Source: a virus
Length of the DNA stretch: 64,000 nt
Direction: 5' to 3' (one strand)
Virus record (IMG/VR): IMGVR_UViG_3300027793_000055
Coordinates: 1 to 64,000 of that record
Below the pieces are notes generated by a model. That model did no database searches. It was not told the DNA's origin and worked only from the letters and a program-made list of their open reading frames with translations. This document shows, one piece after another, positions 1-64,000 of this stretch (positions within the stretch are counted from its first letter, which is position 1; every line of letters starts with the position of its first letter). The translations under genes and the position numbers were made by a program.

Positions 1-107
1 TCATATCCAAACATACGAATATCTTTTGGGCAGAACATAATATAATAAGCAGTATAGTTATGTGAAAAACCAATATATTTATCTTTCCAAGAACCTATAA
101 ATTTCAT
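1..107 (-). CDS. hypothetical protein, 3' end outside window
   Basis: Only the first 35 codons are visible (start MKFIGSWKDKY); the frame stays open to the window edge. The ATG overlaps the TGA of the upstream gene in an ATGA junction, which is the usual translational coupling in this region. Aromatic-rich and not recognised. Confidence 0.6.
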   Translation of the reverse strand, partial: MKFIGSWKDKYIGFSHNYTAYYIMFCPKDIRMFGY

Positions 108-433
108 TTATCACCAAACTTTTTCTTTAATCTTTCATATTCTTTCTTATCACGCTCTTCTCTATCTTCTTTCATTTTCTTTTTGAACTTTGCTACTTTT
201 TCTAAATCTTTCATTCTTTGATTGTATTCTTTATCTGTTTCCAATCTATAGCCTTTGATATGCCATTCTACTGATGTGTAATCATCATCACTATACCAAC
301 TAACTAATAGATCTGTCCATTCACCACTCTTTTCTGCTTCTTTTGCAGCTTGTAAAGAGTTGATAAGATTATCTATTCCATCATCAGGATGAATAGTTGA
401 ATGAGTATCAAAGACACGAATTTTGTTTGTCAT
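104..433 (-). CDS. hypothetical protein, charged C-terminus
   Basis: 109 residues. The N-terminal two thirds look globular, with two tryptophans near WYSDDDYTSVEWH. The last 40 residues are almost all Lys/Glu/Asp/Arg, probably one charged helix or coiled coil. It abuts the upstream 60-residue gene with no gap and overlaps the next gene by 4 nt, so it sits inside a tight operon of small accessory genes. No family recognised. Confidence 0.7.
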   Translation of the reverse strand: MTNKIRVFDTHSTIHPDDGIDNLINSLQAAKEAEKSGEWTDLLVSWYSDDDYTSVEWHIKGYRLETDKEYNQRMKDLEKVAKFKKKMKEDREERDKKEYERLKKKFGDK

Positions 434-616
434 TTATTCTACTCCTGAAATGATATGGAGAATATCGCTTATGTGAAATCTATATTCCTTCTCGTGACCA
501 AGTGGATATCCGTGAAAAAATCTTTTAGAAGTTTCTAAACTTGTAACAAGAATATAAACATCTTTATATAAAGTTTCTTTTAATTGAATAATATCTCCAA
601 CTTGAGGTATTAGCAT
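434..616 (-). CDS. small beta-barrel-like protein
   Basis: 60 residues. It opens with a VGDIIQL element followed by alternating hydrophobic residues, the pattern shared by several small proteins in the first 13 kb (see the 72-, 68- and 92-residue genes near 1.7-2.6 kb). This resembles a KOW/SH3-like small barrel, but that is inference from pattern only. Its stop codon is immediately followed by the next start codon. Confidence 0.65.
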   Translation of the reverse strand: MLIPQVGDIIQLKETLYKDVYILVTSLETSKRFFHGYPLGHEKEYRFHISDILHIISGVE

Positions 617-619
617 TTA

Positions 620-889
620 TCACCAAGTTAAAATACGAGGACCATAGTTTGTTAGTTTATCAAAGTTTGCTTTATCAGTCAAGATCAAACTTTCCATATC
701 ATCATAGAATATAATATGGTTTTCTTTTGTTTCCATAACCCAACTTTCGGGAAATAGAGAACGAAATTGTTTTGCTACTTCTTTATAATCTTGATGTGTA
801 AAACCTATTACAGCATCACCATCGCCACCTTCATCAATAATGGTTCTATATATCCAGTCAAATAATAGTTGGTTGGTTGTTGAGTTCAT
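620..889 (-). CDS. hypothetical protein
   Basis: 89 residues, acidic, with a central DYKEVAKQF helix and a C-terminal ILTW. Its start overlaps the stop of the ATP-grasp gene by 4 nt (ATGA), so the two are probably co-translated. No family recognised. Confidence 0.65.
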   Translation of the reverse strand: MNSTTNQLLFDWIYRTIIDEGGDGDAVIGFTHQDYKEVAKQFRSLFPESWVMETKENHIIFYDDMESLILTDKANFDKLTNYGPRILTW

Positions 890-1569
890 TTATTCCTCAC
901 AATTTCCAACCAACGAGCGGTAATCAATTTGATATAGTCATCAGGGCACATATCGCCCCATCTATAATAACCCAAAGACCATCCATCATTTGCTTCAACA
1001 AGGATTGTTTTTCCATCAACCACACCAACATCTAAACAATAACCAACAGGAGAACCACCATAACACTCAACCATTTTTTTGGCAAGTTCTAAATCTGGCT
1101 GTTCTTCATTATCACCTGTATCGTATCTGGAATATCCAAGAATTTGTTTGTTTAGAACATATACACGCCATTCGGATGTAATATTGACTGGATCTGAAAT
1201 CCAAACAGGTTCATTATCTTTTACCAGTTCTTCAATATCTTTTTTGATGCCGCCAGTAAATACTTTTGTTGATTTTGGTTTACAGAACTGTTCTGGCTTT
1301 ACATCACCATAAACACCACTCCAAATATTTCTACCAAAGAAACCCATTAGTTGTTCGGGATAAGAAATGTTTTCTGGTAAAATAATATTATTCTGTTCAC
1401 AATACTTTTTTACAAATTCTACTGTTCCAACTGGAATAATATTTTCTTTATCCTCAACCGGTTTTAGTTGTTCGTATGATAAGAAAAAGTGGGAATAGGA
1501 TGGAGAAGACTTTATCATAAACTTCTCCTCATACATAACACCAGTTTCTTGCTGTAGAAGGTATTTCAC
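886..1569 (-). CDS. ATP-grasp domain protein (R2K-type/DUF4343-like)
   Basis: 227 residues. The C-terminal half has ATP-grasp features: a lysine-containing stretch PKSTKVFTGG near residue 98, then SEWRVYVLNKQILGYSRYD and YCLDVGVVDGKTILVEANDG, where the Asp and Glu-x-Asn would bind Mg-ATP. Phage ATP-grasp proteins of this type (R2K clade) are known and are thought to ligate a peptide or amino acid to a target, but the substrate is unknown. The start is GTG, overlapping the upstream TGA (GTGA). It lies in the accessory small-gene operon. Confidence 0.75.
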   Translation of the reverse strand: MKYLLQQETGVMYEEKFMIKSSPSYSHFFLSYEQLKPVEDKENIIPVGTVEFVKKYCEQNNIILPENISYPEQLMGFFGRNIWSGVYGDVKPEQFCKPKSTKVFTGGIKKDIEELVKDNEPVWISDPVNITSEWRVYVLNKQILGYSRYDTGDNEEQPDLELAKKMVECYGGSPVGYCLDVGVVDGKTILVEANDGWSLGYYRWGDMCPDDYIKLITARWLEIVRNK

Positions 1570-1739
1570 TCATCACCGACTTTCGTATACAAGAAATTTT
1601 CATCAGTGCCATTCAGTTGAAAATGACCACTTGAATGTGTTGAATCCAAAATAAGTTGTTTTAGTTTATTGATCTGGTCTTCAAGTTCATCAATTCGCTT
1701 GATAGCGTCTTTTAGTTCACGATATTGGTAGTTGTCCAT
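1566..1739 (-). CDS. small coiled-coil protein
   Basis: 57 residues read directly from the sequence, starting MDNYQYRELKDAIKRIDELE. Residues 7-32 form a good heptad pattern, so it is probably a coiled-coil oligomer. The start lies inside the 3' end of the upstream gene (23 nt overlap) and the stop overlaps the next GTG start (GTGA). Those junctions are the main support for a real gene. Function unknown. Confidence 0.6.
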   Translation of the reverse strand: MDNYQYRELKDAIKRIDELEDQINKLKQLILDSTHSSGHFQLNGTDENFLYTKVGDE

Positions 1740-1935
1740 TTTTGTTCCATTTTTCTAATGTTTCTTTGAAAGTATCAACTTGTTTTTCTGAATACCATAT
1801 ATCTCTATCCCAATCAAAGAAATAAACATAGTATCCAAAACCATAAAGTTCTGTTGTGCGACTAATATAGCCAAGTTTTATTTCTTCGCTCTTAAAGTCC
1901 CTTCTTGCTATAAGATCGCCAATATTATGTTTCAT
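1717..1935 (-). CDS. small beta-barrel-like protein (paralogue)
   Basis: 72 residues starting MKHNIGDLIARRDF. IGDLI, an internal GYI and YYVYFFDWD match the layout GD(L/I)(V/I) ... G.I ... Y.V.F.D. This layout recurs in the genes at 2139-2345, 2348-2626 and 5155-5340 and in the truncated copy at 2084-2152. A small barrel fold is likely by pattern; the function is unknown. Confidence 0.7.
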   Translation of the reverse strand: MKHNIGDLIARRDFKSEEIKLGYISRTTELYGFGYYVYFFDWDRDIWYSEKQVDTFKETLEKWNKNGQLPIS

Positions 1936-1938
1936 AAA

Positions 1939-2097
1939 TTATGAATTAATATATTTACAACAAGTTTGTCCAGATTGATCCTGATATATCACAACAGAGA
2001 TAGAACCCGAATTAGGAATAAAATATTTACCGTTAAAATTATAACTCAACAGATAAAAATTTGTATCTGGAAAATTAGAAAAATTATAAGTCATCAT
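1939..2097 (-). CDS. hypothetical small protein
   Basis: 52 residues, starting with a double ATG (MMTYNFSNF) 9 nt downstream of GGAG. Asn/Tyr/Ser-rich with a CC pair near the C-terminus. The gene overlaps the end of a truncated paralogue read in another frame (2084-2152). It may be genuine or arise from the decay of that paralogue; the good ribosome binding site favours a real gene. Confidence 0.5.
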   Translation of the reverse strand: MMTYNFSNFPDTNFYLLSYNFNGKYFIPNSGSISVVIYQDQSGQTCCKYINS

Positions 2098-2152
2098 AAT
2101 CAGTATCTCCATTGTTTAGGATTACAAGATCGCCAATATTATGTTTGGCCAT
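2084..2152 (-). pseudogene. truncated copy of a small barrel gene
   Basis: A 22-codon frame beginning MAKHNIGDLVILNNGD and stopping at TAA. It mixes the start of the 1717-1935 product (KHNIGDL) with the NNGD of the 2139-2345 product, so it is a remnant of the same tandem family. It could still make a short peptide. Confidence 0.5.
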
Positions 2153-2345
2153 ATTTTTCCTTGTAGTTTCTTATAAAGTTGGCAACACTAAATTCGTTAA
2201 TGCCGGTGCAGACAAATCCATCTTTGAACCAAAAAACAGAATATACAGGTTCTCCTGAAAAACTTTCATCGGTGTTGTCTTGGATATAACCAAAGTCTCC
2301 ATTGTTTGCGATCACAAGGGAACCAAGTTGATATTTATAAGCCAT
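2139..2345 (-). CDS. small beta-barrel-like protein (paralogue)
   Basis: 68 residues: YQLGSLVIANNGDFGYIQ, then PVYSVFWFKDGFV and a helical tail (FIRNYKEKYG). It shares the LG(S/D)LV ... G.I ... Y.VF..DG layout with its neighbours and is the clearest full-length partner of the truncated copy just downstream. Function unknown; possibly a small nucleic-acid or protein-binding barrel. Confidence 0.7.
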   Translation of the reverse strand: MAYKYQLGSLVIANNGDFGYIQDNTDESFSGEPVYSVFWFKDGFVCTGINEFSVANFIRNYKEKYGQT

Positions 2346-2347
2346 TA

Positions 2348-2626
2348 TTATTCCACCCTTGAAAGTAATCTCATATCAAGACTATGAAGATGAACAGTGC
2401 CAACATCAAGAAAAACAGAATAAGTATTCACTGTTGAAAAAACACCATCTTCTCTGCCAAGTCTTTTTTCAATAATACCTATCTTATCAACAAGTGGTCC
2501 AATAATAACGCGGTTTTGATCTGGTGCTCTTACAACAAGAACAAGATCACCAACTCTAAACTTTCCAGATATTTGGTAGTCTTTTGGATCTTTTGCGTTT
2601 TTTTTAGTTTTCATCTTTTTCACCAT
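2348..2626 (-). CDS. small KOW/SH3-like barrel protein
   Basis: 92 residues (ATG start chosen over an upstream GTG; an ATG 12 nt further in is also possible). A Lys-rich leader is followed by FRVGDLVLVVRAP, an IGIIEKRLG turn and TYSVFLDVGTVHLHSLDMRLL. This is the typical layout of a KOW/SH3-like barrel: GDLV, then G.I, then Y.VFLD, then an acidic end strand. First gene after a strong sigma70-type promoter and an inverted repeat. Confidence 0.7.
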   Translation of the reverse strand: MVKKMKTKKNAKDPKDYQISGKFRVGDLVLVVRAPDQNRVIIGPLVDKIGIIEKRLGREDGVFSTVNTYSVFLDVGTVHLHSLDMRLLSRVE

Positions 2627-2643
2627 CACTTACAAATTTTTTA

Positions 2644-2651
2644 TATAAATA
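2644..2651 (-). promoter_or_regulatory. late-type motif TATTTATA
   Basis: Minus-strand TATTTATA about 20 nt upstream of the 2626 start codon, the same motif found ahead of virion genes. It may give a second, late start for this operon. Confidence 0.35.
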
Positions 2652-2652
2652 A

Positions 2653-2725
2653 AATCATCCCGCTCGATCTGGCTAGCTTGTGGTCATTGTACCAGAGCCA
2701 ACACAGGAAGTCAAGCGGGATGATT
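2653..2725. repeat. inverted repeat flanking P1
   Basis: Perfect 12-bp arms AATCATCCCGCT (2653-2664) and AGCGGGATGATT (2714-2725) bracket the promoter; the outer arm touches the -35 hexamer. Possible operator, or a hairpin in read-through RNA. Confidence 0.7.
2686..2714 (-). promoter_or_regulatory. sigma70-type promoter P1
   Basis: Read on the minus strand: -35 TTGACT, 17 bp spacer ending in TGG (extended -10), -10 TACAAT. It lies between the 229-residue gene and the small-barrel operon and would drive the operon that runs to position 1. Confidence 0.8.
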
Positions 2726-2745
2726 GTATCAATATTTAAATTAAT

Positions 2746-3435
2746 TTACTTGAGTAGCTTTCTTACATTTTTTGCCATAGAACGAACAGCCATCTTTTCT
2801 AGACGACTAAGTGAATTAAAAGATTCAAGCTGCAATTCTTGTTTACCCTCTTTAAAAGTAAAAGGACGATCATTTACGCGAGTCATGAACTCAGCCTCTT
2901 CACCACCCCTGAAATCACCAAGACTAATCTTATTACCTAGGCCCGGAAAATCACTATTATTTGTACCAAGAAGGAATGCCTCTTTGCCGCCTCTTGGAAT
3001 AAAAAGGATAGAATCTTGACAATATGCCTCACCAAGCTTAGTCAAGCGACTTAGAAAATCAGCATTTTCGCTAGAATTTACAACAAATAGACTTCTTTCT
3101 TTTACTTCAACTTGTTGTGGAGTACTAAAATTCTCAATATAGGAACCAAGAACCTCAGTAACCTGATAGCCTTCGTCCAATAGAAGTGCTTTTAGTTCTG
3201 CACTTCGCATTCTATTGATCTCTCTTTTCCTCCGAGGACGACCAGTTTCTGGCTCTGTTGCAAAGCTTTCTGCACTTAGTGCATTATCTGTACATTTAGT
3301 TCTATCAAGAGGGCTACTGCGATAGGCAGAAATAATTATACAATCGTGCTCTTGAATATGTCCATATACTCTGGAAAGACTACTTTCTGTCAAAGTGTCT
3401 GTAAAACTTTTCCAATTCTCCAACAAAACTTTCAT
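2746..3435 (-). CDS. hypothetical protein, DUF3293-like
   Basis: 229 residues, starting MKVLLENWKSF. The middle reads as IIISAYRS, LLLDEGYQVTEVLGSYIE, ERSLFVVN, FLSRLTKLGEAYCQDSILFI. This loosely fits DUF3293-type proteins (small alpha/beta domain with an alternating strand/helix pattern), but the match is tentative. The C-terminal part contains GGEEAEFMTRVNDRPF and a basic helical tail. The ribosome binding site is AAAGGAG. Preceded by TACTTATTA, a weak relative of the late motif. Function unknown. Confidence 0.7.
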   Translation of the reverse strand: MKVLLENWKSFTDTLTESSLSRVYGHIQEHDCIIISAYRSSPLDRTKCTDNALSAESFATEPETGRPRRKREINRMRSAELKALLLDEGYQVTEVLGSYIENFSTPQQVEVKERSLFVVNSSENADFLSRLTKLGEAYCQDSILFIPRGGKEAFLLGTNNSDFPGLGNKISLGDFRGGEEAEFMTRVNDRPFTFKEGKQELQLESFNSLSRLEKMAVRSMAKNVRKLLK

Positions 3436-3464
3436 AAAGTCTCCTTTAAATGTAATAAGTATCT

Positions 3465-3968
3465 TTATTTAAAATATAAATCAACTTCTTTTTGCCTGCG
3501 AGTTTCTAATCCTTTTGTGACTTTTCCATTTGCTTTTCTCCACTTTAGAAACTCAACTGCTATTTCAGGATTATTTGGACTTACATTTACAAGTTTTAGC
3601 AAACGAGAATGCTTTATGGAGCCATAACCAATATTATAAGACAGACTTACCAGTGCATCAAACTGATTTTGATTTATATCAGTTTTTACCAGTTTATTTA
3701 CCCATTTTTCATATTTATGAATTTTTTTTCTAAAAAGACGATCTGCGGCTGCTTCTGTTATAGGAGGATCAGATAGCAACACTGGTCTTCCATTTTCATA
3801 AGTTGTAGAACCATAACCAATAGCAACTGTACCGGCTGGACAAACATAAGGATAGTCTGAATATCCCTCTAGGTTCTTTATAAGGGCTAAACCACTATCA
3901 GAAATTTGGTGTGGTATTTTTTCTATCTGCGAAAAAGAAAAAATAAATATTAAAGTTGATATTATCAA
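3465..3968 (-). CDS. GH24 lysozyme (endolysin) with N-terminal signal/anchor
   Basis: 167 residues. GH24 muramidase fold of the T4/lambdoid type: catalytic Glu34 in KNLEGYSD, Cys43 eight residues later, then GYGST, FDALVSLSYNIGYG and a C-terminal RRQKEVDLY. Residues 2-13 are hydrophobic (IISTLIFIFSFS), so it is probably exported as a signal-anchor-release or signal-peptide endolysin. The start is TTG with AGGA 7 nt upstream. In the usual E-x8-(D/C)-x5-T triad the Thr position is Ala49 here. It would cut the glycan strands of peptidoglycan at lysis, together with the M15 peptidase at 4716-5138. Confidence 0.88.
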   Translation of the reverse strand: MIISTLIFIFSFSQIEKIPHQISDSGLALIKNLEGYSDYPYVCPAGTVAIGYGSTTYENGRPVLLSDPPITEAAADRLFRKKIHKYEKWVNKLVKTDINQNQFDALVSLSYNIGYGSIKHSRLLKLVNVSPNNPEIAVEFLKWRKANGKVTKGLETRRQKEVDLYFK

Positions 3969-3976
3969 AGTACGAT

Positions 3977-4012
3977 CCTACAGTTTTAGGTTTTTATTCC
4001 TACAATTGTAGG
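3977..4012. repeat. tandem palindrome-like sites upstream of the lysozyme
   Basis: CCTACAATTGTAGG (3999-4012, a perfect 14-bp palindrome) and CCTACAGTTTTAGG (3977-3990) are 12/14 identical and start 22 bp apart, about two helical turns. They lie just upstream of the lysozyme TTG start and look like paired operator half-sites. Confidence 0.55.
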
Positions 4013-4024
4013 ATATTTGATTGC

Positions 4025-4132
4025 TTATTCTTTTCCTCTTGCCGTCTCAGCAAGAGAAAGAATGCCAACACCAATAATCCAAATTGGAATGCTCAATATC
4101 AAACAACCAACTACAAAATGAGTGCCAGTCAT
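4025..4132 (-). CDS. short single-pass membrane peptide
   Basis: 35 residues (MTGTHFVVGCLILSIPIWII...). Residues 6-29 form one hydrophobic helix followed by a polar ETARGKE tail. There is no clear Shine-Dalgarno sequence. Its place directly upstream of the lysozyme would suit a small lysis accessory protein, but nothing in the sequence proves that. Confidence 0.4.
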   Translation of the reverse strand: MTGTHFVVGCLILSIPIWIIGVGILSLAETARGKE

Positions 4133-4159
4133 TATTAATAATTAGTTGTTTAAAATCGT

Positions 4160-4633
4160 TTATCCAGCGAGTTGCTTTTCAAGCTGTTGCTGTTTCGCCT
4201 TCAAAGTTTGGATTTCCTTTTCAAGTCTTTGCTTTTCAGCCTTTGCAGCCGCTTCTTGACGAAGCTGCTTTGCTTTCTCACGATTTACTTTTGCTTCTGT
4301 AAGTTTCTTCTTGAAAAGAGGACGAGAAGGAAATGTCGGTTTTTCCCAAATTTCACTTTCAGTCAAGGCTTCACCCTTATAAAAGAAATAAGTAAAGTTT
4401 TCATCACCCTTTGCATCAAGGCGGAAAATTACATCAATATTCTTTGAAAGTTCAGCAACAAATTGTGGTGCCCACCACTTTACTTCTGGGGACCACTTGC
4501 GCCACATAAAGTTTTCAAACTTTGGACCATCCTTTTCATTCTTGAATTCAGGATGGGCATTAGCAGTATCAATAATGAAATTCTCTCCACCCGTCACATC
4601 AGCATCAAGTTTCCAAGCGGTGTAGCTTCCCAT
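4160..4633 (-). CDS. hypothetical protein with C-terminal coiled coil
   Basis: 157 residues. The N-terminal 100 residues are Trp/Phe-rich and look globular (FENFMWRKWSPEVKWWAPQF). Residues 110-155 are an uninterrupted Lys/Gln/Glu/Ala coiled coil. It is the first gene after promoter P2, with GGAG upstream of the ATG. Not recognised. Confidence 0.75.
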   Translation of the reverse strand: MGSYTAWKLDADVTGGENFIIDTANAHPEFKNEKDGPKFENFMWRKWSPEVKWWAPQFVAELSKNIDVIFRLDAKGDENFTYFFYKGEALTESEIWEKPTFPSRPLFKKKLTEAKVNREKAKQLRQEAAAKAEKQRLEKEIQTLKAKQQQLEKQLAG

Positions 4634-4655
4634 ATTTTATCTCCTATAAAAGCAC

Positions 4656-4688
4656 GATCCGTGGTGCTGCACGAGCATACCACGGATC
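4656..4688. repeat. inverted repeat over the P2 -10 region
   Basis: Perfect 10-bp arms GATCCGTGGT and ACCACGGATC with a 13-bp loop. One arm lies in the promoter spacer, the other near the transcription start. Same geometry as at P3 but an unrelated sequence; operator-like. Confidence 0.7.
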
Positions 4689-4702
4689 TGGCAGACAGTC
4701 AA
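4674..4702 (-). promoter_or_regulatory. sigma70-type promoter P2
   Basis: Minus strand: -35 TTGACT, 17 bp, TGG extended -10, -10 TATGCT. It sits between the M15 peptidase gene and the 157-residue gene and would drive the latter and the lysozyme. Confidence 0.78.
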
Positions 4703-4715
4703 GCAACGTAACCGA

Positions 4716-5138
4716 TCAACCAATTTTTATAACTTGCTTTCTGTTCTTTTTACTATTCCAAGATACATGAACCCAACCACTATCTGGAATGCCTGGTTTA
4801 TAGTATTCAAGAATGAGTTGATCAAAATCAAGATTATCTTTGATCCAATCAAACACAACTTTATTATCTAAACCTGGGATTTCTATATCTGCGGCTTGTC
4901 CTGTCAGATGCTGACTGTTTCGTGCCCCGCCAATAGCCTTATTTAGTTTAGGTCCACGATAGCCACTATTCACCATAATAGGTCTTTTGAAATGCGCTCT
5001 TACTTTTTCTAATACATTTTCACATAGTTCTTTTAGATTGTCAATAACTTCTTGTGTTGGTGTATTGTCAATTTTTTTTCGTTCTGCTGTTTGCGATTTA
5101 GTCATTTCTTGTAGAGAAAAGTTTTCAGTTAGTTTCAT
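4716..5138 (-). CDS. M15 zinc peptidase (peptidoglycan endopeptidase/endolysin)
   Basis: 140 residues from the ATG at 5138, chosen because AAGGAG lies 5-6 nt upstream. The sequence shows the M15A peptidase motifs: VNSGYRGPKLN, then SQHLTGQAADIE (zinc His and Asp) and WVHVSW (third zinc His). Enzymes of this family cut peptide bonds in peptidoglycan stems (D-Ala-D-Ala or L-Ala-D-Glu). No signal peptide is visible, so it needs a holin. With the GH24 lysozyme the phage carries two different wall-cutting activities about 0.7 kb apart. Confidence 0.85.
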   Translation of the reverse strand: MKLTENFSLQEMTKSQTAERKKIDNTPTQEVIDNLKELCENVLEKVRAHFKRPIMVNSGYRGPKLNKAIGGARNSQHLTGQAADIEIPGLDNKVVFDWIKDNLDFDQLILEYYKPGIPDSGWVHVSWNSKKNRKQVIKIG

Positions 5139-5154
5139 TTTATCTCCTTGTGTA

Positions 5155-5340
5155 TTATTCACATACATAGATTATATGATGATGTTCGAACCATCCATTA
5201 TCTTGCATTTTTTCATCTTGCCAAAAAATATAATATTTAACTCCATGTCTATGTTTTTGTATTTTTAAAATTTGACCAAATACAAAACTTATTGGTGATA
5301 CGACAAGACTACCTATTTTATAAAATAACATACGTATCAC
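5155..5340 (-). CDS. small beta-barrel-like protein (paralogue)
   Basis: 61 residues. FYKIGSLVVSP, then GQILKIQ and KYYIFWQDE follow the IG(S/D)LV ... G.I ... Y.F..D layout of the small-barrel family. The start is GTG overlapping the upstream TGA, with an ATG three codons on as the alternative. Function unknown. Confidence 0.6.
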   Translation of the reverse strand: MIRMLFYKIGSLVVSPISFVFGQILKIQKHRHGVKYYIFWQDEKMQDNGWFEHHHIIYVCE

Positions 5341-5435
5341 TTTTTCAAAACGTCATCAAAGAATTTCAGCCAAAAAGGTAAACCAATAAAGACTCCAGTA
5401 AACAATATACTTAAAGAAAGAATGTCAATATTCAT
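5337..5435 (-). CDS. short membrane peptide
   Basis: 32 residues (MNIDILSLSILFTGVFIGLPFW...) with one hydrophobic helix and a FDDVLKK tail. GGAAA upstream of the ATG, and a GTGA overlap with the next gene, support translation. Function unknown. Confidence 0.55.
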   Translation of the reverse strand: MNIDILSLSILFTGVFIGLPFWLKFFDDVLKK

Positions 5436-5438
5436 AAT

Positions 5439-5777
5439 TTATTTCCATATAATTTGAATCATTAATATTGCAACTGCCAATATTAAACAAACTGTTGTTT
5501 TTGTATTAATTACTTCCTGAAAGACAAAAAACGAAAGACCAGTAAACACAACTGTACCTATTGAAAATCCAATAAGTCTAGATGGCCATATCTCTCCATT
5601 ATGTGCATCAACTAAAAATTTAACACTATAAACAAATAAATAGGAAATTGGAATACCAAGAAGTATGACGAGCCAAGTGTTTTGTTTTAAAAAAGATATT
5701 TTAAATTGACCCTGTAGTTGAAAAAAGGATAATATATGTGCGAATATATTGATGATGATGCCATAAATTAAGTTCAT
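5439..5777 (-). CDS. four-helix integral membrane protein
   Basis: 112 residues with about four hydrophobic segments (near 5-20, 34-52, 67-87 and 93-110) and few charges. Length and topology resemble small drug/metabolite-type transporters or DMT half-units, but no signature residues are clear. A role in the host membrane is all that can be inferred. Confidence 0.65.
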   Translation of the reverse strand: MNLIYGIIINIFAHILSFFQLQGQFKISFLKQNTWLVILLGIPISYLFVYSVKFLVDAHNGEIWPSRLIGFSIGTVVFTGLSFFVFQEVINTKTTVCLILAVAILMIQIIWK

Positions 5778-5783
5778 TTATTT

Positions 5784-6365
5784 CTATTTTCCCACAGATG
5801 GTTTTCTAATTCTTTGTTGCGCGCAAGTATCACAAAGTGTGACAATCCAGCTATCATTTCTTACTTCTCCCGGCATACTACACTCTTCACATGTTACTGA
5901 ACTCATAGCTTCTGCCATAGAGATAACACCACTACAAAATTCATCTCCACCGGCACTGTAAACTCGCAGTGTTCCAAATTTTTCTTTAATCTGTGTAAAT
6001 ACTAGTTGAGTTGGTGGTTTACCATATTCTGTACGAAAGTTTTTCGCTTCTAAATCTTTTTTTAGGCGCTCTTCTATTTGTTGATCATTATAACCAAGAT
6101 GGTTTTTAAAGTAATATTTTAGATTTGTAGAATTACCACCGATTGCCTGTCTTAAGATGCGATTGAATTTACGAATACTGGCAATATTCTTACGAGTTTG
6201 TGTAATGTGGTTTTGAATCAAACCACACATAGAATTTATAATAGGAAACCATCCATCAGAACATTCGATTCCAAAAGCCATGCAGCTTTGAGATGCTGGC
6301 AGTTTAGTTTCTGCAAAAAGCTTAGGATATTTTTTAATCAACATTTCTTCAAGTTCGTTTTTCAT
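5784..6365 (-). CDS. conserved phage hypothetical protein, zinc-binding
   Basis: 193 residues from the ATG at 6365, 3 nt after the upstream stop. Motifs: CSDGWFPIINSMC near the N-terminus, TQIKEKFGTLRVYS in the middle, and a C-terminal Cys cluster (CEECSMPGE ... TLCDTC) that looks like a zinc ribbon. This combination recurs in many phage and bacterial hypothetical proteins of unknown function. Confidence 0.75.
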   Translation of the reverse strand: MKNELEEMLIKKYPKLFAETKLPASQSCMAFGIECSDGWFPIINSMCGLIQNHITQTRKNIASIRKFNRILRQAIGGNSTNLKYYFKNHLGYNDQQIEERLKKDLEAKNFRTEYGKPPTQLVFTQIKEKFGTLRVYSAGGDEFCSGVISMAEAMSSVTCEECSMPGEVRNDSWIVTLCDTCAQQRIRKPSVGK

Positions 6366-6367
6366 AA

Positions 6368-6910
6368 TTAATCCCAAAATCTGTCAAGAGTTTCTAGTAT
6401 GCCAATAAAATCACTAAATGGATCACCACTACGGAAAGCACCCACTTGTTCTGGATAATCTCCGTAGCGACAGTAGCCAGCATCAAGATGGGCTTTCATT
6501 TCTTCAAGTTGTTTTACTGCTGCTTCTGTAATATAATTTAAGTTTGTAGCAACAGAATAACGATACTTGCCCTTTTCAATTTCATTGATGCAATCATTAC
6601 CAGATACATCCATAAGTTTACAATATCCAAGATCATATGGACTTGGTTTTTTGAACTTTAGTTCTTTGAACTCGCTATCTGGAATATCTTCAAACATCAT
6701 GTCATTTTTATCAAAATTATCGTAATACTCTTCGTATTTTTCACGATCAAACATCACAAGTTCTTTGTGATATTTGCCAAGAGTGCCAAAATGTGGTTCT
6801 TCTTCGCCGATATCAATTTGGAATTCAACATCTAGTGAAAACCAATATGAACCAGAAGAATATGATGGGCTATTTTCACTTTTTTCAATCTTTAGAATTT
6901 TGAATGTCAT
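6368..6910 (-). CDS. hypothetical protein
   Basis: 180 residues from the ATG at 6910, which overlaps the 3' end of the upstream gene by 26 nt; a TTG start at 6931 is less likely. Acidic, with alternating hydrophobic strands in the first 40 residues (FKILKIE...YWFSLDVEFQID) and a helical middle. No family recognised; it travels with its two neighbours. Confidence 0.7.
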   Translation of the reverse strand: MTFKILKIEKSENSPSYSSGSYWFSLDVEFQIDIGEEEPHFGTLGKYHKELVMFDREKYEEYYDNFDKNDMMFEDIPDSEFKELKFKKPSPYDLGYCKLMDVSGNDCINEIEKGKYRYSVATNLNYITEAAVKQLEEMKAHLDAGYCRYGDYPEQVGAFRSGDPFSDFIGILETLDRFWD

Positions 6911-7226
6911 TTGCCTTTTTATCCTCGTCAAGATATATCATCTTACCATCAACAAATAGGGCAACAAATTGCGCCCATTCATTTGATTTTACATCCCACT
7001 CATAGAAACGAAGTTCACCTGTTAAATCAATTTTCTCTGGTGGCTTTTTTGGTGCATCTTCTTCTTCCCAAAAATCATTATCAATCCACCAAAGTTCACC
7101 CTCTTTAGTAATCTTATACACATCCATACTACAAATCAAGCTCTTTGTTTGAAACAAAGAGTTTTGATAATTTTTAAATTTTTCTGGAAGGGGAAATTCA
7201 CACTTAAGCATATCATACATTCCCAT
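6885..7226 (-). CDS. conserved phage hypothetical protein (MGMYD family)
   Basis: 113 residues starting MGMYDMLKCEFPLP. The signature MGMYD..KC..PLP, followed by LFQTKSLICSMDVYKIT, is typical of a widespread phage hypothetical family and fixes the start at 7226. A later TGELRFYEW and FVDGKMIYL complete the strands. Function unknown. It overlaps the genes on both sides. Confidence 0.75.
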   Translation of the reverse strand: MGMYDMLKCEFPLPEKFKNYQNSLFQTKSLICSMDVYKITKEGELWWIDNDFWEEEDAPKKPPEKIDLTGELRFYEWDVKSNEWAQFVALFVDGKMIYLDEDKKANDIQNSKD

Positions 7227-7536
7227 CATTCACCTCTAAAAATCTTATTTCATCTTCATATACAAAATATCTAGCACCATCGCTCTGAGAAACAACTACA
7301 TACCCGTGATCGGAGCTAGATAGCTTGCTTTTTAATGGTTTAATAAAAAGTTCTTGTGCTGATATTGCCCTTAAAACAATAAGAGTATTATTAATTTGAT
7401 ATTTTGGACAGCCAAGATCGGCTAAAATATAATTCCATTTGTTTTTATGTTCCCAATAAGTAAATTTTCTACGAACATAGCCAAGAAAAGCTACAAGATC
7501 TCCTTCTTCATACAATGGAGGTATTATACAAGCCAT
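7213..7536 (-). CDS. small barrel-like protein
   Basis: 107 residues; YEEGDLVAFLGYV at the N-terminus and ARYFVYEDEIRFLEV at the end fit the GDLV ... strand ... acidic end pattern of the small-barrel family, with a longer insert. It is the first gene downstream of a bidirectional-looking terminator. Function unknown. Confidence 0.65.
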   Translation of the reverse strand: MACIIPPLYEEGDLVAFLGYVRRKFTYWEHKNKWNYILADLGCPKYQINNTLIVLRAISAQELFIKPLKSKLSSSDHGYVVVSQSDGARYFVYEDEIRFLEVNDGNV

Positions 7537-7560
7537 TAATTATAATTAATGCTTATATAA

Positions 7561-7590
7561 CAAAAGCCACTTAGCTAAGTGGCTTTTGTT
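7561..7590 (-). terminator. rho-independent terminator
   Basis: CAAAAGCCACTTAGCTAAGTGGCTTTTG: a 12-bp stem with a tiny loop and T-rich sides on both strands. It closes the replication unit after the 89-residue gene. Confidence 0.85.
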
Positions 7591-7598
7591 TAAAACAA

Positions 7599-7868
7599 TC
7601 AAATAACAGTACCTTTTTTAATCACATCAACATAGTGTTGAATTTCACCTAGGTCTTCGTCGTTCTTAAGAGCGCGATAAGCTTTGAGTACAGCAGACAT
7701 TTCTTCTCGTGATAGCCAGTCATTGTCTACATAACTCTTCTTAAGATCCTTTAGATGTTCACGAAATGGCTCCATAGCACGAAGTGTTTGATCAAGAGCC
7801 TTTACATAATTCTGCACGTGATCTTCCTTGGTGAGTTTCTTTTCTTCTTGTGTATTAGCAGTAGTCAT
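7599..7868 (-). CDS. hypothetical helical protein
   Basis: 89 residues, almost entirely helical, with KSYVDNDWLSREEMSAVLKAYRALKN as the most distinctive part. ATGA overlap with the co-chaperonin gene. Similar small proteins sit near replication genes in T4-like phages, but no function can be assigned. Confidence 0.7.
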   Translation of the reverse strand: MTTANTQEEKKLTKEDHVQNYVKALDQTLRAMEPFREHLKDLKKSYVDNDWLSREEMSAVLKAYRALKNDEDLGEIQHYVDVIKKGTVI

Positions 7869-8164
7869 GTTTCATCCTTTAGAATTGCTGTAATTGCAGT
7901 CTCTGGTGATAAAAATAGTTCTTTTATTCCGAATTTACCAATTGGAGTAGCATTTTCGGAAACTACCAGATCACCCGGTACCAGCTTGTCACCCATCTTA
8001 TCACAGTCGGTGGCTATGTCAAGCACACGGAAGAATTCGTATTGTTCATTTTTTTCGGAATCTGGTAATATAAAATTGAATCCACCAAGATTTGTTTTTG
8101 ATAGATCTAATTGTACTTTTTCTAACAGTATTCGTTTATTTAATGGTTTTGCTGTCCAAGTCAT
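7865..8164 (-). CDS. GroES-like co-chaperonin
   Basis: 99 residues with the order of motifs of a GroES-type 10 kDa co-chaperonin. These are KPLNKRILLEKV at the start, GGFNFILPDSEK (mobile-loop region with the IxLP-like element), a dividing strand, VPGDLVVSENA, and ELFLSPETAITAIL at the end. T4 uses gp31 in place of host GroES to fold gp23. This protein may serve the same purpose with host GroEL. It lies next to nrdB rather than near head genes. ATGA overlap with the next gene. Confidence 0.72.
   Translation of the reverse strand: MTWTAKPLNKRILLEKVQLDLSKTNLGGFNFILPDSEKNEQYEFFRVLDIATDCDKMGDKLVPGDLVVSENATPIGKFGIKELFLSPETAITAILKDET
7995..8022 (-). promoter_or_regulatory. possible intragenic sigma70 promoter
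   Basis: TTGACA, 16 bp, TGA-extended TAAGAT, inside the GroES-like gene. It would drive the 89-residue gene alone. Could be chance. Confidence 0.4.
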
Positions 8165-8174
8165 TTTAAACCTT

Positions 8175-9152
8175 TCATTCTGCCCAAACTTCTGACCAAT
8201 CGCCTGTTAGGGCACCTTTTGCATAATCTGTTACTTTTTGTTCAAAGAAATTACTGTGTGTAACTCCTAACATACCATCTACCCAAGTTAAAGGGTTTTT
8301 CTTTACTTTAAAGATACCTTTTAAACCTAACATAATCAATCTACGATCAGCAATATAACGAATATATTGCTTTACTTCATCTTTTGTTAGACGCTCCATA
8401 TCGCCCATTGCAAAGGCAAGATCAACGAATTTATCTTCTAGTTCAACCATCTTGGTTGCAATTGTATAGATTTCGCTCTTTAATTGGTCTGTCCAAATAT
8501 GCTTGTTTTCTGATATAAACTCACGAAATAATTTAATCATACTTTCAGCGTGAAGTGTCTCATCAGAAATACTCCAAGCAATAATCTGGCCCATACCCTT
8601 CATTTTGCCATTGCGAGCAAAATTAAGTAACATCACAAAACTGGAAAAAAGCTGTAGTCCTTCTGTAAATGCTGAAAATGCTGCAATCTGTTGAGCAATG
8701 TTGTTGCCATCTTTTTCTGAGAAATTAGTAAAGTACTCATGCTTTTCCTTCATAGCTTCGTATTGAAGAAATTCATTATATGTTGACTCAGGCATACCTA
8801 AAGTTTCAATTAGGTGTGAATATGCCTGAATATGAATTGCTTCTCTAGCGGCAAAAGAACACAACATCATTCTAATTTCTGGTTGAGGGAAGTATGGTAA
8901 GTAATTTTTTACATATCCACCAGCTACATCAACGTCTGCTTGTGTAAAAAAGCGAAAAATATTAGTAAGAAAATATTTTTCAGATTCAGATAAAGTATTT
9001 TTCCAATCTTTCACATCTTCTAGAAGAGGCACTTCTTGAGGAAGCCAATGCATTTGTTCACTTTGTACGAATGCATCAAATGCCCAATCATAATTGAATG
9101 GTTTAAAATATACTCTTTCATCAGTTAGTTTTAATTTTTTTTTGGAAGCCAT
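8175..9152 (-). CDS. nrdB: ribonucleotide reductase class I, beta subunit
   Basis: 325 residues. It shows the di-iron ligands and the radical tyrosine: REAIHIQAYSHL (Glu, His and the Tyr seven residues after the Glu), FTEGLQLFSSF and SDETLHAESM (Glu/His). The protein houses the tyrosyl radical passed to NrdA for reduction of ribonucleoside diphosphates to deoxy forms. It follows nrdA by 3 nt, so the two subunits are co-translated. Full length for the family. Confidence 0.95.
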   Translation of the reverse strand: MASKKKLKLTDERVYFKPFNYDWAFDAFVQSEQMHWLPQEVPLLEDVKDWKNTLSESEKYFLTNIFRFFTQADVDVAGGYVKNYLPYFPQPEIRMMLCSFAAREAIHIQAYSHLIETLGMPESTYNEFLQYEAMKEKHEYFTNFSEKDGNNIAQQIAAFSAFTEGLQLFSSFVMLLNFARNGKMKGMGQIIAWSISDETLHAESMIKLFREFISENKHIWTDQLKSEIYTIATKMVELEDKFVDLAFAMGDMERLTKDEVKQYIRYIADRRLIMLGLKGIFKVKKNPLTWVDGMLGVTHSNFFEQKVTDYAKGALTGDWSEVWAE

Positions 9153-9155
9153 TTT

Positions 9156-10958
9156 TCAACCCTCGCATGCCAAGCATGTATTACCTTCTGCTAATTCTTT
9201 AAGATTTATTTCATCTTCAATCTTTTTACGCTCAACTTTTTGACCAACACGATCTGCTTTACGAAGTTTATCGCTTCGGCAGTAGTATAGCGACTTCAAT
9301 CCTTGTTTCCAAGCTTGGAAATGGACTGCATGCAAATATTTTATTCCTACATCTGGTCTAAAAAATATATTTACACTTTGACCCTGATCAACAAATTGCT
9401 GACGATCACCTGCAAGTTCAATAACCCATCGCTGATCAAGTTCTGGTGCTGTTTTGTATACATCTTTTGTATAATCATCAAGCCAATCTAAATGCTGAAC
9501 TGAACCATCATTTGAAATAATAGAAGCCCATACTTCATTTATATCAAGTTTTAGTTCTTCACATTTCTTTTCCAGAATTTTTTCAAGAAAACGATTTTTG
9601 TATATATGCGCTCCTGAAAGTGTGTCTTGCCTGAATACATTTGCACGATATGGTTCAATGCTTGGAGAAGTATTACCCATAATAAGTGAAGTAGAGGCAT
9701 TTGGTGCTAGAGCTAACATATGAGAAAAACGAACATTATAGCCATGCTTTTGAGCATCAGGACACGCTCCTCTTTCGTTGGCAAGTCTAACATTTGCTTC
9801 ATCCATTTTAGAACGAATATTCTTGAATATTTTCATATTGGCTGATTTAGCAAGAGCACTTTCAAATGGAATATGCTTTTTTTGTAGATAAGCATGAAAA
9901 CCAAGAGTACCAAGACCAACCGATCTTTCACGCATAGCAGAATACTTTGCCCTGCTAATAGTGTCTGGTGCATTTTCAATAAAATATGTTAATACGTTAT
10001 CAAGCATTTCAGCAATATCACTAATGAAAACTGCATCATCTTTCCAGTCATCATAGTATTCTAAATTTAGGGATGATAGACAACAAACTGCTGTTCTGTC
10101 CTTACTTGTAGGCAAAAAGATCTCACTACAAAGATTACTACCGTGTATTTTTAGTTCTTCTTTTTTTAGCCATTCTGGTAGTGCTTTGTTGGCTGTATCA
10201 ATAAAGCAAAGATATGGTTCGCCAGTTTGCATACGCATTTCAAGAATGCGCTGCCATATTTCTTTTGCTGAAACTTTTTCTTTTACAACATTACTACTTG
10301 GATCTTTTAGTTCCCAAGTGTCATCAGCATTTGGATCTAACATACACCTTTCAATGATGTTCATAAAATCATCAGTGATATTGATTCCGTGATGTAGATT
10401 TAGACAACGGAGATTTTGATCTCCTGTTGGTTTACGCATTTCTAAAAACTGAATAATATCTGGATGATTTACATCAAGATAGGCGGCATATGAACCACGA
10501 CGAGTCTTACCTTGACGATAAGCAAGAGAAGAAGCATCATAGATTTTCATATGAGGCATGATACCTGTTGATTTATCGCCGGCAGAACGGATTTGAACAT
10601 GAACACCTACACCACCACCAAGCATTGAAAGCCAGTTTGTTTCACTCAAAGTATCAACAAGACCTTCTGCCGAGTCTGTCATATAATTTAGAAAACAGCT
10701 GATTGGTAGACCTTTTCTAGAACGCCCAAAAGATAAAACCGGAGTTGAATATGAAAGCCAATGCTTTGACGAATAGTCATATAGTCGTTGAGCATGCTCT
10801 GGATTTGAAGAAAACTGTTGCGAAACAAAAGCAAAACGCTCTTGTGGTGAGTTTTCTTGTTCTGTCATATAAGACTCTTTTAGTCTTTTACGACCAAGTT
10901 CATCAAACAAACTATCACGTTCATAATCAACAATAATTCCATTAACTAACTTTGTCAT
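9156..10958 (-). CDS. nrdA: ribonucleotide reductase class I, alpha subunit
   Basis: 600 residues from the ATG at 10958, chosen because TTGGAG lies 7 nt upstream. Active-site elements: LSFGRSRKGLPISC (redox Cys), GSNLCSEI (Asn, radical Cys, Glu), the partner redox Cys in AVCCLSSLNL, and the C-terminal CLACEG pair used for re-reduction. At 600 residues it lacks the N-terminal ATP-cone of E. coli NrdA, so dATP feedback inhibition is probably lost, as in other phage enzymes. Makes dNTPs for phage DNA synthesis with NrdB. Confidence 0.95.
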   Translation of the reverse strand: MTKLVNGIIVDYERDSLFDELGRKRLKESYMTEQENSPQERFAFVSQQFSSNPEHAQRLYDYSSKHWLSYSTPVLSFGRSRKGLPISCFLNYMTDSAEGLVDTLSETNWLSMLGGGVGVHVQIRSAGDKSTGIMPHMKIYDASSLAYRQGKTRRGSYAAYLDVNHPDIIQFLEMRKPTGDQNLRCLNLHHGINITDDFMNIIERCMLDPNADDTWELKDPSSNVVKEKVSAKEIWQRILEMRMQTGEPYLCFIDTANKALPEWLKKEELKIHGSNLCSEIFLPTSKDRTAVCCLSSLNLEYYDDWKDDAVFISDIAEMLDNVLTYFIENAPDTISRAKYSAMRERSVGLGTLGFHAYLQKKHIPFESALAKSANMKIFKNIRSKMDEANVRLANERGACPDAQKHGYNVRFSHMLALAPNASTSLIMGNTSPSIEPYRANVFRQDTLSGAHIYKNRFLEKILEKKCEELKLDINEVWASIISNDGSVQHLDWLDDYTKDVYKTAPELDQRWVIELAGDRQQFVDQGQSVNIFFRPDVGIKYLHAVHFQAWKQGLKSLYYCRSDKLRKADRVGQKVERKKIEDEINLKELAEGNTCLACEG

Positions 10959-10976
10959 ATTAGGCTCCAATCTAAA

Positions 10977-11441
10977 TTATTTTTTTCTATGTACTAAATG
11001 ATCTGCTGCATAAATAGCTGCCACGTTCTGTGGTTTGTAGAAAGCTGGGAAGCCGCAACTTGTAGCATATCCAATTGCAGAATTTAACAACTTGTTTGAA
11101 CGATGTTCTGGATCTGAATTTAGATCCAGATCTACTGCCTCAATATCAATATTGAATTGCTCTCTGAGATAAGATGCAAAAGAAACGGCTTTTTCTACCT
11201 CATACCAAAGGCGTCTATATATATCCTCTATTTTTGGTACTTTATCTTTTAAATAGACAATAAAAGCACCACTATTATTTGGATGTACGCCGACCAACAC
11301 AGTAATATAGATAGTCTTATCACGAACATTTAAACTGTCACAGCCTACACGATATTTGATACTCGGTGATTTTGTTTTTAAAAAATCAGACAACAATACA
11401 GGATCGTTTGAACCATATGTTTTTATTTTAATGTTTGTCAT
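10977..11441 (-). CDS. YkuK-like (DUF458) RNase H-fold protein
   Basis: 154 residues. YRVGCDSLN near residue 31, a central IYRRLWYEVEKA helix, and VDLDLNSDPEHRSNKLL followed by GYATSCGFPAFYKPQ match the DUF458/YkuK family, which has an RNase H-like fold with conserved Asp residues. Such proteins are common in T4-like phages of aquatic bacteria. The substrate is unknown. It lies between the helicase and nrdA. Confidence 0.75.
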   Translation of the reverse strand: MTNIKIKTYGSNDPVLLSDFLKTKSPSIKYRVGCDSLNVRDKTIYITVLVGVHPNNSGAFIVYLKDKVPKIEDIYRRLWYEVEKAVSFASYLREQFNIDIEAVDLDLNSDPEHRSNKLLNSAIGYATSCGFPAFYKPQNVAAIYAADHLVHRKK

Positions 11442-11445
11442 AAAA

Positions 11446-12843
11446 TCAATTTGTTTCTTTCTTATCTACCGGATCGCTACTTTTAAATTGCTGATATTTT
11501 TCTTTGAGTTTATTTAATTGCTTTTTCGAAGCCTTCTTTTCAATTTCTTCTTTGCTATCAGTTGTTGGTTCAAACACTTTAATTTCAGCACAACTGGTAT
11601 CCATAAAAATAGGACATATAAGACCATCTGAACCAAAACGGTTTTTAGCAATCAACATACGACCAGCATTATTCTTTTTATCGTCGAGAGTACGTGATAC
11701 AGTAAAAATAAAGTCAGCAACGAAACACTTATTAAATGCTTCTGATATACTTTCAAGCGTATTTACTTCTGCATTTAGTCCACTTCTATTTGTTTGGGAA
11801 GCCGTCCAAATAGGACAACCTGTTTCTTTTGCAAGACCACGCAATTCTTCGTATATTGATTCGAGTTCTTCACGCTTTTCTTTACGACTTGAAACTGGCT
11901 TTAACAAATCACCGTAGTCAACAATAATCATACCAACTTGAATACCACGCTGTTTCAACTTTTCAAGATGGTTACGAATTGTACCAGTTGAGGCACTTTT
12001 TGTTGGATACTCTTTGATAATCAGTTTGCCTTTTACATCTTTAATCTTTTCAAAGATTACGTCTTTCTTGGCGTGCAAGGCATCAAGTGGAATTCCGGTG
12101 ATTGCACTATCATAACGTAAGCCAATTGTTTTGTCATCTAGTTCTAGTGTATAATGTACAACAGTTTTACCTGCTTTTACTGCTTGTGCACCAAGATGGA
12201 CAAGTACAAATGATTTACCTGCACCAGTTGGTGCAATAACTACTCCTAATTCACCACGACCCAAACCACCACGCATAAATCCATCAAATACATCCCATCC
12301 TGTTGTTACAACATTACGAGCCTTAAGTTCATAACGCTGTTCAAAGTGTTCATCATACGAATAACCAAAGTCACTATTTGTGCCAAGCTTAATTGCATTG
12401 TCAATTAATTGACGAATTTCTTCAAAAGAAGACTGTTTCAAAAGTTCAACACTCTTGATCATCGCTTCTTTTAGTTTTTGCTTCTTACAAAATTCAACTG
12501 AATTTGTTTTCACATACTCATCATCAACAGTATTTGTGTTAGTGATAAACCGTGCATAAAATTCACGAACTTGCTTCTGTAAAGCTTCATTTTCTTCTTC
12601 CATCTCAGAACGAAGAATAGTTTCTACTGTTGCTTGACTTGGATATTTACCAAATTTATTTTTGTAATCAAAGATCTTTTTTGTAAAAAGACGTAGATAC
12701 TTTAATTCAAAAAAATTATAGTCCAATACTTCACCAATTTGGTTGGCAAAGATTGGATCTTGCATAATAAGAAATGCTAATTTTTCCTGAAATTGTTTTC
12801 CAAAAGAAGAAAAATTAGTCTCACCTTGTTCTACTTCAATCAT
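11446..12843 (-). CDS. replicative DNA helicase (DnaB/T4 gp41 type)
   Basis: 465 residues. The N-terminal 150 residues are the helical primase/loader-binding region. The RecA-like core has Walker A GVVIAPTGAGKSF near residue 205, a catalytic Glu in HYTLELDD, Walker B GMIIVDYGDLL and the sensor TASQTNRSG. It unwinds DNA at the fork on the lagging strand, working with the gp61-like primase at 62663-63601. The C-terminal 40 residues are a charged tail. Confidence 0.93.
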   Translation of the reverse strand: MIEVEQGETNFSSFGKQFQEKLAFLIMQDPIFANQIGEVLDYNFFELKYLRLFTKKIFDYKNKFGKYPSQATVETILRSEMEEENEALQKQVREFYARFITNTNTVDDEYVKTNSVEFCKKQKLKEAMIKSVELLKQSSFEEIRQLIDNAIKLGTNSDFGYSYDEHFEQRYELKARNVVTTGWDVFDGFMRGGLGRGELGVVIAPTGAGKSFVLVHLGAQAVKAGKTVVHYTLELDDKTIGLRYDSAITGIPLDALHAKKDVIFEKIKDVKGKLIIKEYPTKSASTGTIRNHLEKLKQRGIQVGMIIVDYGDLLKPVSSRKEKREELESIYEELRGLAKETGCPIWTASQTNRSGLNAEVNTLESISEAFNKCFVADFIFTVSRTLDDKKNNAGRMLIAKNRFGSDGLICPIFMDTSCAEIKVFEPTTDSKEEIEKKASKKQLNKLKEKYQQFKSSDPVDKKETN

Positions 12844-13084
12844 CTAGTTTCTCCAAATCATAATAATAAACCCACCCTTGAGTTTGATCCTGTTGTAAGA
12901 ATACATAATATCTATCTCTACTCATGGTATCAAATTCACCGCTTCTCTGTAAAATAATACAAATTTGTTTTTCCGAAGAGAAACAAATTAATTCATCTCC
13001 ACTGAGAATTCGGCCAGCATGGATGGCTGCACCATTCCTTATTACAGCTGTCTGGCCAACACCAAATTCGAATTTCGAAGTCAT
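12836..13084 (-). CDS. small barrel-like protein
   Basis: 82 residues from the ATG just after the exonuclease stop (TTG at 13111 is an alternative). FGVGQTAVIRNG ... GRILSGDEL ... RYYVFLQQD ... WVYYYDLEKL follows the strand layout of the small-barrel family, with VGQT in place of GDLV. It overlaps the helicase start by 8 nt. Function unknown. Confidence 0.6.
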   Translation of the reverse strand: MTSKFEFGVGQTAVIRNGAAIHAGRILSGDELICFSSEKQICIILQRSGEFDTMSRDRYYVFLQQDQTQGWVYYYDLEKLDD

Positions 13085-13088
13085 CCTA

Positions 13089-14066
13089 TCACAAACCTTT
13101 GTGATCTGCAATGATCTTCTTTAGGGCAGCATAAAGTTCATCAAATTTAACTTCACCAAAACCATCTTCAATCATCATTTTACGGACTTCTGTTAAGTTA
13201 AATTCTGGATTATAATTATCCAGAGAAAAGTCAACCTTCTTCAAGACCTGATAAGACATATTTGGTGATTTAAGCTGCATCACACTAAAATTAGTATGAA
13301 CCTGTTCTGCTGCATCAAGAATATTCTGAAACAGTTTTAGTTTAGAACCTTCATCAAGTTGTTGCTTGCAGAAATTCAATACATCTTCTGTAATATATTC
13401 TTTTTCTTCAACAAGAAAAGGAATACGTTTTGCAATTGTTGTTAGACCAAGACCCTTTACACCATCAATATTATCTGATGGATCGCCAGCCATTGCACGG
13501 GCAATAGCAAAGTTATTTGGGTGAATACCAAATTCTTCCAAAACAGATTTAGTTGTCATTACCTGATTCTGAATTGGCCTGAATAGGACAGTATTTTTAT
13601 CACAAAGTTGAATAAAGTCTTTGTCTGAGGATACAATTACTTTGTCCCAATCTTTGAACTTTTCGTGTTGAGCAACAACCGAAATAAGATCATCTGCTTC
13701 TACTTCCCTTTCCAGAAACTGCATAATTGGCATACAGTTGAGGTATTCAATAGTGCGAAGTTGTTGCCAAACTTTATTATTAATCTCTTCTGATTCTGTA
13801 AGATTCTTAACATCTCGATTAAGACGAATCGGCTTACGACCATCCTTGTAGTCCTTAATAATTAACTTTTTCTTTTTACTGCCGCCGGGTCCATCCCAAA
13901 CAACAACAATACCGTTTGGTTTAACATCACGAATTAACTTCTGTAACGACTTAAAATAGCCCTTCAAGCCTCCAAGTGGTTGTCCGTGCGTCGACATAGA
14001 GGGGTCAACAACATAGTTGCGGATAAAGAGATTTAGAGAGTCAATAATCATCAGACGTTTTGGCAT
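13089..14066 (-). CDS. 5'-3' exonuclease / RNase H (FEN-like, T4 rnh type)
   Basis: 325 residues from the ATG at 14066, which has GAGG 7 nt upstream; an in-frame ATG at 14078 has none. PIN/FEN fold: MIIDSLNLFIRNY at the start, GIVVVWDGPGGSKK, LEREVEADDLIS, VIVSSDKDFIQLC and AMAGDPSDNIDGVKGLGL (helix-hairpin-helix). The Asp/Glu residues in these blocks bind the metals. It would remove RNA primers and flaps from lagging-strand fragments, as T4 RNase H does. The gene is preceded by a terminator-like hairpin. Confidence 0.9.
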   Translation of the reverse strand: MPKRLMIIDSLNLFIRNYVVDPSMSTHGQPLGGLKGYFKSLQKLIRDVKPNGIVVVWDGPGGSKKKKLIIKDYKDGRKPIRLNRDVKNLTESEEINNKVWQQLRTIEYLNCMPIMQFLEREVEADDLISVVAQHEKFKDWDKVIVSSDKDFIQLCDKNTVLFRPIQNQVMTTKSVLEEFGIHPNNFAIARAMAGDPSDNIDGVKGLGLTTIAKRIPFLVEEKEYITEDVLNFCKQQLDEGSKLKLFQNILDAAEQVHTNFSVMQLKSPNMSYQVLKKVDFSLDNYNPEFNLTEVRKMMIEDGFGEVKFDELYAALKKIIADHKGL

Positions 14067-14078
14067 ATGGTACCTCAT

Positions 14079-14115
14079 AAAAGGGAAAACCCCTGATCGA
14101 TCTGATCAAGGGTAT
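14079..14115 (-). terminator. probable rho-independent terminator
   Basis: Minus strand: CCCTTGATC, short loop, GATCAGGGG, then TTTTCCCTTTT. It stands between the 31-residue basic gene and the exonuclease gene and may attenuate rather than stop transcription, because no promoter is seen between it and the exonuclease. Confidence 0.6.
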
Positions 14116-14124
14116 CCCAAAGTT

Positions 14125-14220
14125 TCACTTCTGTTTACGGTTCTTTTTCATAGCTTTTCGCTTTTTAGAACCAATTTTACGCCTACCTTTACGTGGGCGA
14201 TTTTTATGTGGATGAGGCAT
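14125..14220 (-). CDS. very basic 31-residue protein
   Basis: 31 residues (MPHPHKNRPRKGRRKIGSKK...); about half are Lys or Arg. AGGTAGG lies 7 nt upstream of the ATG and the gene starts 3 nt after the previous stop. Such a peptide would bind nucleic acid or the ribosome by charge; nothing more specific is visible. Confidence 0.6.
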   Translation of the reverse strand: MPHPHKNRPRKGRRKIGSKKRKAMKKNRKQK

Positions 14221-14223
14221 ACA

Positions 14224-14454
14224 TTATCCTACCTTTCTTTCTTTATGGTTGAATGACATTTCTACAATAAATCCATTTTCTTTTTTTCCAGATTCATCTA
14301 CTTCAAAAGTCGAAGTTGAATCAAATCTTGATACACTCCTACGATCAAGAATGATACCTTTTGGTCGGCACCACATTGCTAGTGCTTCAAATACTTCATC
14401 TTGATTAAAAGTGTAAAGACCTTCACTTGTTTCTTTATCAAACTTACTGTTCAT
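14224..14454 (-). CDS. hypothetical protein
   Basis: 76 residues. The N-terminal half is helical (DEVFEALAMWCRPKGIIL); the second half has alternating strand residues (STSTFEVDESG...GFIVEMSFN). AAGGAAG ribosome binding site, and an ATGA overlap with the upstream gene. No family recognised. Confidence 0.7.
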   Translation of the reverse strand: MNSKFDKETSEGLYTFNQDEVFEALAMWCRPKGIILDRRSVSRFDSTSTFEVDESGKKENGFIVEMSFNHKERKVG

Positions 14455-14753
14455 CTAACTTCCTTGCAATTTTCACAATTTGCATCCCAATGACCAATGC
14501 TTACACTACCTTTAAAGGTGTTTTTAGTAAAAATATTTTTAACATTTTTCTGAATGCGTTTTGCTACATCAAGTTTAGCAGTCATAAAAGTAGCATCACA
14601 GATCTCATCTGTCAGATCTGTAAACATAGAACTAAGAAGTCGGCGATCTCGACGTTCTAGAGAACGAAGAAACTGTTTTTCAGTATCTCCATTTTCATCT
14701 GTATCGAAAGTAACAAAAATTGTAAAATGTGGAATATTATCAAAATTAGCCAT
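14451..14753 (-). CDS. hypothetical protein
   Basis: 100 residues: FTIFVTFDTDENGD at the N-terminus, a helical middle (RRDRRLLSSMFTDLTDEI) and a C-terminal WDANCENCKEV with a CxxC pair. Overlaps the next gene by ATGA and follows the deaminase. Unknown function. Confidence 0.7.
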   Translation of the reverse strand: MANFDNIPHFTIFVTFDTDENGDTEKQFLRSLERRDRRLLSSMFTDLTDEICDATFMTAKLDVAKRIQKNVKNIFTKNTFKGSVSIGHWDANCENCKEVR

Positions 14754-14764
14754 TTTATTTCCTT

Positions 14765-15260
14765 TTAGATAGCTACAAACTGCATTACTGCAAACTTACC
14801 ATGATGATCTTGACCATAACGATCAAGAAAATGATTGGTAATCATTGATGGTTCACCAACAAGTCCAATCATTTCACGATTACGCATTGTACAAATTTCA
14901 CCGTCATCATTCACATACAAAACCTTTGCAACGCCGGCCTTCTTCAAGGCATGTTGACAAAGAGGACACGGCTTACCATTCTTGTTTTCTCGGGCAGTTG
15001 GTGAAGTCGTGTTATTAAACCGATAAATATAGATTTTTGAACCCTTTGCCTTTTCGCCCAACTTATCCAAAAGATCAATCTCAGCGTGCATCGAACACTT
15101 AAAGACTGACCGGTTCTTGGAATACCGCCTCTGGTTAACACCAAAAGCCAAAGGCTTACCACCAGAAATGGCAAAAGCTACAATCTGATGCTGAAGGGAG
15201 TCATCACGATACTGTGATGCCAGATCTTCAGCGAGGTTCTAGAAATTCAAGATACTTCAT
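14765..15260 (-). CDS. cytidine/dCMP-type deaminase, frame broken near 15230
   Basis: Zinc-dependent deaminase fold: CSMHAEIDLLDKL (zinc His and catalytic Glu), KPCPLCQHALKKAGVAKV (two zinc Cys) and VLYVNDDGEI. Family members deaminate C-containing nucleosides or nucleotides; next to ribonucleotide reductase a dCMP-like role is reasonable. The only start with a good ribosome binding site (AGGAG, 8 nt) is the ATG at 15260, giving MKYLEFLEPR and then TGA at 15230-15228. The deaminase frame is entered by moving +1 at or just before that stop (continuing EDLASQYRDD, without its own ATG). Either a programmed +1 frameshift, a sequence error, or a start at TTG 15151 would explain it. Confidence 0.7.
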
Positions 15261-15305
15261 AATATCAAGCTCCTGTAGTTAATGGAAGAACAGGCAAAAC
15301 AAACA

Positions 15306-15341
15306 GCCTCTTCCGCAGATTCATCTTACCACGGAAGAGGC
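15306..15341. repeat. inverted repeat over the P3 -10 region
   Basis: Perfect 10-bp arms GCCTCTTCCG and CGGAAGAGGC with a 16-bp loop that holds the -10 hexamer. Operator-like; same placement as at P2 with a different sequence. Confidence 0.7.
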
Positions 15342-15351
15342 CGGTTGTCAA
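15323..15351 (-). promoter_or_regulatory. sigma70-type promoter P3
   Basis: Minus strand: TTGACA, 17 bp, TGG-extended TAAGAT, about 60 nt upstream of the deaminase ATG. Consensus-class promoter for the deaminase-to-exonuclease unit. Confidence 0.82.
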
Positions 15352-15366
15352 GCCACACGAACTTTT

Positions 15367-16497
15367 TCACTCACCATTTTCATCTGATTCTGATGAATCC
15401 TGTTTATCATAGAATTGTGAGGCTTCTCCTTCTCTTTTATCAAACTTAAGAATAACTTCTTCATTCAACAATTCGAATATTCGCTCACGAAACTTTGGTT
15501 CTTTCATTTTAGCTGCCCAATCAGCAGAACGGAATTTTTCACTTGAACCATCACTATGTTCAAGTGTATTCCAAGCACCAACAGTTAGGCTTGGTGATGA
15601 TTTAATCGCTTCAAATAGTGATTCATCATCAAGAACACCAACACGATCTGCCCACATAATCTGGAATTCACAAGAACGACCCTGTGTACCAAATCGCGAT
15701 TTTTCTAATCGTGCTTTTACTAGTGAACCAATACGAAACCCTTTTGAATCATTAACAAAACTATCTTTTGCTTTTGAGCCAGTTAGCCAAATACGAAGAC
15801 TATAGGCATATGCTGGTGATTTACCGCCAGGTGTAAAAAACTTTTGTGACTGAGTCAGATACTTGGCGTTTCCTTCTGCTGCTAGATTTAATTTAAGCTG
15901 ATTAAGAATGAGTAGTGTTGATTTGCTTTCGGCAATTGGAATTGTTAATTTCGAGAAACCTTTTGAAAGAATACGTGCTTTCATGGCCATAGAAGACTGT
16001 GGATTAAAATCACCCTCAACATCTGTGACTGTTGGTGTCATCGCCAAAGAATCCCAAATAAACAAAAACCGGTTTCCACCATTCTTCAAAAGTTCTTCAA
16101 TTTGTTCTAAAACAGCTTCTACTGAAATTGCCTGAATATAAAGAAGGTTTTCTAGATCACAGCCAGCATTTTGCAAAAACTGTGGATCAATAGCACTTTC
16201 ACTATCAAAATACACCGGTACAATACCCATTTTTTGGGCATTTGCAGCTACTTGTGCTGCCATATAGCTTTTACCAGTTGCTTCTTCACCAGCAATTTCA
16301 CTAATTTTACCAACAGGAATACCGGCTTTTTTACCACGGCAAATAATTGAATCTAGCCAAGTTGATCCGGTTGATATCCACTCTGTTACTTCTGTAGGAT
16401 TTTCTTCTTCTAGATCATGAGCAACATTCATACCTGCTTTTTTATTCAGCAAGGTTCTCATTTCACTAATTGATAGTTTTCCGGCCTTAAGACCCAT
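15367..16497 (-). CDS. uvsX: UvsX/RecA-like recombinase
   Basis: 376 residues. RecA core with Walker A IAGEEATGKSYMA near residue 65, VYFDSESAID with the catalytic Glu, Walker B RFLFIWDSLAM and a loop-2 region ending STLLILNQLKL. It forms filaments on single-stranded DNA and drives strand exchange for recombination-dependent replication, helped by gp32. Acidic C-terminal tail (SSESDENGE). It follows gp32 after a terminator that probably lets part of the transcripts through. Confidence 0.92.
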   Translation of the reverse strand: MGLKAGKLSISEMRTLLNKKAGMNVAHDLEEENPTEVTEWISTGSTWLDSIICRGKKAGIPVGKISEIAGEEATGKSYMAAQVAANAQKMGIVPVYFDSESAIDPQFLQNAGCDLENLLYIQAISVEAVLEQIEELLKNGGNRFLFIWDSLAMTPTVTDVEGDFNPQSSMAMKARILSKGFSKLTIPIAESKSTLLILNQLKLNLAAEGNAKYLTQSQKFFTPGGKSPAYAYSLRIWLTGSKAKDSFVNDSKGFRIGSLVKARLEKSRFGTQGRSCEFQIMWADRVGVLDDESLFEAIKSSPSLTVGAWNTLEHSDGSSEKFRSADWAAKMKEPKFRERIFELLNEEVILKFDKREGEASQFYDKQDSSESDENGE

Positions 16498-16510
16498 TTT
16501 TTACTCCTAT

Positions 16511-16547
16511 AAAAAAAGGCAGTACAATTTTACTTATACTGCCTTTT
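16511..16547 (-). terminator. rho-independent terminator
   Basis: Minus strand: AAAAGGCAGTA, 12-nt loop, TACTGCC, then seven T. Between gp32 and uvsX; probably sets a higher gp32 level, as in T4. Confidence 0.85.
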
Positions 16548-16569
16548 AGTTCGTTAAGTTGTTATAACA

Positions 16570-17313
16570 TCAATCTCGTAGAGATTTAAGGGCTGCATCG
16601 ACACTTGATGGTTCATCGAATTTTGTTACACCATCACTGTCATCAGCTTCTGCTGATTCTGCTCCGCTAAGGAACTGTTCAAGCAGAACTTTAATTTCTT
16701 CTACAGTACGACGCTTGTGTAGCTTATCAAAATCTGGAATACGGTCTAGAATATCTTTACAAGAGTCTGGATCCATATCTTTACACATCGGACTTGAACG
16801 ACGCTTCAAAGTAAGTTTTGTTTCTGGAAACTTCTTGCCAGATTTCTTACCATATTCTAGATCAATATCTACGCCTTCTTCAAGATCTGTTACATCGCCG
16901 TATTCTGGGTTTAGCACAGTTTCGATAAGGAACTGATAGGTTGACTTGCTATATCCCCAAATTTTGGGTCCATCCTTTTCATCACCACGAACTAGGATTG
17001 GTGAGAAGAAACGTTGCTTCTTGACCATTTTTGAAGCTTGTTCACGGCTTTCCTCATCTTTATCGTTATAGAGCTTTTGCACAAAATCACAAATTGGGCA
17101 AGGATCGCCAAAGTTTCCCTTTGGACATAGGATACTTTCCTTACCAAATCCATAATGGAAGAAGAAAGATTTAAACGGATCACCATCACCGGTTGGAAGA
17201 ATTCGGATTGTTTGAACACCTTCTTGTGGGGACCAGAATTTAGCATTTTGCTGTTTGCCACCACCTTTTAGGGCATCTAGTTTATTACGCATTTTTGAAA
17301 TATCAATAGCCAT
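16570..17313 (-). CDS. gp32: single-stranded DNA-binding protein (T4 gp32-like)
   Basis: 247 residues. The zinc site H-x9-C-x8-C-x2-C near residues 53-75 (ILCPKGNFGDPCPIC) is the gp32 hallmark. Basic N-terminus (cooperativity domain) and acidic C-terminus (AESAEADDSDG) match the T4 layout; it is shorter than T4 gp32 (301). It coats single-stranded DNA and organises UvsX, helicase and polymerase. The 5' leader has a CGGTC/GACCG hairpin and a second small hairpin before the ribosome binding site, where T4 gp32 has its autogenous operator. Confidence 0.9.
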   Translation of the reverse strand: MAIDISKMRNKLDALKGGGKQQNAKFWSPQEGVQTIRILPTGDGDPFKSFFFHYGFGKESILCPKGNFGDPCPICDFVQKLYNDKDEESREQASKMVKKQRFFSPILVRGDEKDGPKIWGYSKSTYQFLIETVLNPEYGDVTDLEEGVDIDLEYGKKSGKKFPETKLTLKRRSSPMCKDMDPDSCKDILDRIPDFDKLHKRRTVEEIKVLLEQFLSGAESAEADDSDGVTKFDEPSSVDAALKSLRD

Positions 17314-17379
17314 TTTGTTTTCTCCGTTACAGCCTCAATTGGCCGAGTTAATACACGGTCTACAGTCGACCGCACCAGC

Positions 17380-17408
17380 ATTCTAGCACAGATCACTACT
17401 TGTGTCAA
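17380..17408 (-). promoter_or_regulatory. sigma70-type promoter P4 (gp32)
   Basis: Minus strand: TTGACA, 17 bp, TGC-extended TAGAAT. The -35 hexamer overlaps the stop codon of the FtsZ-like gene. Drives gp32 and downstream genes. Confidence 0.82.
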
Positions 17409-18247
17409 GTATCGGTATTTACATTTTGTATAAAATGTGTATTAGCTTCAACGTATACGTAATTTTCTTTCCACTCATTTGCGTATACACCAAAGCCGCC
17501 ATCTAAATCATCGGCCAATTTCTCTCTTACTTGATTTTTAATTTTAGTAAGAAGTTTGCCATCTTTTTCTAGAACAGCTTTGCTTATTGAAAAATAATAA
17601 AATTTATTTGTTGTGTTTGTTAGATTGTAAAATAGTGTCTCTTTGCCAGAAGCCGGATCTGACAGACCAATTGTGCTGATCCTAGTTATAGCAGACTCTT
17701 CCTGATCTGTCAAGATCACCGGTTCTGAATTTTTACAGACATTAATCATATGCATTGTCGATGCAATCAGTGAATTAATTTTTTTATGATACATCGAAAT
17801 TGGCGTATCTCCAATTATATTTTCCATCAATACATTATCTACAACATATAGACGGTTAAATAATCCAGAACGTGCATACTCCTGAAAAACATTGAATGTT
17901 ATTTTTTCTTGCAGAAACTTTTTTTGTGAGAGCAAACTAAGATCTGGTCTTATATAAAGCACAGTTATTTGACATTTTTTTAACTGTTCTAAAATAGAAA
18001 GTGATGCACCGGTAATATCACCACCACCAACCATTATAAAAAGCAATTCATCTTCTATAGAAGTAAAAAATGACTTAAGATTTGGGCATTTTTCTTCATA
18101 TATCTCTGGTGATTTATATTTAGGCAATTGCCAGTTTTTATCACTCTTTTCTAGATCTGTACCTATTTTATAAATATCATATTGTGGATATTGCTGAAAC
18201 TCTTCAGCTATTCTTATGCCACCATTTCCCAATCCGAGTACGAACAT
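17405..18247 (-). CDS. FtsZ/tubulin-like protein
   Basis: 280 residues. The order of elements follows FtsZ: GLGNGGIRIAEEF at residues 5-17 (nucleotide loop 1), FIMVGGGDITGASLSI at 70-85 in place of GGGTGTGA, and QITVLYIRP at 93-101 (FtsZ: LTVAVVTRP). Next come a helix, LYVVDNVLM at 133-141 (FtsZ: IVIPNDRLL) and a C-terminal sandwich domain. The phosphate loop is altered (DIT for TGT) and the catalytic T7 loop is not obvious, so GTPase activity is uncertain. Jumbo phages use the tubulin PhuZ to position DNA; this protein is shorter and more FtsZ-like. It could polymerise or interfere with host division. It lies between gp32 and DNA polymerase. Confidence 0.72.
   Translation of the reverse strand: MFVLGLGNGGIRIAEEFQQYPQYDIYKIGTDLEKSDKNWQLPKYKSPEIYEEKCPNLKSFFTSIEDELLFIMVGGGDITGASLSILEQLKKCQITVLYIRPDLSLLSQKKFLQEKITFNVFQEYARSGLFNRLYVVDNVLMENIIGDTPISMYHKKINSLIASTMHMINVCKNSEPVILTDQEESAITRISTIGLSDPASGKETLFYNLTNTTNKFYYFSISKAVLEKDGKLLTKIKNQVREKLADDLDGGFGVYANEWKENYVYVEANTHFIQNVNTDT
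17685..17713 (-). promoter_or_regulatory. possible intragenic sigma70 promoter
   Basis: TTGACA, 17 bp, TGC-extended TATAAC inside the FtsZ-like gene, about 380 nt upstream of gp32. It could add gp32 transcription; chance cannot be excluded. Confidence 0.45.
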
Positions 18248-18258
18248 TTATAAATCCT

Positions 18259-19431
18259 TTAGCTAATCTTGAGCATGCTTCCGAAATCTTGTCCGCGAGA
18301 TAAGTTAACAGGGAAAACAGCAAGATCGTTGCTAGCAAATATGCTATATATATCTCTAATGACTTCTGATTCATCATTGGTAACATCCAAAAATACGGCA
18401 TCATGAATGATAAAGCTAACAAAACTTTTCCTTTTATCTAAATATGCATCAATTTTTAAAACTTGTCTTAAAACAAGATCTGCAGTTGTAGATTGTACTA
18501 AATAATTTAATGCGTGAAAAGGATCTGCTTCTATTTTTCTACCATATGGATTCTGGATATACTTTCCATCATAGTATTTATCCAGCACCGATTTGATATC
18601 AAAAAGTTCTGAGAATCTATCATATTCCGGTTTTCTAGAACCATAGAGCCAAGCAAATAATCCCTTCTTTGCTTCATCTCTTGTGATATTTAGTTTTTTA
18701 GAATTCCATTCATGAATGTCTTCTTTTGGCTGATCTTTACCGCTCAGAGCTAGAAGAGTTCTTGCTTCTGCAGCATTATAATCTAATTCAATAAAATGAT
18801 CATTTGTTGGTTTGACAATTGATCTATAGTCACTATTCATGGTTAAAATAGGAAAACTATTTGGTTGTGTTGTTAATCTACCAGTTTTAGTACCAAACTG
18901 ATTGTAACTAATACTCTTAGTATGATCTTTGATCGATCTAATAAATTCTTTTTTCTTTAAGATCTTATTTGTATTTAATTTTAGATCTAAATTAAGATCT
19001 CTAGATCTGATTTTAGCGATCAGTTTTTCGAGTGTTAAGTAGAAAAAATAGTTTTCTGGTTTTTTATAGTTTTCAAAAACGGTGTCGACGATCTGTGACT
19101 TAATTTCGCAATATTCTAGTAAAAAATGTTCCGGAACTAAATCAAAAAAACAGTTATCGTTTAAATCGATTTTTGATTCAACAAATGACCGATAAAAGGC
19201 ATCAAGTTTTTTATTCTGTATCGTTAGTTTATTCTTAAGATGCTCTGGACAGATCTGTTCAATCGATTTGCCCTCTGCCCATAAATGTCCAAATAAAACA
19301 TTTCCGTCATCAAAGGACGGATTATATTTCCAAGTTTTGTCTAAGTTTGTTGGAAATCTATTGTAATAGATTTTACCATTGGTATAAATTCCTTTACACC
19401 AATCTTTGTCATCTAAAGTGATAAAAGACAT
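18259..19431 (-). CDS. DNA polymerase, family A catalytic core
   Basis: 390 residues. Family A palm and fingers: TKTGRLTTQ at 181-189, motif A FIELDYNAAEAR with Asp217, motif B RDEAKKGLFAWLYG at 251-264, QSTTAD at 313-318 and motif C IIHDAVFLDV with Asp344. No DEDD 3'-5' exonuclease or 5' nuclease domain is present, so proofreading must come from another protein or be absent. Motif C has HDA rather than the usual HDE. T4 itself uses a family B polymerase (gp43), so this replacement is notable. It is preceded by promoter P5 inside the upstream gene. Confidence 0.85.
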   Translation of the reverse strand: MSFITLDDKDWCKGIYTNGKIYYNRFPTNLDKTWKYNPSFDDGNVLFGHLWAEGKSIEQICPEHLKNKLTIQNKKLDAFYRSFVESKIDLNDNCFFDLVPEHFLLEYCEIKSQIVDTVFENYKKPENYFFYLTLEKLIAKIRSRDLNLDLKLNTNKILKKKEFIRSIKDHTKSISYNQFGTKTGRLTTQPNSFPILTMNSDYRSIVKPTNDHFIELDYNAAEARTLLALSGKDQPKEDIHEWNSKKLNITRDEAKKGLFAWLYGSRKPEYDRFSELFDIKSVLDKYYDGKYIQNPYGRKIEADPFHALNYLVQSTTADLVLRQVLKIDAYLDKRKSFVSFIIHDAVFLDVTNDESEVIRDIYSIFASNDLAVFPVNLSRGQDFGSMLKIS

Positions 19432-19432
19432 T

Positions 19433-20662
19433 CTAGATCCAATTTAAATTAAAATTTCTATTTTTTTTGCTAGCGGCCGATGGACGGCTAGTGATCGGTC
19501 TAATATACCTTAGTGCAGCATCCGTGTCAAGCCTTTCCTTGAGCATAATAAACGTTTTTTCTATATTACGGAAAGTGCTTTGATCCCAATTTAAATTATT
19601 TTCTCTTCCCTTGAGAAAAACATATGTTGATAAAATTACTCGATCAAATTCTTTATTATCAATCAATTCATTTAAGTCTAAGAATAATATATTAATTGGC
19701 GTATGTTTAATGACAGTTATATCACCACAAATATTAAATTCAGGCTTATTTTTATTGCTATTTGAAGAAACATATGTATTATAAAACTGAACCATATATG
19801 TTTTCAATAGGACTAGATCGTAGCTATCAGCTGTTATAAAGTTGGTTTTATAAAAAGAGTCTTGATTTATATTATATTTTTGCATATATGGCATCATAGC
19901 CGGTGAATCAATATCTGCCCACAGTCTCCACGGAATTTGTTTATCTACAAAAAACCCAAATTTAGTAGCTGTTTTTTTAAAAATTGCGAAGTTTGGATCT
20001 TGTAAAAAAGTGTTATATTTTTTTTCATCATCGCCCGGATCTGAACTGTTAACATCGAAGCACAAACCGGTTATAAGTGGATCCGCCAGTCTGGAAACTA
20101 TAAAACTAGAATACAGAAATGGCACAAATGGCATTAATCCATCTAGAAATGCCAAGAACTGTTTTGTAAATTGATTAAAATCGGTTATAATAATATTATT
20201 TTTAGTTATATCATCAGCAAATTGTTTATAAATTTCATTTAGATAATAAAAATATAATCTACCACTGTTAACGTCATTGTTTTTGATTTTAATATCTTGA
20301 AAAACTCCACCAGCTTTTAACTTATTAATTTTTTTTAAATAATCCCAATAAGAAATTAATTCTTTATAGGCATCGTGCACAAAATTATGTAATACTATTT
20401 GTTTTGGTCCAAGAGAAACTATTTTTGTTTGTGATTCACTTATTATAACCGGTATATTATTTAAGTCTACACGGCCATAATGTTGCTTTTCATATAATAT
20501 GTTGATTGGTTTATTTTCTGTTACTAATGGTTGTGCAAAAGCTTTAATTTCATAAAGCTTTTCCTGATAAAAAGCACTAAGTGCGGTTGAAGAATTATTA
20601 CCGGTTGGATTAGAAGTCGTTACCAGAAAATTATCTTTTTTGTTGATATCAATTTTTTTCAT
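19433..20662 (-). CDS. hypothetical protein, baseplate-linked
   Basis: 409 residues, Asn/Lys/Tyr-rich, with a Ser/Asn-rich start and an RPSAASKKNRN tail. No motif recognised. ATGA overlap with the large hub-like gene suggests a shared role in the baseplate or tail. The last 60 codons contain promoter P5 for the polymerase gene. Confidence 0.65.
   Translation of the reverse strand: MKKIDINKKDNFLVTTSNPTGNNSSTALSAFYQEKLYEIKAFAQPLVTENKPINILYEKQHYGRVDLNNIPVIISESQTKIVSLGPKQIVLHNFVHDAYKELISYWDYLKKINKLKAGGVFQDIKIKNNDVNSGRLYFYYLNEIYKQFADDITKNNIIITDFNQFTKQFLAFLDGLMPFVPFLYSSFIVSRLADPLITGLCFDVNSSDPGDDEKKYNTFLQDPNFAIFKKTATKFGFFVDKQIPWRLWADIDSPAMMPYMQKYNINQDSFYKTNFITADSYDLVLLKTYMVQFYNTYVSSNSNKNKPEFNICGDITVIKHTPINILFLDLNELIDNKEFDRVILSTYVFLKGRENNLNWDQSTFRNIEKTFIMLKERLDTDAALRYIRPITSRPSAASKKNRNFNLNWI
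19502..19530 (-). promoter_or_regulatory. sigma70-type promoter P5 (polymerase)
   Basis: Minus strand: TTGACA, 17 bp, TATATT, located within the 3' coding end of the 409-residue gene, 70 nt upstream of the polymerase start. It separates the early polymerase from the late tail genes. Confidence 0.75.
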
Positions 20663-23418
20663 CGCACTATACCCAAGCTTGTTTGAGTGTTAGCAGGTAC
20701 CGGTGCTAACTCTAACTCTCCATCATTGATTGTACCATCTGCAAATGCTGACCATACGCCGCGTAATTCTGTTTTAAATGAACCGATTTCAATTGAGTTA
20801 TTGATCTCAGTTATTAAATAATAACCGCCTAAACCAATTTCTTTTAGTAGTTTACTTGTTTCATATTTCTGACTACCTACATTTGTCATCGATGAACCAC
20901 CATTATATGGTAAAAGAAACATATATGTACCAACCTGAATACTAGTATTGCCAAATAGCTCAAGACTTACGTTATATTTTTCGCGAATTATCTTAGATAC
21001 ACCTTTGCCTTCGGAAGATGCGGCTAATATGTTATCTGCTCTCCTATTTGGATTATCAACTCTAGAAAATTTAAGATTAGTTATTGTACTCTTGCTTTCT
21101 CCAGGATAGAAATGTAATATACCATTTTTCTTATCTTCTTCATAATCACCAATTCTTTCATATGGTGAATCGTTAATACAATAAAAAACTAAATAATCTC
21201 TTGGTTTTGCAAAACGTGGCGACTCTTCTGGTAATTGATCTAATTCTGCATCTTCACCTTTTGTTTTTAAAGTCTTTAGGGCATCTAGAGATAATCTAAA
21301 ACCACCGCCTGCTAGTTTGAATTTTTTATATTTATATCCTTTTTCCCATTCATAGCCATTAATATTTTTTAAAAAAGCTCTTTCGTTATGTTCACTAGTT
21401 ATAGAAGTAAACAAATCAGATCTTATTTTTGCTTTTTGTTTTGGTACACCCAAATAAACCTGGTTATTAAGTGAAGCCATAACAAGATCATTTAAGATAA
21501 GTGAAATAAAATCATTTATTGTCATATTTTCAATATTTTTATTGACAATGTGTTCATTAAACCATCTCTGAAATTCTTTGAGAGATATTGGAATATCGCC
21601 GATGTTTATTGATTTTGTTTTTCCGTTGTATATTCTTACATATTTTTGACCGGTACCGGTATCTGATTCTGTTTTTTCTGTTAATCGATATGTTTGTCCA
21701 CTATCTTCTAGAGAGCCATAATCAATAATAGACATAGGACCAAGTAATATTCTTAGTTTTTTGTTAATAAAGTTAGGATTATTATTGTTTTCATTTAATA
21801 TTGCTTCTATAGCTGTATCAATAAGCGAACTTAGATAAAAAAATGCAAATCCATTTCTATTCTTTTTATCAACTTGACCGTCTCTGATAAAATCATCGGT
21901 TTCTATTAAATTAAATAAATTATCTGATTGTTTGAAGATTTCACTTTCTTGCTCTTCATCTGTTCCAATATTAACTAATTGATCTATATCGCTTTTAAAG
22001 CGAGAACTATCACCTAAAACAGATGTTGCTTCTTTTGCAGCATCTGTTATTGCAAAATTATTTACGGTACCAGTAGAGCCGGCTTTTTGTATTGCTTGTT
22101 TTTCTTTTTGAGAAGATATAAAATCTTGTATATCTTTCTCGTTTCCAGAATTATACAATTCTCTGGATGGTCTTAACTTCGAAAGAATGTCGATAAATTC
22201 TTTTTTATATGTAAATAAATGTAATTGCTTTTTTTGTGCAAGTCTTGTTATAAAATAGCTATATTTTAATTTTCTAGATGATGATATAAGTGTCTGTAAT
22301 TTTTCTTCTAATTTTTTAATCTGTTCAGAATTGGCTTGAAGACCATCTTTGGCAGTTGTATCGATACCAAAAAACTTAGTTACTCCCCACTGATCTTGCT
22401 GTTGTTTTTGATCTTCAATCTGTAATCGTTCGGTTTGTTGATTAAGGTTCCGTATTTCTTGTCTAATTGTTTTAATTACAATTTCATAATTTGTACCAAG
22501 TGTTAGTACATTGGCATTCTGAATATCTGATATTGTATTATCTGCTCTACCGATGAAATCGATTTGAAGTTGTACGCCGCCGGTATCTTCAAAATCAATT
22601 GTGTGGCTGACAAAGTTTAAATATAGAACTTCTTTTTGGTTCTTTAATGCTTTCAAGAATTTTTCTGTATCTTCTCTTGGATTATTATCTTTAATACTTT
22701 GTAATCCTTCTTCGCTAATACTCCAGCCAACTATGGCTTTAATAACATAATCTTCTGGATTATATGTACCGGTACCTTGATTTGTTTGCTGACGCCAATC
22801 CTTTTTTTGATATAACAAATCTTGAATTGAAGCAGCTAAAATTTCATTACCAAACATAACAGAATTTCTTTCTCTAAAGAATTCCTGAATATTTTGCATA
22901 TAGATATTCATAGATACTTTAAACGTTGGTGTAGCGGCTTCATTTTTTGGGTTTTGTTTCCAGTTAAATGAGGTAATACCTGCACCGGTGCCTCTACCTT
23001 CGCTTGACTTAAAAATATCATCTATACCAATCTGTTTGGTATCGAATGGTAATTCTAGAACAATCTCTTTGCCATCTGACGGATTTCGAAATACTTTAAA
23101 TATTCTGACTAATGGTACTAGACTAGATAATTCAAAAGTTGTCAGTCTCAACAGAATATCATTATCTTCAATATCTGTTTTAAGGATGTTCATAAAAGTA
23201 GTTGGCCGGTTTGTATCAATAAGGCAGATATTCGGTAATTTTGAACTAGTATTACCCAAAGCATTAGTTTTTAAAGATGCAATATCTTCTGAATTTTGTG
23301 CAAGATTGGTATTTTCTATACCAATCTCACTTCTATTGTGAGTTAGTTCAAATATATTATGTAATAATATACCTTGCTCATCAAGAACTATCGGTTCTAA
23401 GCTACCAGATTCAGCCAT
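20659..23418 (-). CDS. large baseplate/tail hub-like protein
   Basis: 919 residues from the ATG at 23418 (AGGTG 7 nt upstream). The N-terminal third has beta-rich segments. The middle (about 320-420) is a coiled coil (LNQQTERLQIEDQKQQQ). The C-terminus reads like a tail-hub end domain: SLELFGNTSIQVGTYMFL, then GGYYLITEINNS and GSFKTELRGVWSAF. In T4 the gp27/gp5 hub fills this role. The call rests on the C-terminal pattern and on the position between tape measure/gp53 and the replication genes. Confidence 0.6.
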   Translation of the reverse strand: MAESGSLEPIVLDEQGILLHNIFELTHNRSEIGIENTNLAQNSEDIASLKTNALGNTSSKLPNICLIDTNRPTTFMNILKTDIEDNDILLRLTTFELSSLVPLVRIFKVFRNPSDGKEIVLELPFDTKQIGIDDIFKSSEGRGTGAGITSFNWKQNPKNEAATPTFKVSMNIYMQNIQEFFRERNSVMFGNEILAASIQDLLYQKKDWRQQTNQGTGTYNPEDYVIKAIVGWSISEEGLQSIKDNNPREDTEKFLKALKNQKEVLYLNFVSHTIDFEDTGGVQLQIDFIGRADNTISDIQNANVLTLGTNYEIVIKTIRQEIRNLNQQTERLQIEDQKQQQDQWGVTKFFGIDTTAKDGLQANSEQIKKLEEKLQTLISSSRKLKYSYFITRLAQKKQLHLFTYKKEFIDILSKLRPSRELYNSGNEKDIQDFISSQKEKQAIQKAGSTGTVNNFAITDAAKEATSVLGDSSRFKSDIDQLVNIGTDEEQESEIFKQSDNLFNLIETDDFIRDGQVDKKNRNGFAFFYLSSLIDTAIEAILNENNNNPNFINKKLRILLGPMSIIDYGSLEDSGQTYRLTEKTESDTGTGQKYVRIYNGKTKSINIGDIPISLKEFQRWFNEHIVNKNIENMTINDFISLILNDLVMASLNNQVYLGVPKQKAKIRSDLFTSITSEHNERAFLKNINGYEWEKGYKYKKFKLAGGGFRLSLDALKTLKTKGEDAELDQLPEESPRFAKPRDYLVFYCINDSPYERIGDYEEDKKNGILHFYPGESKSTITNLKFSRVDNPNRRADNILAASSEGKGVSKIIREKYNVSLELFGNTSIQVGTYMFLLPYNGGSSMTNVGSQKYETSKLLKEIGLGGYYLITEINNSIEIGSFKTELRGVWSAFADGTINDGELELAPVPANTQTSLGIVR

Positions 23419-23419
23419 A

Positions 23420-23761
23420 TCAAACACCTATTATTTGTAAAATCTTATCTAAAGGTTTTGGTATAAAAACCTGATCGCCTATTCTAAAATGAGCTTCTGT
23501 TGGTTTTTTATTAAACCAAGCTATTATCCACCATAATTGACTATCATTATAATGTTCATATGATAATTTAAATAATCTATCGCCGGCTTTCCAGGTATGT
23601 GATACAAATTGTATATTTGAGAATGTTTCTATATCATTCGTACCAAAAACCGGTGTTGTATACTGATTAATATAGGAAACATCTCTAGCATCAAAATGTT
23701 CTCTAAACATTTCAAGATTATTTTTAAATTTCTCTCTATTCCTGTATCTTGAGTATGTCAT
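23420..23761 (-). CDS. baseplate wedge protein gp53-like (LysM-like)
   Basis: 113 residues. SHTWKAGDRLFKLSYEHYND and WWIIAWFNKKPTEAHFRIGD followed by VFIP form the LysM-like unit seen in T4 gp53 and tail protein X: W.V..GD.L..ia...Y.d...WW.Ia..N....p..l..G..l.IP. It would join wedges around the hub. ATGA overlap upstream and TGATATG junction downstream. Confidence 0.75.
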   Translation of the reverse strand: MTYSRYRNREKFKNNLEMFREHFDARDVSYINQYTTPVFGTNDIETFSNIQFVSHTWKAGDRLFKLSYEHYNDSQLWWIIAWFNKKPTEAHFRIGDQVFIPKPLDKILQIIGV

Positions 23762-33079: not shown

Positions 33080-33931
33080 CTATTCCTCAGTAATTTCAAA
33101 AATACCATTACCAAATGGTCCATCTTCAAAGATTTCAAATGCAAATGGTGATGTGTACCAAATACCACCTTCATTATAGTAGAATTTATTAGCTATTTGA
33201 AAAGGTGGTGGATGATAATCTCCCAAAGCTGTTAGATAAATGACACATCCTTTATAATTCTGTGGATTTTCATTATAATCGATAAATTGTGGGAGATCTT
33301 GAGAATTATTTGCAGCACTAATTTTTCTAATTGTACCACGACAGCCCTCGACAACATCTCCCATATTGACAACTTTACCATCTTCTGTCAATTCACGGAA
33401 TATTTCAAGAACCTGATCAATTTCTGCCGGGTATTCAAATAAACCTTTTCTTGCTGTAATACATTGTGATATTATTTCAAATCTGTGTTCAGCTTGTCCA
33501 AACAATTGACGAGGGATATTAGCTGTAACTATTTCATAAAAACGACCACCATAGAATACAAAATCGCCTTCACGAACAAATAAATTCTGATCCTGTGTTA
33601 ATCTTCTGCGATGAAAATTAACAGTTATTTTGGTTTTCTTGTCAAGACCAAACTGATCAGTGGCTGTTTCAATACCTTCAAATTTAACTAAAGCATGCAC
33701 ACGAACAGGAGGTAGAAAGTTTTTTTCTATTGCCTCTCCATAAACTGGATGGAAATTAGTATGTGTATAACTTATAGGAAAATAGAGAATTGTTTGACCA
33801 ATTACTCGTTCAATTACCTCATCATTAACTTGTTTAACAAGATCGCGTTCCTTTTCTCCAAGGAACATTGGTGGTGGAGGATTTGAAGGCTGTTCCCATT
33901 TATTAAATTTAGAATTCTTTTTTCTAGCCAT
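33080..33931 (-). CDS. neck protein (T4 gp14-like)
   Basis: 283 residues. ILYFPISYTHTNFHPVYGEA, then VREGDFVFYGGRFYEIV and RFEIISQCITAR are typical of gp14-type head-completion proteins in T4-like phages. A second strand-rich part ends GGIWYTSPFAFEIFED. With gp13 it closes the portal vertex and receives the tail. Good order evidence: gp13 upstream, gp15 downstream. Confidence 0.72.
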   Translation of the reverse strand: MARKKNSKFNKWEQPSNPPPPMFLGEKERDLVKQVNDEVIERVIGQTILYFPISYTHTNFHPVYGEAIEKNFLPPVRVHALVKFEGIETATDQFGLDKKTKITVNFHRRRLTQDQNLFVREGDFVFYGGRFYEIVTANIPRQLFGQAEHRFEIISQCITARKGLFEYPAEIDQVLEIFRELTEDGKVVNMGDVVEGCRGTIRKISAANNSQDLPQFIDYNENPQNYKGCVIYLTALGDYHPPPFQIANKFYYNEGGIWYTSPFAFEIFEDGPFGNGIFEITEE

Positions 33932-33940
33932 TTTTTAGCC

Positions 33941-35221
33941 TCAACCAGTGAATATGACCATTGGTACTTTATCGATTGTTTTTTGAACATTCTCGCCAAT
34001 ATTAGCAGTTTGTTCAGCTAATTTATCATAAGTCATTTCTGCCAAGATAGTTTTCATTTCTTCGCGGAGAGCAGTCATTTCTTCTTTTGCTTGAGCTAGT
34101 AAAGAATCAGCATTTAATTTAACACTTTCTCCTGGAATTGGAACACTATCAAACTTGCCACGAATCTGTCCTAACATCTCTTTACAAATTGCAAGAGCAA
34201 AACGTCGAATCCACTGTTTACCAATTGAGTTTATATTTTCATATGGAATGTTGGTAAAAGGAAGTGTATTAATATTATTAACACCACCGGCTCTATCACT
34301 TTGAGTCGATGCTGAGCCACTTGGACCTGATTCACCATAACTAAACACACCTTGTGGAATAGTAAATTCAATCCAGATTGACTGTAAATCTGTGCCGGTT
34401 GGAATAGGAAACATTCGCAATTTATTATTTCTAATCTCATAAGAATAATGTGAGATACGTGTATAAATATTATCTTCATAAGCCATCGCTTGTGCTTTGT
34501 TGTGCCAAGCAGGAATAACTTCAAATGTGCTATCATCAGCAAATTGACCATAAGTACTTAAATTACCTACAGTATTTATACCACCATAATATCCATAGAA
34601 TCTCCACATAGCTCTTGGAGACTTATAATAAACTTTTCTTACTTCTACTTTTTTATCAATTAAACCAGCAAAAGGAGAACCGGGTATCTGACTGGCAGTT
34701 ACTAATGCAGTCTGAACATCATAGTCTTGTTGATCTCCCACAATTGGTATTGAAGCTGAAAATACTGTTAAATTACCGCCTACTCCTGCCATTTCAGACG
34801 TTCTTGTCATAACTTCTTTTGCATAACCAATATCAAAAGACGGTAATAATAGTTGTGGATTTTGCCCAGCTAATGCACTACCAGAAGAAAATTCACCATC
34901 ACTATTAAAAGTACCAGTTGGTGAGCCAAGAGAGTTAGCCAACACATTTCTTGATTGATGAACGTTGATTATATAACTGTATTCCAATACAGCTGCTTCA
35001 TAAGCTGCGTATACATTTTGTTCAGTTAACTCTATATCAAGTACATCGCCACCAAGCATTTTATATGTAAATGCAACCTGATCAACAGCGCCAGTTATAA
35101 AATCAGAATTTGTTGCATATATACCAAAAGGTAAACTAGCAGTAACACGACTAGCTGTACCAATAGCCGGTAATACAATTGCACTTATTTGACTTTTTGG
35201 TGCTAATACAGGTAATGCCAT
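33941..35221 (-). CDS. neck protein (T4 gp13-like)
   Basis: 426 residues. LTEQNVYAAYEAAVLEYSYIIN near residue 67, VRKVYYKSPRAMWRFYG in the middle and IRRFALAICKEMLGQIRGKF followed by LLAQAKEEMTALREEM near the C-terminus match gp13-type neck proteins of T4-like phages. Longer than T4 gp13 (309). Head completion and tail joining. Preceded by a late-type motif and AGGAG. Confidence 0.78.
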   Translation of the reverse strand: MALPVLAPKSQISAIVLPAIGTASRVTASLPFGIYATNSDFITGAVDQVAFTYKMLGGDVLDIELTEQNVYAAYEAAVLEYSYIINVHQSRNVLANSLGSPTGTFNSDGEFSSGSALAGQNPQLLLPSFDIGYAKEVMTRTSEMAGVGGNLTVFSASIPIVGDQQDYDVQTALVTASQIPGSPFAGLIDKKVEVRKVYYKSPRAMWRFYGYYGGINTVGNLSTYGQFADDSTFEVIPAWHNKAQAMAYEDNIYTRISHYSYEIRNNKLRMFPIPTGTDLQSIWIEFTIPQGVFSYGESGPSGSASTQSDRAGGVNNINTLPFTNIPYENINSIGKQWIRRFALAICKEMLGQIRGKFDSVPIPGESVKLNADSLLAQAKEEMTALREEMKTILAEMTYDKLAEQTANIGENVQKTIDKVPMVIFTG

Positions 35222-35245
35222 TTTAATATAACTCCTAAGTTATTT

Positions 35246-35254
35246 AGTAAATAG
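35246..35254 (-). promoter_or_regulatory. late-type motif CTATTTACT (neck)
   Basis: Minus-strand CTATTTACT, about 25 nt upstream of the gp13 start. Confidence 0.4.
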
Positions 35255-35275
35255 TTTTAATATTTATTAAAAACA

Positions 35276-35301
35276 AAACCCACCATATTTCAGGTGGGTT
35301 T
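35276..35301 (-). terminator. rho-independent terminator, shared fibre type, copy 1
   Basis: Minus strand: AAACCCACC, TGAAATAT, GGTGGGTTTTG then T-run. The identical hairpin recurs at 36844 and 38266. Confidence 0.88.
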
Positions 35302-35320
35302 ATAAATTTATTATCTTCTA

Positions 35321-36778
35321 TCAAACACCAGTTGTTGGATGTGAATCTGGCGGTGTAAAGTTTGTTGTATATCTTGCGATACCTTGAGTCAGCCTAAGAT
35401 CATCAATATAACCATTTAAATATCTCAAAGCACTATTGCTTCTATGAAAACCAACATAAAAAGTTGTAGGAAGTGTAGCTATAGAAGAAGCTAAACTTGA
35501 GCCTCTTAATATACCATTAATAAATAATCTCACAGTTGTTCCATCATTAGAAAGTGCAACATGGTTCCAACTGTTTAGAGAAACAAGACCGGCAGCCGTT
35601 GCGAATTGCCATATTGGAGTTTGAGAGTTTCCAAATCCATTTGCTGTCATACTTCCATTTAAATTTACAGCTAATTGAACTCTATTGATATTTGATGTTG
35701 TGGTGCCATTATAAAATAAACCACTACCATTTGTAGCATCTCCATAAGAATTAAGATAAAACCAGGTTTCTATAGTATAAGAGCCGCTTAGTTTAAGGTT
35801 TGAATTACTAAGAGAAAGATAATCGTTAGTTCCGTCAAAATAAGCACTACCAGTGATTGCTGTTACGATATTAGCAAGTGGCGACACGTCGCTGATTTGC
35901 GGTGAACCACGTCCTATTGTTATTGAATAGTTATTAGGTCCGTTGTCCTTGAATATACGTCCCTGGCAAGTTAATAATATCGTTCCAGAAATAGATTGTA
36001 GTGCAGTGGTTGGCGGGGAGAATGCAGACGTATAAACAGAAGTTCCACAAATTCTTAGATTTGATAGGTGGCAGTCGGTTCTGCCATAGTCGCCTCCGTT
36101 GGGATTTGGTGTTGAACCACCAATTGTGATGCTTTCTGCTGTTCCGTTATTTAACGGTGTATTAAATACTTCTTGTAACTCCAATACTCCATCTACAAAT
36201 ATTCTGTAAGTTGTACCTTGTTTGACAAAGGCTAGATGGTGCCAGTTGCCGTCATCTACGCGAGAAACAGAAAAGAATGACTTAATATTGACCGGCCATC
36301 CCGTACCGTGATACACGGTAAAATAAAACTTACCAACGTTGGTTCCAGACTCCATCACGCTGGCCACCCAAGAATTTCCTGTATCAGAATGCATGTCTGA
36401 TTTTGCCGCTATAGTAGCTCGCTGGGAATTAGAACTGCCACGGAACCATGTTTCAAATGTCCAATTTGTTCCTATATTTCCACCAACGATAGCGCCGTTG
36501 ACTAGTAGATAGTTTTTCCTTATGCTATCGGCTTGTGATGGAAAATAAATGCTCCATTTACCATCTTCTTTATTGTGCGGACTAAATGAGTCAATCCGGG
36601 TATTACCAAACCTTGAGATGGCAAGATTATTAACACTGCTGTCAACAAAAGTTGTGCTATTGTTAGCCCCGGCTGCTTTCAATAATAGTGATACATTTGA
36701 AAAATAAGGATCGGTTGTTGGAATATTTGTAGGCTCACTGCCAGTTGTTTGATTTTCTGCTTCACTATAAAAAAACAT
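35321..36778 (-). CDS. surface/fibre protein with two LamG-like domains, MFFY family
   Basis: 485 residues. After the MFFYSEAEN leader come two concanavalin/LamG-like domains (about 28-260 and 300-480). Each has the pattern FETWF/IETWF ... W+H+AF/AL ... YRIFVDG/VRLFINGIL ... IDDLRLTQGIARYT. Such domains bind sugars, so this is a candidate receptor-binding or decoration protein. The leader is shared with three other genes here. It has its own late-type motif and terminator, so it forms an independent cassette. Confidence 0.8.
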   Translation of the reverse strand: MFFYSEAENQTTGSEPTNIPTTDPYFSNVSLLLKAAGANNSTTFVDSSVNNLAISRFGNTRIDSFSPHNKEDGKWSIYFPSQADSIRKNYLLVNGAIVGGNIGTNWTFETWFRGSSNSQRATIAAKSDMHSDTGNSWVASVMESGTNVGKFYFTVYHGTGWPVNIKSFFSVSRVDDGNWHHLAFVKQGTTYRIFVDGVLELQEVFNTPLNNGTAESITIGGSTPNPNGGDYGRTDCHLSNLRICGTSVYTSAFSPPTTALQSISGTILLTCQGRIFKDNGPNNYSITIGRGSPQISDVSPLANIVTAITGSAYFDGTNDYLSLSNSNLKLSGSYTIETWFYLNSYGDATNGSGLFYNGTTTSNINRVQLAVNLNGSMTANGFGNSQTPIWQFATAAGLVSLNSWNHVALSNDGTTVRLFINGILRGSSLASSIATLPTTFYVGFHRSNSALRYLNGYIDDLRLTQGIARYTTNFTPPDSHPTTGV

Positions 36779-36813
36779 CTTTTATTTCTCCTGTCATTGA
36801 AGATAAATATAGA

Positions 36814-36822
36814 TATAAATAG
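36814..36822 (-). promoter_or_regulatory. late-type motif CTATTTATA (LamG gene)
   Basis: Minus-strand CTATTTATA, 36-44 nt upstream of the MFFYSEA start. Confidence 0.5.
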
Positions 36823-36843
36823 TTTTAGAATAATTCAAAAACA

Positions 36844-36869
36844 AAACCCACCATATTTCAGGTGGGTTT
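36844..36869 (-). terminator. rho-independent terminator, shared fibre type, copy 2
   Basis: Same hairpin as 35276-35301; follows the propeller gene. Confidence 0.88.
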
Positions 36870-36892
36870 GTGTTGGTAATTATACTTACTGT

Positions 36893-38197
36893 TTATTCTT
36901 CATTGAATACATAAGCAAGACCAGACTCATTGCCGCTTGTTGATTTTTCATCTCTCCACGCACCAACGATAACACGATCACCGGCAGAATTCATTGCAAC
37001 TGAATATCCAAACTGATCATCATTGGTTGCCAAACTTCCACTTAGGATAGGCTGCTGCTGTGTCCAGCCGGTTGTTCCACTAACAAATATATAAGCAAGA
37101 CCAGAAGAACCAACTCCACCACTACCAGTTATTTCGTCTAGACGAGCACCAACAATGATACGATCACCGGCAGAATTCATTGCAACAGACCAACCAAACC
37201 AATCATCAGTATTATTTGCAAAAGTTCCGCTTATGATGGGTTGTTGTGACCAACCACCAGTTCCACTTACAAATACATAAGCAAGACCTTCGTTGTAATT
37301 AGTTGCTTGGCTAACTCTTTCATCCAAATATGCACCAACAACAACACGATCACCAGCAGAATTCATCGCAACTGAATTACCAAATTGTTCATTGGAACTA
37401 GTTGCCAAGGTGCCACTTAGAACATGCTGCTGAGTCCAGCCACCAGTTCCACTTACAAATATATAGGCAAGACCTTCTGAGAGAGGGCCTCCGCTTCTTT
37501 CATCTTGCCCAGCACCAACGATAACACGATCACCAGCTGAATTCATTGCAACTGAATTACCGAATTGATCAGTTGAATTAACTGCTAAAGTTCCACTTAA
37601 TATATGTTGCTCTACCCATCCACTTGCTCCACTGACATATATATAAGCAAGTCCTTCTGAAATCTGGCCACCACTTCTTTCATCCAATTGGGCACCAACA
37701 ATAATACGATCACCTACGGAATTCATTGCAACTGCACTACCGAATTGATCACTAGTAGTTGCAAAAGTTCCGGTTGGGATAAGTTGTTGTGACCAACCAC
37801 CGGCTCCGCTGACGAATACATAAGCAAGACCTTGTGTGATGCTGGCTGGTCCCAATTCATCTAGCCGAGCACCAATAACAACACGATCACCAGCAGAATT
37901 CATTGCAACTGAATTGCCAAAATTATCATTTAAATCTATTGCAAAACTTCCACTTAGAACAATTTGTTCATTCCACCCACCGGTTCCACTAACATATATA
38001 TAAGCAAGCCCAGAAGAACCACTTCCGCCACTTCTTTCATCTTGCCACGCACCAACGATAACACGATCACCGGCAGAATTCATTGCAACTGAATATCCAA
38101 AATTGTCAGTTAAATCGGTTGCCAAAGTACCAGATAAAATCTGCTTTTCTTTCCAATTTTTTATTATATTTTCAATTATTTCTCTATAAAAAAACAT
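36893..38197 (-). CDS. FG-GAP-like seven-repeat beta-propeller, MFFY family
   Basis: 434 residues. After MFFYREIIEN there are seven repeats of about 57 residues, each with FG.SVAMNSAGDR(V/I)(I/V)(V/I)GA.(L/Q)DE, then LAY(I/V)(Y/F)VSG..GW..Q. Seven repeats fit one closed seven-bladed propeller of the integrin-alpha/FG-GAP type, a common ligand-binding fold. Likely a virion surface adhesin or tail-tip decoration. The repeats are also very similar at DNA level, which favours gain or loss of blades. Confidence 0.8.
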   Translation of the reverse strand: MFFYREIIENIIKNWKEKQILSGTLATDLTDNFGYSVAMNSAGDRVIVGAWQDERSGGSGSSGLAYIYVSGTGGWNEQIVLSGSFAIDLNDNFGNSVAMNSAGDRVVIGARLDELGPASITQGLAYVFVSGAGGWSQQLIPTGTFATTSDQFGSAVAMNSVGDRIIVGAQLDERSGGQISEGLAYIYVSGASGWVEQHILSGTLAVNSTDQFGNSVAMNSAGDRVIVGAGQDERSGGPLSEGLAYIFVSGTGGWTQQHVLSGTLATSSNEQFGNSVAMNSAGDRVVVGAYLDERVSQATNYNEGLAYVFVSGTGGWSQQPIISGTFANNTDDWFGWSVAMNSAGDRIIVGARLDEITGSGGVGSSGLAYIFVSGTTGWTQQQPILSGSLATNDDQFGYSVAMNSAGDRVIVGAWRDEKSTSGNESGLAYVFNEE

Positions 38198-38233
38198 CTT
38201 TTGTATCCCATCCTTTACTAGCTTATTAGTAAG

Positions 38234-38242
38234 TGTAAATAG
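38234..38242 (-). promoter_or_regulatory. late-type motif CTATTTACA (propeller gene)
   Basis: Minus-strand CTATTTACA, about 40 nt upstream of the MFFYREI start. Confidence 0.4.
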
Positions 38243-38265
38243 TTTTGTAATAGTTTAAAAAAACA

Positions 38266-38291
38266 AAACCCACCATATTTCAGGTGGGTTT
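38266..38291 (-). terminator. rho-independent terminator, shared fibre type, copy 3
   Basis: Same hairpin as copies 1 and 2, here behind a gene remnant rather than a gene. Confidence 0.85.
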
Positions 38292-38310
38292 AAAAAATTA
38301 TTATCTTCTA

Positions 38311-38403
38311 TCAAGCACCAGCTACTTTTAACAATAACGATACACTTATAAAATATGTATCGGGTATGACTACTGATTAAATTGGGTCTGCTGCTTCACT
38401 ATG
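38311..38403 (-). pseudogene. scar of a LamG-type MFFY fibre gene
   Basis: The frame reads HSEAADPI, stop, then PDTYFISVSLLLKVAGA, stop. It aligns with YSEA... and TDPYFSNVSLLLKAAGA of the 35321-36778 gene. The bases just after the stop (TGATAGAAGATAATAA) match those after the LamG gene stop and run into the same terminator. The body of the gene has been deleted and the start codon is lost. Confidence 0.75.
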
Positions 38404-38416
38404 AATGCACCTAAAT

Positions 38417-39082
38417 TTAGGCAATTTCATATCTAATAATTACAATACCAGATGCTCCAGCACCACCATTTTTACTATAGTATCGATGCCCCCATCGATC
38501 TCGTTCTCCACCGCCACCACCAGCGCCAGTATTTGCAATTCCAGGGAATCCAAATGAAGCTAGGCCACCACGACCACCGCCGCCAAGACCACCATTAGCA
38601 TTGCCACCAGCACCACCACCACCAGCATAATATTTTAAAGTTCCATCTATAGATGATTGTAAACCATTAATACCACCACTTGCGCCTACGCCGTTGATCT
38701 GATTCCTCGCTGAACCTTTAAAGGCACCGCCAGCGGCAGTAATATTAAAAGCCGATGATGGATTGCCAGAAGTTACAGAAAATCCACCAACAATTATCGG
38801 ATAAGATTGAGCAGCTAAAATTATAGAGCCGCTAATCATTTGACCGGCATCGCCACCATTACCATCATACTTACCAAGAATTCCACCAACAGACCCCTCA
38901 AAACCTCTACCACCACCGCCGCCGCCGCCAATAATCAAATATTCAACTAATCCCGAATATTCAATTGTTAAAGTACCATTTTGTAAAAATCTATGAACTC
39001 TGTAGGTTTTTCCATCAAGTGAAAATTGTTCAGTTATTCCACCACTACCTTCTAAAAATTCTGCTTCGCCATAAAAAAACAT
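38417..39082 (-). CDS. glycine-rich surface/fibre tip protein, MFFY family
   Basis: 221 residues. MFFYGEAEFLEGSGG leader, a short strand domain (KTYRVHRFLQNGTL...VEYLIIGGGG) and then long glycine-rich blocks (GGGGAGGNANGGLGGGGRGG, GAGGGGGERD), ending ASGIVIIRYEIA. Glycine-rich repeats of this kind occur in phage fibre-tip adhesins (for example gp38 of T2-like phages), where they form a polyglycine sandwich. Candidate receptor-binding cassette with its own motif and terminator. Confidence 0.78.
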   Translation of the reverse strand: MFFYGEAEFLEGSGGITEQFSLDGKTYRVHRFLQNGTLTIEYSGLVEYLIIGGGGGGGRGFEGSVGGILGKYDGNGGDAGQMISGSIILAAQSYPIIVGGFSVTSGNPSSAFNITAAGGAFKGSARNQINGVGASGGINGLQSSIDGTLKYYAGGGGAGGNANGGLGGGGRGGLASFGFPGIANTGAGGGGGERDRWGHRYYSKNGGAGASGIVIIRYEIA

Positions 39083-39118
39083 ATTTAGTGTCTCCTGTCG
39101 TCCAACGACAAATACAGA

Positions 39119-39127
39119 TATAAATAG
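39119..39127 (-). promoter_or_regulatory. late-type motif CTATTTATA (Gly-rich gene)
   Basis: Minus-strand CTATTTATA, 37-45 nt upstream of the MFFYGEA start. Confidence 0.5.
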
Positions 39128-39146
39128 TTTTAAAATTTATAAAACA

Positions 39147-39169
39147 AAACCCGCCATTTCTGGCGGGTT
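39147..39169 (-). terminator. rho-independent terminator after capsid gene
   Basis: Minus strand: GAACCCGCC, AGAAAT, GGCGGGTTTTGTTTT. A diverged relative of the fibre terminators. Confidence 0.85.
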
Positions 39170-39196
39170 CTGCTAGAATATTAGTCTAATCTGTTA

Positions 39197-40915
39197 TCAG
39201 CCCAAGAGATCTTGAACAACAACTAGACCGAACATATCTGGACGTACCATCTTCTTAGCGTAACGGGTCATAACGCCTTTACGTGGTACGAAGTCTTCGG
39301 TACCAAAGATGGTTGGTGTGACTTGGAGTGGTACGTATGGAGCGTAGACATATCCGCTTTCGAGGAATTGTGTACCACGACGACCAACTAGCAACAAGTT
39401 ACGTGGGAAGTATGGGTCAACCATAACATCCCATTTCTTGCTGAGTGAACCAACTTTAACTGCACCGGCTGTGCCCTTGGCTTCATCTGGAACAACACCT
39501 GAAGCACGGAAGCCAGCAGTCATTTCGAGGATACTGGCAACTTCTGGTGAAGTTACGATAAAGTTAGCACCACCACGTAATGTTTTACGGTGGATTTGAG
39601 CACTTAGATCATTAACGGTTTCGAGTAGTGTTTCGTACCACATTGAAACGTTACCGGTAAAGTCTGCACCAAGTAGATCTTCATTTGCTGAAGCACTGAT
39701 TGGAGCACCAGTTGCTTTGTTGACAAAGCGACCTGGACGACGTGACCAGTGATAAACACCGGCTGTAGCGCCTTTAACGAGGTCTTCTAGGACTTCTTGG
39801 TCGATTTCAAGAGCGATGTGCTCGCTCATGATGCTTGTCAATTCGACTTCGGCGTCGAGATTGTGGTAAGCATTTAGATCTTGACCGAGTTCTGGTGTCC
39901 ACTTGACTTTGAGTTTTTTGGTTTTGGCACTAACTGAAACTGAATCAATTTTTACATCGATTTCTGGAATTTCAGAACTACCTTCAAGACCCCAAAGTTG
40001 TTGTGCTAATACAGAACCTAGAGCACCACCAACACCTAGATTATCATCTATTGGGAAGGTTATAGATTTAGTACCACTTGTTAATTCAGTTTGTAAAGCA
40101 CCAAGAACAGCTGCACTGTTTGCTTTAAATACTAAACGCAAATGAGTATAAGTATCACCACCAACATCGGCACCGCTAGCATCGCACTTAGCAGTTAAAC
40201 GACGTACTTGTGTACCATTTGTGACTGCAGTTGTAACTTTGATAGCAACTAGATTGCTCTTGTTTAGTTTTTGGCCACCAACTTCTAGTGAAGCTACTGG
40301 AACAACAACAGCAATAACACCGTCTGAACCTGAAACTAGATCTGGATCGAAACGTAGAGCACGATCAAGTGCTGGATCAGCACCAACTAATTGACCACCA
40401 CCAAGTACCGAGGTCAATGAGGCAGTTACTGAACCGGTTGGTGAGCTATAACCGTTGTTTAAGCTGTAGAATGATTTTTCGAGGTTAACACCAGTTAAAT
40501 CAACGCCGCCTGTGATTTGGCTAGCAACACGACCACCACCAAATACTGAATCATTTGCATCTAGACCTAAACGGCTTCCGCTGACTTGGAAGTCAAGGAA
40601 GAAGATTAGACCGCTTGGTAGACTCATTGGTTGTACTGAAACAAGTTCATTGGCAATCAATGAACCGAATACACGGCGAACGATTGGGAATGCAACAGCT
40701 GCGAAACCTTCAACGTCACCAGCACTCATTGCACTACTTTCTTTGAGTAGTTGTTTGGCTTGGTTTTCCAATAGAACGGCCATACCATTCTTTTGGCTCT
40801 CATCACGAAGACCTTCTAATAGACCGGTCTTTTCCCATTTTGCACGTAGAGCGGCACCTTCTTTTGTAAGGTCACGGTCAACGATATTCTCTGTTAAACG
40901 CTTTAAAATTGACAT
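39197..40915 (-). CDS. gp23: major capsid protein (T4 gp23-like)
   Basis: 572 residues. gp23 signatures: AAVAFPIVRRVFGSLIANELVSVQPM near 72-97, then LDFQVSG, VDLTGVN, KWTPELGQDLNAYHNLDAEVEL and a C-terminal FGLVVVQDLL. The first 60 residues are the helical pro-region. LLKE at 56-59 is a candidate gp21 cleavage site of the LxE type, close to the T4 site at 65. Forms the capsid hexamers. Strong ribosome binding site (AAGGAG) and late-type motif. Confidence 0.95.
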   Translation of the reverse strand: MSILKRLTENIVDRDLTKEGAALRAKWEKTGLLEGLRDESQKNGMAVLLENQAKQLLKESSAMSAGDVEGFAAVAFPIVRRVFGSLIANELVSVQPMSLPSGLIFFLDFQVSGSRLGLDANDSVFGGGRVASQITGGVDLTGVNLEKSFYSLNNGYSSPTGSVTASLTSVLGGGQLVGADPALDRALRFDPDLVSGSDGVIAVVVPVASLEVGGQKLNKSNLVAIKVTTAVTNGTQVRRLTAKCDASGADVGGDTYTHLRLVFKANSAAVLGALQTELTSGTKSITFPIDDNLGVGGALGSVLAQQLWGLEGSSEIPEIDVKIDSVSVSAKTKKLKVKWTPELGQDLNAYHNLDAEVELTSIMSEHIALEIDQEVLEDLVKGATAGVYHWSRRPGRFVNKATGAPISASANEDLLGADFTGNVSMWYETLLETVNDLSAQIHRKTLRGGANFIVTSPEVASILEMTAGFRASGVVPDEAKGTAGAVKVGSLSKKWDVMVDPYFPRNLLLVGRRGTQFLESGYVYAPYVPLQVTPTIFGTEDFVPRKGVMTRYAKKMVRPDMFGLVVVQDLLG

Positions 40916-40937
40916 TGTAATTCTCCTTAAATGAATT

Positions 40938-40946
40938 AATAAATAC
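40938..40946 (-). promoter_or_regulatory. late-type motif GTATTTATT (capsid)
   Basis: Minus-strand GTATTTATT, 24-32 nt upstream of the gp23 start. Confidence 0.45.
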
Positions 40947-42301
40947 TATTTCTTGATACCTGCAAGTTTACTCCATCTATCAAAAGCTGGTGTAGTTGCT
41001 GGTTCTTCTTTCTCTCTAGAACGAATACTAAAACTACTATTTCGTGAAACTGCTTCGCTTAGTGATTTTGGTTCTTTTGTTGCCTTAGCTGAACCCACCG
41101 TGCTTTGAAGTGTTTCAAATATAATTTTAACTTCGTCTACAGAATCAGCTTTTGAAATAGCTTCGACAATATGATTTTTTTGTCGCTCATTCAAGGAGAC
41201 GCTACTTAGTGCCTGATTCTTGTAATATAACTTAGCATTTTGAACATTCATTTGTTCAACCTGCTTCGCAAATTCTAATGCACTTATTTGCATTTCTTTA
41301 TGCTCTTTTAATAAACGTGCATTTTCTTCTGCTAGTAGCTTGTTCTTATTCTGAACTTTTTTATGCTCTTCTAGCAGTTGTGAAGTTTTTTGGGCCAAAA
41401 CTTGTGCTTCATTTAGCATTTTCTTTTCATTGTTTTTGGCAGTTTTGTTTTCACGCAATTGGCCTGTGATTAAGTGTTTTGCAACTTCTGCTGCAATTGC
41501 ATTAATTAATTTATTATCTTTAATTGCTTCTATGCCAACATCGCCTTCGATTTGTGCTTTATCTGAACTAGTACGATTTGGATAACGAGCATCTTCTTCT
41601 AGATCCTCTGAATCTTCTGACTCTTTGCTATCATCATCTAATTCAACGCCACGAGCAACAAGAACATCTTTTTTTGTTACCTTATTAAATGGAGGAGCTT
41701 TAGCAGCTAGATCTTTTTCACGATCTGACATTTCTTCTAAATCTTCTACTTCTTGGAATAATTCTTCATCTTCTAAAAGACTATTGATTAGTTCTTCATC
41801 TAATTCAATTTCTTCATCCATATTTTCTTCTTGCATTAATGGCTCTTCTTCTGGTACTTCTGGTGCCATATTTGCATTTACATCTGGTGCAGCAGGAGAT
41901 TCTTCAGCAGGAGTCATTGGTGCTGGAAGTGTACTTTGTGCAACTTGCATTTCTGGTGGTTGCATCATAGCTTTTTGCAATTGATTAAAATCAATTTCTA
42001 TAACTTCTTCATTATCTGGACAAGGACATAAATTCATTCCATTTGTAGCTGCCATAGGTATCTGTTTATCTAAACTACCTTGTGCTTGATCAGCACCTAA
42101 AGTATCCATATCTGGATCTAATAATGGTTCTTCAGTTCCTATATCACCGGGAGAAGCTTCATCTTGCTCTAAAAGAAGAGCTTCAACAGCTTTTTTAACT
42201 TCTGGATTATATTTTTCTAATATTGTTTCTTGTGCACTCTTTAAAGCAGCTTCTTTAAGTGCTTTTGCATCAATTATGGCTTCTTCTAGCAAATTTGACA
42301 T
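40946..42301 (-). CDS. prohead core scaffold (T4 gp22-like)
   Basis: 451 residues, very acidic, with long helical stretches (150-240 Glu/Asp-rich; 280-350 coiled coil with QLLEEHKKVQNKNKLLAEEN). Position directly upstream of gp23 and this composition fit the gp22 scaffold. Longer than T4 gp22 (269). A CPCPDNEEVIEID segment sits near residue 92. It should be degraded by the gp21 protease during maturation. Confidence 0.78.
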   Translation of the reverse strand: MSNLLEEAIIDAKALKEAALKSAQETILEKYNPEVKKAVEALLLEQDEASPGDIGTEEPLLDPDMDTLGADQAQGSLDKQIPMAATNGMNLCPCPDNEEVIEIDFNQLQKAMMQPPEMQVAQSTLPAPMTPAEESPAAPDVNANMAPEVPEEEPLMQEENMDEEIELDEELINSLLEDEELFQEVEDLEEMSDREKDLAAKAPPFNKVTKKDVLVARGVELDDDSKESEDSEDLEEDARYPNRTSSDKAQIEGDVGIEAIKDNKLINAIAAEVAKHLITGQLRENKTAKNNEKKMLNEAQVLAQKTSQLLEEHKKVQNKNKLLAEENARLLKEHKEMQISALEFAKQVEQMNVQNAKLYYKNQALSSVSLNERQKNHIVEAISKADSVDEVKIIFETLQSTVGSAKATKEPKSLSEAVSRNSSFSIRSREKEEPATTPAFDRWSKLAGIKK

Positions 42302-42312
42302 TCTTGTCTCCC

Positions 42313-42321
42313 AAATAAATA
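42313..42321 (-). promoter_or_regulatory. late-type motif TATTTATTT (core)
   Basis: Minus-strand TATATTTATTT, about 15 nt upstream of the core-protein start. Confidence 0.4.
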
Positions 42322-42335
42322 TAGAAATTCAATAT

Positions 42336-42351
42336 AACTAGTATACTAGTT
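42336..42351. repeat. 16-bp perfect palindrome
   Basis: AACTAGTATACTAGTT between the 184-residue fibre gene and the core gene. It may act as a weak terminator or protein site. Confidence 0.45.
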
Positions 42352-42365
42352 GTATAAAATGCCTT

Positions 42366-42920
42366 TTAACGCTTGTTAATCATACATTTTATTAAATTGC
42401 TGTCACCGGATGCATCTTCAAGAGCTTGACCAATTATAATACCGGTTAAATCTCTTTTAAAAACACTCCATTTTTTCTTCTTGACTGCCATTCCGTGGCC
42501 TGTTATATTACTAGTACAGATAAAATCACCACGTTTAACTTCACCAGTTACTAAAACTAATTCTGCTCCAAAAACAACCGGTTCACTTTTGTTGTCTTTA
42601 GTAACACCCATAACAAGTATATCTTCTTCTTTTCTGCAGGGTTCTAGACCATTTTCACCCCAAACAAGCACAGTGCCATCACTATACATAGCAATTGATG
42701 GCGTTGAGAGGCCATATTCGAATATAGCACCAACTGTTGTTTGTACAGCATATATATCTTTCCAACGAAATGTAGGACTACCTAGATCTGTAATACCATT
42801 TCCATTAGGTGATAAATTTCCAGTAACCGCAACAGAACCGCTAAAACTAACAGTTCCATTATCTAATATTCTATGGATTACAGTGGTGCCTTTATATACG
42901 GCAAGACCTTTTGCTGCCAT
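42366..42920 (-). CDS. fibre/virion appendage protein
   Basis: 184 residues. The leader AAKGLAVYKGTTVIHRILDNGTV matches that of the 1172-residue fibre next to it, so both may attach to the same virion site. GNGITDLGSPTFRWKDIYA is a common fibre repeat. The second half (VVFGAELVLVTGEVKRGDFICTS ... GIIIGQALEDASGDSNLIKCMI) resembles C-terminal domains of phage fibres. Exact role unknown. Confidence 0.68.
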   Translation of the reverse strand: MAAKGLAVYKGTTVIHRILDNGTVSFSGSVAVTGNLSPNGNGITDLGSPTFRWKDIYAVQTTVGAIFEYGLSTPSIAMYSDGTVLVWGENGLEPCRKEEDILVMGVTKDNKSEPVVFGAELVLVTGEVKRGDFICTSNITGHGMAVKKKKWSVFKRDLTGIIIGQALEDASGDSNLIKCMINKR

Positions 42921-42938
42921 TATTAACCTCTACAATAT

Positions 42939-42946
42939 TATAAATA
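42939..42946 (-). promoter_or_regulatory. late-type motif TATTTATA (appendage gene)
   Basis: Exact TATTTATA on the minus strand, about 20 nt upstream of the start codon. Confidence 0.5.
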
Positions 42947-42977
42947 TAGCTATAACACAAAAAAAGCCAATTTTAAT

Positions 42978-43008
42978 TAAAAAAAAGAAGGGCTGACCAG
43001 CAGCCCTT
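42978..43008 (-). terminator. rho-independent terminator after large fibre gene
   Basis: Minus strand: AAGGGCTG, CTGGT, CAGCCCTT, C, then eight T. Confidence 0.88.
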
Positions 43009-43034
43009 CCTAAACCAACCTAAATCAGTTTAAA

Positions 43035-46000
43035 TCAGCCCATATAGAATGGAGCATCAAACCATTCACCATCTTGACGGAAGTACCAGCACTTGCCACG
43101 TGGGAAAGTACCTGTTGGATCGTCACTTACATCGGTGAGATAGAACATATCACCATCTTGTGCTGTACGGGCGGCAGCTTGTACACGTGTCATTCTGGTT
43201 GAGACAGCGCCTTGTGATACTTGCATATCACCGGTTGAAACTGTCAAACCACCAGCTACTGTTGCGCCACCAGTGACACTCAAACCAGCACTAGCTGAGA
43301 GTTGAGCGGCTGATAGTGAACCGGCGATACTAACTGAATCTTTTAGAGAAACAGTTACAACGCCTGCTGCACTTGCAACAGCGATATTGCTTGAACTGAC
43401 AATCGAGAATGCACCACCAAATGGATCAACAGACATACCGTTGACACTAAATGATGCACTATTGATTTGTGCTTGTAGACCAGCTTCAGCAGCGGTTGCA
43501 CGTTGGATTTCAGAAACTAAGTTGCCACTTAGTGTACTGATATCTGCACCAATATTTGTGACAGCAGCTAATAGAGCATTATCATTGGTTAGATCGATGC
43601 TGTTAACAAAGTCAACAACTTCTTTAAATGTATCGAGATCAACACTTGAGCCTGATAGAATTGCATCAATTCTACCTTTTTCAGTGTTAATTGCTGATTG
43701 TAAACCAGCTTCAGCGCCTTCAGCACGGGTTTTTTCTGCTGCAATTGCTGTAGCTAATGAACCTGATACTGAATCAAGATTACTTTGTACGAGTGCTTCT
43801 GCTGTTGCTGCTCTAGATGCTTCAGCAGCTAGTGCAGTTGCAAAAGAACTTGATAGTGAAGAATTAGCACTTGTTTGAGCCGAATCAAGACTATCAATAT
43901 AACCCTTTAGTGAGCCAGATGCTGAATCTAGGTTACTTTGTATTAATCCTTCTGCTGCTGTTGCTCTGGCAATTTCTGCAGCCAATGCTGAAGAAAGTGA
44001 ACTTGAAAGAGCTGATGTATCACCAGATGCGCCAGATTGAATTGCGTCAATAGCAGCTTTCAATGAACCTGAAACACTGTCCAAATTTGACTGTACAGCT
44101 GCATCACCCGCTATTCTAGCAGCTATTTCTGCTGCTAACGAACTGGAAACAGCACCAGATAGATCTGTTACTGCTGCAGCACGATCAGTAATTTCTTGTA
44201 CAAGAGCACCACTAATAGCGGCAACTCTTAATGTCAAGTCTTGTGCAGCACTTCCTGAACCATCCAAGAAAGCAGCGATTTCTTGAATACTGTTCAATGA
44301 AGAAGTGATTGTTGCTAGTGTTGCACTATCACCAACTATTGCATTAACAGTTGTTTCTAGTGAGCCAACACGAGTATTAAATGAACTAGAAAGTGAATTT
44401 CTAGCAGTTGTTTGAGCGCCTAATGCAGCATCAATACCAGCAAAGTGACCTAATGAACTGGTTACTGTACCAGACATTGTGTAATTTACTGGAACATGTG
44501 AAACGAATTGGCTTCCTGCATTATCCAAGAAATCATAAACAACACCACTACCAGTATCTAATGCTCTGGCAGTTAGAATGCCATTGCTTGCTCTACTAAA
44601 TGCTAGAGTTGTGTGAGATACAGAGTCAATCTTATATCTTGCTGTACCGGTTGTTGGACCAATCTTGTATACTGAAGCACCGCCTTGACTTGCTACAGTT
44701 ATTGCTCTAAATTGGGTGTTAACTATGCCCAAGTATGAAGTTGATGTACTGCCACCAATTGAACCGTTGGTAACAACACCACCCATTGTGCGGTCAATAT
44801 CATAAACACGGCAACCATCAATTTCACCAATGGTCATTGTTGGACCAATTACTGATGCAAATGTTGAGTTGTGTGCTTTAAGTGTTAATGAGCCGAAAGA
44901 TGGTACTGTGGTACTTGCTCCAAATGGAACAAAGCCGCAGTATGTTCTTGAACCTGAATCAGCATTACCGATTCTGGATGATTCAACTTCTAGAACAACC
45001 GCTGGTGCGCGTGCTGATGTGACAGTGTTGTCATGAATCATTACTACGCCGCCGAGGATGGCTGCATTATCAACTGAAACATAGAACTGACCGAAGTTTG
45101 AATCCCAATTATAGTTTGCACCACCATTTTCGAATTCAAGTGATGTTCTACCGGTTACTGTAACAACGTTCGCTGTTGGATCTGATTCAAGACCGCCACC
45201 TGCATCACCAGCGATTTCAAAACTCATTTGAGCAGAGAAGCCGGTCCATGGTGCTGGATATTGCGCCTTAAATGCTTCTAGATTTGATGCTGGGAAGTCT
45301 GCCTTCTTAACATCCATCTTAACGGTACCGGCGATTCTAGCGCCATTACCAACTAGGGCAACACGGGCACGCTTAAATCCTAGTACAACATCTTCTGCAT
45401 ATGTACCAGGAGCTAGTTTAAAGATTAGTTTTTCAGTAACGAATTTTTCAACATTAGCATTGTATGTTGTATTCGAAGAATTACCTAATGACTGAACTTG
45501 TGAATAAGCGTAGTTGATTGTTCTGAATGGTTTTAATAGTGTACCATTACCAACTGCGTCTAAACCACCAACAGGGTCAACGTGTACTACGTTACCATTA
45601 TATGCTTCTAGAGCATCTAATCTTACATCTAGTGCATCAATTGAACTTGATAGTGCTTGATCTGCTGCAATACGTGCAGAAGCTTCGGCACTAATAGCAC
45701 CAGATAGAGAGCCGGAAACTGAATCTAGGTTACTTTGAACCTGTGCTTCAGCAGCGGTTGCTCTGGTAACTTCAGCAGCTAGTGCTGAAGAAAGCGAACT
45801 TGAAACTTCACCGTCTCTTAAATCAATATAGGACTTTAGTGAACTTGAAAGTGCTGAAGTATCACCAGAAGCACCTGATTGAATTGCGTCAATAGCTGCT
45901 TTTAATGAACTTGAAACATTATTCAAATTTGTTTGGACTGCTGCATCGCCAGAAACACGATCAGTTGCTTCTTGTACCAAAGCACCACTGATACGGCTTA

Positions 46001-46553
46001 CTTCGGTACTCAAGTCAGCAACTAGAGTTACTGGATTGCCATCACCGTCTAGATATTCAGCTAGATTTTGAATGGTTGTTAATGCAGCAGAAATGCTGCC
46101 TGTATCACCAATCAATGTATTAACTGTTGTTTCTAGTGTGCCAACACGACCGGTCAAAGATGAAACGGCTGTGTTATTTGAAGCTGTATAAGCATTTAAT
46201 GCTGATGCAGCTGCATTAGCAACTGCAGTATCGCCAGCTTCTCTTGCTGCAGCTTCTGCACTATCTTGTGCATCAATATATGATTTTAGCGAACTTGAAA
46301 GAGCCGCCTCGCCATTTGCTGCTTCGTTTTTTAATTCAACTAAAATACCACCTAGTGTGGTATTTGAGAATTCACCGCCAACATTACCAACTAGAATATT
46401 GTTGGCTGATGCGGTTAGTTGACCGGTTACGTTAATGTTACCACTAACTGTTACTGCTGCTGGATTTACAGCGGTACCGAGTTCAACTCTACCATCTTGC
46501 ATTAATTTGTGGACTACTGCGGAGCCACTAAATACTGCTAAACCTTTTTTCAT
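43035..46553 (-). CDS. large tail fibre, coiled-coil repeats around a beta-helix
   Basis: 1172 residues. Leader KKGLAVFSGSAVVHKLMQDGRV is shared with the 184-residue neighbour. Residues about 65-310 and 720-1000 are Ala/Ser-rich trimeric coiled-coil repeats (A.AEA.VQSNLDSVSGSL, DAIQSGASGDTSALSSSL) present in two related blocks. Between them, about 315-700, is a pectin-lyase-like right-handed beta-helix (VVHVDPVGGLDAVGNGTLLKPFRTI opening). The C-terminus ends GKCWYFRQDGEWFDAPFYMG. A trimeric host-recognition fibre is the natural reading. Confidence 0.8.
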   Translation of the reverse strand: MKKGLAVFSGSAVVHKLMQDGRVELGTAVNPAAVTVSGNINVTGQLTASANNILVGNVGGEFSNTTLGGILVELKNEAANGEAALSSSLKSYIDAQDSAEAAAREAGDTAVANAAASALNAYTASNNTAVSSLTGRVGTLETTVNTLIGDTGSISAALTTIQNLAEYLDGDGNPVTLVADLSTEVSRISGALVQEATDRVSGDAAVQTNLNNVSSSLKAAIDAIQSGASGDTSALSSSLKSYIDLRDGEVSSSLSSALAAEVTRATAAEAQVQSNLDSVSGSLSGAISAEASARIAADQALSSSIDALDVRLDALEAYNGNVVHVDPVGGLDAVGNGTLLKPFRTINYAYSQVQSLGNSSNTTYNANVEKFVTEKLIFKLAPGTYAEDVVLGFKRARVALVGNGARIAGTVKMDVKKADFPASNLEAFKAQYPAPWTGFSAQMSFEIAGDAGGGLESDPTANVVTVTGRTSLEFENGGANYNWDSNFGQFYVSVDNAAILGGVVMIHDNTVTSARAPAVVLEVESSRIGNADSGSRTYCGFVPFGASTTVPSFGSLTLKAHNSTFASVIGPTMTIGEIDGCRVYDIDRTMGGVVTNGSIGGSTSTSYLGIVNTQFRAITVASQGGASVYKIGPTTGTARYKIDSVSHTTLAFSRASNGILTARALDTGSGVVYDFLDNAGSQFVSHVPVNYTMSGTVTSSLGHFAGIDAALGAQTTARNSLSSSFNTRVGSLETTVNAIVGDSATLATITSSLNSIQEIAAFLDGSGSAAQDLTLRVAAISGALVQEITDRAAAVTDLSGAVSSSLAAEIAARIAGDAAVQSNLDSVSGSLKAAIDAIQSGASGDTSALSSSLSSALAAEIARATAAEGLIQSNLDSASGSLKGYIDSLDSAQTSANSSLSSSFATALAAEASRAATAEALVQSNLDSVSGSLATAIAAEKTRAEGAEAGLQSAINTEKGRIDAILSGSSVDLDTFKEVVDFVNSIDLTNDNALLAAVTNIGADISTLSGNLVSEIQRATAAEAGLQAQINSASFSVNGMSVDPFGGAFSIVSSSNIAVASAAGVVTVSLKDSVSIAGSLSAAQLSASAGLSVTGGATVAGGLTVSTGDMQVSQGAVSTRMTRVQAAARTAQDGDMFYLTDVSDDPTGTFPRGKCWYFRQDGEWFDAPFYMG

Positions 46554-46689
46554 ATTTTTAAATCTCCTAAATAAGTTAAAGATCTTTTATATTGTACCAG
46601 GCCCAATTATAAAAGTTTCGATTATATATAATTAGTTTCAAAATTTTTTAAAAATCTTAAGTAGTCTCTCTGTTTTTATAAATCCTCGT

Positions 46690-46722
46690 CGACAAAACAA
46701 AATGTGGCATTGCTGCCACATT
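46690..46722 (-). terminator. rho-independent terminator after bS21 gene
   Basis: Minus strand: AATGTGGCA, GCAA, TGCCACATT, TTGTTTTG. A 9-bp stem with a GNRA-type loop (GCAA). Confidence 0.88.
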
Positions 46723-46775
46723 CTATTTAACTTATTTAGGAATATCTGACTTATCTAACACATCTGACAATTTGG

Positions 46776-46982
46776 TCAATCTTTTTCCGAAGCTTTTTCT
46801 TGTTTAAGCTTCTCTAACACCCTCTTTCTTCTGCGTTTTTGTTCATTCCTTTTGACCGAAGGTTTTTTAAAATATTTTCTTTCTTGTAGGTTGTCCATTA
46901 AACCACTTTTCTTAACTTTATTAAGAAATTTTTTAATGGCAAAGTCTACATTTTCATCTCTACCGACCTTTACCGCTGTCAT
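46776..46982 (-). CDS. rpsU: ribosomal protein bS21 homologue
   Basis: 68 residues (host bS21 is about 70). TAVKVGRDENVDFAIKKFLNKVKKSGL then ERKYFKKPSVKRNEQKRRRKRV follows bS21 throughout: V.V.....D.A+++F+..+.k.G+...++rR.f+.kP...R..kk....+. bS21 sits near the anti-Shine-Dalgarno end of 16S rRNA and affects start selection. Phage copies are known and may steer host ribosomes to phage mRNA. Here it is inside the late head operon, ATGA-coupled to the upstream gene. Confidence 0.85.
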   Translation of the reverse strand: MTAVKVGRDENVDFAIKKFLNKVKKSGLMDNLQERKYFKKPSVKRNEQKRRRKRVLEKLKQEKASEKD

Positions 46983-47458
46983 TTCTTCGTACCTTTCATA
47001 AATGCTTGTGTAAACTTTGGATTTAACAAGCCACTAATATCAACTCCAGCATCATTTGGTGCTATTCCTTGAAGTGGATTAACTGGACCGGTTTGAACCG
47101 GTTCATCCGGAATAGTATCGTTGATACCTTCAAAAATGTTAACACCTTTGTATGCTGTTCTGCCAATATTATCTAATGCTTCTCTATTATTACTTAAAAC
47201 TTTTTTAGCTTGTGATCTTTTTAGGATCTCGCGCATATGTGAATCTTGATCAAATCCTTTTTCTTCTTCAAGGAATTGCTGTTTTGGTTGTATTTTTGTT
47301 GGTTGTTTGTTTTCAACTAATACAGGTTGTAAGCCTTTTACAACTTCACTGATAACTTGAGATAATAATCCACTTTCTAAAAGAATGGTTTGAATATTTT
47401 CATTAACACATTCCCTTACAATTGGTTCAATTATCTCTTTTAACTCACTCTTTTTCAT
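46979..47458 (-). CDS. head-operon hypothetical protein with LKxII leader
   Basis: 159 residues. KKSELKEIIEPIVRE leader resembles those of the 403- and 157-residue proteins (EELKKLVIKEM, QRLKEIIKEEM). A helical stretch and a Gly/Pro-rich end (PLQGIAPNDAGVDISGLLNP) follow. Its place between protease and bS21 suggests a prohead or virion protein. Confidence 0.65.
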   Translation of the reverse strand: MKKSELKEIIEPIVRECVNENIQTILLESGLLSQVISEVVKGLQPVLVENKQPTKIQPKQQFLEEEKGFDQDSHMREILKRSQAKKVLSNNREALDNIGRTAYKGVNIFEGINDTIPDEPVQTGPVNPLQGIAPNDAGVDISGLLNPKFTQAFMKGTKK

Positions 47459-47470
47459 TCTTGCCTCGTA

Positions 47471-48070
47471 TCAATCAATTATATCATTAATGAGTCTGAC
47501 TAGTTTATCGCTCTTTGTCATCTCAGCAGGCTTTTTTGCTTCGCTTAAGTTAAGGAAGGCACCTTTTGTAGACGGTTCAGATACTATATCAAAACAAATA
47601 AGTTGTAAATCATCTTCTACAATTGTTTTGCCTTGTGATTCTCTAACTGAACCAAGTGCTCTTGAAGAAATGCCAAGTGTTACACCATTGCTAATAAGTG
47701 CTTTTAAAATATTACCAGCTGGTGTATCTAATATTTTTAATTTACCCATAACATCTTTTCCATTCCACCAAACATCTGTTACAATGTGTGAAACGTTTTT
47801 AAGATTAATTACTGAATCATCAGGATGATCCAACTCACCAACAGCACGATTTTGAGCAATTATATTTTTATAGTTTTCTATTTCTCTCTCAAGTGTCTTT
47901 TGTGGATAAACGCGACCATTACCATTTTGTGCATCTGCTCTTTGCATAACACCTGTTAAGAAAAAAGCCTTTTGTTCACGAACAAGTGTTTTTTCACTTT
48001 CGGTTAATAAGTCTTCACATTTACCACCATCACAAAGTTGGTAGAATTCTCTTAAAACATATTTACTCAT
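47471..48070 (-). CDS. gp21: prohead protease (T4 gp21-like)
   Basis: 199 residues (T4 gp21 is 212). Catalytic His in RAVGELDHPDD near 83, catalytic Ser in TLGISSRALGS near 134-135, and FDIVSEPSTKGAF near 161. VMQRADAQNGNGRVYP at 41-56 is typical of the family. Cleaves core proteins and the capsid pro-region during head maturation. The 4-nt overlap with the upstream gene and close fit to the next gene place it in the head operon. Confidence 0.93.
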   Translation of the reverse strand: MSKYVLREFYQLCDGGKCEDLLTESEKTLVREQKAFFLTGVMQRADAQNGNGRVYPQKTLEREIENYKNIIAQNRAVGELDHPDDSVINLKNVSHIVTDVWWNGKDVMGKLKILDTPAGNILKALISNGVTLGISSRALGSVRESQGKTIVEDDLQLICFDIVSEPSTKGAFLNLSEAKKPAEMTKSDKLVRLINDIID

Positions 48071-49278
48071 TTGGTTTTACCTGTTAGGAGGTTAAATATT
48101 TCTTCAACAATTGCTTCTTGAAGAGACTCGCCCAATCTTCCACCAGATTTCTGCATACCTCTCTGTAATGAAGATGTTATTTGTTTTTTAGTTTTACTTG
48201 TAGGTCGTTTTGCTATTGGTTTTTTAGTCTTGGTTGGAGGTAGGGCACCCAAAAGTCTTAAAAGTTCATCTTTTTCTTTTGCATTAAGAACACCGCCAGA
48301 ATCAAATTTTTTCTTAAGTACGCCCAATTTATCAGCATTGGTTTTTGCAATTTGTTGTCCTGTTTGTGGTTCTTCATCTACCGGTGCAAGAAATTTTATT
48401 TTAGCATTCTTGGTAGCTACTTCCGTACCAGAAACTACATCTGGTACTTCTGCTGGTTGTGCTGCTGCTGGTTGTGCTGGTTCTGCTAAACCATAATGTT
48501 GTTTTAATGATTGTGCGGCACGAGCACTTAATTGTTCTCCAGTTCTAGGATCTAAGCCTTGTGATATAGCCGCACTAACTTTCTGAGAATTTTGTGGATC
48601 TTTTAGCATATCATTTATTTTTGTAATTCTACGAGCGTCTTCTTGACCTTGAAAATCGCCTGCTTGCGGTTGTGGTGGTGGTTTTGCTGTTAAACTTGCT
48701 GCTGCGGGTTGTGCTGGCGCAGCATCTTGTTCTGGAGTTGAAGCCGGTTCTTCACTTTCTATATCACTATCTGATACTTCGGTATCACCAGTTTGTGTTT
48801 GCTGTACATCTGATTTTTCAACTGGCTTACTACCTTTTGGTATTAAGCCTAGGCTAGTCATCATTTTATTGGCTTTCTCGTTTTTTTTCATAGAATCAAT
48901 AAAATCAGTTAACATTTGTGGTGTAACTTTTTTATTTTTAATCATTTTTATGAAATCTGCACCAAGAGCTTCTTTTAAATTATCTTCTTCATCTGAACCA
49001 AATACTTGTTTACCAAATTCTGTTGCAAGTATTGCTTTTGTAATTCCTGGATCTCTTTGAGCCATTTGTAAGAAATCGCCCACTTTTCGAAGAGTTTTAT
49101 CATCAAGCTGTGGTGGGGGAGCTACTTTTTCACCAGCTTGAGTCATTTTCTTACCGGTAGTAGTCAACACAGAAGAAGCTTTACTTCTTAGCCAATCGCT
49201 TACTCCTTCATTTTTGAGATCTTGCTCAAGCATTTCTTTAATAACTAATTTTTTTAATTCTTCTCTAGAGATTGCCAT
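48067..49278 (-). CDS. head-operon hypothetical protein, Pro/Ala/Gln-rich
   Basis: 403 residues. EELKKLVIKEML leader, a helical domain to about 150, a low-complexity Pro/Ala/Gln region (about 165-215 and 260-290) and a basic KKPIAKRPTSKTKKQITSSL near the end. Charge and disorder resemble core or internal head proteins. ATGA overlap with the protease. Not recognised by family. Confidence 0.65.
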   Translation of the reverse strand: MAISREELKKLVIKEMLEQDLKNEGVSDWLRSKASSVLTTTGKKMTQAGEKVAPPPQLDDKTLRKVGDFLQMAQRDPGITKAILATEFGKQVFGSDEEDNLKEALGADFIKMIKNKKVTPQMLTDFIDSMKKNEKANKMMTSLGLIPKGSKPVEKSDVQQTQTGDTEVSDSDIESEEPASTPEQDAAPAQPAAASLTAKPPPQPQAGDFQGQEDARRITKINDMLKDPQNSQKVSAAISQGLDPRTGEQLSARAAQSLKQHYGLAEPAQPAAAQPAEVPDVVSGTEVATKNAKIKFLAPVDEEPQTGQQIAKTNADKLGVLKKKFDSGGVLNAKEKDELLRLLGALPPTKTKKPIAKRPTSKTKKQITSSLQRGMQKSGGRLGESLQEAIVEEIFNLLTGKTK

Positions 49279-49307
49279 AATATAGCTCCATAATCAACTA
49301 TTCAAAA

Positions 49308-49316
49308 AATAAATAG
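49308..49316 (-). promoter_or_regulatory. late-type motif CTATTTATT (protease operon)
   Basis: Minus-strand CTATTTATT, 30-38 nt upstream of the 403-residue gene, within an imperfect CAACTATT/AATAGTTG inverted repeat. Confidence 0.5.
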
Positions 49317-49370
49317 TTGAATTTTTATCAAATACATTAAGTTTTGTAGATTTTACGCCTCGCGACGGTT

Positions 49371-49393
49371 AAAAAAGCAGCGGCAAGCTGCTT
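49371..49393 (-). terminator. rho-independent terminator after 21-codon gene
   Basis: Minus strand: AAGCAGC, TTGCC, GCTGCTT, TTTTAACC. Confidence 0.82.
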
Positions 49394-49396
49394 CAG

Positions 49397-49462
49397 TTAG
49401 CTGCCTTTGCAGCATCTACGGCAAACAGGCAGAAACCATTTTCTTGTGACTATTGGATTCAT
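49397..49462 (-). CDS. 21-residue Cys-rich peptide
   Basis: MNPIVTRKWFLPVCRRCCKG and one Ser. AAGGAG sits 5 nt before the ATG, overlapping the upstream stop, and a terminator follows at once, so this is the last gene of the portal/terminase transcript. The three Cys and basic residues could bind a metal. No homologue recognised; may be spurious. Confidence 0.45.
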   Translation of the reverse strand: MNPIVTRKWFLPVCRRCCKGS

Positions 49463-49464
49463 AA

Positions 49465-49761
49465 CTACTCCTTGTTAAATTTAATCCCTTCATCAGAGAC
49501 TATTTTATCTAATAAATAGGACGTACCAGAACTTAAACAGGCCAATAAAAAGCCTGTTAATGGTAAATTATCAAAATGATATAATTTTGTTAATGGATTA
49601 ACCAACCATAGCAATAATCCAACCCAAAATCCCGTGCACATTGAACAGGATAATAACTCACCAAAAAATCCGGTCTTTGGTCTTATCCTATCAAATATTT
49701 TTCCATAACATAATATTTGTGTAAGACCGTATGCAACCAATATAAAAATTATTAAATTCAT
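49465..49761 (-). CDS. DUF1360-like membrane protein
   Basis: 98 residues with three hydrophobic segments (2-18, 44-58, 67-83). LLSCSMCTGFWVGLLLW carries the Cys-x2-Cys-x-GFW.G signature of DUF1360 proteins found in phages and bacteria. Function unknown. ATGA overlap with the upstream gene. Confidence 0.75.
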   Translation of the reverse strand: MNLIIFILVAYGLTQILCYGKIFDRIRPKTGFFGELLSCSMCTGFWVGLLLWLVNPLTKLYHFDNLPLTGFLLACLSSGTSYLLDKIVSDEGIKFNKE

Positions 49762-49940
49762 CGTCGACGAGCTTTTGGTTTTTCTGAAATTCGATTTGCG
49801 TGTGATTTACCTGAGCCTTGTGAATCCTGTGATTCACCACCACGTTTTGATTTAATAGCTCTACGTTGTTTTCTATTAAGTTTCTGTTCTTCCGGTTTAC
49901 TTTCTTCTTGAACAGTTTCTTCTTTTTGGTCTTCTTGCAT
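49758..49940 (-). CDS. small charged protein with NRKQRRA motif
   Basis: 60 residues: an acidic first third (MQEDQKEETVQEESKPEEQ) then LNRKQRRAIKSKRGG and a basic end. The NRKQRRA motif is common in small phage proteins of head gene clusters. Preferred over a longer overlapping frame because of the ATGA junction with the next gene. Unknown role. Confidence 0.65.
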   Translation of the reverse strand: MQEDQKEETVQEESKPEEQKLNRKQRRAIKSKRGGESQDSQGSGKSHANRISEKPKARRR

Positions 49941-49943
49941 ATA

Positions 49944-50537
49944 TCACCACCAACCACCTAGATAACGGCGGCTTTGATATTTAGGAATTGAACCTTTTTC
50001 ACTCTCTTGAGGAACTTCTCCCAATTCTGTCGTTTCTTCATCAGTTGGTTCTGATAATCTATCATCAAATTCTTCTTCATACTTTTTATCAAATTCTAAA
50101 GCAGGTCTTTGACTATCGATCCAAGAAGCTATATTTAATAATACTAATTCATTTAATGGTATTGCTGTGTCTTTTGGTTTTAATATATTAGCTTCCATAG
50201 AACCAAATATATTTCCACCTTTTACAGTTTCTAGGGCTATAATACCTTTACGAGCCATATGATCAAAAAATCTATCCTGAGTATGGTAAACTAGTTCACT
50301 AAAGGCAATTTTATTATTTTCAGAGTATGGAATTGTTAGAATTTTCATTTTCTCTGGCATTAATATGATATCAATATAGTGGTGATCATATATGTAAAAA
50401 TTGCCATCTAGAGTTTTTCTTATGTTTAGCTTAGCACCTAATTTACCGTTAGGTTTTTGATCAACTTTTTGTTCTTGTGAAGTTTGTGCTTGATTATTTT
50501 CTTGCTCTTCTTCTCCAACTTTAACAGTAATTGCCAT
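49944..50537 (-). CDS. head-operon hypothetical protein
   Basis: 197 residues. Gln/Glu-rich start, a strand domain (NIRKTLDGNFYIYDHHYIDIIL...KMKILTIPYS), a helical part, and an acidic region ending RRYLGGWW. Just downstream of the 279-residue gene with adjacent stop/start. No family recognised. Confidence 0.68.
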   Translation of the reverse strand: MAITVKVGEEEQENNQAQTSQEQKVDQKPNGKLGAKLNIRKTLDGNFYIYDHHYIDIILMPEKMKILTIPYSENNKIAFSELVYHTQDRFFDHMARKGIIALETVKGGNIFGSMEANILKPKDTAIPLNELVLLNIASWIDSQRPALEFDKKYEEEFDDRLSEPTDEETTELGEVPQESEKGSIPKYQSRRYLGGWW

Positions 50538-51376
50538 TATTTAGTTGCCTCATTTACAAATTGTTGTATTTTAAGTACTTCTGTCAACATCTGGTGATCA
50601 ACCGGTTTCTTTTTAAAAGTCTCTATTTTTTCTAATAATTTATTAGTTTTGTCAGTAAGAAAATTATTATTTTTAAATTCTTCTGTTACTAATAGATTTT
50701 CAATATTATTCCTTAAACGACCAATTTCTTCATTTAAATAAACCTTTAAACTAACTCCATCATCAGTACCAGACATAACATAAAATGAAAGAAGTTCTTT
50801 CTGTTCCTTGATTAATGTTTCACCATATTTCTCATTAAATTTTTTTGCAAAAGAGGTGAAAACAATATTATCAACAGACTGCATATTTTTTGAATCAGCG
50901 ACCTCTTTATTTTTAGATATTAAAGAAGTTAACAAAGTCTGTTCAAGTAAAATTCTTTCTTTAACAGGTGCTCTCTTATTGAAAATTTGATAAATTGTTG
51001 CTAAATTTTTATAATCTGGTAAAAAATTATTAAAAACATTTGGTGTAACTGATTTATTTATTTTAGCTATTAATTTAGATTGTTCGCTGTAAATCTCTTC
51101 TTCATCTAGCTGAGAATATAGACGTACAGCCTCCTGAATTAACCTTTCGGCCAATTTAGGCTCCAAGTCAGAACTTTCATTTAATATAGAATAAAGTTGA
51201 AGTTCTTTTTGTAACGGTTTATCGGATGCAAAAAACTCTTTACAAATAGATACAATTGTATTTTTTGTTTTATTATCTTTGTTGACAACTGCTCTAGTTA
51301 ATTCTTTTACTAAACTTTCATATAAAAAAGCTGTATTACGCTTTTTATTGTGCTTTAGTTTGCTTTTTTCTTGCAT
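50537..51376 (-). CDS. head-operon hypothetical helical protein
   Basis: 279 residues, almost all helical. KKRNTAFLYESLVKELTRAVV at the start is its most distinctive part. It overlaps the 3' end of the portal gene by 32 nt with GGAG 7 nt before its ATG, so its output is tied to portal translation. Similar proteins seem to accompany portals in aquatic T4-like phages (from memory, not checked). Unknown function. Confidence 0.7.
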   Translation of the reverse strand: MQEKSKLKHNKKRNTAFLYESLVKELTRAVVNKDNKTKNTIVSICKEFFASDKPLQKELQLYSILNESSDLEPKLAERLIQEAVRLYSQLDEEEIYSEQSKLIAKINKSVTPNVFNNFLPDYKNLATIYQIFNKRAPVKERILLEQTLLTSLISKNKEVADSKNMQSVDNIVFTSFAKKFNEKYGETLIKEQKELLSFYVMSGTDDGVSLKVYLNEEIGRLRNNIENLLVTEEFKNNNFLTDKTNKLLEKIETFKKKPVDHQMLTEVLKIQQFVNEATK

Positions 51377-53387
51377 CTTTTCTCTCCAATTCTGTAATTA
51401 GATCTTTTATTTTCTTATTATTTTCTAATATTAGTTTTTCTTCTTGTTTATCATAATTAGAATCATTTTTAATACCTTCCTCGAAAGGTACTTTGGTTAA
51501 ACTTTTCATATCTGAATAACCTTTAAATACATTGCGTACAGTATTTGAAGCTAGATTGGTATTGCCCAAAGAATGCATTCTTTGCTGACGACCAGTTCTT
51601 TTATCATATGGCTCTGGTTCATACCATTTTCCTTTTGATTTGTTGGTAGTTGTAGAACCATCATTTGCTTCAAATTTAAGAACCTTGACCGGCTCATCTT
51701 CACGTCTTGCTGGTGGGGTTACTAATAGTGGACCAGGTTCTTCGCCTGTTTCACCTGTTTCTGCAGATTCAGGAGAGGATTCTTCTGGTGTTGCAGTTTC
51801 CTCTGGTTCAGCGGTTGGCTCCTCGGTTGGTGTCTCTGCACCTTCTTCTGGTGCAAATTGACTTAAATCAGAACCACCAGATCCAGCACCAGATTCATCA
51901 ACAACTGCTTCCGCTTCCTTATCTAACATAGTTGATACTTTTCGATCATAGAACAGTTCACGTTGATTACGTAGGAAGTCTTCTTCACTCATACCAAATA
52001 GATTCTTGGCAATCCATCGTTTACTAAAGAAATTTTCAGTTGCAGAACCAGCAACATCAAATTTGGTTTTCCAGTGTTCTAATTCTTGCAATTCAGCAAT
52101 CTTTGATGGATTATTAAGTGATATTTTGTGACCCAATAGGTCATCGCCACGATATCCAAGTACATAAAGATGTACAACGCCAATCTTTTCTAGTTCTGTG
52201 ACAACTGAACGTTGTAGTCTTTGTATTGTTCTTGCAAATCTTACATCTTTTTGTGAAAGTGTTGTTTTATCTTCTTCTCCACCTTCACCACGTGCGAGAT
52301 ATGACTGTGGTACTTTAATTGCTGAAAACAGTTTATCTCGTAGATATTTAACGTCTTCAATGTCACCGGTATAAGTACCACCGGGAAGGCTTTCTATTTT
52401 TGTATTTGATGTAGCACCACGAACTGGTAAGAAGTAATCTTCTTCAATACTCATAGGATTATAACGTAAATCAACACGACCGGTTTTATCATCAATAACC
52501 TGATTGCGTTTCATAGTTGAAACAATTTTTTGCATATATTGTTCAACATCGTTTGGATCTATATTTCCTACATCTACATAAAAAACACGTCTTTCTGGAG
52601 AGCGTACAATTCGATAAGCCATCATCGCATCTTCCAGAAGAGTTAATTGTCGCCATATACGCCGCGCCGGCTCTAAAACACTTGTTCCATATGGCGCATA
52701 ACGGTCATTACCAAGAATACGGAAATGTCCCATTTGCCAATTTTCAAAAGTCATACCAGCTGAATTCCATTGGTATTGAACATAATTTGGATTTGTTGGA
52801 TCTTGACCTTCCAATCTTTCAACTTCATGAGGCGGAAGACCAATTACATTTTTAATACCAATTTCTTCATCTATATCAAGATATAAGAAGAAGTCGCCGT
52901 ATTTAACCATATTACGACACCAGCCAAATAGGTTAAATTCAACATTTAAAATATTATGATATAGATTAATTAAAATGTTTTTAATTTCTTCATTATCGCA
53001 GTCAACAATCAACATTTTCTGCAGCTTGCTCCAAGTGGTCATTTCATCTGCATATATGTCTAATGCCGAAGCTAATTCTGGGGTAAATTCCATTTGATCA
53101 AATTCTGCATATCTTTCACCACGATTATGATTTTTCATCATATTTGTGTGAATGAATTCAAATGGATTATAATCTGTTTTTTGAAAAGCTTTACCAGAAG
53201 CCGATTTAAAGTCGTATTTATCTAAGTCTTTTCGTTTTTCTTGACGATAAAACTGTGCACGTTTATTAACTATAGGACCAGAAAGAAGTCTGGTTAATCT
53301 CTTAAATAATTGAGATTCTGGATTTCTATTGTTATTTGTTTTAACGGTACCACCGGTATAGTTATATTTATTCGAATTATTCGGCAT
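51345..53387 (-). CDS. gp20: portal protein (T4 gp20-like)
   Basis: 680 residues (T4 gp20 is 524); the excess is a disordered acidic Pro/Glu/Thr-rich region at about 490-570. Portal signatures: ELASALDIYADEMTTW near 108-123, LDIDEEIGIKNVIGLPPHEVERLEG, SVLEPARRIWRQLTLLEDAMMAYRIVRSPERRVFYVDVGN, and DIEDVKYLRDKLF. Forms the dodecamer at one vertex through which terminase pumps DNA. Terminase is 3 nt upstream. Confidence 0.92.
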   Translation of the reverse strand: MPNNSNKYNYTGGTVKTNNNRNPESQLFKRLTRLLSGPIVNKRAQFYRQEKRKDLDKYDFKSASGKAFQKTDYNPFEFIHTNMMKNHNRGERYAEFDQMEFTPELASALDIYADEMTTWSKLQKMLIVDCDNEEIKNILINLYHNILNVEFNLFGWCRNMVKYGDFFLYLDIDEEIGIKNVIGLPPHEVERLEGQDPTNPNYVQYQWNSAGMTFENWQMGHFRILGNDRYAPYGTSVLEPARRIWRQLTLLEDAMMAYRIVRSPERRVFYVDVGNIDPNDVEQYMQKIVSTMKRNQVIDDKTGRVDLRYNPMSIEEDYFLPVRGATSNTKIESLPGGTYTGDIEDVKYLRDKLFSAIKVPQSYLARGEGGEEDKTTLSQKDVRFARTIQRLQRSVVTELEKIGVVHLYVLGYRGDDLLGHKISLNNPSKIAELQELEHWKTKFDVAGSATENFFSKRWIAKNLFGMSEEDFLRNQRELFYDRKVSTMLDKEAEAVVDESGAGSGGSDLSQFAPEEGAETPTEEPTAEPEETATPEESSPESAETGETGEEPGPLLVTPPARREDEPVKVLKFEANDGSTTTNKSKGKWYEPEPYDKRTGRQQRMHSLGNTNLASNTVRNVFKGYSDMKSLTKVPFEEGIKNDSNYDKQEEKLILENNKKIKDLITELERKDARKKQTKAQ

Positions 53388-53390
53388 TGT

Positions 53391-54983
53391 TTATCCCTTT
53401 ATTAACCAAAGTAGATCTCGGTATTTTTGTTTTAAGTCCTCGGAATAAGGATCAAAAGCTTGATTCTGTTTATATCCTGCTTGTCCTTGTACCAAGGTGG
53501 TCATTTTTGAATTAGCTTTCATAATAGAGCCTAAAATGGCTTTTGTATAGGCTGATTCGCGTTTATTTGCTGTTAAAGCAGTATCACTAATCCAACAAGC
53601 AATAGCCATTGACATTACAAGATCGTCGTGATAACCACGCATAGCTTCTGGTCTTCCATTGTTCCAAACAAACGTTTCAAATTCTTGATATAGTCGACCA
53701 GACTTAATTTTAATAACTTTATTTCTAACAAACTCTTCCATTTTTGCAATAATTAATGGACGAGTTTTGGAACTGGTCGTGAAACCAGGAACTGTATTAT
53801 TTTGAAATTCTGCTGTATTTTGTTCAACATACTCATGGGTTGACTTAACAGAAAAATATAAATTTGGGTATTCCATCTCTATAAGTTTTTCTAATACGTT
53901 ATAACCAACGTTATTGTTTTCTACAACTAATAAACAATTGTTATATTCTCTGCCAACAGAATTAAGCATCGAGGCAAACATTTCAAGTACAGGTTTTCCT
54001 TGATATTCTGCTACCTGTTCCATAGTATCTAAACGTATAACGTGAAATACTGAATTATCACCACCATCACCACGTGCAACGTCTGCAATCATTGTATAAG
54101 AAACTCCATTTTGTGGCTGTTCCCATATCCAATAATTTCTATCGAAGCCTGTTTTATATACTGGCTCTATAATTTCGTCCTTAAGCTCAACCATATTATC
54201 TGGATGGATAACTGTATCGCCAGATGCATTAAAAGCACATTCGAATTCTTGAGCAATCTCTCGACGAGACATACTCTTTGTCTGCTCTTGAAACCACTGT
54301 GGTGTATAATCAGGATGTACATTCCAAGGTAATTTTATTGGATAAAAATTATTAATTCCATTCTCTGCATCAGTGTATGTTTTATAAAACCAGTTACCAA
54401 CACCATTTGGTGTACTCAAAGCAATACAGCGACCACCGGTTGAAATTGTTGGAAAAATACCAGTCCACAATTCTTCCATATTTTCAACGTGTGCAGCCTC
54501 GTCTATAATCAATAATGAAAGAGCTTCAGAACGACCGGCATCACTTTTTGATGTTGTTGATGCTTTAATATTTGAGCCATTAGAAAGTTCAAAAGAAGTT
54601 TGGTTATCTACTGTTATTTGAGCTATACGTAACCAGTCTGGTATACTTTTCATCATCTTCTTGACTTTTGAAGCTAAGTTAGCAGCTGTTTTAAATTTAG
54701 TTGCCAGTACAAGCACCGTCTTTTCACGACGGAATAACATTAGCCAAGTAGCATAGCCAGCTACAATTGTTGAAATACCAAGCTGTCTGGCTTTTAAAAT
54801 AACACTAAAACGATGATCATTGAAATCATTTAATAATTCATCTTGATAATCAAAGGTACTAAATGGTATTTGACCTTTTAATGCATGTGTAATTTTTACG
54901 TAATTCTTAAGGAAATAAATTGGATCATTTCCACATTTACGTATTTCTTCTTTGACGGCTTCTTTTGTTAATTTATATGCCAT
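53391..54983 (-). CDS. gp17: terminase large subunit (T4 gp17-like)
   Basis: 530 residues. ATPase: adenine-binding FDYQDELL, a Walker A of the terminase type KARQLGIST (Lys64 at its start, none before the Ser/Thr) and Walker B LLIIDEAAHV. Nuclease: MIADVARGDGGDNS, LLVVENNNVGY and GYHDDLVMSMAIA with the RNase H-fold Asp residues. It cuts concatemers and packages DNA through the portal. The start codon directly follows a hairpin and has no clear Shine-Dalgarno sequence. Confidence 0.94.
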   Translation of the reverse strand: MAYKLTKEAVKEEIRKCGNDPIYFLKNYVKITHALKGQIPFSTFDYQDELLNDFNDHRFSVILKARQLGISTIVAGYATWLMLFRREKTVLVLATKFKTAANLASKVKKMMKSIPDWLRIAQITVDNQTSFELSNGSNIKASTTSKSDAGRSEALSLLIIDEAAHVENMEELWTGIFPTISTGGRCIALSTPNGVGNWFYKTYTDAENGINNFYPIKLPWNVHPDYTPQWFQEQTKSMSRREIAQEFECAFNASGDTVIHPDNMVELKDEIIEPVYKTGFDRNYWIWEQPQNGVSYTMIADVARGDGGDNSVFHVIRLDTMEQVAEYQGKPVLEMFASMLNSVGREYNNCLLVVENNNVGYNVLEKLIEMEYPNLYFSVKSTHEYVEQNTAEFQNNTVPGFTTSSKTRPLIIAKMEEFVRNKVIKIKSGRLYQEFETFVWNNGRPEAMRGYHDDLVMSMAIACWISDTALTANKRESAYTKAILGSIMKANSKMTTLVQGQAGYKQNQAFDPYSEDLKQKYRDLLWLIKG

Positions 54984-54991
54984 AAAATAAA

Positions 54992-55020
54992 AAACCCAAC
55001 TATTTTAAATAGTTGGGTTT
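54992..55020 (-). terminator. rho-independent terminator upstream of terminase
   Basis: Minus strand: AAACCCAACTATTT, A, AAATAGTTGGGTTT, then TTTATTTT and the terminase ATG. A 14-bp perfect stem that also contains AACTATTTA, close to the late motif. Confidence 0.8.
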
Positions 55021-55040
55021 CTAGCTTAATTTAAGGGGTT

Positions 55041-55514
55041 TTATTTGATACCCTCTTTTTTCTTAATATCCATCACACAACGTTCGTATTTCGCTTCATC
55101 TTCTCTGCCAACTTGTGCAGTACATACTGCCCAAGGATTTACTTTTTTTTCTTGTAAAACGGCATCTAATTCTTCTGATACAATAGATTCTATTTCGTCT
55201 AAACCAACTTCTTCTTGTTCCGGTGTCATTTGATCACTTTGTTCGGCCATTTGGCCTTCTAGGAAATGTTTTACATCACCCATCATAGCAGCGCATTTTG
55301 TAATCTTTGATTGAACCCAAGCTGGTAATTGATCATCATTTTGCAGCATATTTCCTAATTCTACAGCATAATTACCAATTTTAAAAAGTTCACCTCTTGC
55401 CATTCCGCCTTCTTCGTCTGGCTCACCAAACATATCTGGTGCGGATTCTTCTTTACGAAGAGCTTCCATCTCTTCTTTAATAATTTCTTTTAAACGTTGC
55501 TGAGTGATTTTCAT
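55041..55514 (-). CDS. hypothetical virion-associated protein, two modules
   Basis: 157 residues. QQRLKEIIKEEMEAL leader; a helical module ARGELFKIGNYAVELGNMLQNDDQLPAWVQSKITKCAAMMG; and a C-terminal module NPWAVCTAQVGREDEAKYERC. From memory, both modules are frequent in proteins of uncultured aquatic phages. Function unknown. Overlaps the upstream stop by 4 nt (ATGA). Confidence 0.7.
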   Translation of the reverse strand: MKITQQRLKEIIKEEMEALRKEESAPDMFGEPDEEGGMARGELFKIGNYAVELGNMLQNDDQLPAWVQSKITKCAAMMGDVKHFLEGQMAEQSDQMTPEQEEVGLDEIESIVSEELDAVLQEKKVNPWAVCTAQVGREDEAKYERCVMDIKKKEGIK

Positions 55515-56089
55515 TTCTCATTTTCTCCGGACTTTTTTCTAGTATCGTTTTGTGGCTTTTTGGTACCAGGAAAACTATCTTTACCGGTGGCCATCATTTT
55601 ATCTACTTGTTTGTCTAGATCTTTTAATAAAGGTTCTTCTGTTTTTACTTCCTCGCCACCTGTGATTTCATAATTGCACATACCTTTTAGGTTTGTACGA
55701 ACCATTGAAACAGCTTCAACTTCATACTGGATTTTACCCTTCATTTTTAAAGTAAGAGTAGAACCGGTTATATTCTTAAATTCTTTCTTTAAGAAGGCGA
55801 CTATTTCCTGAATACGATCTTCGATTTCTTCTTCTAGTTTGTTTTCCAAAGCAGCTAATTTATGTCGAGCCATCATTTGTAGATGATAGGTGACACATAA
55901 TTCCTTTGGACTACGAACCTTAACAGTAAAACCGTCAATTGTACGCATGGTACGAGGATCAAGTAGTTCATTGTCCCGATCTAGACCGGTTTTTAATGGT
56001 TTACCATCTTTATCCTTGGCACCATCATAAGCATTAGCAGCTGCCTGCTTAATACCTTTAACTAATTCTTCAACAGATATAGCTGCCAT
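55511..56089 (-). CDS. hypothetical virion-region protein
   Basis: 192 residues: short helix, PRTMRTIDGFTVKVRSPKELCVTYHL, a long charged helix (LENKLEEEIEDRIQEIVAFLKKEF), then TGSTLTLKMKGKIQYEVEAVSMVR strands and a basic tail. Upstream of terminase, so possibly head- or packaging-linked. No family recognised. Confidence 0.65.
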   Translation of the reverse strand: MAAISVEELVKGIKQAAANAYDGAKDKDGKPLKTGLDRDNELLDPRTMRTIDGFTVKVRSPKELCVTYHLQMMARHKLAALENKLEEEIEDRIQEIVAFLKKEFKNITGSTLTLKMKGKIQYEVEAVSMVRTNLKGMCNYEITGGEEVKTEEPLLKDLDKQVDKMMATGKDSFPGTKKPQNDTRKKSGENEK

Positions 56090-56096
56090 TTAAAGT

Positions 56097-56309
56097 TCAC
56101 TCCTGTTCAGCGTTTCTAGCTTCTTTAGTTTCTGAAACTAGTTTTCTGATATCCTTTAATTGTTTAATAGCATCTTGAGCTTTTTTACGTATACGAACAC
56201 CGGCAGAAGCATTGCCATTATCAAATTTCTCTGCATCACGCATCGACAATTGTAGATCATCGATTAGTTTTTGTAATGCTTCACTTAGTTTTTGTAGGTC
56301 GCCAACCAT
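56097..56309 (-). CDS. Hc1-like (histone H1-like) basic protein
   Basis: 70 residues from the ATG at 56309 (GGTGGAA upstream); a longer frame start at 56369 would read through the upstream gene. LIDDLQLSMRDAEKFDNGNASAGVRIRKKAQDAIKQLKDIRKLV matches the helical Hc1 pattern seen in Chlamydia Hc1 and in small proteins of T4-like phages (D..KA..G...A..R.R......). Likely DNA-binding or a nucleoid component; not proven. Confidence 0.6.
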   Translation of the reverse strand: MVGDLQKLSEALQKLIDDLQLSMRDAEKFDNGNASAGVRIRKKAQDAIKQLKDIRKLVSETKEARNAEQE

Positions 56310-56670
56310 TTTTCCACCTCTCTTCCCTATCTTCAACATACTGTATGTAGCATTCCTTACAGCAGTCAAATTTTAAAATATATAGCTCATCTTCTGCTTT
56401 AAGTATGTACTTATCGCAGCAAGAGCATTTTTTATCACTCTTCTTGTTAACTAGTTTTTTTGAAATTAAAAATCCATCTTTTTCTATTTTATCTTCATTT
56501 TCTTCAAGTTTAAATAGCTTTTGTGCATTTTCTTTTGCTTGTTCTTGATATTCTTTCTCTTTTTCTGGTGTCCAATCCTGTCTTGGATTCTTGATTGCTT
56601 CTTCGCCATACTGCTTTTTAATAGCTTGTTCTAGCTTACCAATATATTCTATACTTTTTTTAGGTTCCAT
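56281..56670 (-). CDS. small zinc-finger protein
   Basis: 129 residues from the ATG in the TGATG junction with the upstream gene (GGAG 5 nt before). The C-terminal half has KCSCCDKYILKAEDELYILKFDCCKECYIQY: two Cys pairs spaced like a treble-clef or LIM-type zinc site. The N-terminal half is helical and charged. Function unknown; might regulate by binding protein or nucleic acid. Confidence 0.68.
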   Translation of the reverse strand: MEPKKSIEYIGKLEQAIKKQYGEEAIKNPRQDWTPEKEKEYQEQAKENAQKLFKLEENEDKIEKDGFLISKKLVNKKSDKKCSCCDKYILKAEDELYILKFDCCKECYIQYVEDREERWKNGWRPTKTK

Positions 56671-57707
56671 CACTTCTCCATAAACGGATTCAAATCCTCT
56701 GTTAAATAAAGGATTGCATCTACAGTTAATACAGGACTGTCCAGTTTGTTAAATGGTAAATTAACTGCAGCACCAACTGCAAAGTTAGTTTTTACAAATG
56801 GTGGAACAAAATGATAATTTAATCCAACACCAAGTCTTGAATTTTGTAAACTACCCTTTAATGGTTCTGAAACATCAGCTGATACTTTTCCATATACTCC
56901 AATATTAGCATAATCAATATATCTACCTAAATTAGCTACTTCAAAACCAATTCCTGGCTGTAATGCAATATCAAATGTTGCTAATGGTCTAAATGTAAAC
57001 ACATCAACTAATTTCTTTTGTTTTTCTTCCAACTTCTCATTTACGTATTTAAATTCACTTTCTTTAATAGAAACAGAAGAATCTGGTATTAAATTACCTT
57101 CGCTATCTACTTCATCTATTGATACTCGACGAACCTGAATATTTCCTGTTTTATCCTTGAATACTTCGCCTTTTACTTTTATATTCTGAGAATAAGAGAA
57201 TCTTTCGTTGTTTTTAACAAATATATCTGGATCATCAAGTCTGAAACGTTTTAAAGTATCCTCCCAGAAATAATCAACAACCGGTTGCTTTTCTGATGGT
57301 AAGCCGGGACAAACAACTGTTCCGGTACCAGAATTACCACCATTCAATTTGCCACGTAATGTGGCAATTGTACGATCACGACTTCTTATATCTAAATTAT
57401 ACTTCTCTCGTTCCTTCTCAAAGTCTTTATCTTTATCTGTTAACTGTCTCTTGTACTGTTCAGTTAGTTCTTTTTGTGTAACTAACTGTGAATCAGCCAA
57501 ACCTAAACTTTTATTAAAGTTTAAGATTTCTAGTTCATGATTTTTTTTAGTAGCTTCTAACTGTAAAGTTAATGCATTTACTTTTTTATTTTGTTCATTT
57601 AACGTAACACCTAAAAATAATATAAACAATATAAGACAAAAAACCACACCAACAGAAAAAAAGGCTAAAAGCCTTTTATTTCTTTCTATTATATTCCATC
57701 GGTTCAT
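56670..57707 (-). CDS. membrane-anchored coiled-coil protein with beta-rich C-terminus
   Basis: 345 residues. One N-terminal transmembrane helix (14-34), then a coiled coil (36-118), a short CPGLPSEKQP segment and a C-terminal half with alternating strands (RPLATFDIALQPGIGFEVANLG, NSRLGVGLNYHFVPPF). The anchor plus coiled coil resemble an inner-membrane spanin; the end looks like outer-membrane-type strands. It overlaps the probable holin gene by 4 nt, which supports a lysis role without proving it. Confidence 0.6.
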   Translation of the reverse strand: MNRWNIIERNKRLLAFFSVGVVFCLILFILFLGVTLNEQNKKVNALTLQLEATKKNHELEILNFNKSLGLADSQLVTQKELTEQYKRQLTDKDKDFEKEREKYNLDIRSRDRTIATLRGKLNGGNSGTGTVVCPGLPSEKQPVVDYFWEDTLKRFRLDDPDIFVKNNERFSYSQNIKVKGEVFKDKTGNIQVRRVSIDEVDSEGNLIPDSSVSIKESEFKYVNEKLEEKQKKLVDVFTFRPLATFDIALQPGIGFEVANLGRYIDYANIGVYGKVSADVSEPLKGSLQNSRLGVGLNYHFVPPFVKTNFAVGAAVNLPFNKLDSPVLTVDAILYLTEDLNPFMEK

Positions 57708-57937
57708 TCTTGCACCGTGCCACCTTTCGCTTTTAAATAATTAATTACAAAGTTACTTGCTGCTTGTGAACCAATATATACCATACTCAATTGCATCCAC
57801 TGTTCACCAGTAATATAGCCAAGTGGTACACCAATTGTACCAATAAACCAAACAAGTAACTTTCTACTTATAATCTTCTGTAAACCTCTGTCAACGACAG
57901 CGTTTCTTATCATTAATTTTGTTTCATCTGACATCAT
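57704..57937 (-). CDS. probable holin
   Basis: 77 residues from the ATG at 57937 (GAGG 6 nt upstream). Two hydrophobic stretches, roughly KLLVWFIGTIGVPLGYI and WMQLSMVYIGSQAASNFVI, with a charged N-terminus and short basic end. Size and topology fit a small class II holin that opens the inner membrane for the endolysins. Next to the spanin-like gene but far (over 50 kb) from the endolysin genes in this window. Confidence 0.6.
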   Translation of the reverse strand: MMSDETKLMIRNAVVDRGLQKIISRKLLVWFIGTIGVPLGYITGEQWMQLSMVYIGSQAASNFVINYLKAKGGTVQE

Positions 57938-57945
57938 TAAGCACC

Positions 57946-60540
57946 TCAAATATTCACCTTGGCAAAGCCACCGGATGATTCAATAATTATCTGTTCATCA
58001 ACAATATCTTTTAGTGCATCAAGATGTGAAATAAGAATAATTGCTTTGAATTGATTTTTAATTATATCAATTATTCTTACGAAACCTTCCATGTTCTCTT
58101 CATCCAAAGCCGTTGCTGGTTCATCAAGCACAAATAAATCACCAACTGGCAAGTTACTTACTTTAATAAGTGCAAGTCTGATAGCAATTGCGGCAATACT
58201 CTTTTCTGCTCCTGAACCCAATTCAATTGGACGTGGATCATATTTTGGATGCCGGATATAGATATCAAGTTTCTTGCCATCGTCTTCAAAGAAGATCTCA
58301 AAGTTAACAATATTTGATAGAATTTTAGCTATCTCTTGATTAATAACAGGAAGTCTCTTCTTGATAATATCATAAACAATTCCATTGCTATGCATAGTTT
58401 TTAAGAATAGATCATAAGCAAGGAATTCATCACGCAAATTGGCTAATTCAACCTTTTCACGTTCAAGTGTTTCCTTTTTATTTACCAATGAACCGTGTTC
58501 ACGATAAAGTTTTTGACTATCATTTTCGCAAGCTTCTAATGATATTTGAGATAAAATAATTTTTGTATCTATCTCTTTTTGCTCCTTTTTAATTTCTAAT
58601 AATTGCAACATCCAAGCTTCATTTTCGTGGTATACTTTTTGTAGATTTTCTAAATCTACCAACTCTTTTTCACAGGATACAAGACGATTCTTTGCTTTTT
58701 CCAATTTTAACTGGAAATCAGAAATTTCTTTTTCTAAAGTATTAAGGCTTGAATTTAATTGCTCAAATTTATTGATATGTTTCTGGGTTTCATCATTTTT
58801 AATCTTTTCTTCAACCTCTTTTAAAAGAGTTTCATTCTGAAGCAATTCTTTTTCTGTTTCTGGTACTATTTCTCGCTCTTTTGCTGCATCAACAAGAAAC
58901 TTACAGGATAAAAATTTATCACCACACGGAACGTTATCAAGAATAGAAATCTTTTTCTGTTGTTCACTCTGTTGTTTCTGCAGCATTTTAACGGCAGATT
59001 CAAGAAGAACAGCGTTTTTATTAAGTTTCTCTAATTCTTTTTTATCATTCTTGAGCTTTTCGTAATCATATTTTAGTAAAGATTCACTCAATTGAGTAAT
59101 AACCGGTTGACGCTTATCAATTTCCTTCTTATATTCCAGATTTTTATTATTAATTGTTTCTATCTCATCCTTTTTAGAGGAGATATCTTTTATAAGTTTA
59201 GCAATATCAATAAATTCCTGTTTTGGACCAGAAGCAATTTTACCTTTTAGTTCTGAAAGGTGAATATGGTGGTTATGAAGTTCTTCTTTCAGTTCTCCAC
59301 ATTTTGTTTTATTACGTTCTGTAAGAATTTCATTATCAACAATATCTGTAAGTGTCTTTGAAATTTCTGCATCAAAGTCTTTTCCTTCAAGACGTTTGAT
59401 GGCACCTTTCAAAAGGGCACTTTCATCTTTTGCTAATTTAAACTTCTTATCAAAGTGTTCAAGATCAAGGAATTTACCAAGAATCTCTTTACGTTTTGTT
59501 GAACCTTCATTAATAAATGCAAGTGAACCAACCTGACTTGTCATCGAGGTCAGAAGAAAATCATCAATTGTACCAAATACTTTACGGATATTTGCATCTG
59601 TTTCATTACGATCCAGACCATTTAGACTTTCTTTTTCACCCGTTGCATTATCAATAACTGAGAAATCAAGTGAAGTTTTAGCTTCAACTGTTTCTTCACC
59701 GTGTAATTTCTTTGTGTATTTCTTAGCTTCACGAGTAATACAATAGGTCTTATTATCAATCTGAATCTCAACGTAGCCGGATGCTTCATCACGATTCTGA
59801 TTAATAATATCAACATTCTTACGAACATTCTTTGAAATAGAATTAAAGATTGTCCAAAGAATAGAATCTACAACACTTGATTTACCGCTGTAATTCTTGC
59901 CAAAGATACCAAGAACACCATTGATATTAGTAAAGTCAACACTATTACCGGTTCCGTAGTTAAAAAGATTATTCCATTCAACTTTTTTAATTTTCCAATG
60001 CACGTTACGAGCAATATCATCACTTTGCTCGGCAAGTGTATTGTATTTACGGTTGAATTCAAATACCTTTTCTAATACAGTATCATTTAGCTTGTAGTCT
60101 TTTAGATATTCACCAATAAGTTTCTCTTGGGTTGCAAGATCGCGAAGGTTTTCGTGTTCAACTTCATTTGATAACTCTTCAACAGAAATACGCTTGCCGG
60201 GTTTATTCTGAACCGTTACTGATTCGGGTTTAAATCGATTCTTAGCGATATCTACAGACTTCTTGAGTGCTTGGAGGGAAATGTGATTATTCGACACCAA
60301 ACGCAGTTTAGCGCCTTCCTGAATAGCAATATCATCTGGAATATTACCATCTGGTGTAAGTTCAACTGTAATAAACGGTGTTGGGTGTGGAATAGCAACA
60401 TGGTTTACTGAGAATGCGTCTTTATCCTCAATTTCCCAAATTAAGAAACCCTTATCATTTGTTTCACCAAAGTTCTGCTGAACAGTTGAGCCAGGATATA
60501 CAAAATATGGTTTTTTTCTAATAATTTTAATTTTAGACAT
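57946..60540 (-). CDS. gp47 C-terminal part fused to gp46 (SbcC-like ATPase); piece B of split gene
   Basis: 864 residues. Residues 11-180 are the missing end of gp47: KPYFVYPGSTVQQNFGE, KGFLIWEIEDKDAF, PFITVELTPDG. From about 182 a complete gp46/SbcC follows. Its parts are IKKVEWNNLFNYG, Walker A GIFGKNYSGKSS at 211-222, two coiled-coil arms with a Cys pair at the hook (PCGDKFLSCKF), signature ELGSGAEKSIAAIA and Walker B DLFVLDEPATALDEEN. With piece A it forms the recombination exonuclease that resects DNA ends. AAAGGA for this ATG lies in the end of the homing endonuclease. Confidence 0.9.
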   Translation of the reverse strand: MSKIKIIRKKPYFVYPGSTVQQNFGETNDKGFLIWEIEDKDAFSVNHVAIPHPTPFITVELTPDGNIPDDIAIQEGAKLRLVSNNHISLQALKKSVDIAKNRFKPESVTVQNKPGKRISVEELSNEVEHENLRDLATQEKLIGEYLKDYKLNDTVLEKVFEFNRKYNTLAEQSDDIARNVHWKIKKVEWNNLFNYGTGNSVDFTNINGVLGIFGKNYSGKSSVVDSILWTIFNSISKNVRKNVDIINQNRDEASGYVEIQIDNKTYCITREAKKYTKKLHGEETVEAKTSLDFSVIDNATGEKESLNGLDRNETDANIRKVFGTIDDFLLTSMTSQVGSLAFINEGSTKRKEILGKFLDLEHFDKKFKLAKDESALLKGAIKRLEGKDFDAEISKTLTDIVDNEILTERNKTKCGELKEELHNHHIHLSELKGKIASGPKQEFIDIAKLIKDISSKKDEIETINNKNLEYKKEIDKRQPVITQLSESLLKYDYEKLKNDKKELEKLNKNAVLLESAVKMLQKQQSEQQKKISILDNVPCGDKFLSCKFLVDAAKEREIVPETEKELLQNETLLKEVEEKIKNDETQKHINKFEQLNSSLNTLEKEISDFQLKLEKAKNRLVSCEKELVDLENLQKVYHENEAWMLQLLEIKKEQKEIDTKIILSQISLEACENDSQKLYREHGSLVNKKETLEREKVELANLRDEFLAYDLFLKTMHSNGIVYDIIKKRLPVINQEIAKILSNIVNFEIFFEDDGKKLDIYIRHPKYDPRPIELGSGAEKSIAAIAIRLALIKVSNLPVGDLFVLDEPATALDEENMEGFVRIIDIIKNQFKAIILISHLDALKDIVDEQIIIESSGGFAKVNI

Positions 60541-61200
60541 TCAGAAATCCTTTAAAGTATTCAAAATCAAACTTGCTTTTTCTTTTTTTCTTTTAAAGCC
60601 CAAGTCATCTTCAAAAGCATAAAGATAATTTATAAGTTTCAGGCTATCTTTTTGATTTGTGATTCTTATTTGTGAATAAGAGGACTTTTGTTTTTTTACT
60701 CTTCTAATAGAATATTTAATATTTAAGTTTTTATATATATTTTCCAAAAAAGTCCAATCTTGTTCGTATGTACTTGTTGCTGTACACTGGACTGCTTTAC
60801 TGATATTATTAAAATAGAAGCAGCCATCACCATCCCAATATCCTCTTAACCAATAATTTTTTAAATTATCTGGTATTTTTTGTAAAATTTTATCCGCACT
60901 TGCATATGATTTTTTATCATAATCGTTATTTTTCAAAAACATTGAAAATTCTTTATTAGATATGTGGTAAACCATTTGCGGTTTCCAGTCTTCTCTATTG
61001 CGATATCTTATATTCCATTCTCCGGTATCTAGAAAAACTTTTCTTAAAGATTCTATATCCTCTTTAACACTCTCTAGAGAAATCATATTACCGCACATTG
61101 AGCCATCTGCCCATAGTAGACCGAGAATATAGCAAGTATATTCATTGATATTGTCTGTAAACAGATTGTTTTTAATATTATTAATTTTTTGTTTCGGCAT
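60541..61200 (-). CDS. LAGLIDADG homing endonuclease inserted between gp47 and gp46 pieces
   Basis: 219 residues with two LAGLIDADG-type motifs: YILGLLWADGS near 26-36 and YWLRGYWDGDGCF near 116-128, so a monomeric enzyme. It separates gp47 piece A from piece B, and its TGA is directly followed by the ATG of piece B. The 51-nt leader holds a hairpin that hides its ribosome binding site with a late-type motif in the loop. There is no room for a group I intron core, so it is a free-standing insertion. Confidence 0.9.
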   Translation of the reverse strand: MPKQKINNIKNNLFTDNINEYTCYILGLLWADGSMCGNMISLESVKEDIESLRKVFLDTGEWNIRYRNREDWKPQMVYHISNKEFSMFLKNNDYDKKSYASADKILQKIPDNLKNYWLRGYWDGDGCFYFNNISKAVQCTATSTYEQDWTFLENIYKNLNIKYSIRRVKKQKSSYSQIRITNQKDSLKLINYLYAFEDDLGFKRKKEKASLILNTLKDF

Positions 61201-61204
61201 AGAT

Positions 61205-61240
61205 CTCCTAGGTATTATTCATAAATAGTATAACTAGAAG
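61205..61240 (-). promoter_or_regulatory. hairpin hiding the homing endonuclease ribosome binding site
   Basis: Coding strand: CTTCTAGTTAT, 14-nt loop, ATACCTAGGAG, then ATCTATG. Eleven positions pair with one mismatch and one G-T; the 3' arm contains GGAG. The loop holds ACTATTTATGAATA. Long transcripts would fold and block translation; a transcript started from the loop would not. Confidence 0.65.
61220..61228 (-). promoter_or_regulatory. late-type motif CTATTTATG (homing endonuclease)
   Basis: Lies in the loop of the hairpin above, 20-28 nt upstream of the LAGLIDADG start. Confidence 0.5.
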
Positions 61241-61251
61241 CAATTAATAAT

Positions 61252-61905
61252 TTATTTTTTAATCCAACCCTGTTCAATATACAATGGTAGCTCTTCTTCG
61301 TCAATCTCTTTTTCTTCTATGCTCATTTCTTGAACAACCTGAAATGTCTTGTGGATATCGCCAGCCATTACATAATCGTGACCAGTAAAAGCAGAAATAT
61401 CATGATCACCATGATCCATAACATATCCCATATCTGTTAGAACACCAGATACAGAGCCGTGATAAAGAGCAATATTGATCTTTGATGGATCACTAATTTT
61501 CTGCCAATTTCCTTCATCAAAAATAGAAAGAACATTAAGAGTAATTTGTTCACTAATAGATACTTCACCTGAATCTTTTAAAAGATGAAGTTGGTTGTGT
61601 TGTAATGCTTGTACAATTGGTGTAATTGCATCCTGACGACCGCCATTTTTAAGGTTACCGTCGTGATTACCCAATAAGACATATGTGGGTGCAATATCTG
61701 CCAGATTCTTAAGGAATTCTGTTGCAAGTTCAAAGAATTCTGGACTTAATTGTGTTTTGGTATGTGCAATATCACCACAATGAACAATATAATCTACTTT
61801 TTGTTCACGTAGCTTGCTATAAATTTGTGAGAAAATCTCACGATATTCTTTATGAAATTTTAGGTTTCTTATGTGGGTGTCCGATAGATGGCAGATCTTA
61901 ATCAT
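61252..61905 (-). CDS. gp47-like nuclease N-terminal part; piece A of split gene
   Basis: 217 residues. All metallophosphoesterase motifs of SbcD/gp47 are present: HLSDTHIRN (Asp9, His11), HCGDIAH (Asp45), LLGNHDG (Asn80, His81), LYHGSVSG (His149) and MAGDIHK (His185). It then ends EEELPLYIEQGWIKK and stops, where the family would continue into a YPGSTVQQNFGE strand. That continuation is found at residue 15 of the 57946-60540 product. GGAG before the ATG lies in the end of the GIY-YIG gene. Active once paired with piece B. Confidence 0.9.
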   Translation of the reverse strand: MIKICHLSDTHIRNLKFHKEYREIFSQIYSKLREQKVDYIVHCGDIAHTKTQLSPEFFELATEFLKNLADIAPTYVLLGNHDGNLKNGGRQDAITPIVQALQHNQLHLLKDSGEVSISEQITLNVLSIFDEGNWQKISDPSKINIALYHGSVSGVLTDMGYVMDHGDHDISAFTGHDYVMAGDIHKTFQVVQEMSIEEKEIDEEELPLYIEQGWIKK

Positions 61906-62605
61906 CTTTTCTCCATATTTTATTATTTACAATATTCGAAATATTTGTGGCACAAGTATCAAAAATTAATGCTATATCTTTTAGCATCATTCCTTCTTTC
62001 GCCAATCTTCTTATTTCTTCTACTTTTTCCCAATTCAATTTAGAATGAGGGTTTTTTTCACCTTTTTTGCCATTACTGATTTTTATTTTTGTTTCTTCGC
62101 TTCTCTTACCTGTTGAATAAATTCCTTTTTTACCTTTATTCCAAGGAATTTGTCCTTTTTTAAATTTTGTTTTTATTTTATTTTTATGTTCGTCTGTTAG
62201 ATTTTTACCTTTATTCCAAGGATCCTTACCGAACATTCCATTATTTTCTACTACTTTCCCTTCTGAAATTATCTTTTTTGTTTCTTCGCTATGTTTTCCA
62301 TAAGAACCACCACCTTTTAGATTAAAACCTTTATCTAAATTTCTTGTTTCATAAAATATTATGAATCTATCTTCTTCTTCATCTAATTCTTTTTTGGAAT
62401 AACATTCTTTTAATATTTCCCACTCAAAATTTTCAATTCCATATTTTTTTATGGCGCTGTGAAAATAGTCATATTTAGGATTTTTACTTGCGTGTTTATG
62501 TTCGGAAACTCTTCTTGCTAAATGTTTAACGGTTTGTCCTATATAAAGTCTTCCGTCTATTTTTAAAGTTGCTTTATAAATTATTCCATATATTAATTTG
62601 CTCAT
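61898..62605 (-). CDS. GIY-YIG homing endonuclease
   Basis: 235 residues. GIIYKATLKIDGRLYIGQTV is the GIY-YIG motif (residues 7-26), with the catalytic Arg in LARRVSEH and a later Glu. The middle has NUMOD-type repeats (GMFGKDPWNKGK, GQIPWNKGKKG) and the end a helix-turn-helix (KLNWEKVEEIRRLAKEGM...ISNIV). It lies between primase and gp47 and overlaps the gp47 start by 8 nt, as free-standing T4 seg-type genes do. Confidence 0.9.
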   Translation of the reverse strand: MSKLIYGIIYKATLKIDGRLYIGQTVKHLARRVSEHKHASKNPKYDYFHSAIKKYGIENFEWEILKECYSKKELDEEEDRFIIFYETRNLDKGFNLKGGGSYGKHSEETKKIISEGKVVENNGMFGKDPWNKGKNLTDEHKNKIKTKFKKGQIPWNKGKKGIYSTGKRSEETKIKISNGKKGEKNPHSKLNWEKVEEIRRLAKEGMMLKDIALIFDTCATNISNIVNNKIWRKDD

Positions 62606-62608
62606 ATA

Positions 62609-62642
62609 TCAGATACTCCTATATTAATTAGTATCTATCTGA
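62609..62642 (-). promoter_or_regulatory. inverted repeat around the GIY-YIG ribosome binding site
   Basis: Coding strand: TCAGATA, 20 nt, TATCTGA, or the alternative AGATACT, 12 nt, AGTATCT. Either fold encloses AGGAG. Possible translational control. Confidence 0.45.
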
Positions 62643-62662
62643 AATATGTGCAATTTTATACA

Positions 62663-63601
62663 TTAAATCACCAACTTGAATGCTTTTTGAATAAACGAGT
62701 CTTGTGTCATTAGGGTTGCTCGTTTTTTACGACGTGAAAATTCAAGTGTTGACATTTCACCAACATCTTTATACCCCGTCACGTCTATCTTGTAAAGTTC
62801 TACATCATACGACATTAAACTACGAATAAGGTAGTTTGTCTTTCTCTCTGCATCTGGATCTAGTGCAATATAGATCGGAGTATCATGTTTTGTTATTTCC
62901 TGAAATAGTTTAGAATCTTCTCTAAGAGTTGAACCTAATATTGGTACGGCGTTGCCTGCTTTAATGGCATCAAATACTCCTTCGACCAATACAAGATCAC
63001 TTTTCCAGTCAATAAACAAATCATTAAAAATAATATCTTTGCTTGTTGCTGGATTCATATAATTGGGTCTTTCTCCTGTATATGAGCGGGCAATAAAATA
63101 ATTGCAATATCCTTCACGATTAAAAGAAGGTACAATTATTCTATTTTTGTACATACCTTCCTTGCAATAGCCAATTTTCCAGCGAACAATATCTTCTTTT
63201 TCTAGGCCACGCTGTTGTAGGTATTTTAAAGGTTCTCTAGAAGAAAATGGTAAATTGTTATTTGCTAATGAAATAAATTCTTTTGGTAAAGAAATATGAC
63301 TTTCTTCTATCTTCTTGGTTGGAAAAAGAATATCTACAAGTGATTGGCTGATTTCTACTTCACCAGTTAAAGTTTCCCAAGTATGTTTTTGAGAAAAATT
63401 ACCATATTTACGAACTAATCTGCTTAGATTTGTGCCTTTATAATTGCAAAGCCAACATTTAAATACATTTTTTTGAATATTGACAGAAAGTTTTTTCTTT
63501 TCACTTTTACACTTTGGGCAGTAAAAAAGTAATTCCCCACCTTGTCGGAGGGGATTACCTAAAATATCAACTAAGATCTGCTGTTTCTGTTCTTGTGACA
63601 T
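62663..63601 (-). CDS. DNA primase (T4 gp61 / DnaG type)
   Basis: 312 residues. N-terminal zinc ribbon (YCPKCKSEKKK ... FKCWLCNYKG, Cys at about 28, 31, 49 and 52), then a TOPRIM core: GLEKEDIVRWKIGYC, GMYKNRIIVPSF, DLVLVEGVFDAIKAG (catalytic Glu) and IYIALDPDAERK (Asp-x-Asp). Makes RNA primers for lagging-strand synthesis with the gp41-like helicase. Promoter P6 sits right upstream. Confidence 0.9.
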   Translation of the reverse strand: MSQEQKQQILVDILGNPLRQGGELLFYCPKCKSEKKKLSVNIQKNVFKCWLCNYKGTNLSRLVRKYGNFSQKHTWETLTGEVEISQSLVDILFPTKKIEESHISLPKEFISLANNNLPFSSREPLKYLQQRGLEKEDIVRWKIGYCKEGMYKNRIIVPSFNREGYCNYFIARSYTGERPNYMNPATSKDIIFNDLFIDWKSDLVLVEGVFDAIKAGNAVPILGSTLREDSKLFQEITKHDTPIYIALDPDAERKTNYLIRSLMSYDVELYKIDVTGYKDVGEMSTLEFSRRKKRATLMTQDSFIQKAFKLVI

Positions 63602-63609
63602 ACCTTAAC

Positions 63610-63638
63610 AAACTACCACAGAAAGCGCGGGGTGTCAA
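63610..63638 (-). promoter_or_regulatory. sigma70-type promoter P6 (primase)
   Basis: Minus strand: TTGACA, 17 bp, TGG-extended TAGTTT. It starts the primase-recombination unit; the -10 is weak but the extended element helps. The transcript leader would be very short: the -10 lies only about 9 nt before the start codon, so the mRNA may be leaderless or the ATG may be further in. Confidence 0.65.
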
Positions 63639-63666
63639 GTAGTCGTGTGGGTTATTATATTAGTGT

Positions 63667-63993
63667 TTAGGCAGGAAATCCTCGACCTTCAATTTCTATT
63701 TCTAATTGGACACCACTTCCGGAAACTACCAAAGTATCAGTCAGATCTAAAAAACCACTATACGATAGAGTAAAACCTGCCGTTAATGGATCTCCAAAAA
63801 ATATTAAATTTGGGTTATCAATAGAAAAACCTGGATTACCAATACTGGCAATTGCCGTGAAGCCTTCGCCTTCCGGTACGTTGAGTGCTTGAACACTAAA
63901 AAAAACTGAAGAACCGGCATTTATTGTTGCTGTTGATGGTGTTATTACTAATTCAACCGGTTGCTGTGTTTCTATAGATCGATAAAAAAACAT
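63667..63993 (-). CDS. small surface-type protein, MFFY family
   Basis: 108 residues. MFFYRSIETQQPVEL leader, then one beta-sandwich-like domain (VITPSTATINAGSSVFFSVQALNVPEG ... TLVVSGSGVQLEIEIEGRG), resembling an Ig-like or pre-albumin-type fold. The leader is shared with the LamG, propeller and Gly-rich genes 25 kb away. The first codons are ATGTTTTTTTAT in all four. Probably a virion-surface decoration. Promoter and upstream partner lie beyond the window. Confidence 0.7.
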   Translation of the reverse strand: MFFYRSIETQQPVELVITPSTATINAGSSVFFSVQALNVPEGEGFTAIASIGNPGFSIDNPNLIFFGDPLTAGFTLSYSGFLDLTDTLVVSGSGVQLEIEIEGRGFPA

Positions 63994-64000
63994 ATTATAT

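Follow-up and report, generated by a model that had tools for sequence, protein, structure and literature searches.

Tubulin-like proteins of phages have been regarded as characteristic of the Chimalliviridae and of a handful of other large phages (PMC11835377). A 2010 analysis states that every protein of the FtsZ-tubulin superfamily characterised so far forms filaments (PMC2875224). According to the phiKZ TubZ paper, loop T7, the base of helix H8 and strand S9 form the interface between subunits (PMC3678025). Here we analysed a window of 64,000 nucleotides, the whole stretch taken from a viral record of 187,750 bases (IMGVR_UViG_3300027793_000055), which encodes a predicted tubulin-fold protein of a T4-like phage. 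We refer to this protein and its relatives as family A, and to a second, canonical tubulin of T4-like viral contigs as family B. Family A appears to be a branch of the tubulin superfamily from which the catalytic coupling has been removed. As far as we have searched, its genomic context is unreported in the open-licence PMC literature, in which we found no description of family A or B. By description, it can be likened to FtsZl1, another divergent branch with unrecognisable filament-forming elements, for which an unusual filament was likewise left open; unlike family A, FtsZl1 is cellular and stands beside vWA and OmpA genes (PMC2875224, Makarova and Koonin 2010).

The gene and its replication operon

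A preliminary description of this DNA had proposed an FtsZ/tubulin-like protein next to gp32 and a DNA polymerase, without giving a strand. The open reading frame is real and lies on the minus strand; the plus strand over the same positions and in the same frame contains many stops. The motifs quoted at the time are all present in the translation, namely the G5-x-G7 loop, GGGDITGA (residues 74-81), ITVLYIRP (94-101) and LYVVDNVLM (133-141), and both neighbours were recovered with PHROGs profiles. The genes are listed below in operon order, with small open reading frames between the UvsX and exonuclease genes.

19433..20662, minus strand: 409-aa protein without assigned function, upstream of PolA (only phrog_8281, at 0.0012)
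18259..19431, minus strand: family-A DNA polymerase (PolA) domain, 390 aa (phrog_17, 3e-19), 11 bp upstream of the family A gene
17405..18247, minus strand: family A predicted tubulin-fold gene, 280 aa (open reading frame with ATG start and translation; structure model and fold matches)
16570..17313, minus strand: gp32-type SSB (phrog_1192, 4e-23), 91 bp downstream of the family A gene
15367..16497, minus strand: UvsX-like recombinase (phrog_97, 8e-52)
13089..14078, minus strand: exonuclease of the replication operon (phrog_107, 6.5e-26)
11446..12843, minus strand: DnaB-like replicative helicase (phrog_19, 4e-73)

The 409-aa protein recurs in many of the 98 family A loci that we compared. By PHROGs matches, the window also encodes NrdA/NrdB, a major head protein (phrog_138), a portal, a large terminase, gp46 (SbcC)- and gp47-like proteins and a primase, and since these accompany UvsX the initial assignment to a T4-like phage holds. 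The median dN/dS of family A is 0.083 (range 0.032-0.125) in 35 pairs of relatives within identity and dS limits; A is thus a genuine gene on which purifying selection acts.

Two other features of the window deserve mention. A 128-aa open reading frame on the minus strand (14765-15151) has H-A-E and P-C-x-x-C elements and, by eye, is of the cytidine-deaminase type. A homing endonuclease gene (61898-62605, minus; phrog_314, 2e-27) separates the genes for the gp47-like protein and the primase.

Predicted fold, nucleotide site and T7 region

A template-free AlphaFold2 model of the window protein, built from 12 sequences, reached a pLDDT of 90.2 and a pTM of 0.90. A second model, that of a relative 34% identical to it (L010; 53 sequences), reached a pLDDT of 95.6, with the five models between 94.9 and 95.6. 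Foldseek ranked FtsZ (3vo8_B, E 6.9e-14) first for the window model and then TubZ, and VIA-align matched it to CetZ (3zid, Z 24.7, 258 aligned, rmsd 2.9), TubZ (2xka, Z 23.3) and FtsZ (2r6r, Z 22.4), with all matches covering residues 1-280. The model of the relative again matched CetZ (Z 24.6) and TubZ (22.8). Among the viral structures of BFVD, the window model is closest to a protein called FtsZ from an uncultured phage (E 8.8e-13); the PhuZ of phage Noxifer comes lower, at 4.4e-6. The FtsZ-like fold proposed at the outset is thus borne out along the whole chain by matches of two models to FtsZ, TubZ, CetZ and tubulin. Judging from these models, family A has the tubulin/FtsZ-superfamily fold over its full length, including the nucleotide-binding domain, the core helix H7 and the C-terminal domain.

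The evidence for superfamily membership that comes from sequence comparisons is much weaker than that from structure, and partly contrary. The window protein alone matched nothing in Pfam or PHROGs. The Tubulin model PF00091 had no match above cut-off for this protein and none in the window's own record, though it matched in 13 of 14 control genomes. Across 53 family A members, Pfam found Tubulin in five (best 0.0086) and TrkA_N in seven (best 1e-4), with ApbA at 0.0024. A PDB profile search with 12 sequences gave FtsZ as the only match, at E 0.66, and the deeper 53-sequence profile found no FtsZ. The TrkA_N and ApbA matches raise the alternative that A has been mistaken for a tubulin and is in truth an ordinary nucleotide-binding enzyme of the Rossmann type, and the result of the deep profile would suit it. 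A plain Rossmann domain had been set beforehand as the outcome that would speak against the fold call, and it appeared in neither model: tubulin-superfamily chains match both of them over both domains with Z >21, and the 50 PDB rows listed for each are all tubulin, FtsZ, TubZ or CetZ. PhuZ is not among these rows, an absence to which we attach no weight. The two structure models rule against this alternative, which we regard as scarcely credible.

Residue conservation was computed over 139 family A members with less than 90% identity. The elements of interest in the window protein are as follows.

18218..18235, minus strand: T1 glycine loop GLGNGG, residues 5-10 (G5 and G7 in 139/139)
18092..18112, minus strand: SPEIYEE, residues 46-52, helix start after T3 (E51 in 137/139)
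18008..18028, minus strand: altered T4 (phosphate) loop GGGDITG, residues 74-80
17864..17884, minus strand: QEYARSG, residues 122-128, the most conserved stretch, at the end of the helix before S6 (Q122 and R126 in 139/139, S127 in 138/139)
17834..17836, minus strand: N138, probable guanine contact after S6 (130/139)
17774..17776, minus strand: N158, probable guanine contact in H7 (131/139)
17681..17731, minus strand: loop residues 173-189 replacing T7/H8, with D181 and E184 (no helix there in either model)

The T4 loop reads mostly G-x-G-x-I-S-[GA] across the family. The canonical signature GGGTG[ST]G is missing, with G.TG[ST] in none of the 128 distinct family A loops, so that the phosphate loop is indeed as unusual as first noticed. 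As a counterpart of SPEIYEE we presumed the NPEVG of FtsZ. In hhalign alignments, N138 and N158 correspond to N204 and N225 of family B, and we take them to be the equivalents of the guanine-contact Asn pair of beta-tubulin; they occur together in 130/139 members. Because the T1 loop and this Asn pair are kept, A probably still binds a guanine nucleotide. In 7/139 members the two Asn residues are replaced jointly (Leu, Val or Met at 138, Tyr at 158), which looks like a concerted change of the base pocket. Further near-invariant residues are Y98 (138/139) and H166 (136/139). In the window model, helix 108-127 carries the Q122-S127 end. Judging by register, Q122-S127, H166, N169 and R189 should all be found on the side expected for T7.

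The motif NxDxxD/E of the T7 loop is found in 0/139 family A members. Helix H8, expected between H7 and S7, is missing from the models of the window protein and of L010, and in the latter the stretch concerned has a block pLDDT of 94-98. These results agree with the earlier remark that the catalytic loop is unclear. All 139 members have the same number of residues between N158 and R189. The T7 register was derived from hhalign and residue counting, and all registers were counted. Residues 181 and 184, which we assume to be the T7 acid positions, counting from FtsZ numbering, are D181 and E184 in the window protein. The T7-loop Asp whose presence had been in question would be D181, and across the family the acid pair occurs in that register only twice (2/139, in the window protein and in L001). 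The same pair is found two residues later, at 183/186, in 40/139 members, which brings the two registers together to 42/139. Any [DE]xx[DE] pattern in the loop occurs in 45/139, against 15.8 expected from shuffled loops; this weaker acidic pattern is thus over-represented, partly through shared descent. Given D181/E184 in two proteins and the 183/186 pair in 40, some family A members may keep activity.

Taken from the alignments and both models, the conserved T7 acids and H8, by which a tubulin subunit completes the GTPase site of its neighbour, are lost family-wide. This loss, as read from sequences and models, weighs against a classical filament, and an unusual one could still form. In PhuZ and TubZ, a C-terminal tail engages the next subunit; both models of family A, built as monomers, end about 10 residues past the last strand and show no long tail there.

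Compared with FtsZ and CetZ, family A shares the fold along the whole chain, the glycine T1 loop and the Asn after S6, but it has only ~16% identity to them, an altered T4 loop and neither NxDxxD/E nor H8. It further differs from both by its link to PolA and SSB, and no division genes were seen beside it. With TubZ and PhuZ it has in common the fold and its presence on mobile elements, whereas it lacks their conserved T7 acids and H8 and belongs to the replication operon of a T4-like phage. With 280 aa, it is also shorter than PhuZ, as had been supposed, the phiKZ protein being 327 aa long by CDS coordinates.

Distribution and linkage with the polymerase

At least 548 relatives of family A were found in IMG/VR (from at least 599 pattern matches, of which 80 were kept). 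In 50,697 records of named phages, no relative was detected with three members as queries: tblastn with the window protein gave nothing useful, L013 retrieved only Campylobacter phage fragments with E 0.1 or worse, and L010 retrieved nothing. In three records (G018, G020 and G029; loci L191-L193), one in-frame stop falls within the match to family A. A search of genome contigs for a bacterial host gave a single match, locus L100, in a chromosome-length record of a WOR-3 MAG (CP070664.1). The phage segment there carries PolA, A and SSB and is bounded by stretches of N, beyond which the genes look bacterial; as this is probably a scaffolding error, L100 gives no host.

Linkage was assessed in 98 family A loci, some of which share a contig. 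PolA lies upstream of A in 89 of the 90 loci with at least 700 bp of upstream room, the exception having ~750 bp upstream (L091), and A is followed by SSB in all 92 loci with room downstream. PolA is within 400 bp of A in 80 of the 89 loci, and in 30 of these 80 it runs into the estimated A start; in the other nine it is farther away, up to 1,953 bp. Many loci have recurrent insertions that could hold small genes, of ~300 bp on the PolA side of A and of ~300-470 bp on its SSB side. We also used a sample anchored on PolA, which avoids selecting on A, made of the best 80 of 563 PolA relatives, with some contigs shared between the two samples. A was encoded and co-inherited with the polymerase, as expected of a polymerase accessory, in 79 of these 80 loci, the remaining contig being too short to tell. 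The polymerase looks active, since most of 79 full-length PolA proteins have recognisable motifs A (76 proteins), C (75) and B (70). No PolA-A fusion was seen. Distant PolA genes without A nearby were found in Immutovirus and in six contigs with family B only (~1.5 kb on each side).

Eight long records with family A (G000, G002, G003, G004, G016, G017, G018 and G020), whose completeness is not certified, were surveyed for replication genes. A family-B polymerase and the gp45 clamp (Pfam and PHROGs) gave no match in 8/8, with positive T4 controls, although a very divergent clamp would escape such a search. The bacterial beta clamp likewise gave no match in 8/8, with a positive control in a bacterial record (G001). 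For the gp44 clamp loader, these eight records gave only weak model matches, the best at 1.9e-8. As far as sequence profiles can tell, PolA is the sole detectable replicative polymerase of the phage.

Family B proteins are 340-365 aa long (L103:1030-2121 minus, P0002; L108-L187) and number 107 relatives in IMG/VR, with no match among named phages. The 364-aa protein of G002 matches Pfam Tubulin at 3e-6, and its profile matches FtsZ and CetZ at ~9e-10. The T4 signature GGGTGS and the Asp pair D249/D252 after H7 are present in 69/69 proteins, whereas A has neither as a family. Profile alignments of the two families are collinear, with E values of 0.035 and 0.0025, but the hhalign probabilities are just 1.5% and 11.9%. 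For one neighbour of family B, a reading as the gp55 sigma factor found no PHROGs match. Family A co-occurs in 6 of 17 B contigs. When 17 records were searched with the B profile, three matched, all known B carriers, and the other 14, including that of the window, gave none. We therefore rejected the idea that A requires family B as its partner; with coexistence in only 6/17 and no detectable B in the window's record, A is not simply the partner of B.

Possible roles of family A

The near-universal link with PolA and SSB points to a role in replication, although gene neighbourhood alone can reflect shared expression timing. Our preferred reading, to which we give slightly less than an even chance, is that A is a nucleotide-binding, tubulin-fold accessory or organiser of the PolA replisome and neither a PhuZ-type spindle nor a division blocker, a function that we infer. 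A would dock on PolA and/or SSB, perhaps via the strictly conserved Q122-R126-S127, H166-N169 and R189. Once docked, it might hold the polymerase on its template or anchor the replication centre, and its nucleotide state would serve as a slow switch and not to drive a filament by hydrolysis. A bolder version has A leave the cytoskeleton altogether and become an obligate replisome subunit, a processivity or anchoring factor of PolA in a large clade of uncultured T4-like viruses with no detectable clamp; we hold this to be unlikely.

The preliminary description had suggested that the protein may build a filament or block host division. Nothing we found supports either role, the T7/H8 elements that render a tubulin-type protofilament catalytic not being conserved and the PolA/SSB link pointing to replication. 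A phage cytoskeletal filament of the PhuZ/TubZ kind, with slow or no hydrolysis, that positions or segregates replicating DNA near the replisome would nevertheless be compatible with the complete tubulin fold and its closeness to TubZ and CetZ, the guanine Asn pair, the acid pairs found in the T7 loop of 42 members and the adjoining replication genes. It is hard to reconcile with the missing H8 and NxDxxD/E motif, which correspond to parts of the phiKZ TubZ interface as described (PMC3678025), with the lack of a long C-terminal tail in the two models and with the presence of the separate, canonical family B tubulin in some of the same genomes. We consider such a filament doubtful, if a serious possibility. 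An FtsZ-type fold that has lost its T7 side would also be the expected look of a one-sided cap, that is, a dominant-negative mimic of FtsZ whose intact nucleotide side would cap or poison the protofilaments of the host. Yet A is tied to PolA and SSB and not to host-takeover genes, and its conservation and dN/dS are those of a core gene, which makes a host-division inhibitor quite improbable.

Families A and B widen the described range of phage tubulins. If the accessory role of A in the PolA replisome is true, a tubulin fold that has kept its guanine pocket, dropped the polymerisation-coupled GTPase and come to be inherited with a DNA polymerase would represent a new use of the fold, and a replisome role, if proven, would raise the novelty of A further. 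The finding also opens to testing the question of how genomes of ~190 kb are copied in T4-like viruses in which neither gp43 nor gp45 is detectable. The viral machinery for DNA copying may have recruited a protein of the cytoskeletal type.

Follow-up and report, generated by a model that had tools for sequence, protein, structure and literature searches.

The 64,000-nt window analysed here (positions 1 to 64,000 of the IMG/VR virus record IMGVR_UViG_3300027793_000055) carries a gp47-gp46 recombination nuclease gene in two pieces, A and B, with a homing endonuclease gene between them. The evidence makes it highly probable that a single-chain gp47-gp46 gene was broken by a homing-endonuclease cassette; the two resulting chains would reassemble via charged ends. 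The open reading frames of A, the endonuclease and B were found exactly where the original prediction had placed them, all on the minus strand (Table 1). The insert is 711 nt long, of which the endonuclease reading frame takes up 660 nt. Its TGA abuts the ATG of piece B and its 3′ end contains AAAGGA, in agreement with the claim that the endonuclease gives piece B its ribosome binding site. On the other side of the locus, the end of a GIY-YIG gene overlaps the start of piece A.

Table 1. Features of the split gp47-gp46 locus (positions in the window).
Feature	Position	Strand	Description
Second homing-endonuclease gene	61898-62605	-	GIY-YIG with NUMOD3 repeats; directly upstream of piece A
Piece A	61252-61905	-	217 aa; gp47/SbcD/Mre11-type phosphoesterase domain; own stop codon
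Foreign tract in piece A	61546-61905	-	First ~120 codons
Acidic C-terminal tail of piece A	61255-61344	-	Approximately residues 188-217, with a net charge near -6
Gap from stop of A to endonuclease start	61201-61251	-	51 nt; own Shine-Dalgarno-like AGGAG
LAGLIDADG homing endonuclease gene	60541-61200	-	219 aa, two-motif, free-standing, intact ORF
Shine-Dalgarno-like AAAGGA for piece B	60548-60553	-	Within the endonuclease coding sequence, 3′ end of ORF
Basic N-terminal head of piece B	60499-60540	-	MSKIKIIRKKPYFV; net charge +5
Piece B	57946-60540	-	864 aa; the last gp47 strands (YPGSTVQQNFGE...) come first, next the capping and Rad50-binding region, and finally a complete gp46/SbcC/Rad50-type ATPase

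Piece A matches Pfam Metallophos (8e-14) and the SbcD PHROG (2e-19), and it was said to have every phosphoesterase motif; all five metal-site motifs (SDTH, CGDIAH, GNHD, YHG and GDIH) were indeed found. Residues D9, D45, N80, H81, H149, G182, D183 and H185 are invariant across 38 homologues, and the fifth motif is GDIH rather than GHxH throughout the family. The gp47 nuclease formed by piece A and the start of B thus has the metal motifs of the calcineurin-like phosphoesterases, and the Mre11 fold, in which a capping domain follows the phosphoesterase domain, is supported by profile-search matches to Mre11/SbcD structures (3qg5, 9e-16) and by the structural matches of the L091 model given below. 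The AlphaFold2 model of piece A (pLDDT 88) has a predicted tail helix at residues 203-211. From the last metal motif (GDIHK) to the end of piece A there are 31 residues. Piece B matches SMC_N and the SbcC PHROG (2.8e-55), with Pfam SMC_N spanning residues 184-842; it resembles SbcC, with the halves of an ABC-type ATPase on either side of a coiled coil, and its homologue in the relative L091 matches Rad50 structures (2.5e-10). The gp47 strands missing from A had been predicted to open piece B. These strands are present, but they resume at YPGSTVQQNFGE, 14 aa after the start of B; the first 14 residues of B and the last ~30 of A are not native gp47 and are insertion-associated tails absent from intact genes.

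The gene between the pieces had been called a LAGLIDADG endonuclease, and this assignment is supported by matches above cut-off to Pfam LAGLIDADG_3 and LAGLIDADG_1 (1.5e-7 and 1.2e-6) and by a single chain that carries two such motifs (LGLLWADG and LRGYWDGDG), acidic residues included, as is characteristic of the family. The gene is present as a single copy in its own 187.75-kb record, and a search of IMG/VR found no relatives of it.

In almost all of about 160 close relatives, A and B form one uninterrupted chain of ~1050 aa; thus, the ancestor was a gp47-gp46 fusion, as proposed, and the split is the derived state. The uninterrupted fusion is present in the closest relatives (L005, L006 and L007) and in Microcystis phage Mel-JY01, and alignment with such relatives shows the fusion without the insert, in a single frame that reads GDIHKTNQVLDTEGRVRYPGSTVQQNFGE at the junction. 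This rules out a gp47 that naturally ends at GWIKK beside an unfused gp46; such tails were seen only in split or re-fused copies. Piece B is 80% identical in L005 and 74% identical in L006; no same-species intact allele of the window was found. A nucleotide search against phages gave no match, the sequence being too divergent. Single-chain Mre11/Rad50 (SbcD/SbcC) fusions, the kind to which the intact relatives belong, have been described from Mimivirus, Bacillus phage 0305phi8-36 and aquatic viral metagenomes, in a paper that describes no endonuclease splitting and in which the words 'homing' and 'split' are absent (PMC3175470). The first ~120 codons of piece A are ~75% identical to L086/L129 and only 52-57% identical to L005/L006, whereas the primase upstream and piece B downstream are L005/L006-like. 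The locus is therefore also a mosaic, with the N-terminal ~120 residues of A from another lineage than the rest.

Many lineages were found to have their break at this very position, the turn of one beta-hairpin, so the split is a recurrent event and not unique to the window. Four endonuclease types occupy this site: LAGLIDADG, HNH-like, TnsA-like and DUF559/Vsr-like. In 10 of 10 representative splits with a spacer of at least 69 nt, the spacer holds an endonuclease or its fossil, and every such split that lacks an endonuclease gene (L168, L169, L173, L177, L203 and L227) has a fossil; that of L168 is an HNH C-terminus (59% identity), that of L169 is TnsA-like (40%) and that of L173 corresponds to both ends of the L172 gene. 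Since endonuclease genes or fossils occupy the same breakpoint in other lineages, insertion is the right kind of cause for the split, as originally suggested. In shorter forms the spacer shrinks down to 4-nt gene overlaps, and in the L091/L166 group the gene has been re-fused with a scar linker retained. In the AlphaFold2 model of the re-fused L091 form (pLDDT 88), which matches 3qg5 (1.9e-11) and 6s6v in Foldseek, the break falls at the turn that links strand EIVE to strand KIRK. From exactly YPGST onward, intact L073 and HNH-split L075 share 98.6% identity over 8.2 kb and form an empty/occupied allele pair. On the tree of piece B, the split/fused label has to change 13 times, and well-supported branches force 12 of these changes.

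The tails of the two pieces are charged in a consistent manner. In each of the 20 distinct split pairs scored, the A tail is acidic and the B head basic, although the lineages are related and these are not 20 independent observations, whereas intact junctions are near neutral (mean +0.3, n=215) and 1.3% of background ORFs meet both charge criteria. Neither tail nor head occurs in the intact fused relatives. Searches with the linker peptide in phage records gave only chance matches at E>1, and a search for the A tail in bacterial and archaeal genomes found none. The oppositely charged ends are likely to dock the two proteins together, and by analogy with Aeh1 NrdA, which is split by MobE, we infer that they would act as a docking module. 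In the proposed mechanism, a mobile homing-endonuclease cassette invaded an ancestral single-chain gp47-gp46 (Mre11-Rad50) nuclease at the beta-hairpin turn that lies after GDIHK, the last metal motif, and before the YPGST strand. From the cassette, A received a stop codon and acidic tail, and B a ribosome-binding site, start codon and basic head. The two chains would then reassemble, and their tail and head may make up an intermolecular module, strand-helix-strand plus strand, that replaces the lost turn. Because a cut gene loses its target, homing would spread the split allele.

It is also possible, though we hold it to be the less probable account, that the gene had already been split by an older event and that the LAGLIDADG gene colonised the spacer later, as a tenant and not the cutter. 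Such a history has been suggested for gene 43 of Aeromonas phages 25/44RR, the ambiguity of which has been discussed (PMC2988022). The A-tail motif (D/E-rich, L..Y[LP]..GW) is common to splits with four unrelated endonuclease types; since such similar tails adjoin unrelated endonucleases, the LAGLIDADG gene, which has no IMG/VR relative, may be a later occupant and need not be the cutter. In addition, endonuclease-free splits exist, and L075, L172 and L202 share their targeting part but differ in their nuclease ends, which means that occupants have been exchanged. However, endonuclease-free spacers of at least 69 nt are endonuclease fossils. The splitter therefore still looks to have been an endonuclease, even if the occupant has since changed, and a primary split with an incidental endonuclease is weakened. 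The nearest relatives of the window are also all intact, so two events would have had to follow each other quickly, unless the split junction arrived as a unit.

That the split inactivates the nuclease, leaving A and B as decaying pieces of a dead gene, is improbable. Residues 188-194 of the window's piece A are disordered when it is modelled alone (below pLDDT 50). Both pieces, however, are full length, with catalytic and ATPase motifs and start signals intact. In related split phages both are under strong purifying selection (dN/dS of 0.02 for A and 0.05 for B in the split pair L193/L194), and several lineages have kept the split after losing the endonuclease, with genes overlapping by 4 nt. 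LAGLIDADG enzymes often reside in introns and inteins, and fractured genes with split inteins reportedly exist (Dassa 2009, as cited in PMC10448857), yet removal of the insert by RNA splicing (group I/II intron) or joining of the parts by a split intein is very unlikely here: no Rfam match to a group I/II intron core was found up to E=1 over 57900-63000, piece A ends in its own stop codon, and the complete endonuclease ORF leaves little room in the insert for an intron core. Likewise, no Pfam match to an intein (Hint) domain was found, and neither the A tail (~30 aa) nor the B head (14 aa) comes near the length of a split intein part. An assembly artefact or chimera, which the single assembled IMG/VR record and the mosaic start of A might suggest, is hardly credible, as reading frames and junctions are clean and the same architecture recurs across many independent contigs as well as in LR756508, a jumbo phage record.

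The preferred reading, invasion of a fused gene by an endonuclease cassette, has known counterparts. In Aeromonas phage Aeh1, an essential phage enzyme is likewise divided by a free-standing homing-endonuclease gene (MobE), which gives the two chains NrdA-a and NrdA-b. The locus studied here agrees with this type of split in that its host gene is uninterrupted in relatives and that new terminal tails stand at the break. The new tails of Aeh1 NrdA are also oppositely charged (NrdA-a tail +6 and NrdA-b head -10, counted in this analysis), and reportedly they are essential. The split Aeh1 enzyme is functional (PMC2988022), and its tails are reported as assembly domains (Crona 2011, cited in PMC3267527). 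Our case differs in the gene, in the endonuclease (HNH in Aeh1), in the charge polarity, which is reversed with A acidic and B basic, and in that the break recurs across many lineages, where it is accompanied by fossils, overlapping genes and re-fusions. In T4, an HNH endonuclease, now a pseudogene (mobA), lies between topoisomerase gene halves gp39 (tail -7) and gp60 (head +6), the gene being intact in Aeh1 and phage 25; this is one lineage and a different enzyme, with translational bypass within gene 60. In Aeromonas phage 25, a GIY-YIG gene lies in the gap between 43A (end +6) and 43B (start -6) of a split DNA polymerase, where the measured ends overlap native sequence. Fractured genes with split inteins likewise hold an endonuclease gene between two host-gene halves, but here there are no intein parts and the pieces end in short charged tails. 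Thus, this kind of split is already known, while the target gene and the complete series of insertion, decay and repair are new in the searches made.

Genes broken by free-standing endonucleases had previously been described in a few isolated instances, and these could not tell whether rejoining tails arise by luck or represent a general solution. At the site studied here, several endonuclease families have struck time and again and all intermediates persist, from empty and occupied alleles through fossils and 4-nt overlaps to a re-fused gene with a scar. How split proteins originate and what becomes of homing genes can therefore be tested directly. The target is also a pointed one: gp46/47-type nucleases are listed as 'possibly' taking part in the break repair that homing relies on (PMC2988022). 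More tentatively, the tail and head may be a transferable docking module carried by splitting endonucleases and not a by-product, which would be a third way, besides introns and inteins, to spare the host gene. One rule, opposite ends zipping across the break, might then hold in gp47-gp46, NrdA, topoisomerase and possibly DNA polymerase, and populations might cycle from intact through invaded, fossil and permanently two-gene forms to re-fused ones. A break that arises many times, fossilises, becomes permanent and occasionally heals provides a natural series on how viruses survive gene-breaking parasites.

The original prediction placed three open reading frames here, and their positions proved exact: a gp47/SbcD-type phosphoesterase piece (A), an endonuclease gene, and a piece (B) in which the end of gp47 comes before an SbcC-type ATPase. 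The gene between A and B encodes a LAGLIDADG endonuclease with two motifs; the ATG of B directly adjoins its stop codon, and AAAGGA, a Shine-Dalgarno-like signal for B, lies inside its last codons. The source record, viral and 187,750 bp long, includes genes for terminase, portal and capsid and a single copy of B. A second endonuclease gene of the window sits between primase and gp47, and a gene of weak similarity to it (26%) occupies this place in the relative L005. Throughout the phage family, the fifth phosphoesterase motif of A (residue 183) is GDIH, the usual form being GHxH, so that one usual metal ligand is replaced.

Features of the gp47-gp46 region in the window and in the loci used for comparison
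Locus	Feature	Position	Remarks
Window	A	61252-61905 (-)	gp47/SbcD-type piece
Window	LAGLIDADG gene	60541-61200 (-)	occupant of the break
Window	B	57946-60540 (-)	end of gp47 + gp46/SbcC
Window	GIY-YIG/NUMOD3 endonuclease gene	61898-62605	overlaps A start codon
L002	TnsA-like gene		occupant of the break
L075	HNH-like gene		occupant, assigned by sequence; no library model matched its nuclease domain
L172, L202	DUF559/Vsr-like gene		occupant, assigned by sequence; no library model matched
L202	gp47/gp46 spacer cargo	2724-5022	DNA methyltransferase gene, protease-like fragment, DUF559/Vsr-like endonuclease
L170/L171	split gp47 piece	3501-5132	conserved GNHDC motif also interrupted by in-frame intein-like insert
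L018	second copy of gp46 end	4185-5068 (whole region)	downstream of intact fused gene
L028	second copy of gp46 end	7714-7896	downstream of intact fused gene
L176	Aeh1 NrdA-a/NrdA-b	41489-44628	known split gene
L274	T4 gp39/gp60	2458-5328	known split gene
L275	phage 25 43A/43B	19087-22956	known split gene

IMG/VR was scanned with A and B, yielding about 160 loci, and in nearly all of them the two matches share one frame of about 1050 codons with a native junction of 16-17 residues (e.g. GDIHKTNQVLDTEGRVRYPGSTVQQNFGE). The closest relatives by B are all intact (L005, 80%; L006/L007, 74%), as is the gene of Microcystis phage Mel-JY01, and Mre11/Rad50 fusions of this kind are already known (PMC3175470). 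These results exclude a gp47 that naturally ends at the break beside an unfused gp46, and they bear out the fused ancestor that had been proposed.

The intact locus L073 and the split locus L075 are 98.6% identical across 8.2 kb, starting exactly at the YPGST codons where gp47 resumes in B; the L075 contig holds the last 26 residues of A, and the comparison covers the right edge of the insert, the left edge lying beyond the contig. The spacing from A stop to B start in split loci is 2272, 924, 914, 711 (window), 430, 216, 137, 133, 76, 69, 42 or 15 nt, followed by overlaps of 4 or 8 nt, and in 10 of 10 representatives with a spacing of at least 69 nt the spacer contains an endonuclease, whole or as a recognisable fragment. 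L166/L091 has re-fused: judged against L168, almost its twin, it lost stop, fossil and start in a deletion of 154 nt, and the A tail and B head (the extra ends at the break) were kept as a 48-residue linker, while the sister locus L115 has a native 17-residue junction. In two more fused genes, L206 (38 aa) and L228 (34 aa), the acidic/basic linker is also longer, possibly an independent re-fusion scar in each. In a quickly built maximum-likelihood phylogeny of 80 B sequences, with some long branches, the split/fused label must change 13 times, a mix of gains, losses and gene conversion, with 12 changes forced by well-supported branches.

The break lies at the same point in the jumbo phage LR756508 (L002) and in L075, which hold different endonucleases; further splits were found by searching with the tail motif. 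L075, L172 and L202 have a common targeting part (33-37% identity), with a different nuclease end in L075, a sequence pattern that fits exchanged nucleases re-using one target site. L203 is a shrunken, fused remnant of the L202 spacer. The L170/L171 insert is about 300 aa long with a LAGLIDADG-like region (CFTPNHEVLTKTG ... ISGN|C). The diverged second copies in L018 and L028 (67-70%) cover the last ~61 codons of gp46; in L018 the copy follows a GIY-YIG endonuclease gene, as if a homing gene carried a substitute 3' end for its target.

The window itself is mosaic. Its upstream primase (83-90% to L005/L006) and B are L005-like, as are A residues 121-187 (77%), whereas A is closer to L086/L129 over its first ~120 residues (~75% identity, against 52-57% to L005/L006). 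This foreign tract between two endonuclease genes fits co-conversion during homing, which either gene may have driven.

Among distinct split pairs scored, the A tail was acidic in 20 of 20, with a mean charge of -6.6, and the B head was basic in 20 of 20, with a mean of +5.4; these are not 20 independent trials since related lineages inherit tails by descent. For intact junctions, in a set where some contigs are represented twice, the mean is +0.3 and the values run from -2 to +4, and an acidic end with a basic start occurs in 1.3% of background ORFs from the same loci at comparable cut-offs. A six-frame search of the loci collected by then found no tail motif away from the gp47/gp46 junction. 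The 3' end of the endonuclease gene itself, translated in another frame, supplies the B head in L075, L168, L172 and L202, which makes the mobile gene the source of this part; the window differs from these loci in that its two ORFs only abut.

The AlphaFold2 model of re-fused L091 (residues 1-395) has an Mre11 fold (pLDDT 88, pTM 0.81), in which the scar folds as strand 197-200, helix 203-211, strand 215-218, turn 219-220, corresponding to the split point, and strand 221-224, followed by the native YPGST strand. Window A modelled alone was well folded (pLDDT 88) except for residues 188-194, and the same helix was predicted in its tail, again at 203-211. From this helix and the scar model, we infer that the acidic strand of A and the basic strand of B may form an intermolecular hairpin. 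Both pieces of the L193/L194 split pair are under purifying selection (dN/dS 0.020 for A, 0.049 for B), dN/dS is 0.027 for A in L202/L203, and several lineages have a 4-nt gene overlap; the selection on both pieces and the overlaps argue for working two-chain enzymes in split relatives.

The known split genes are Aeh1 NrdA/MobE, T4 gp39/mobA/gp60 and phage 25 gene 43 (PMC2988022). As in gp47-gp46, their ends at the break are oppositely charged (NrdA-a/NrdA-b, +6/-10; gp39/gp60, -7/+6; 43A/43B, +6/-6); since the segments were picked by eye against intact homologues, these values offer a lead rather than a test. No description of a split gp46/47 was found in the literature searched, which covers few subscription journals.

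Taken together, the split of gp47-gp46 in the window is real and derived, and its cause is homing-endonuclease insertion as a class. The original prediction had named the LAGLIDADG gene itself as the cutter, and this part stays in doubt: the split may have preceded that gene, as for gene 43, where the order of split and endonuclease arrival is left undecided (PMC2988022). Judged by sequence, the split enzyme is probably functional. The splitting of genes by endonucleases is itself already known; split gp47-gp46 provides an unusually complete evolutionary series of it.
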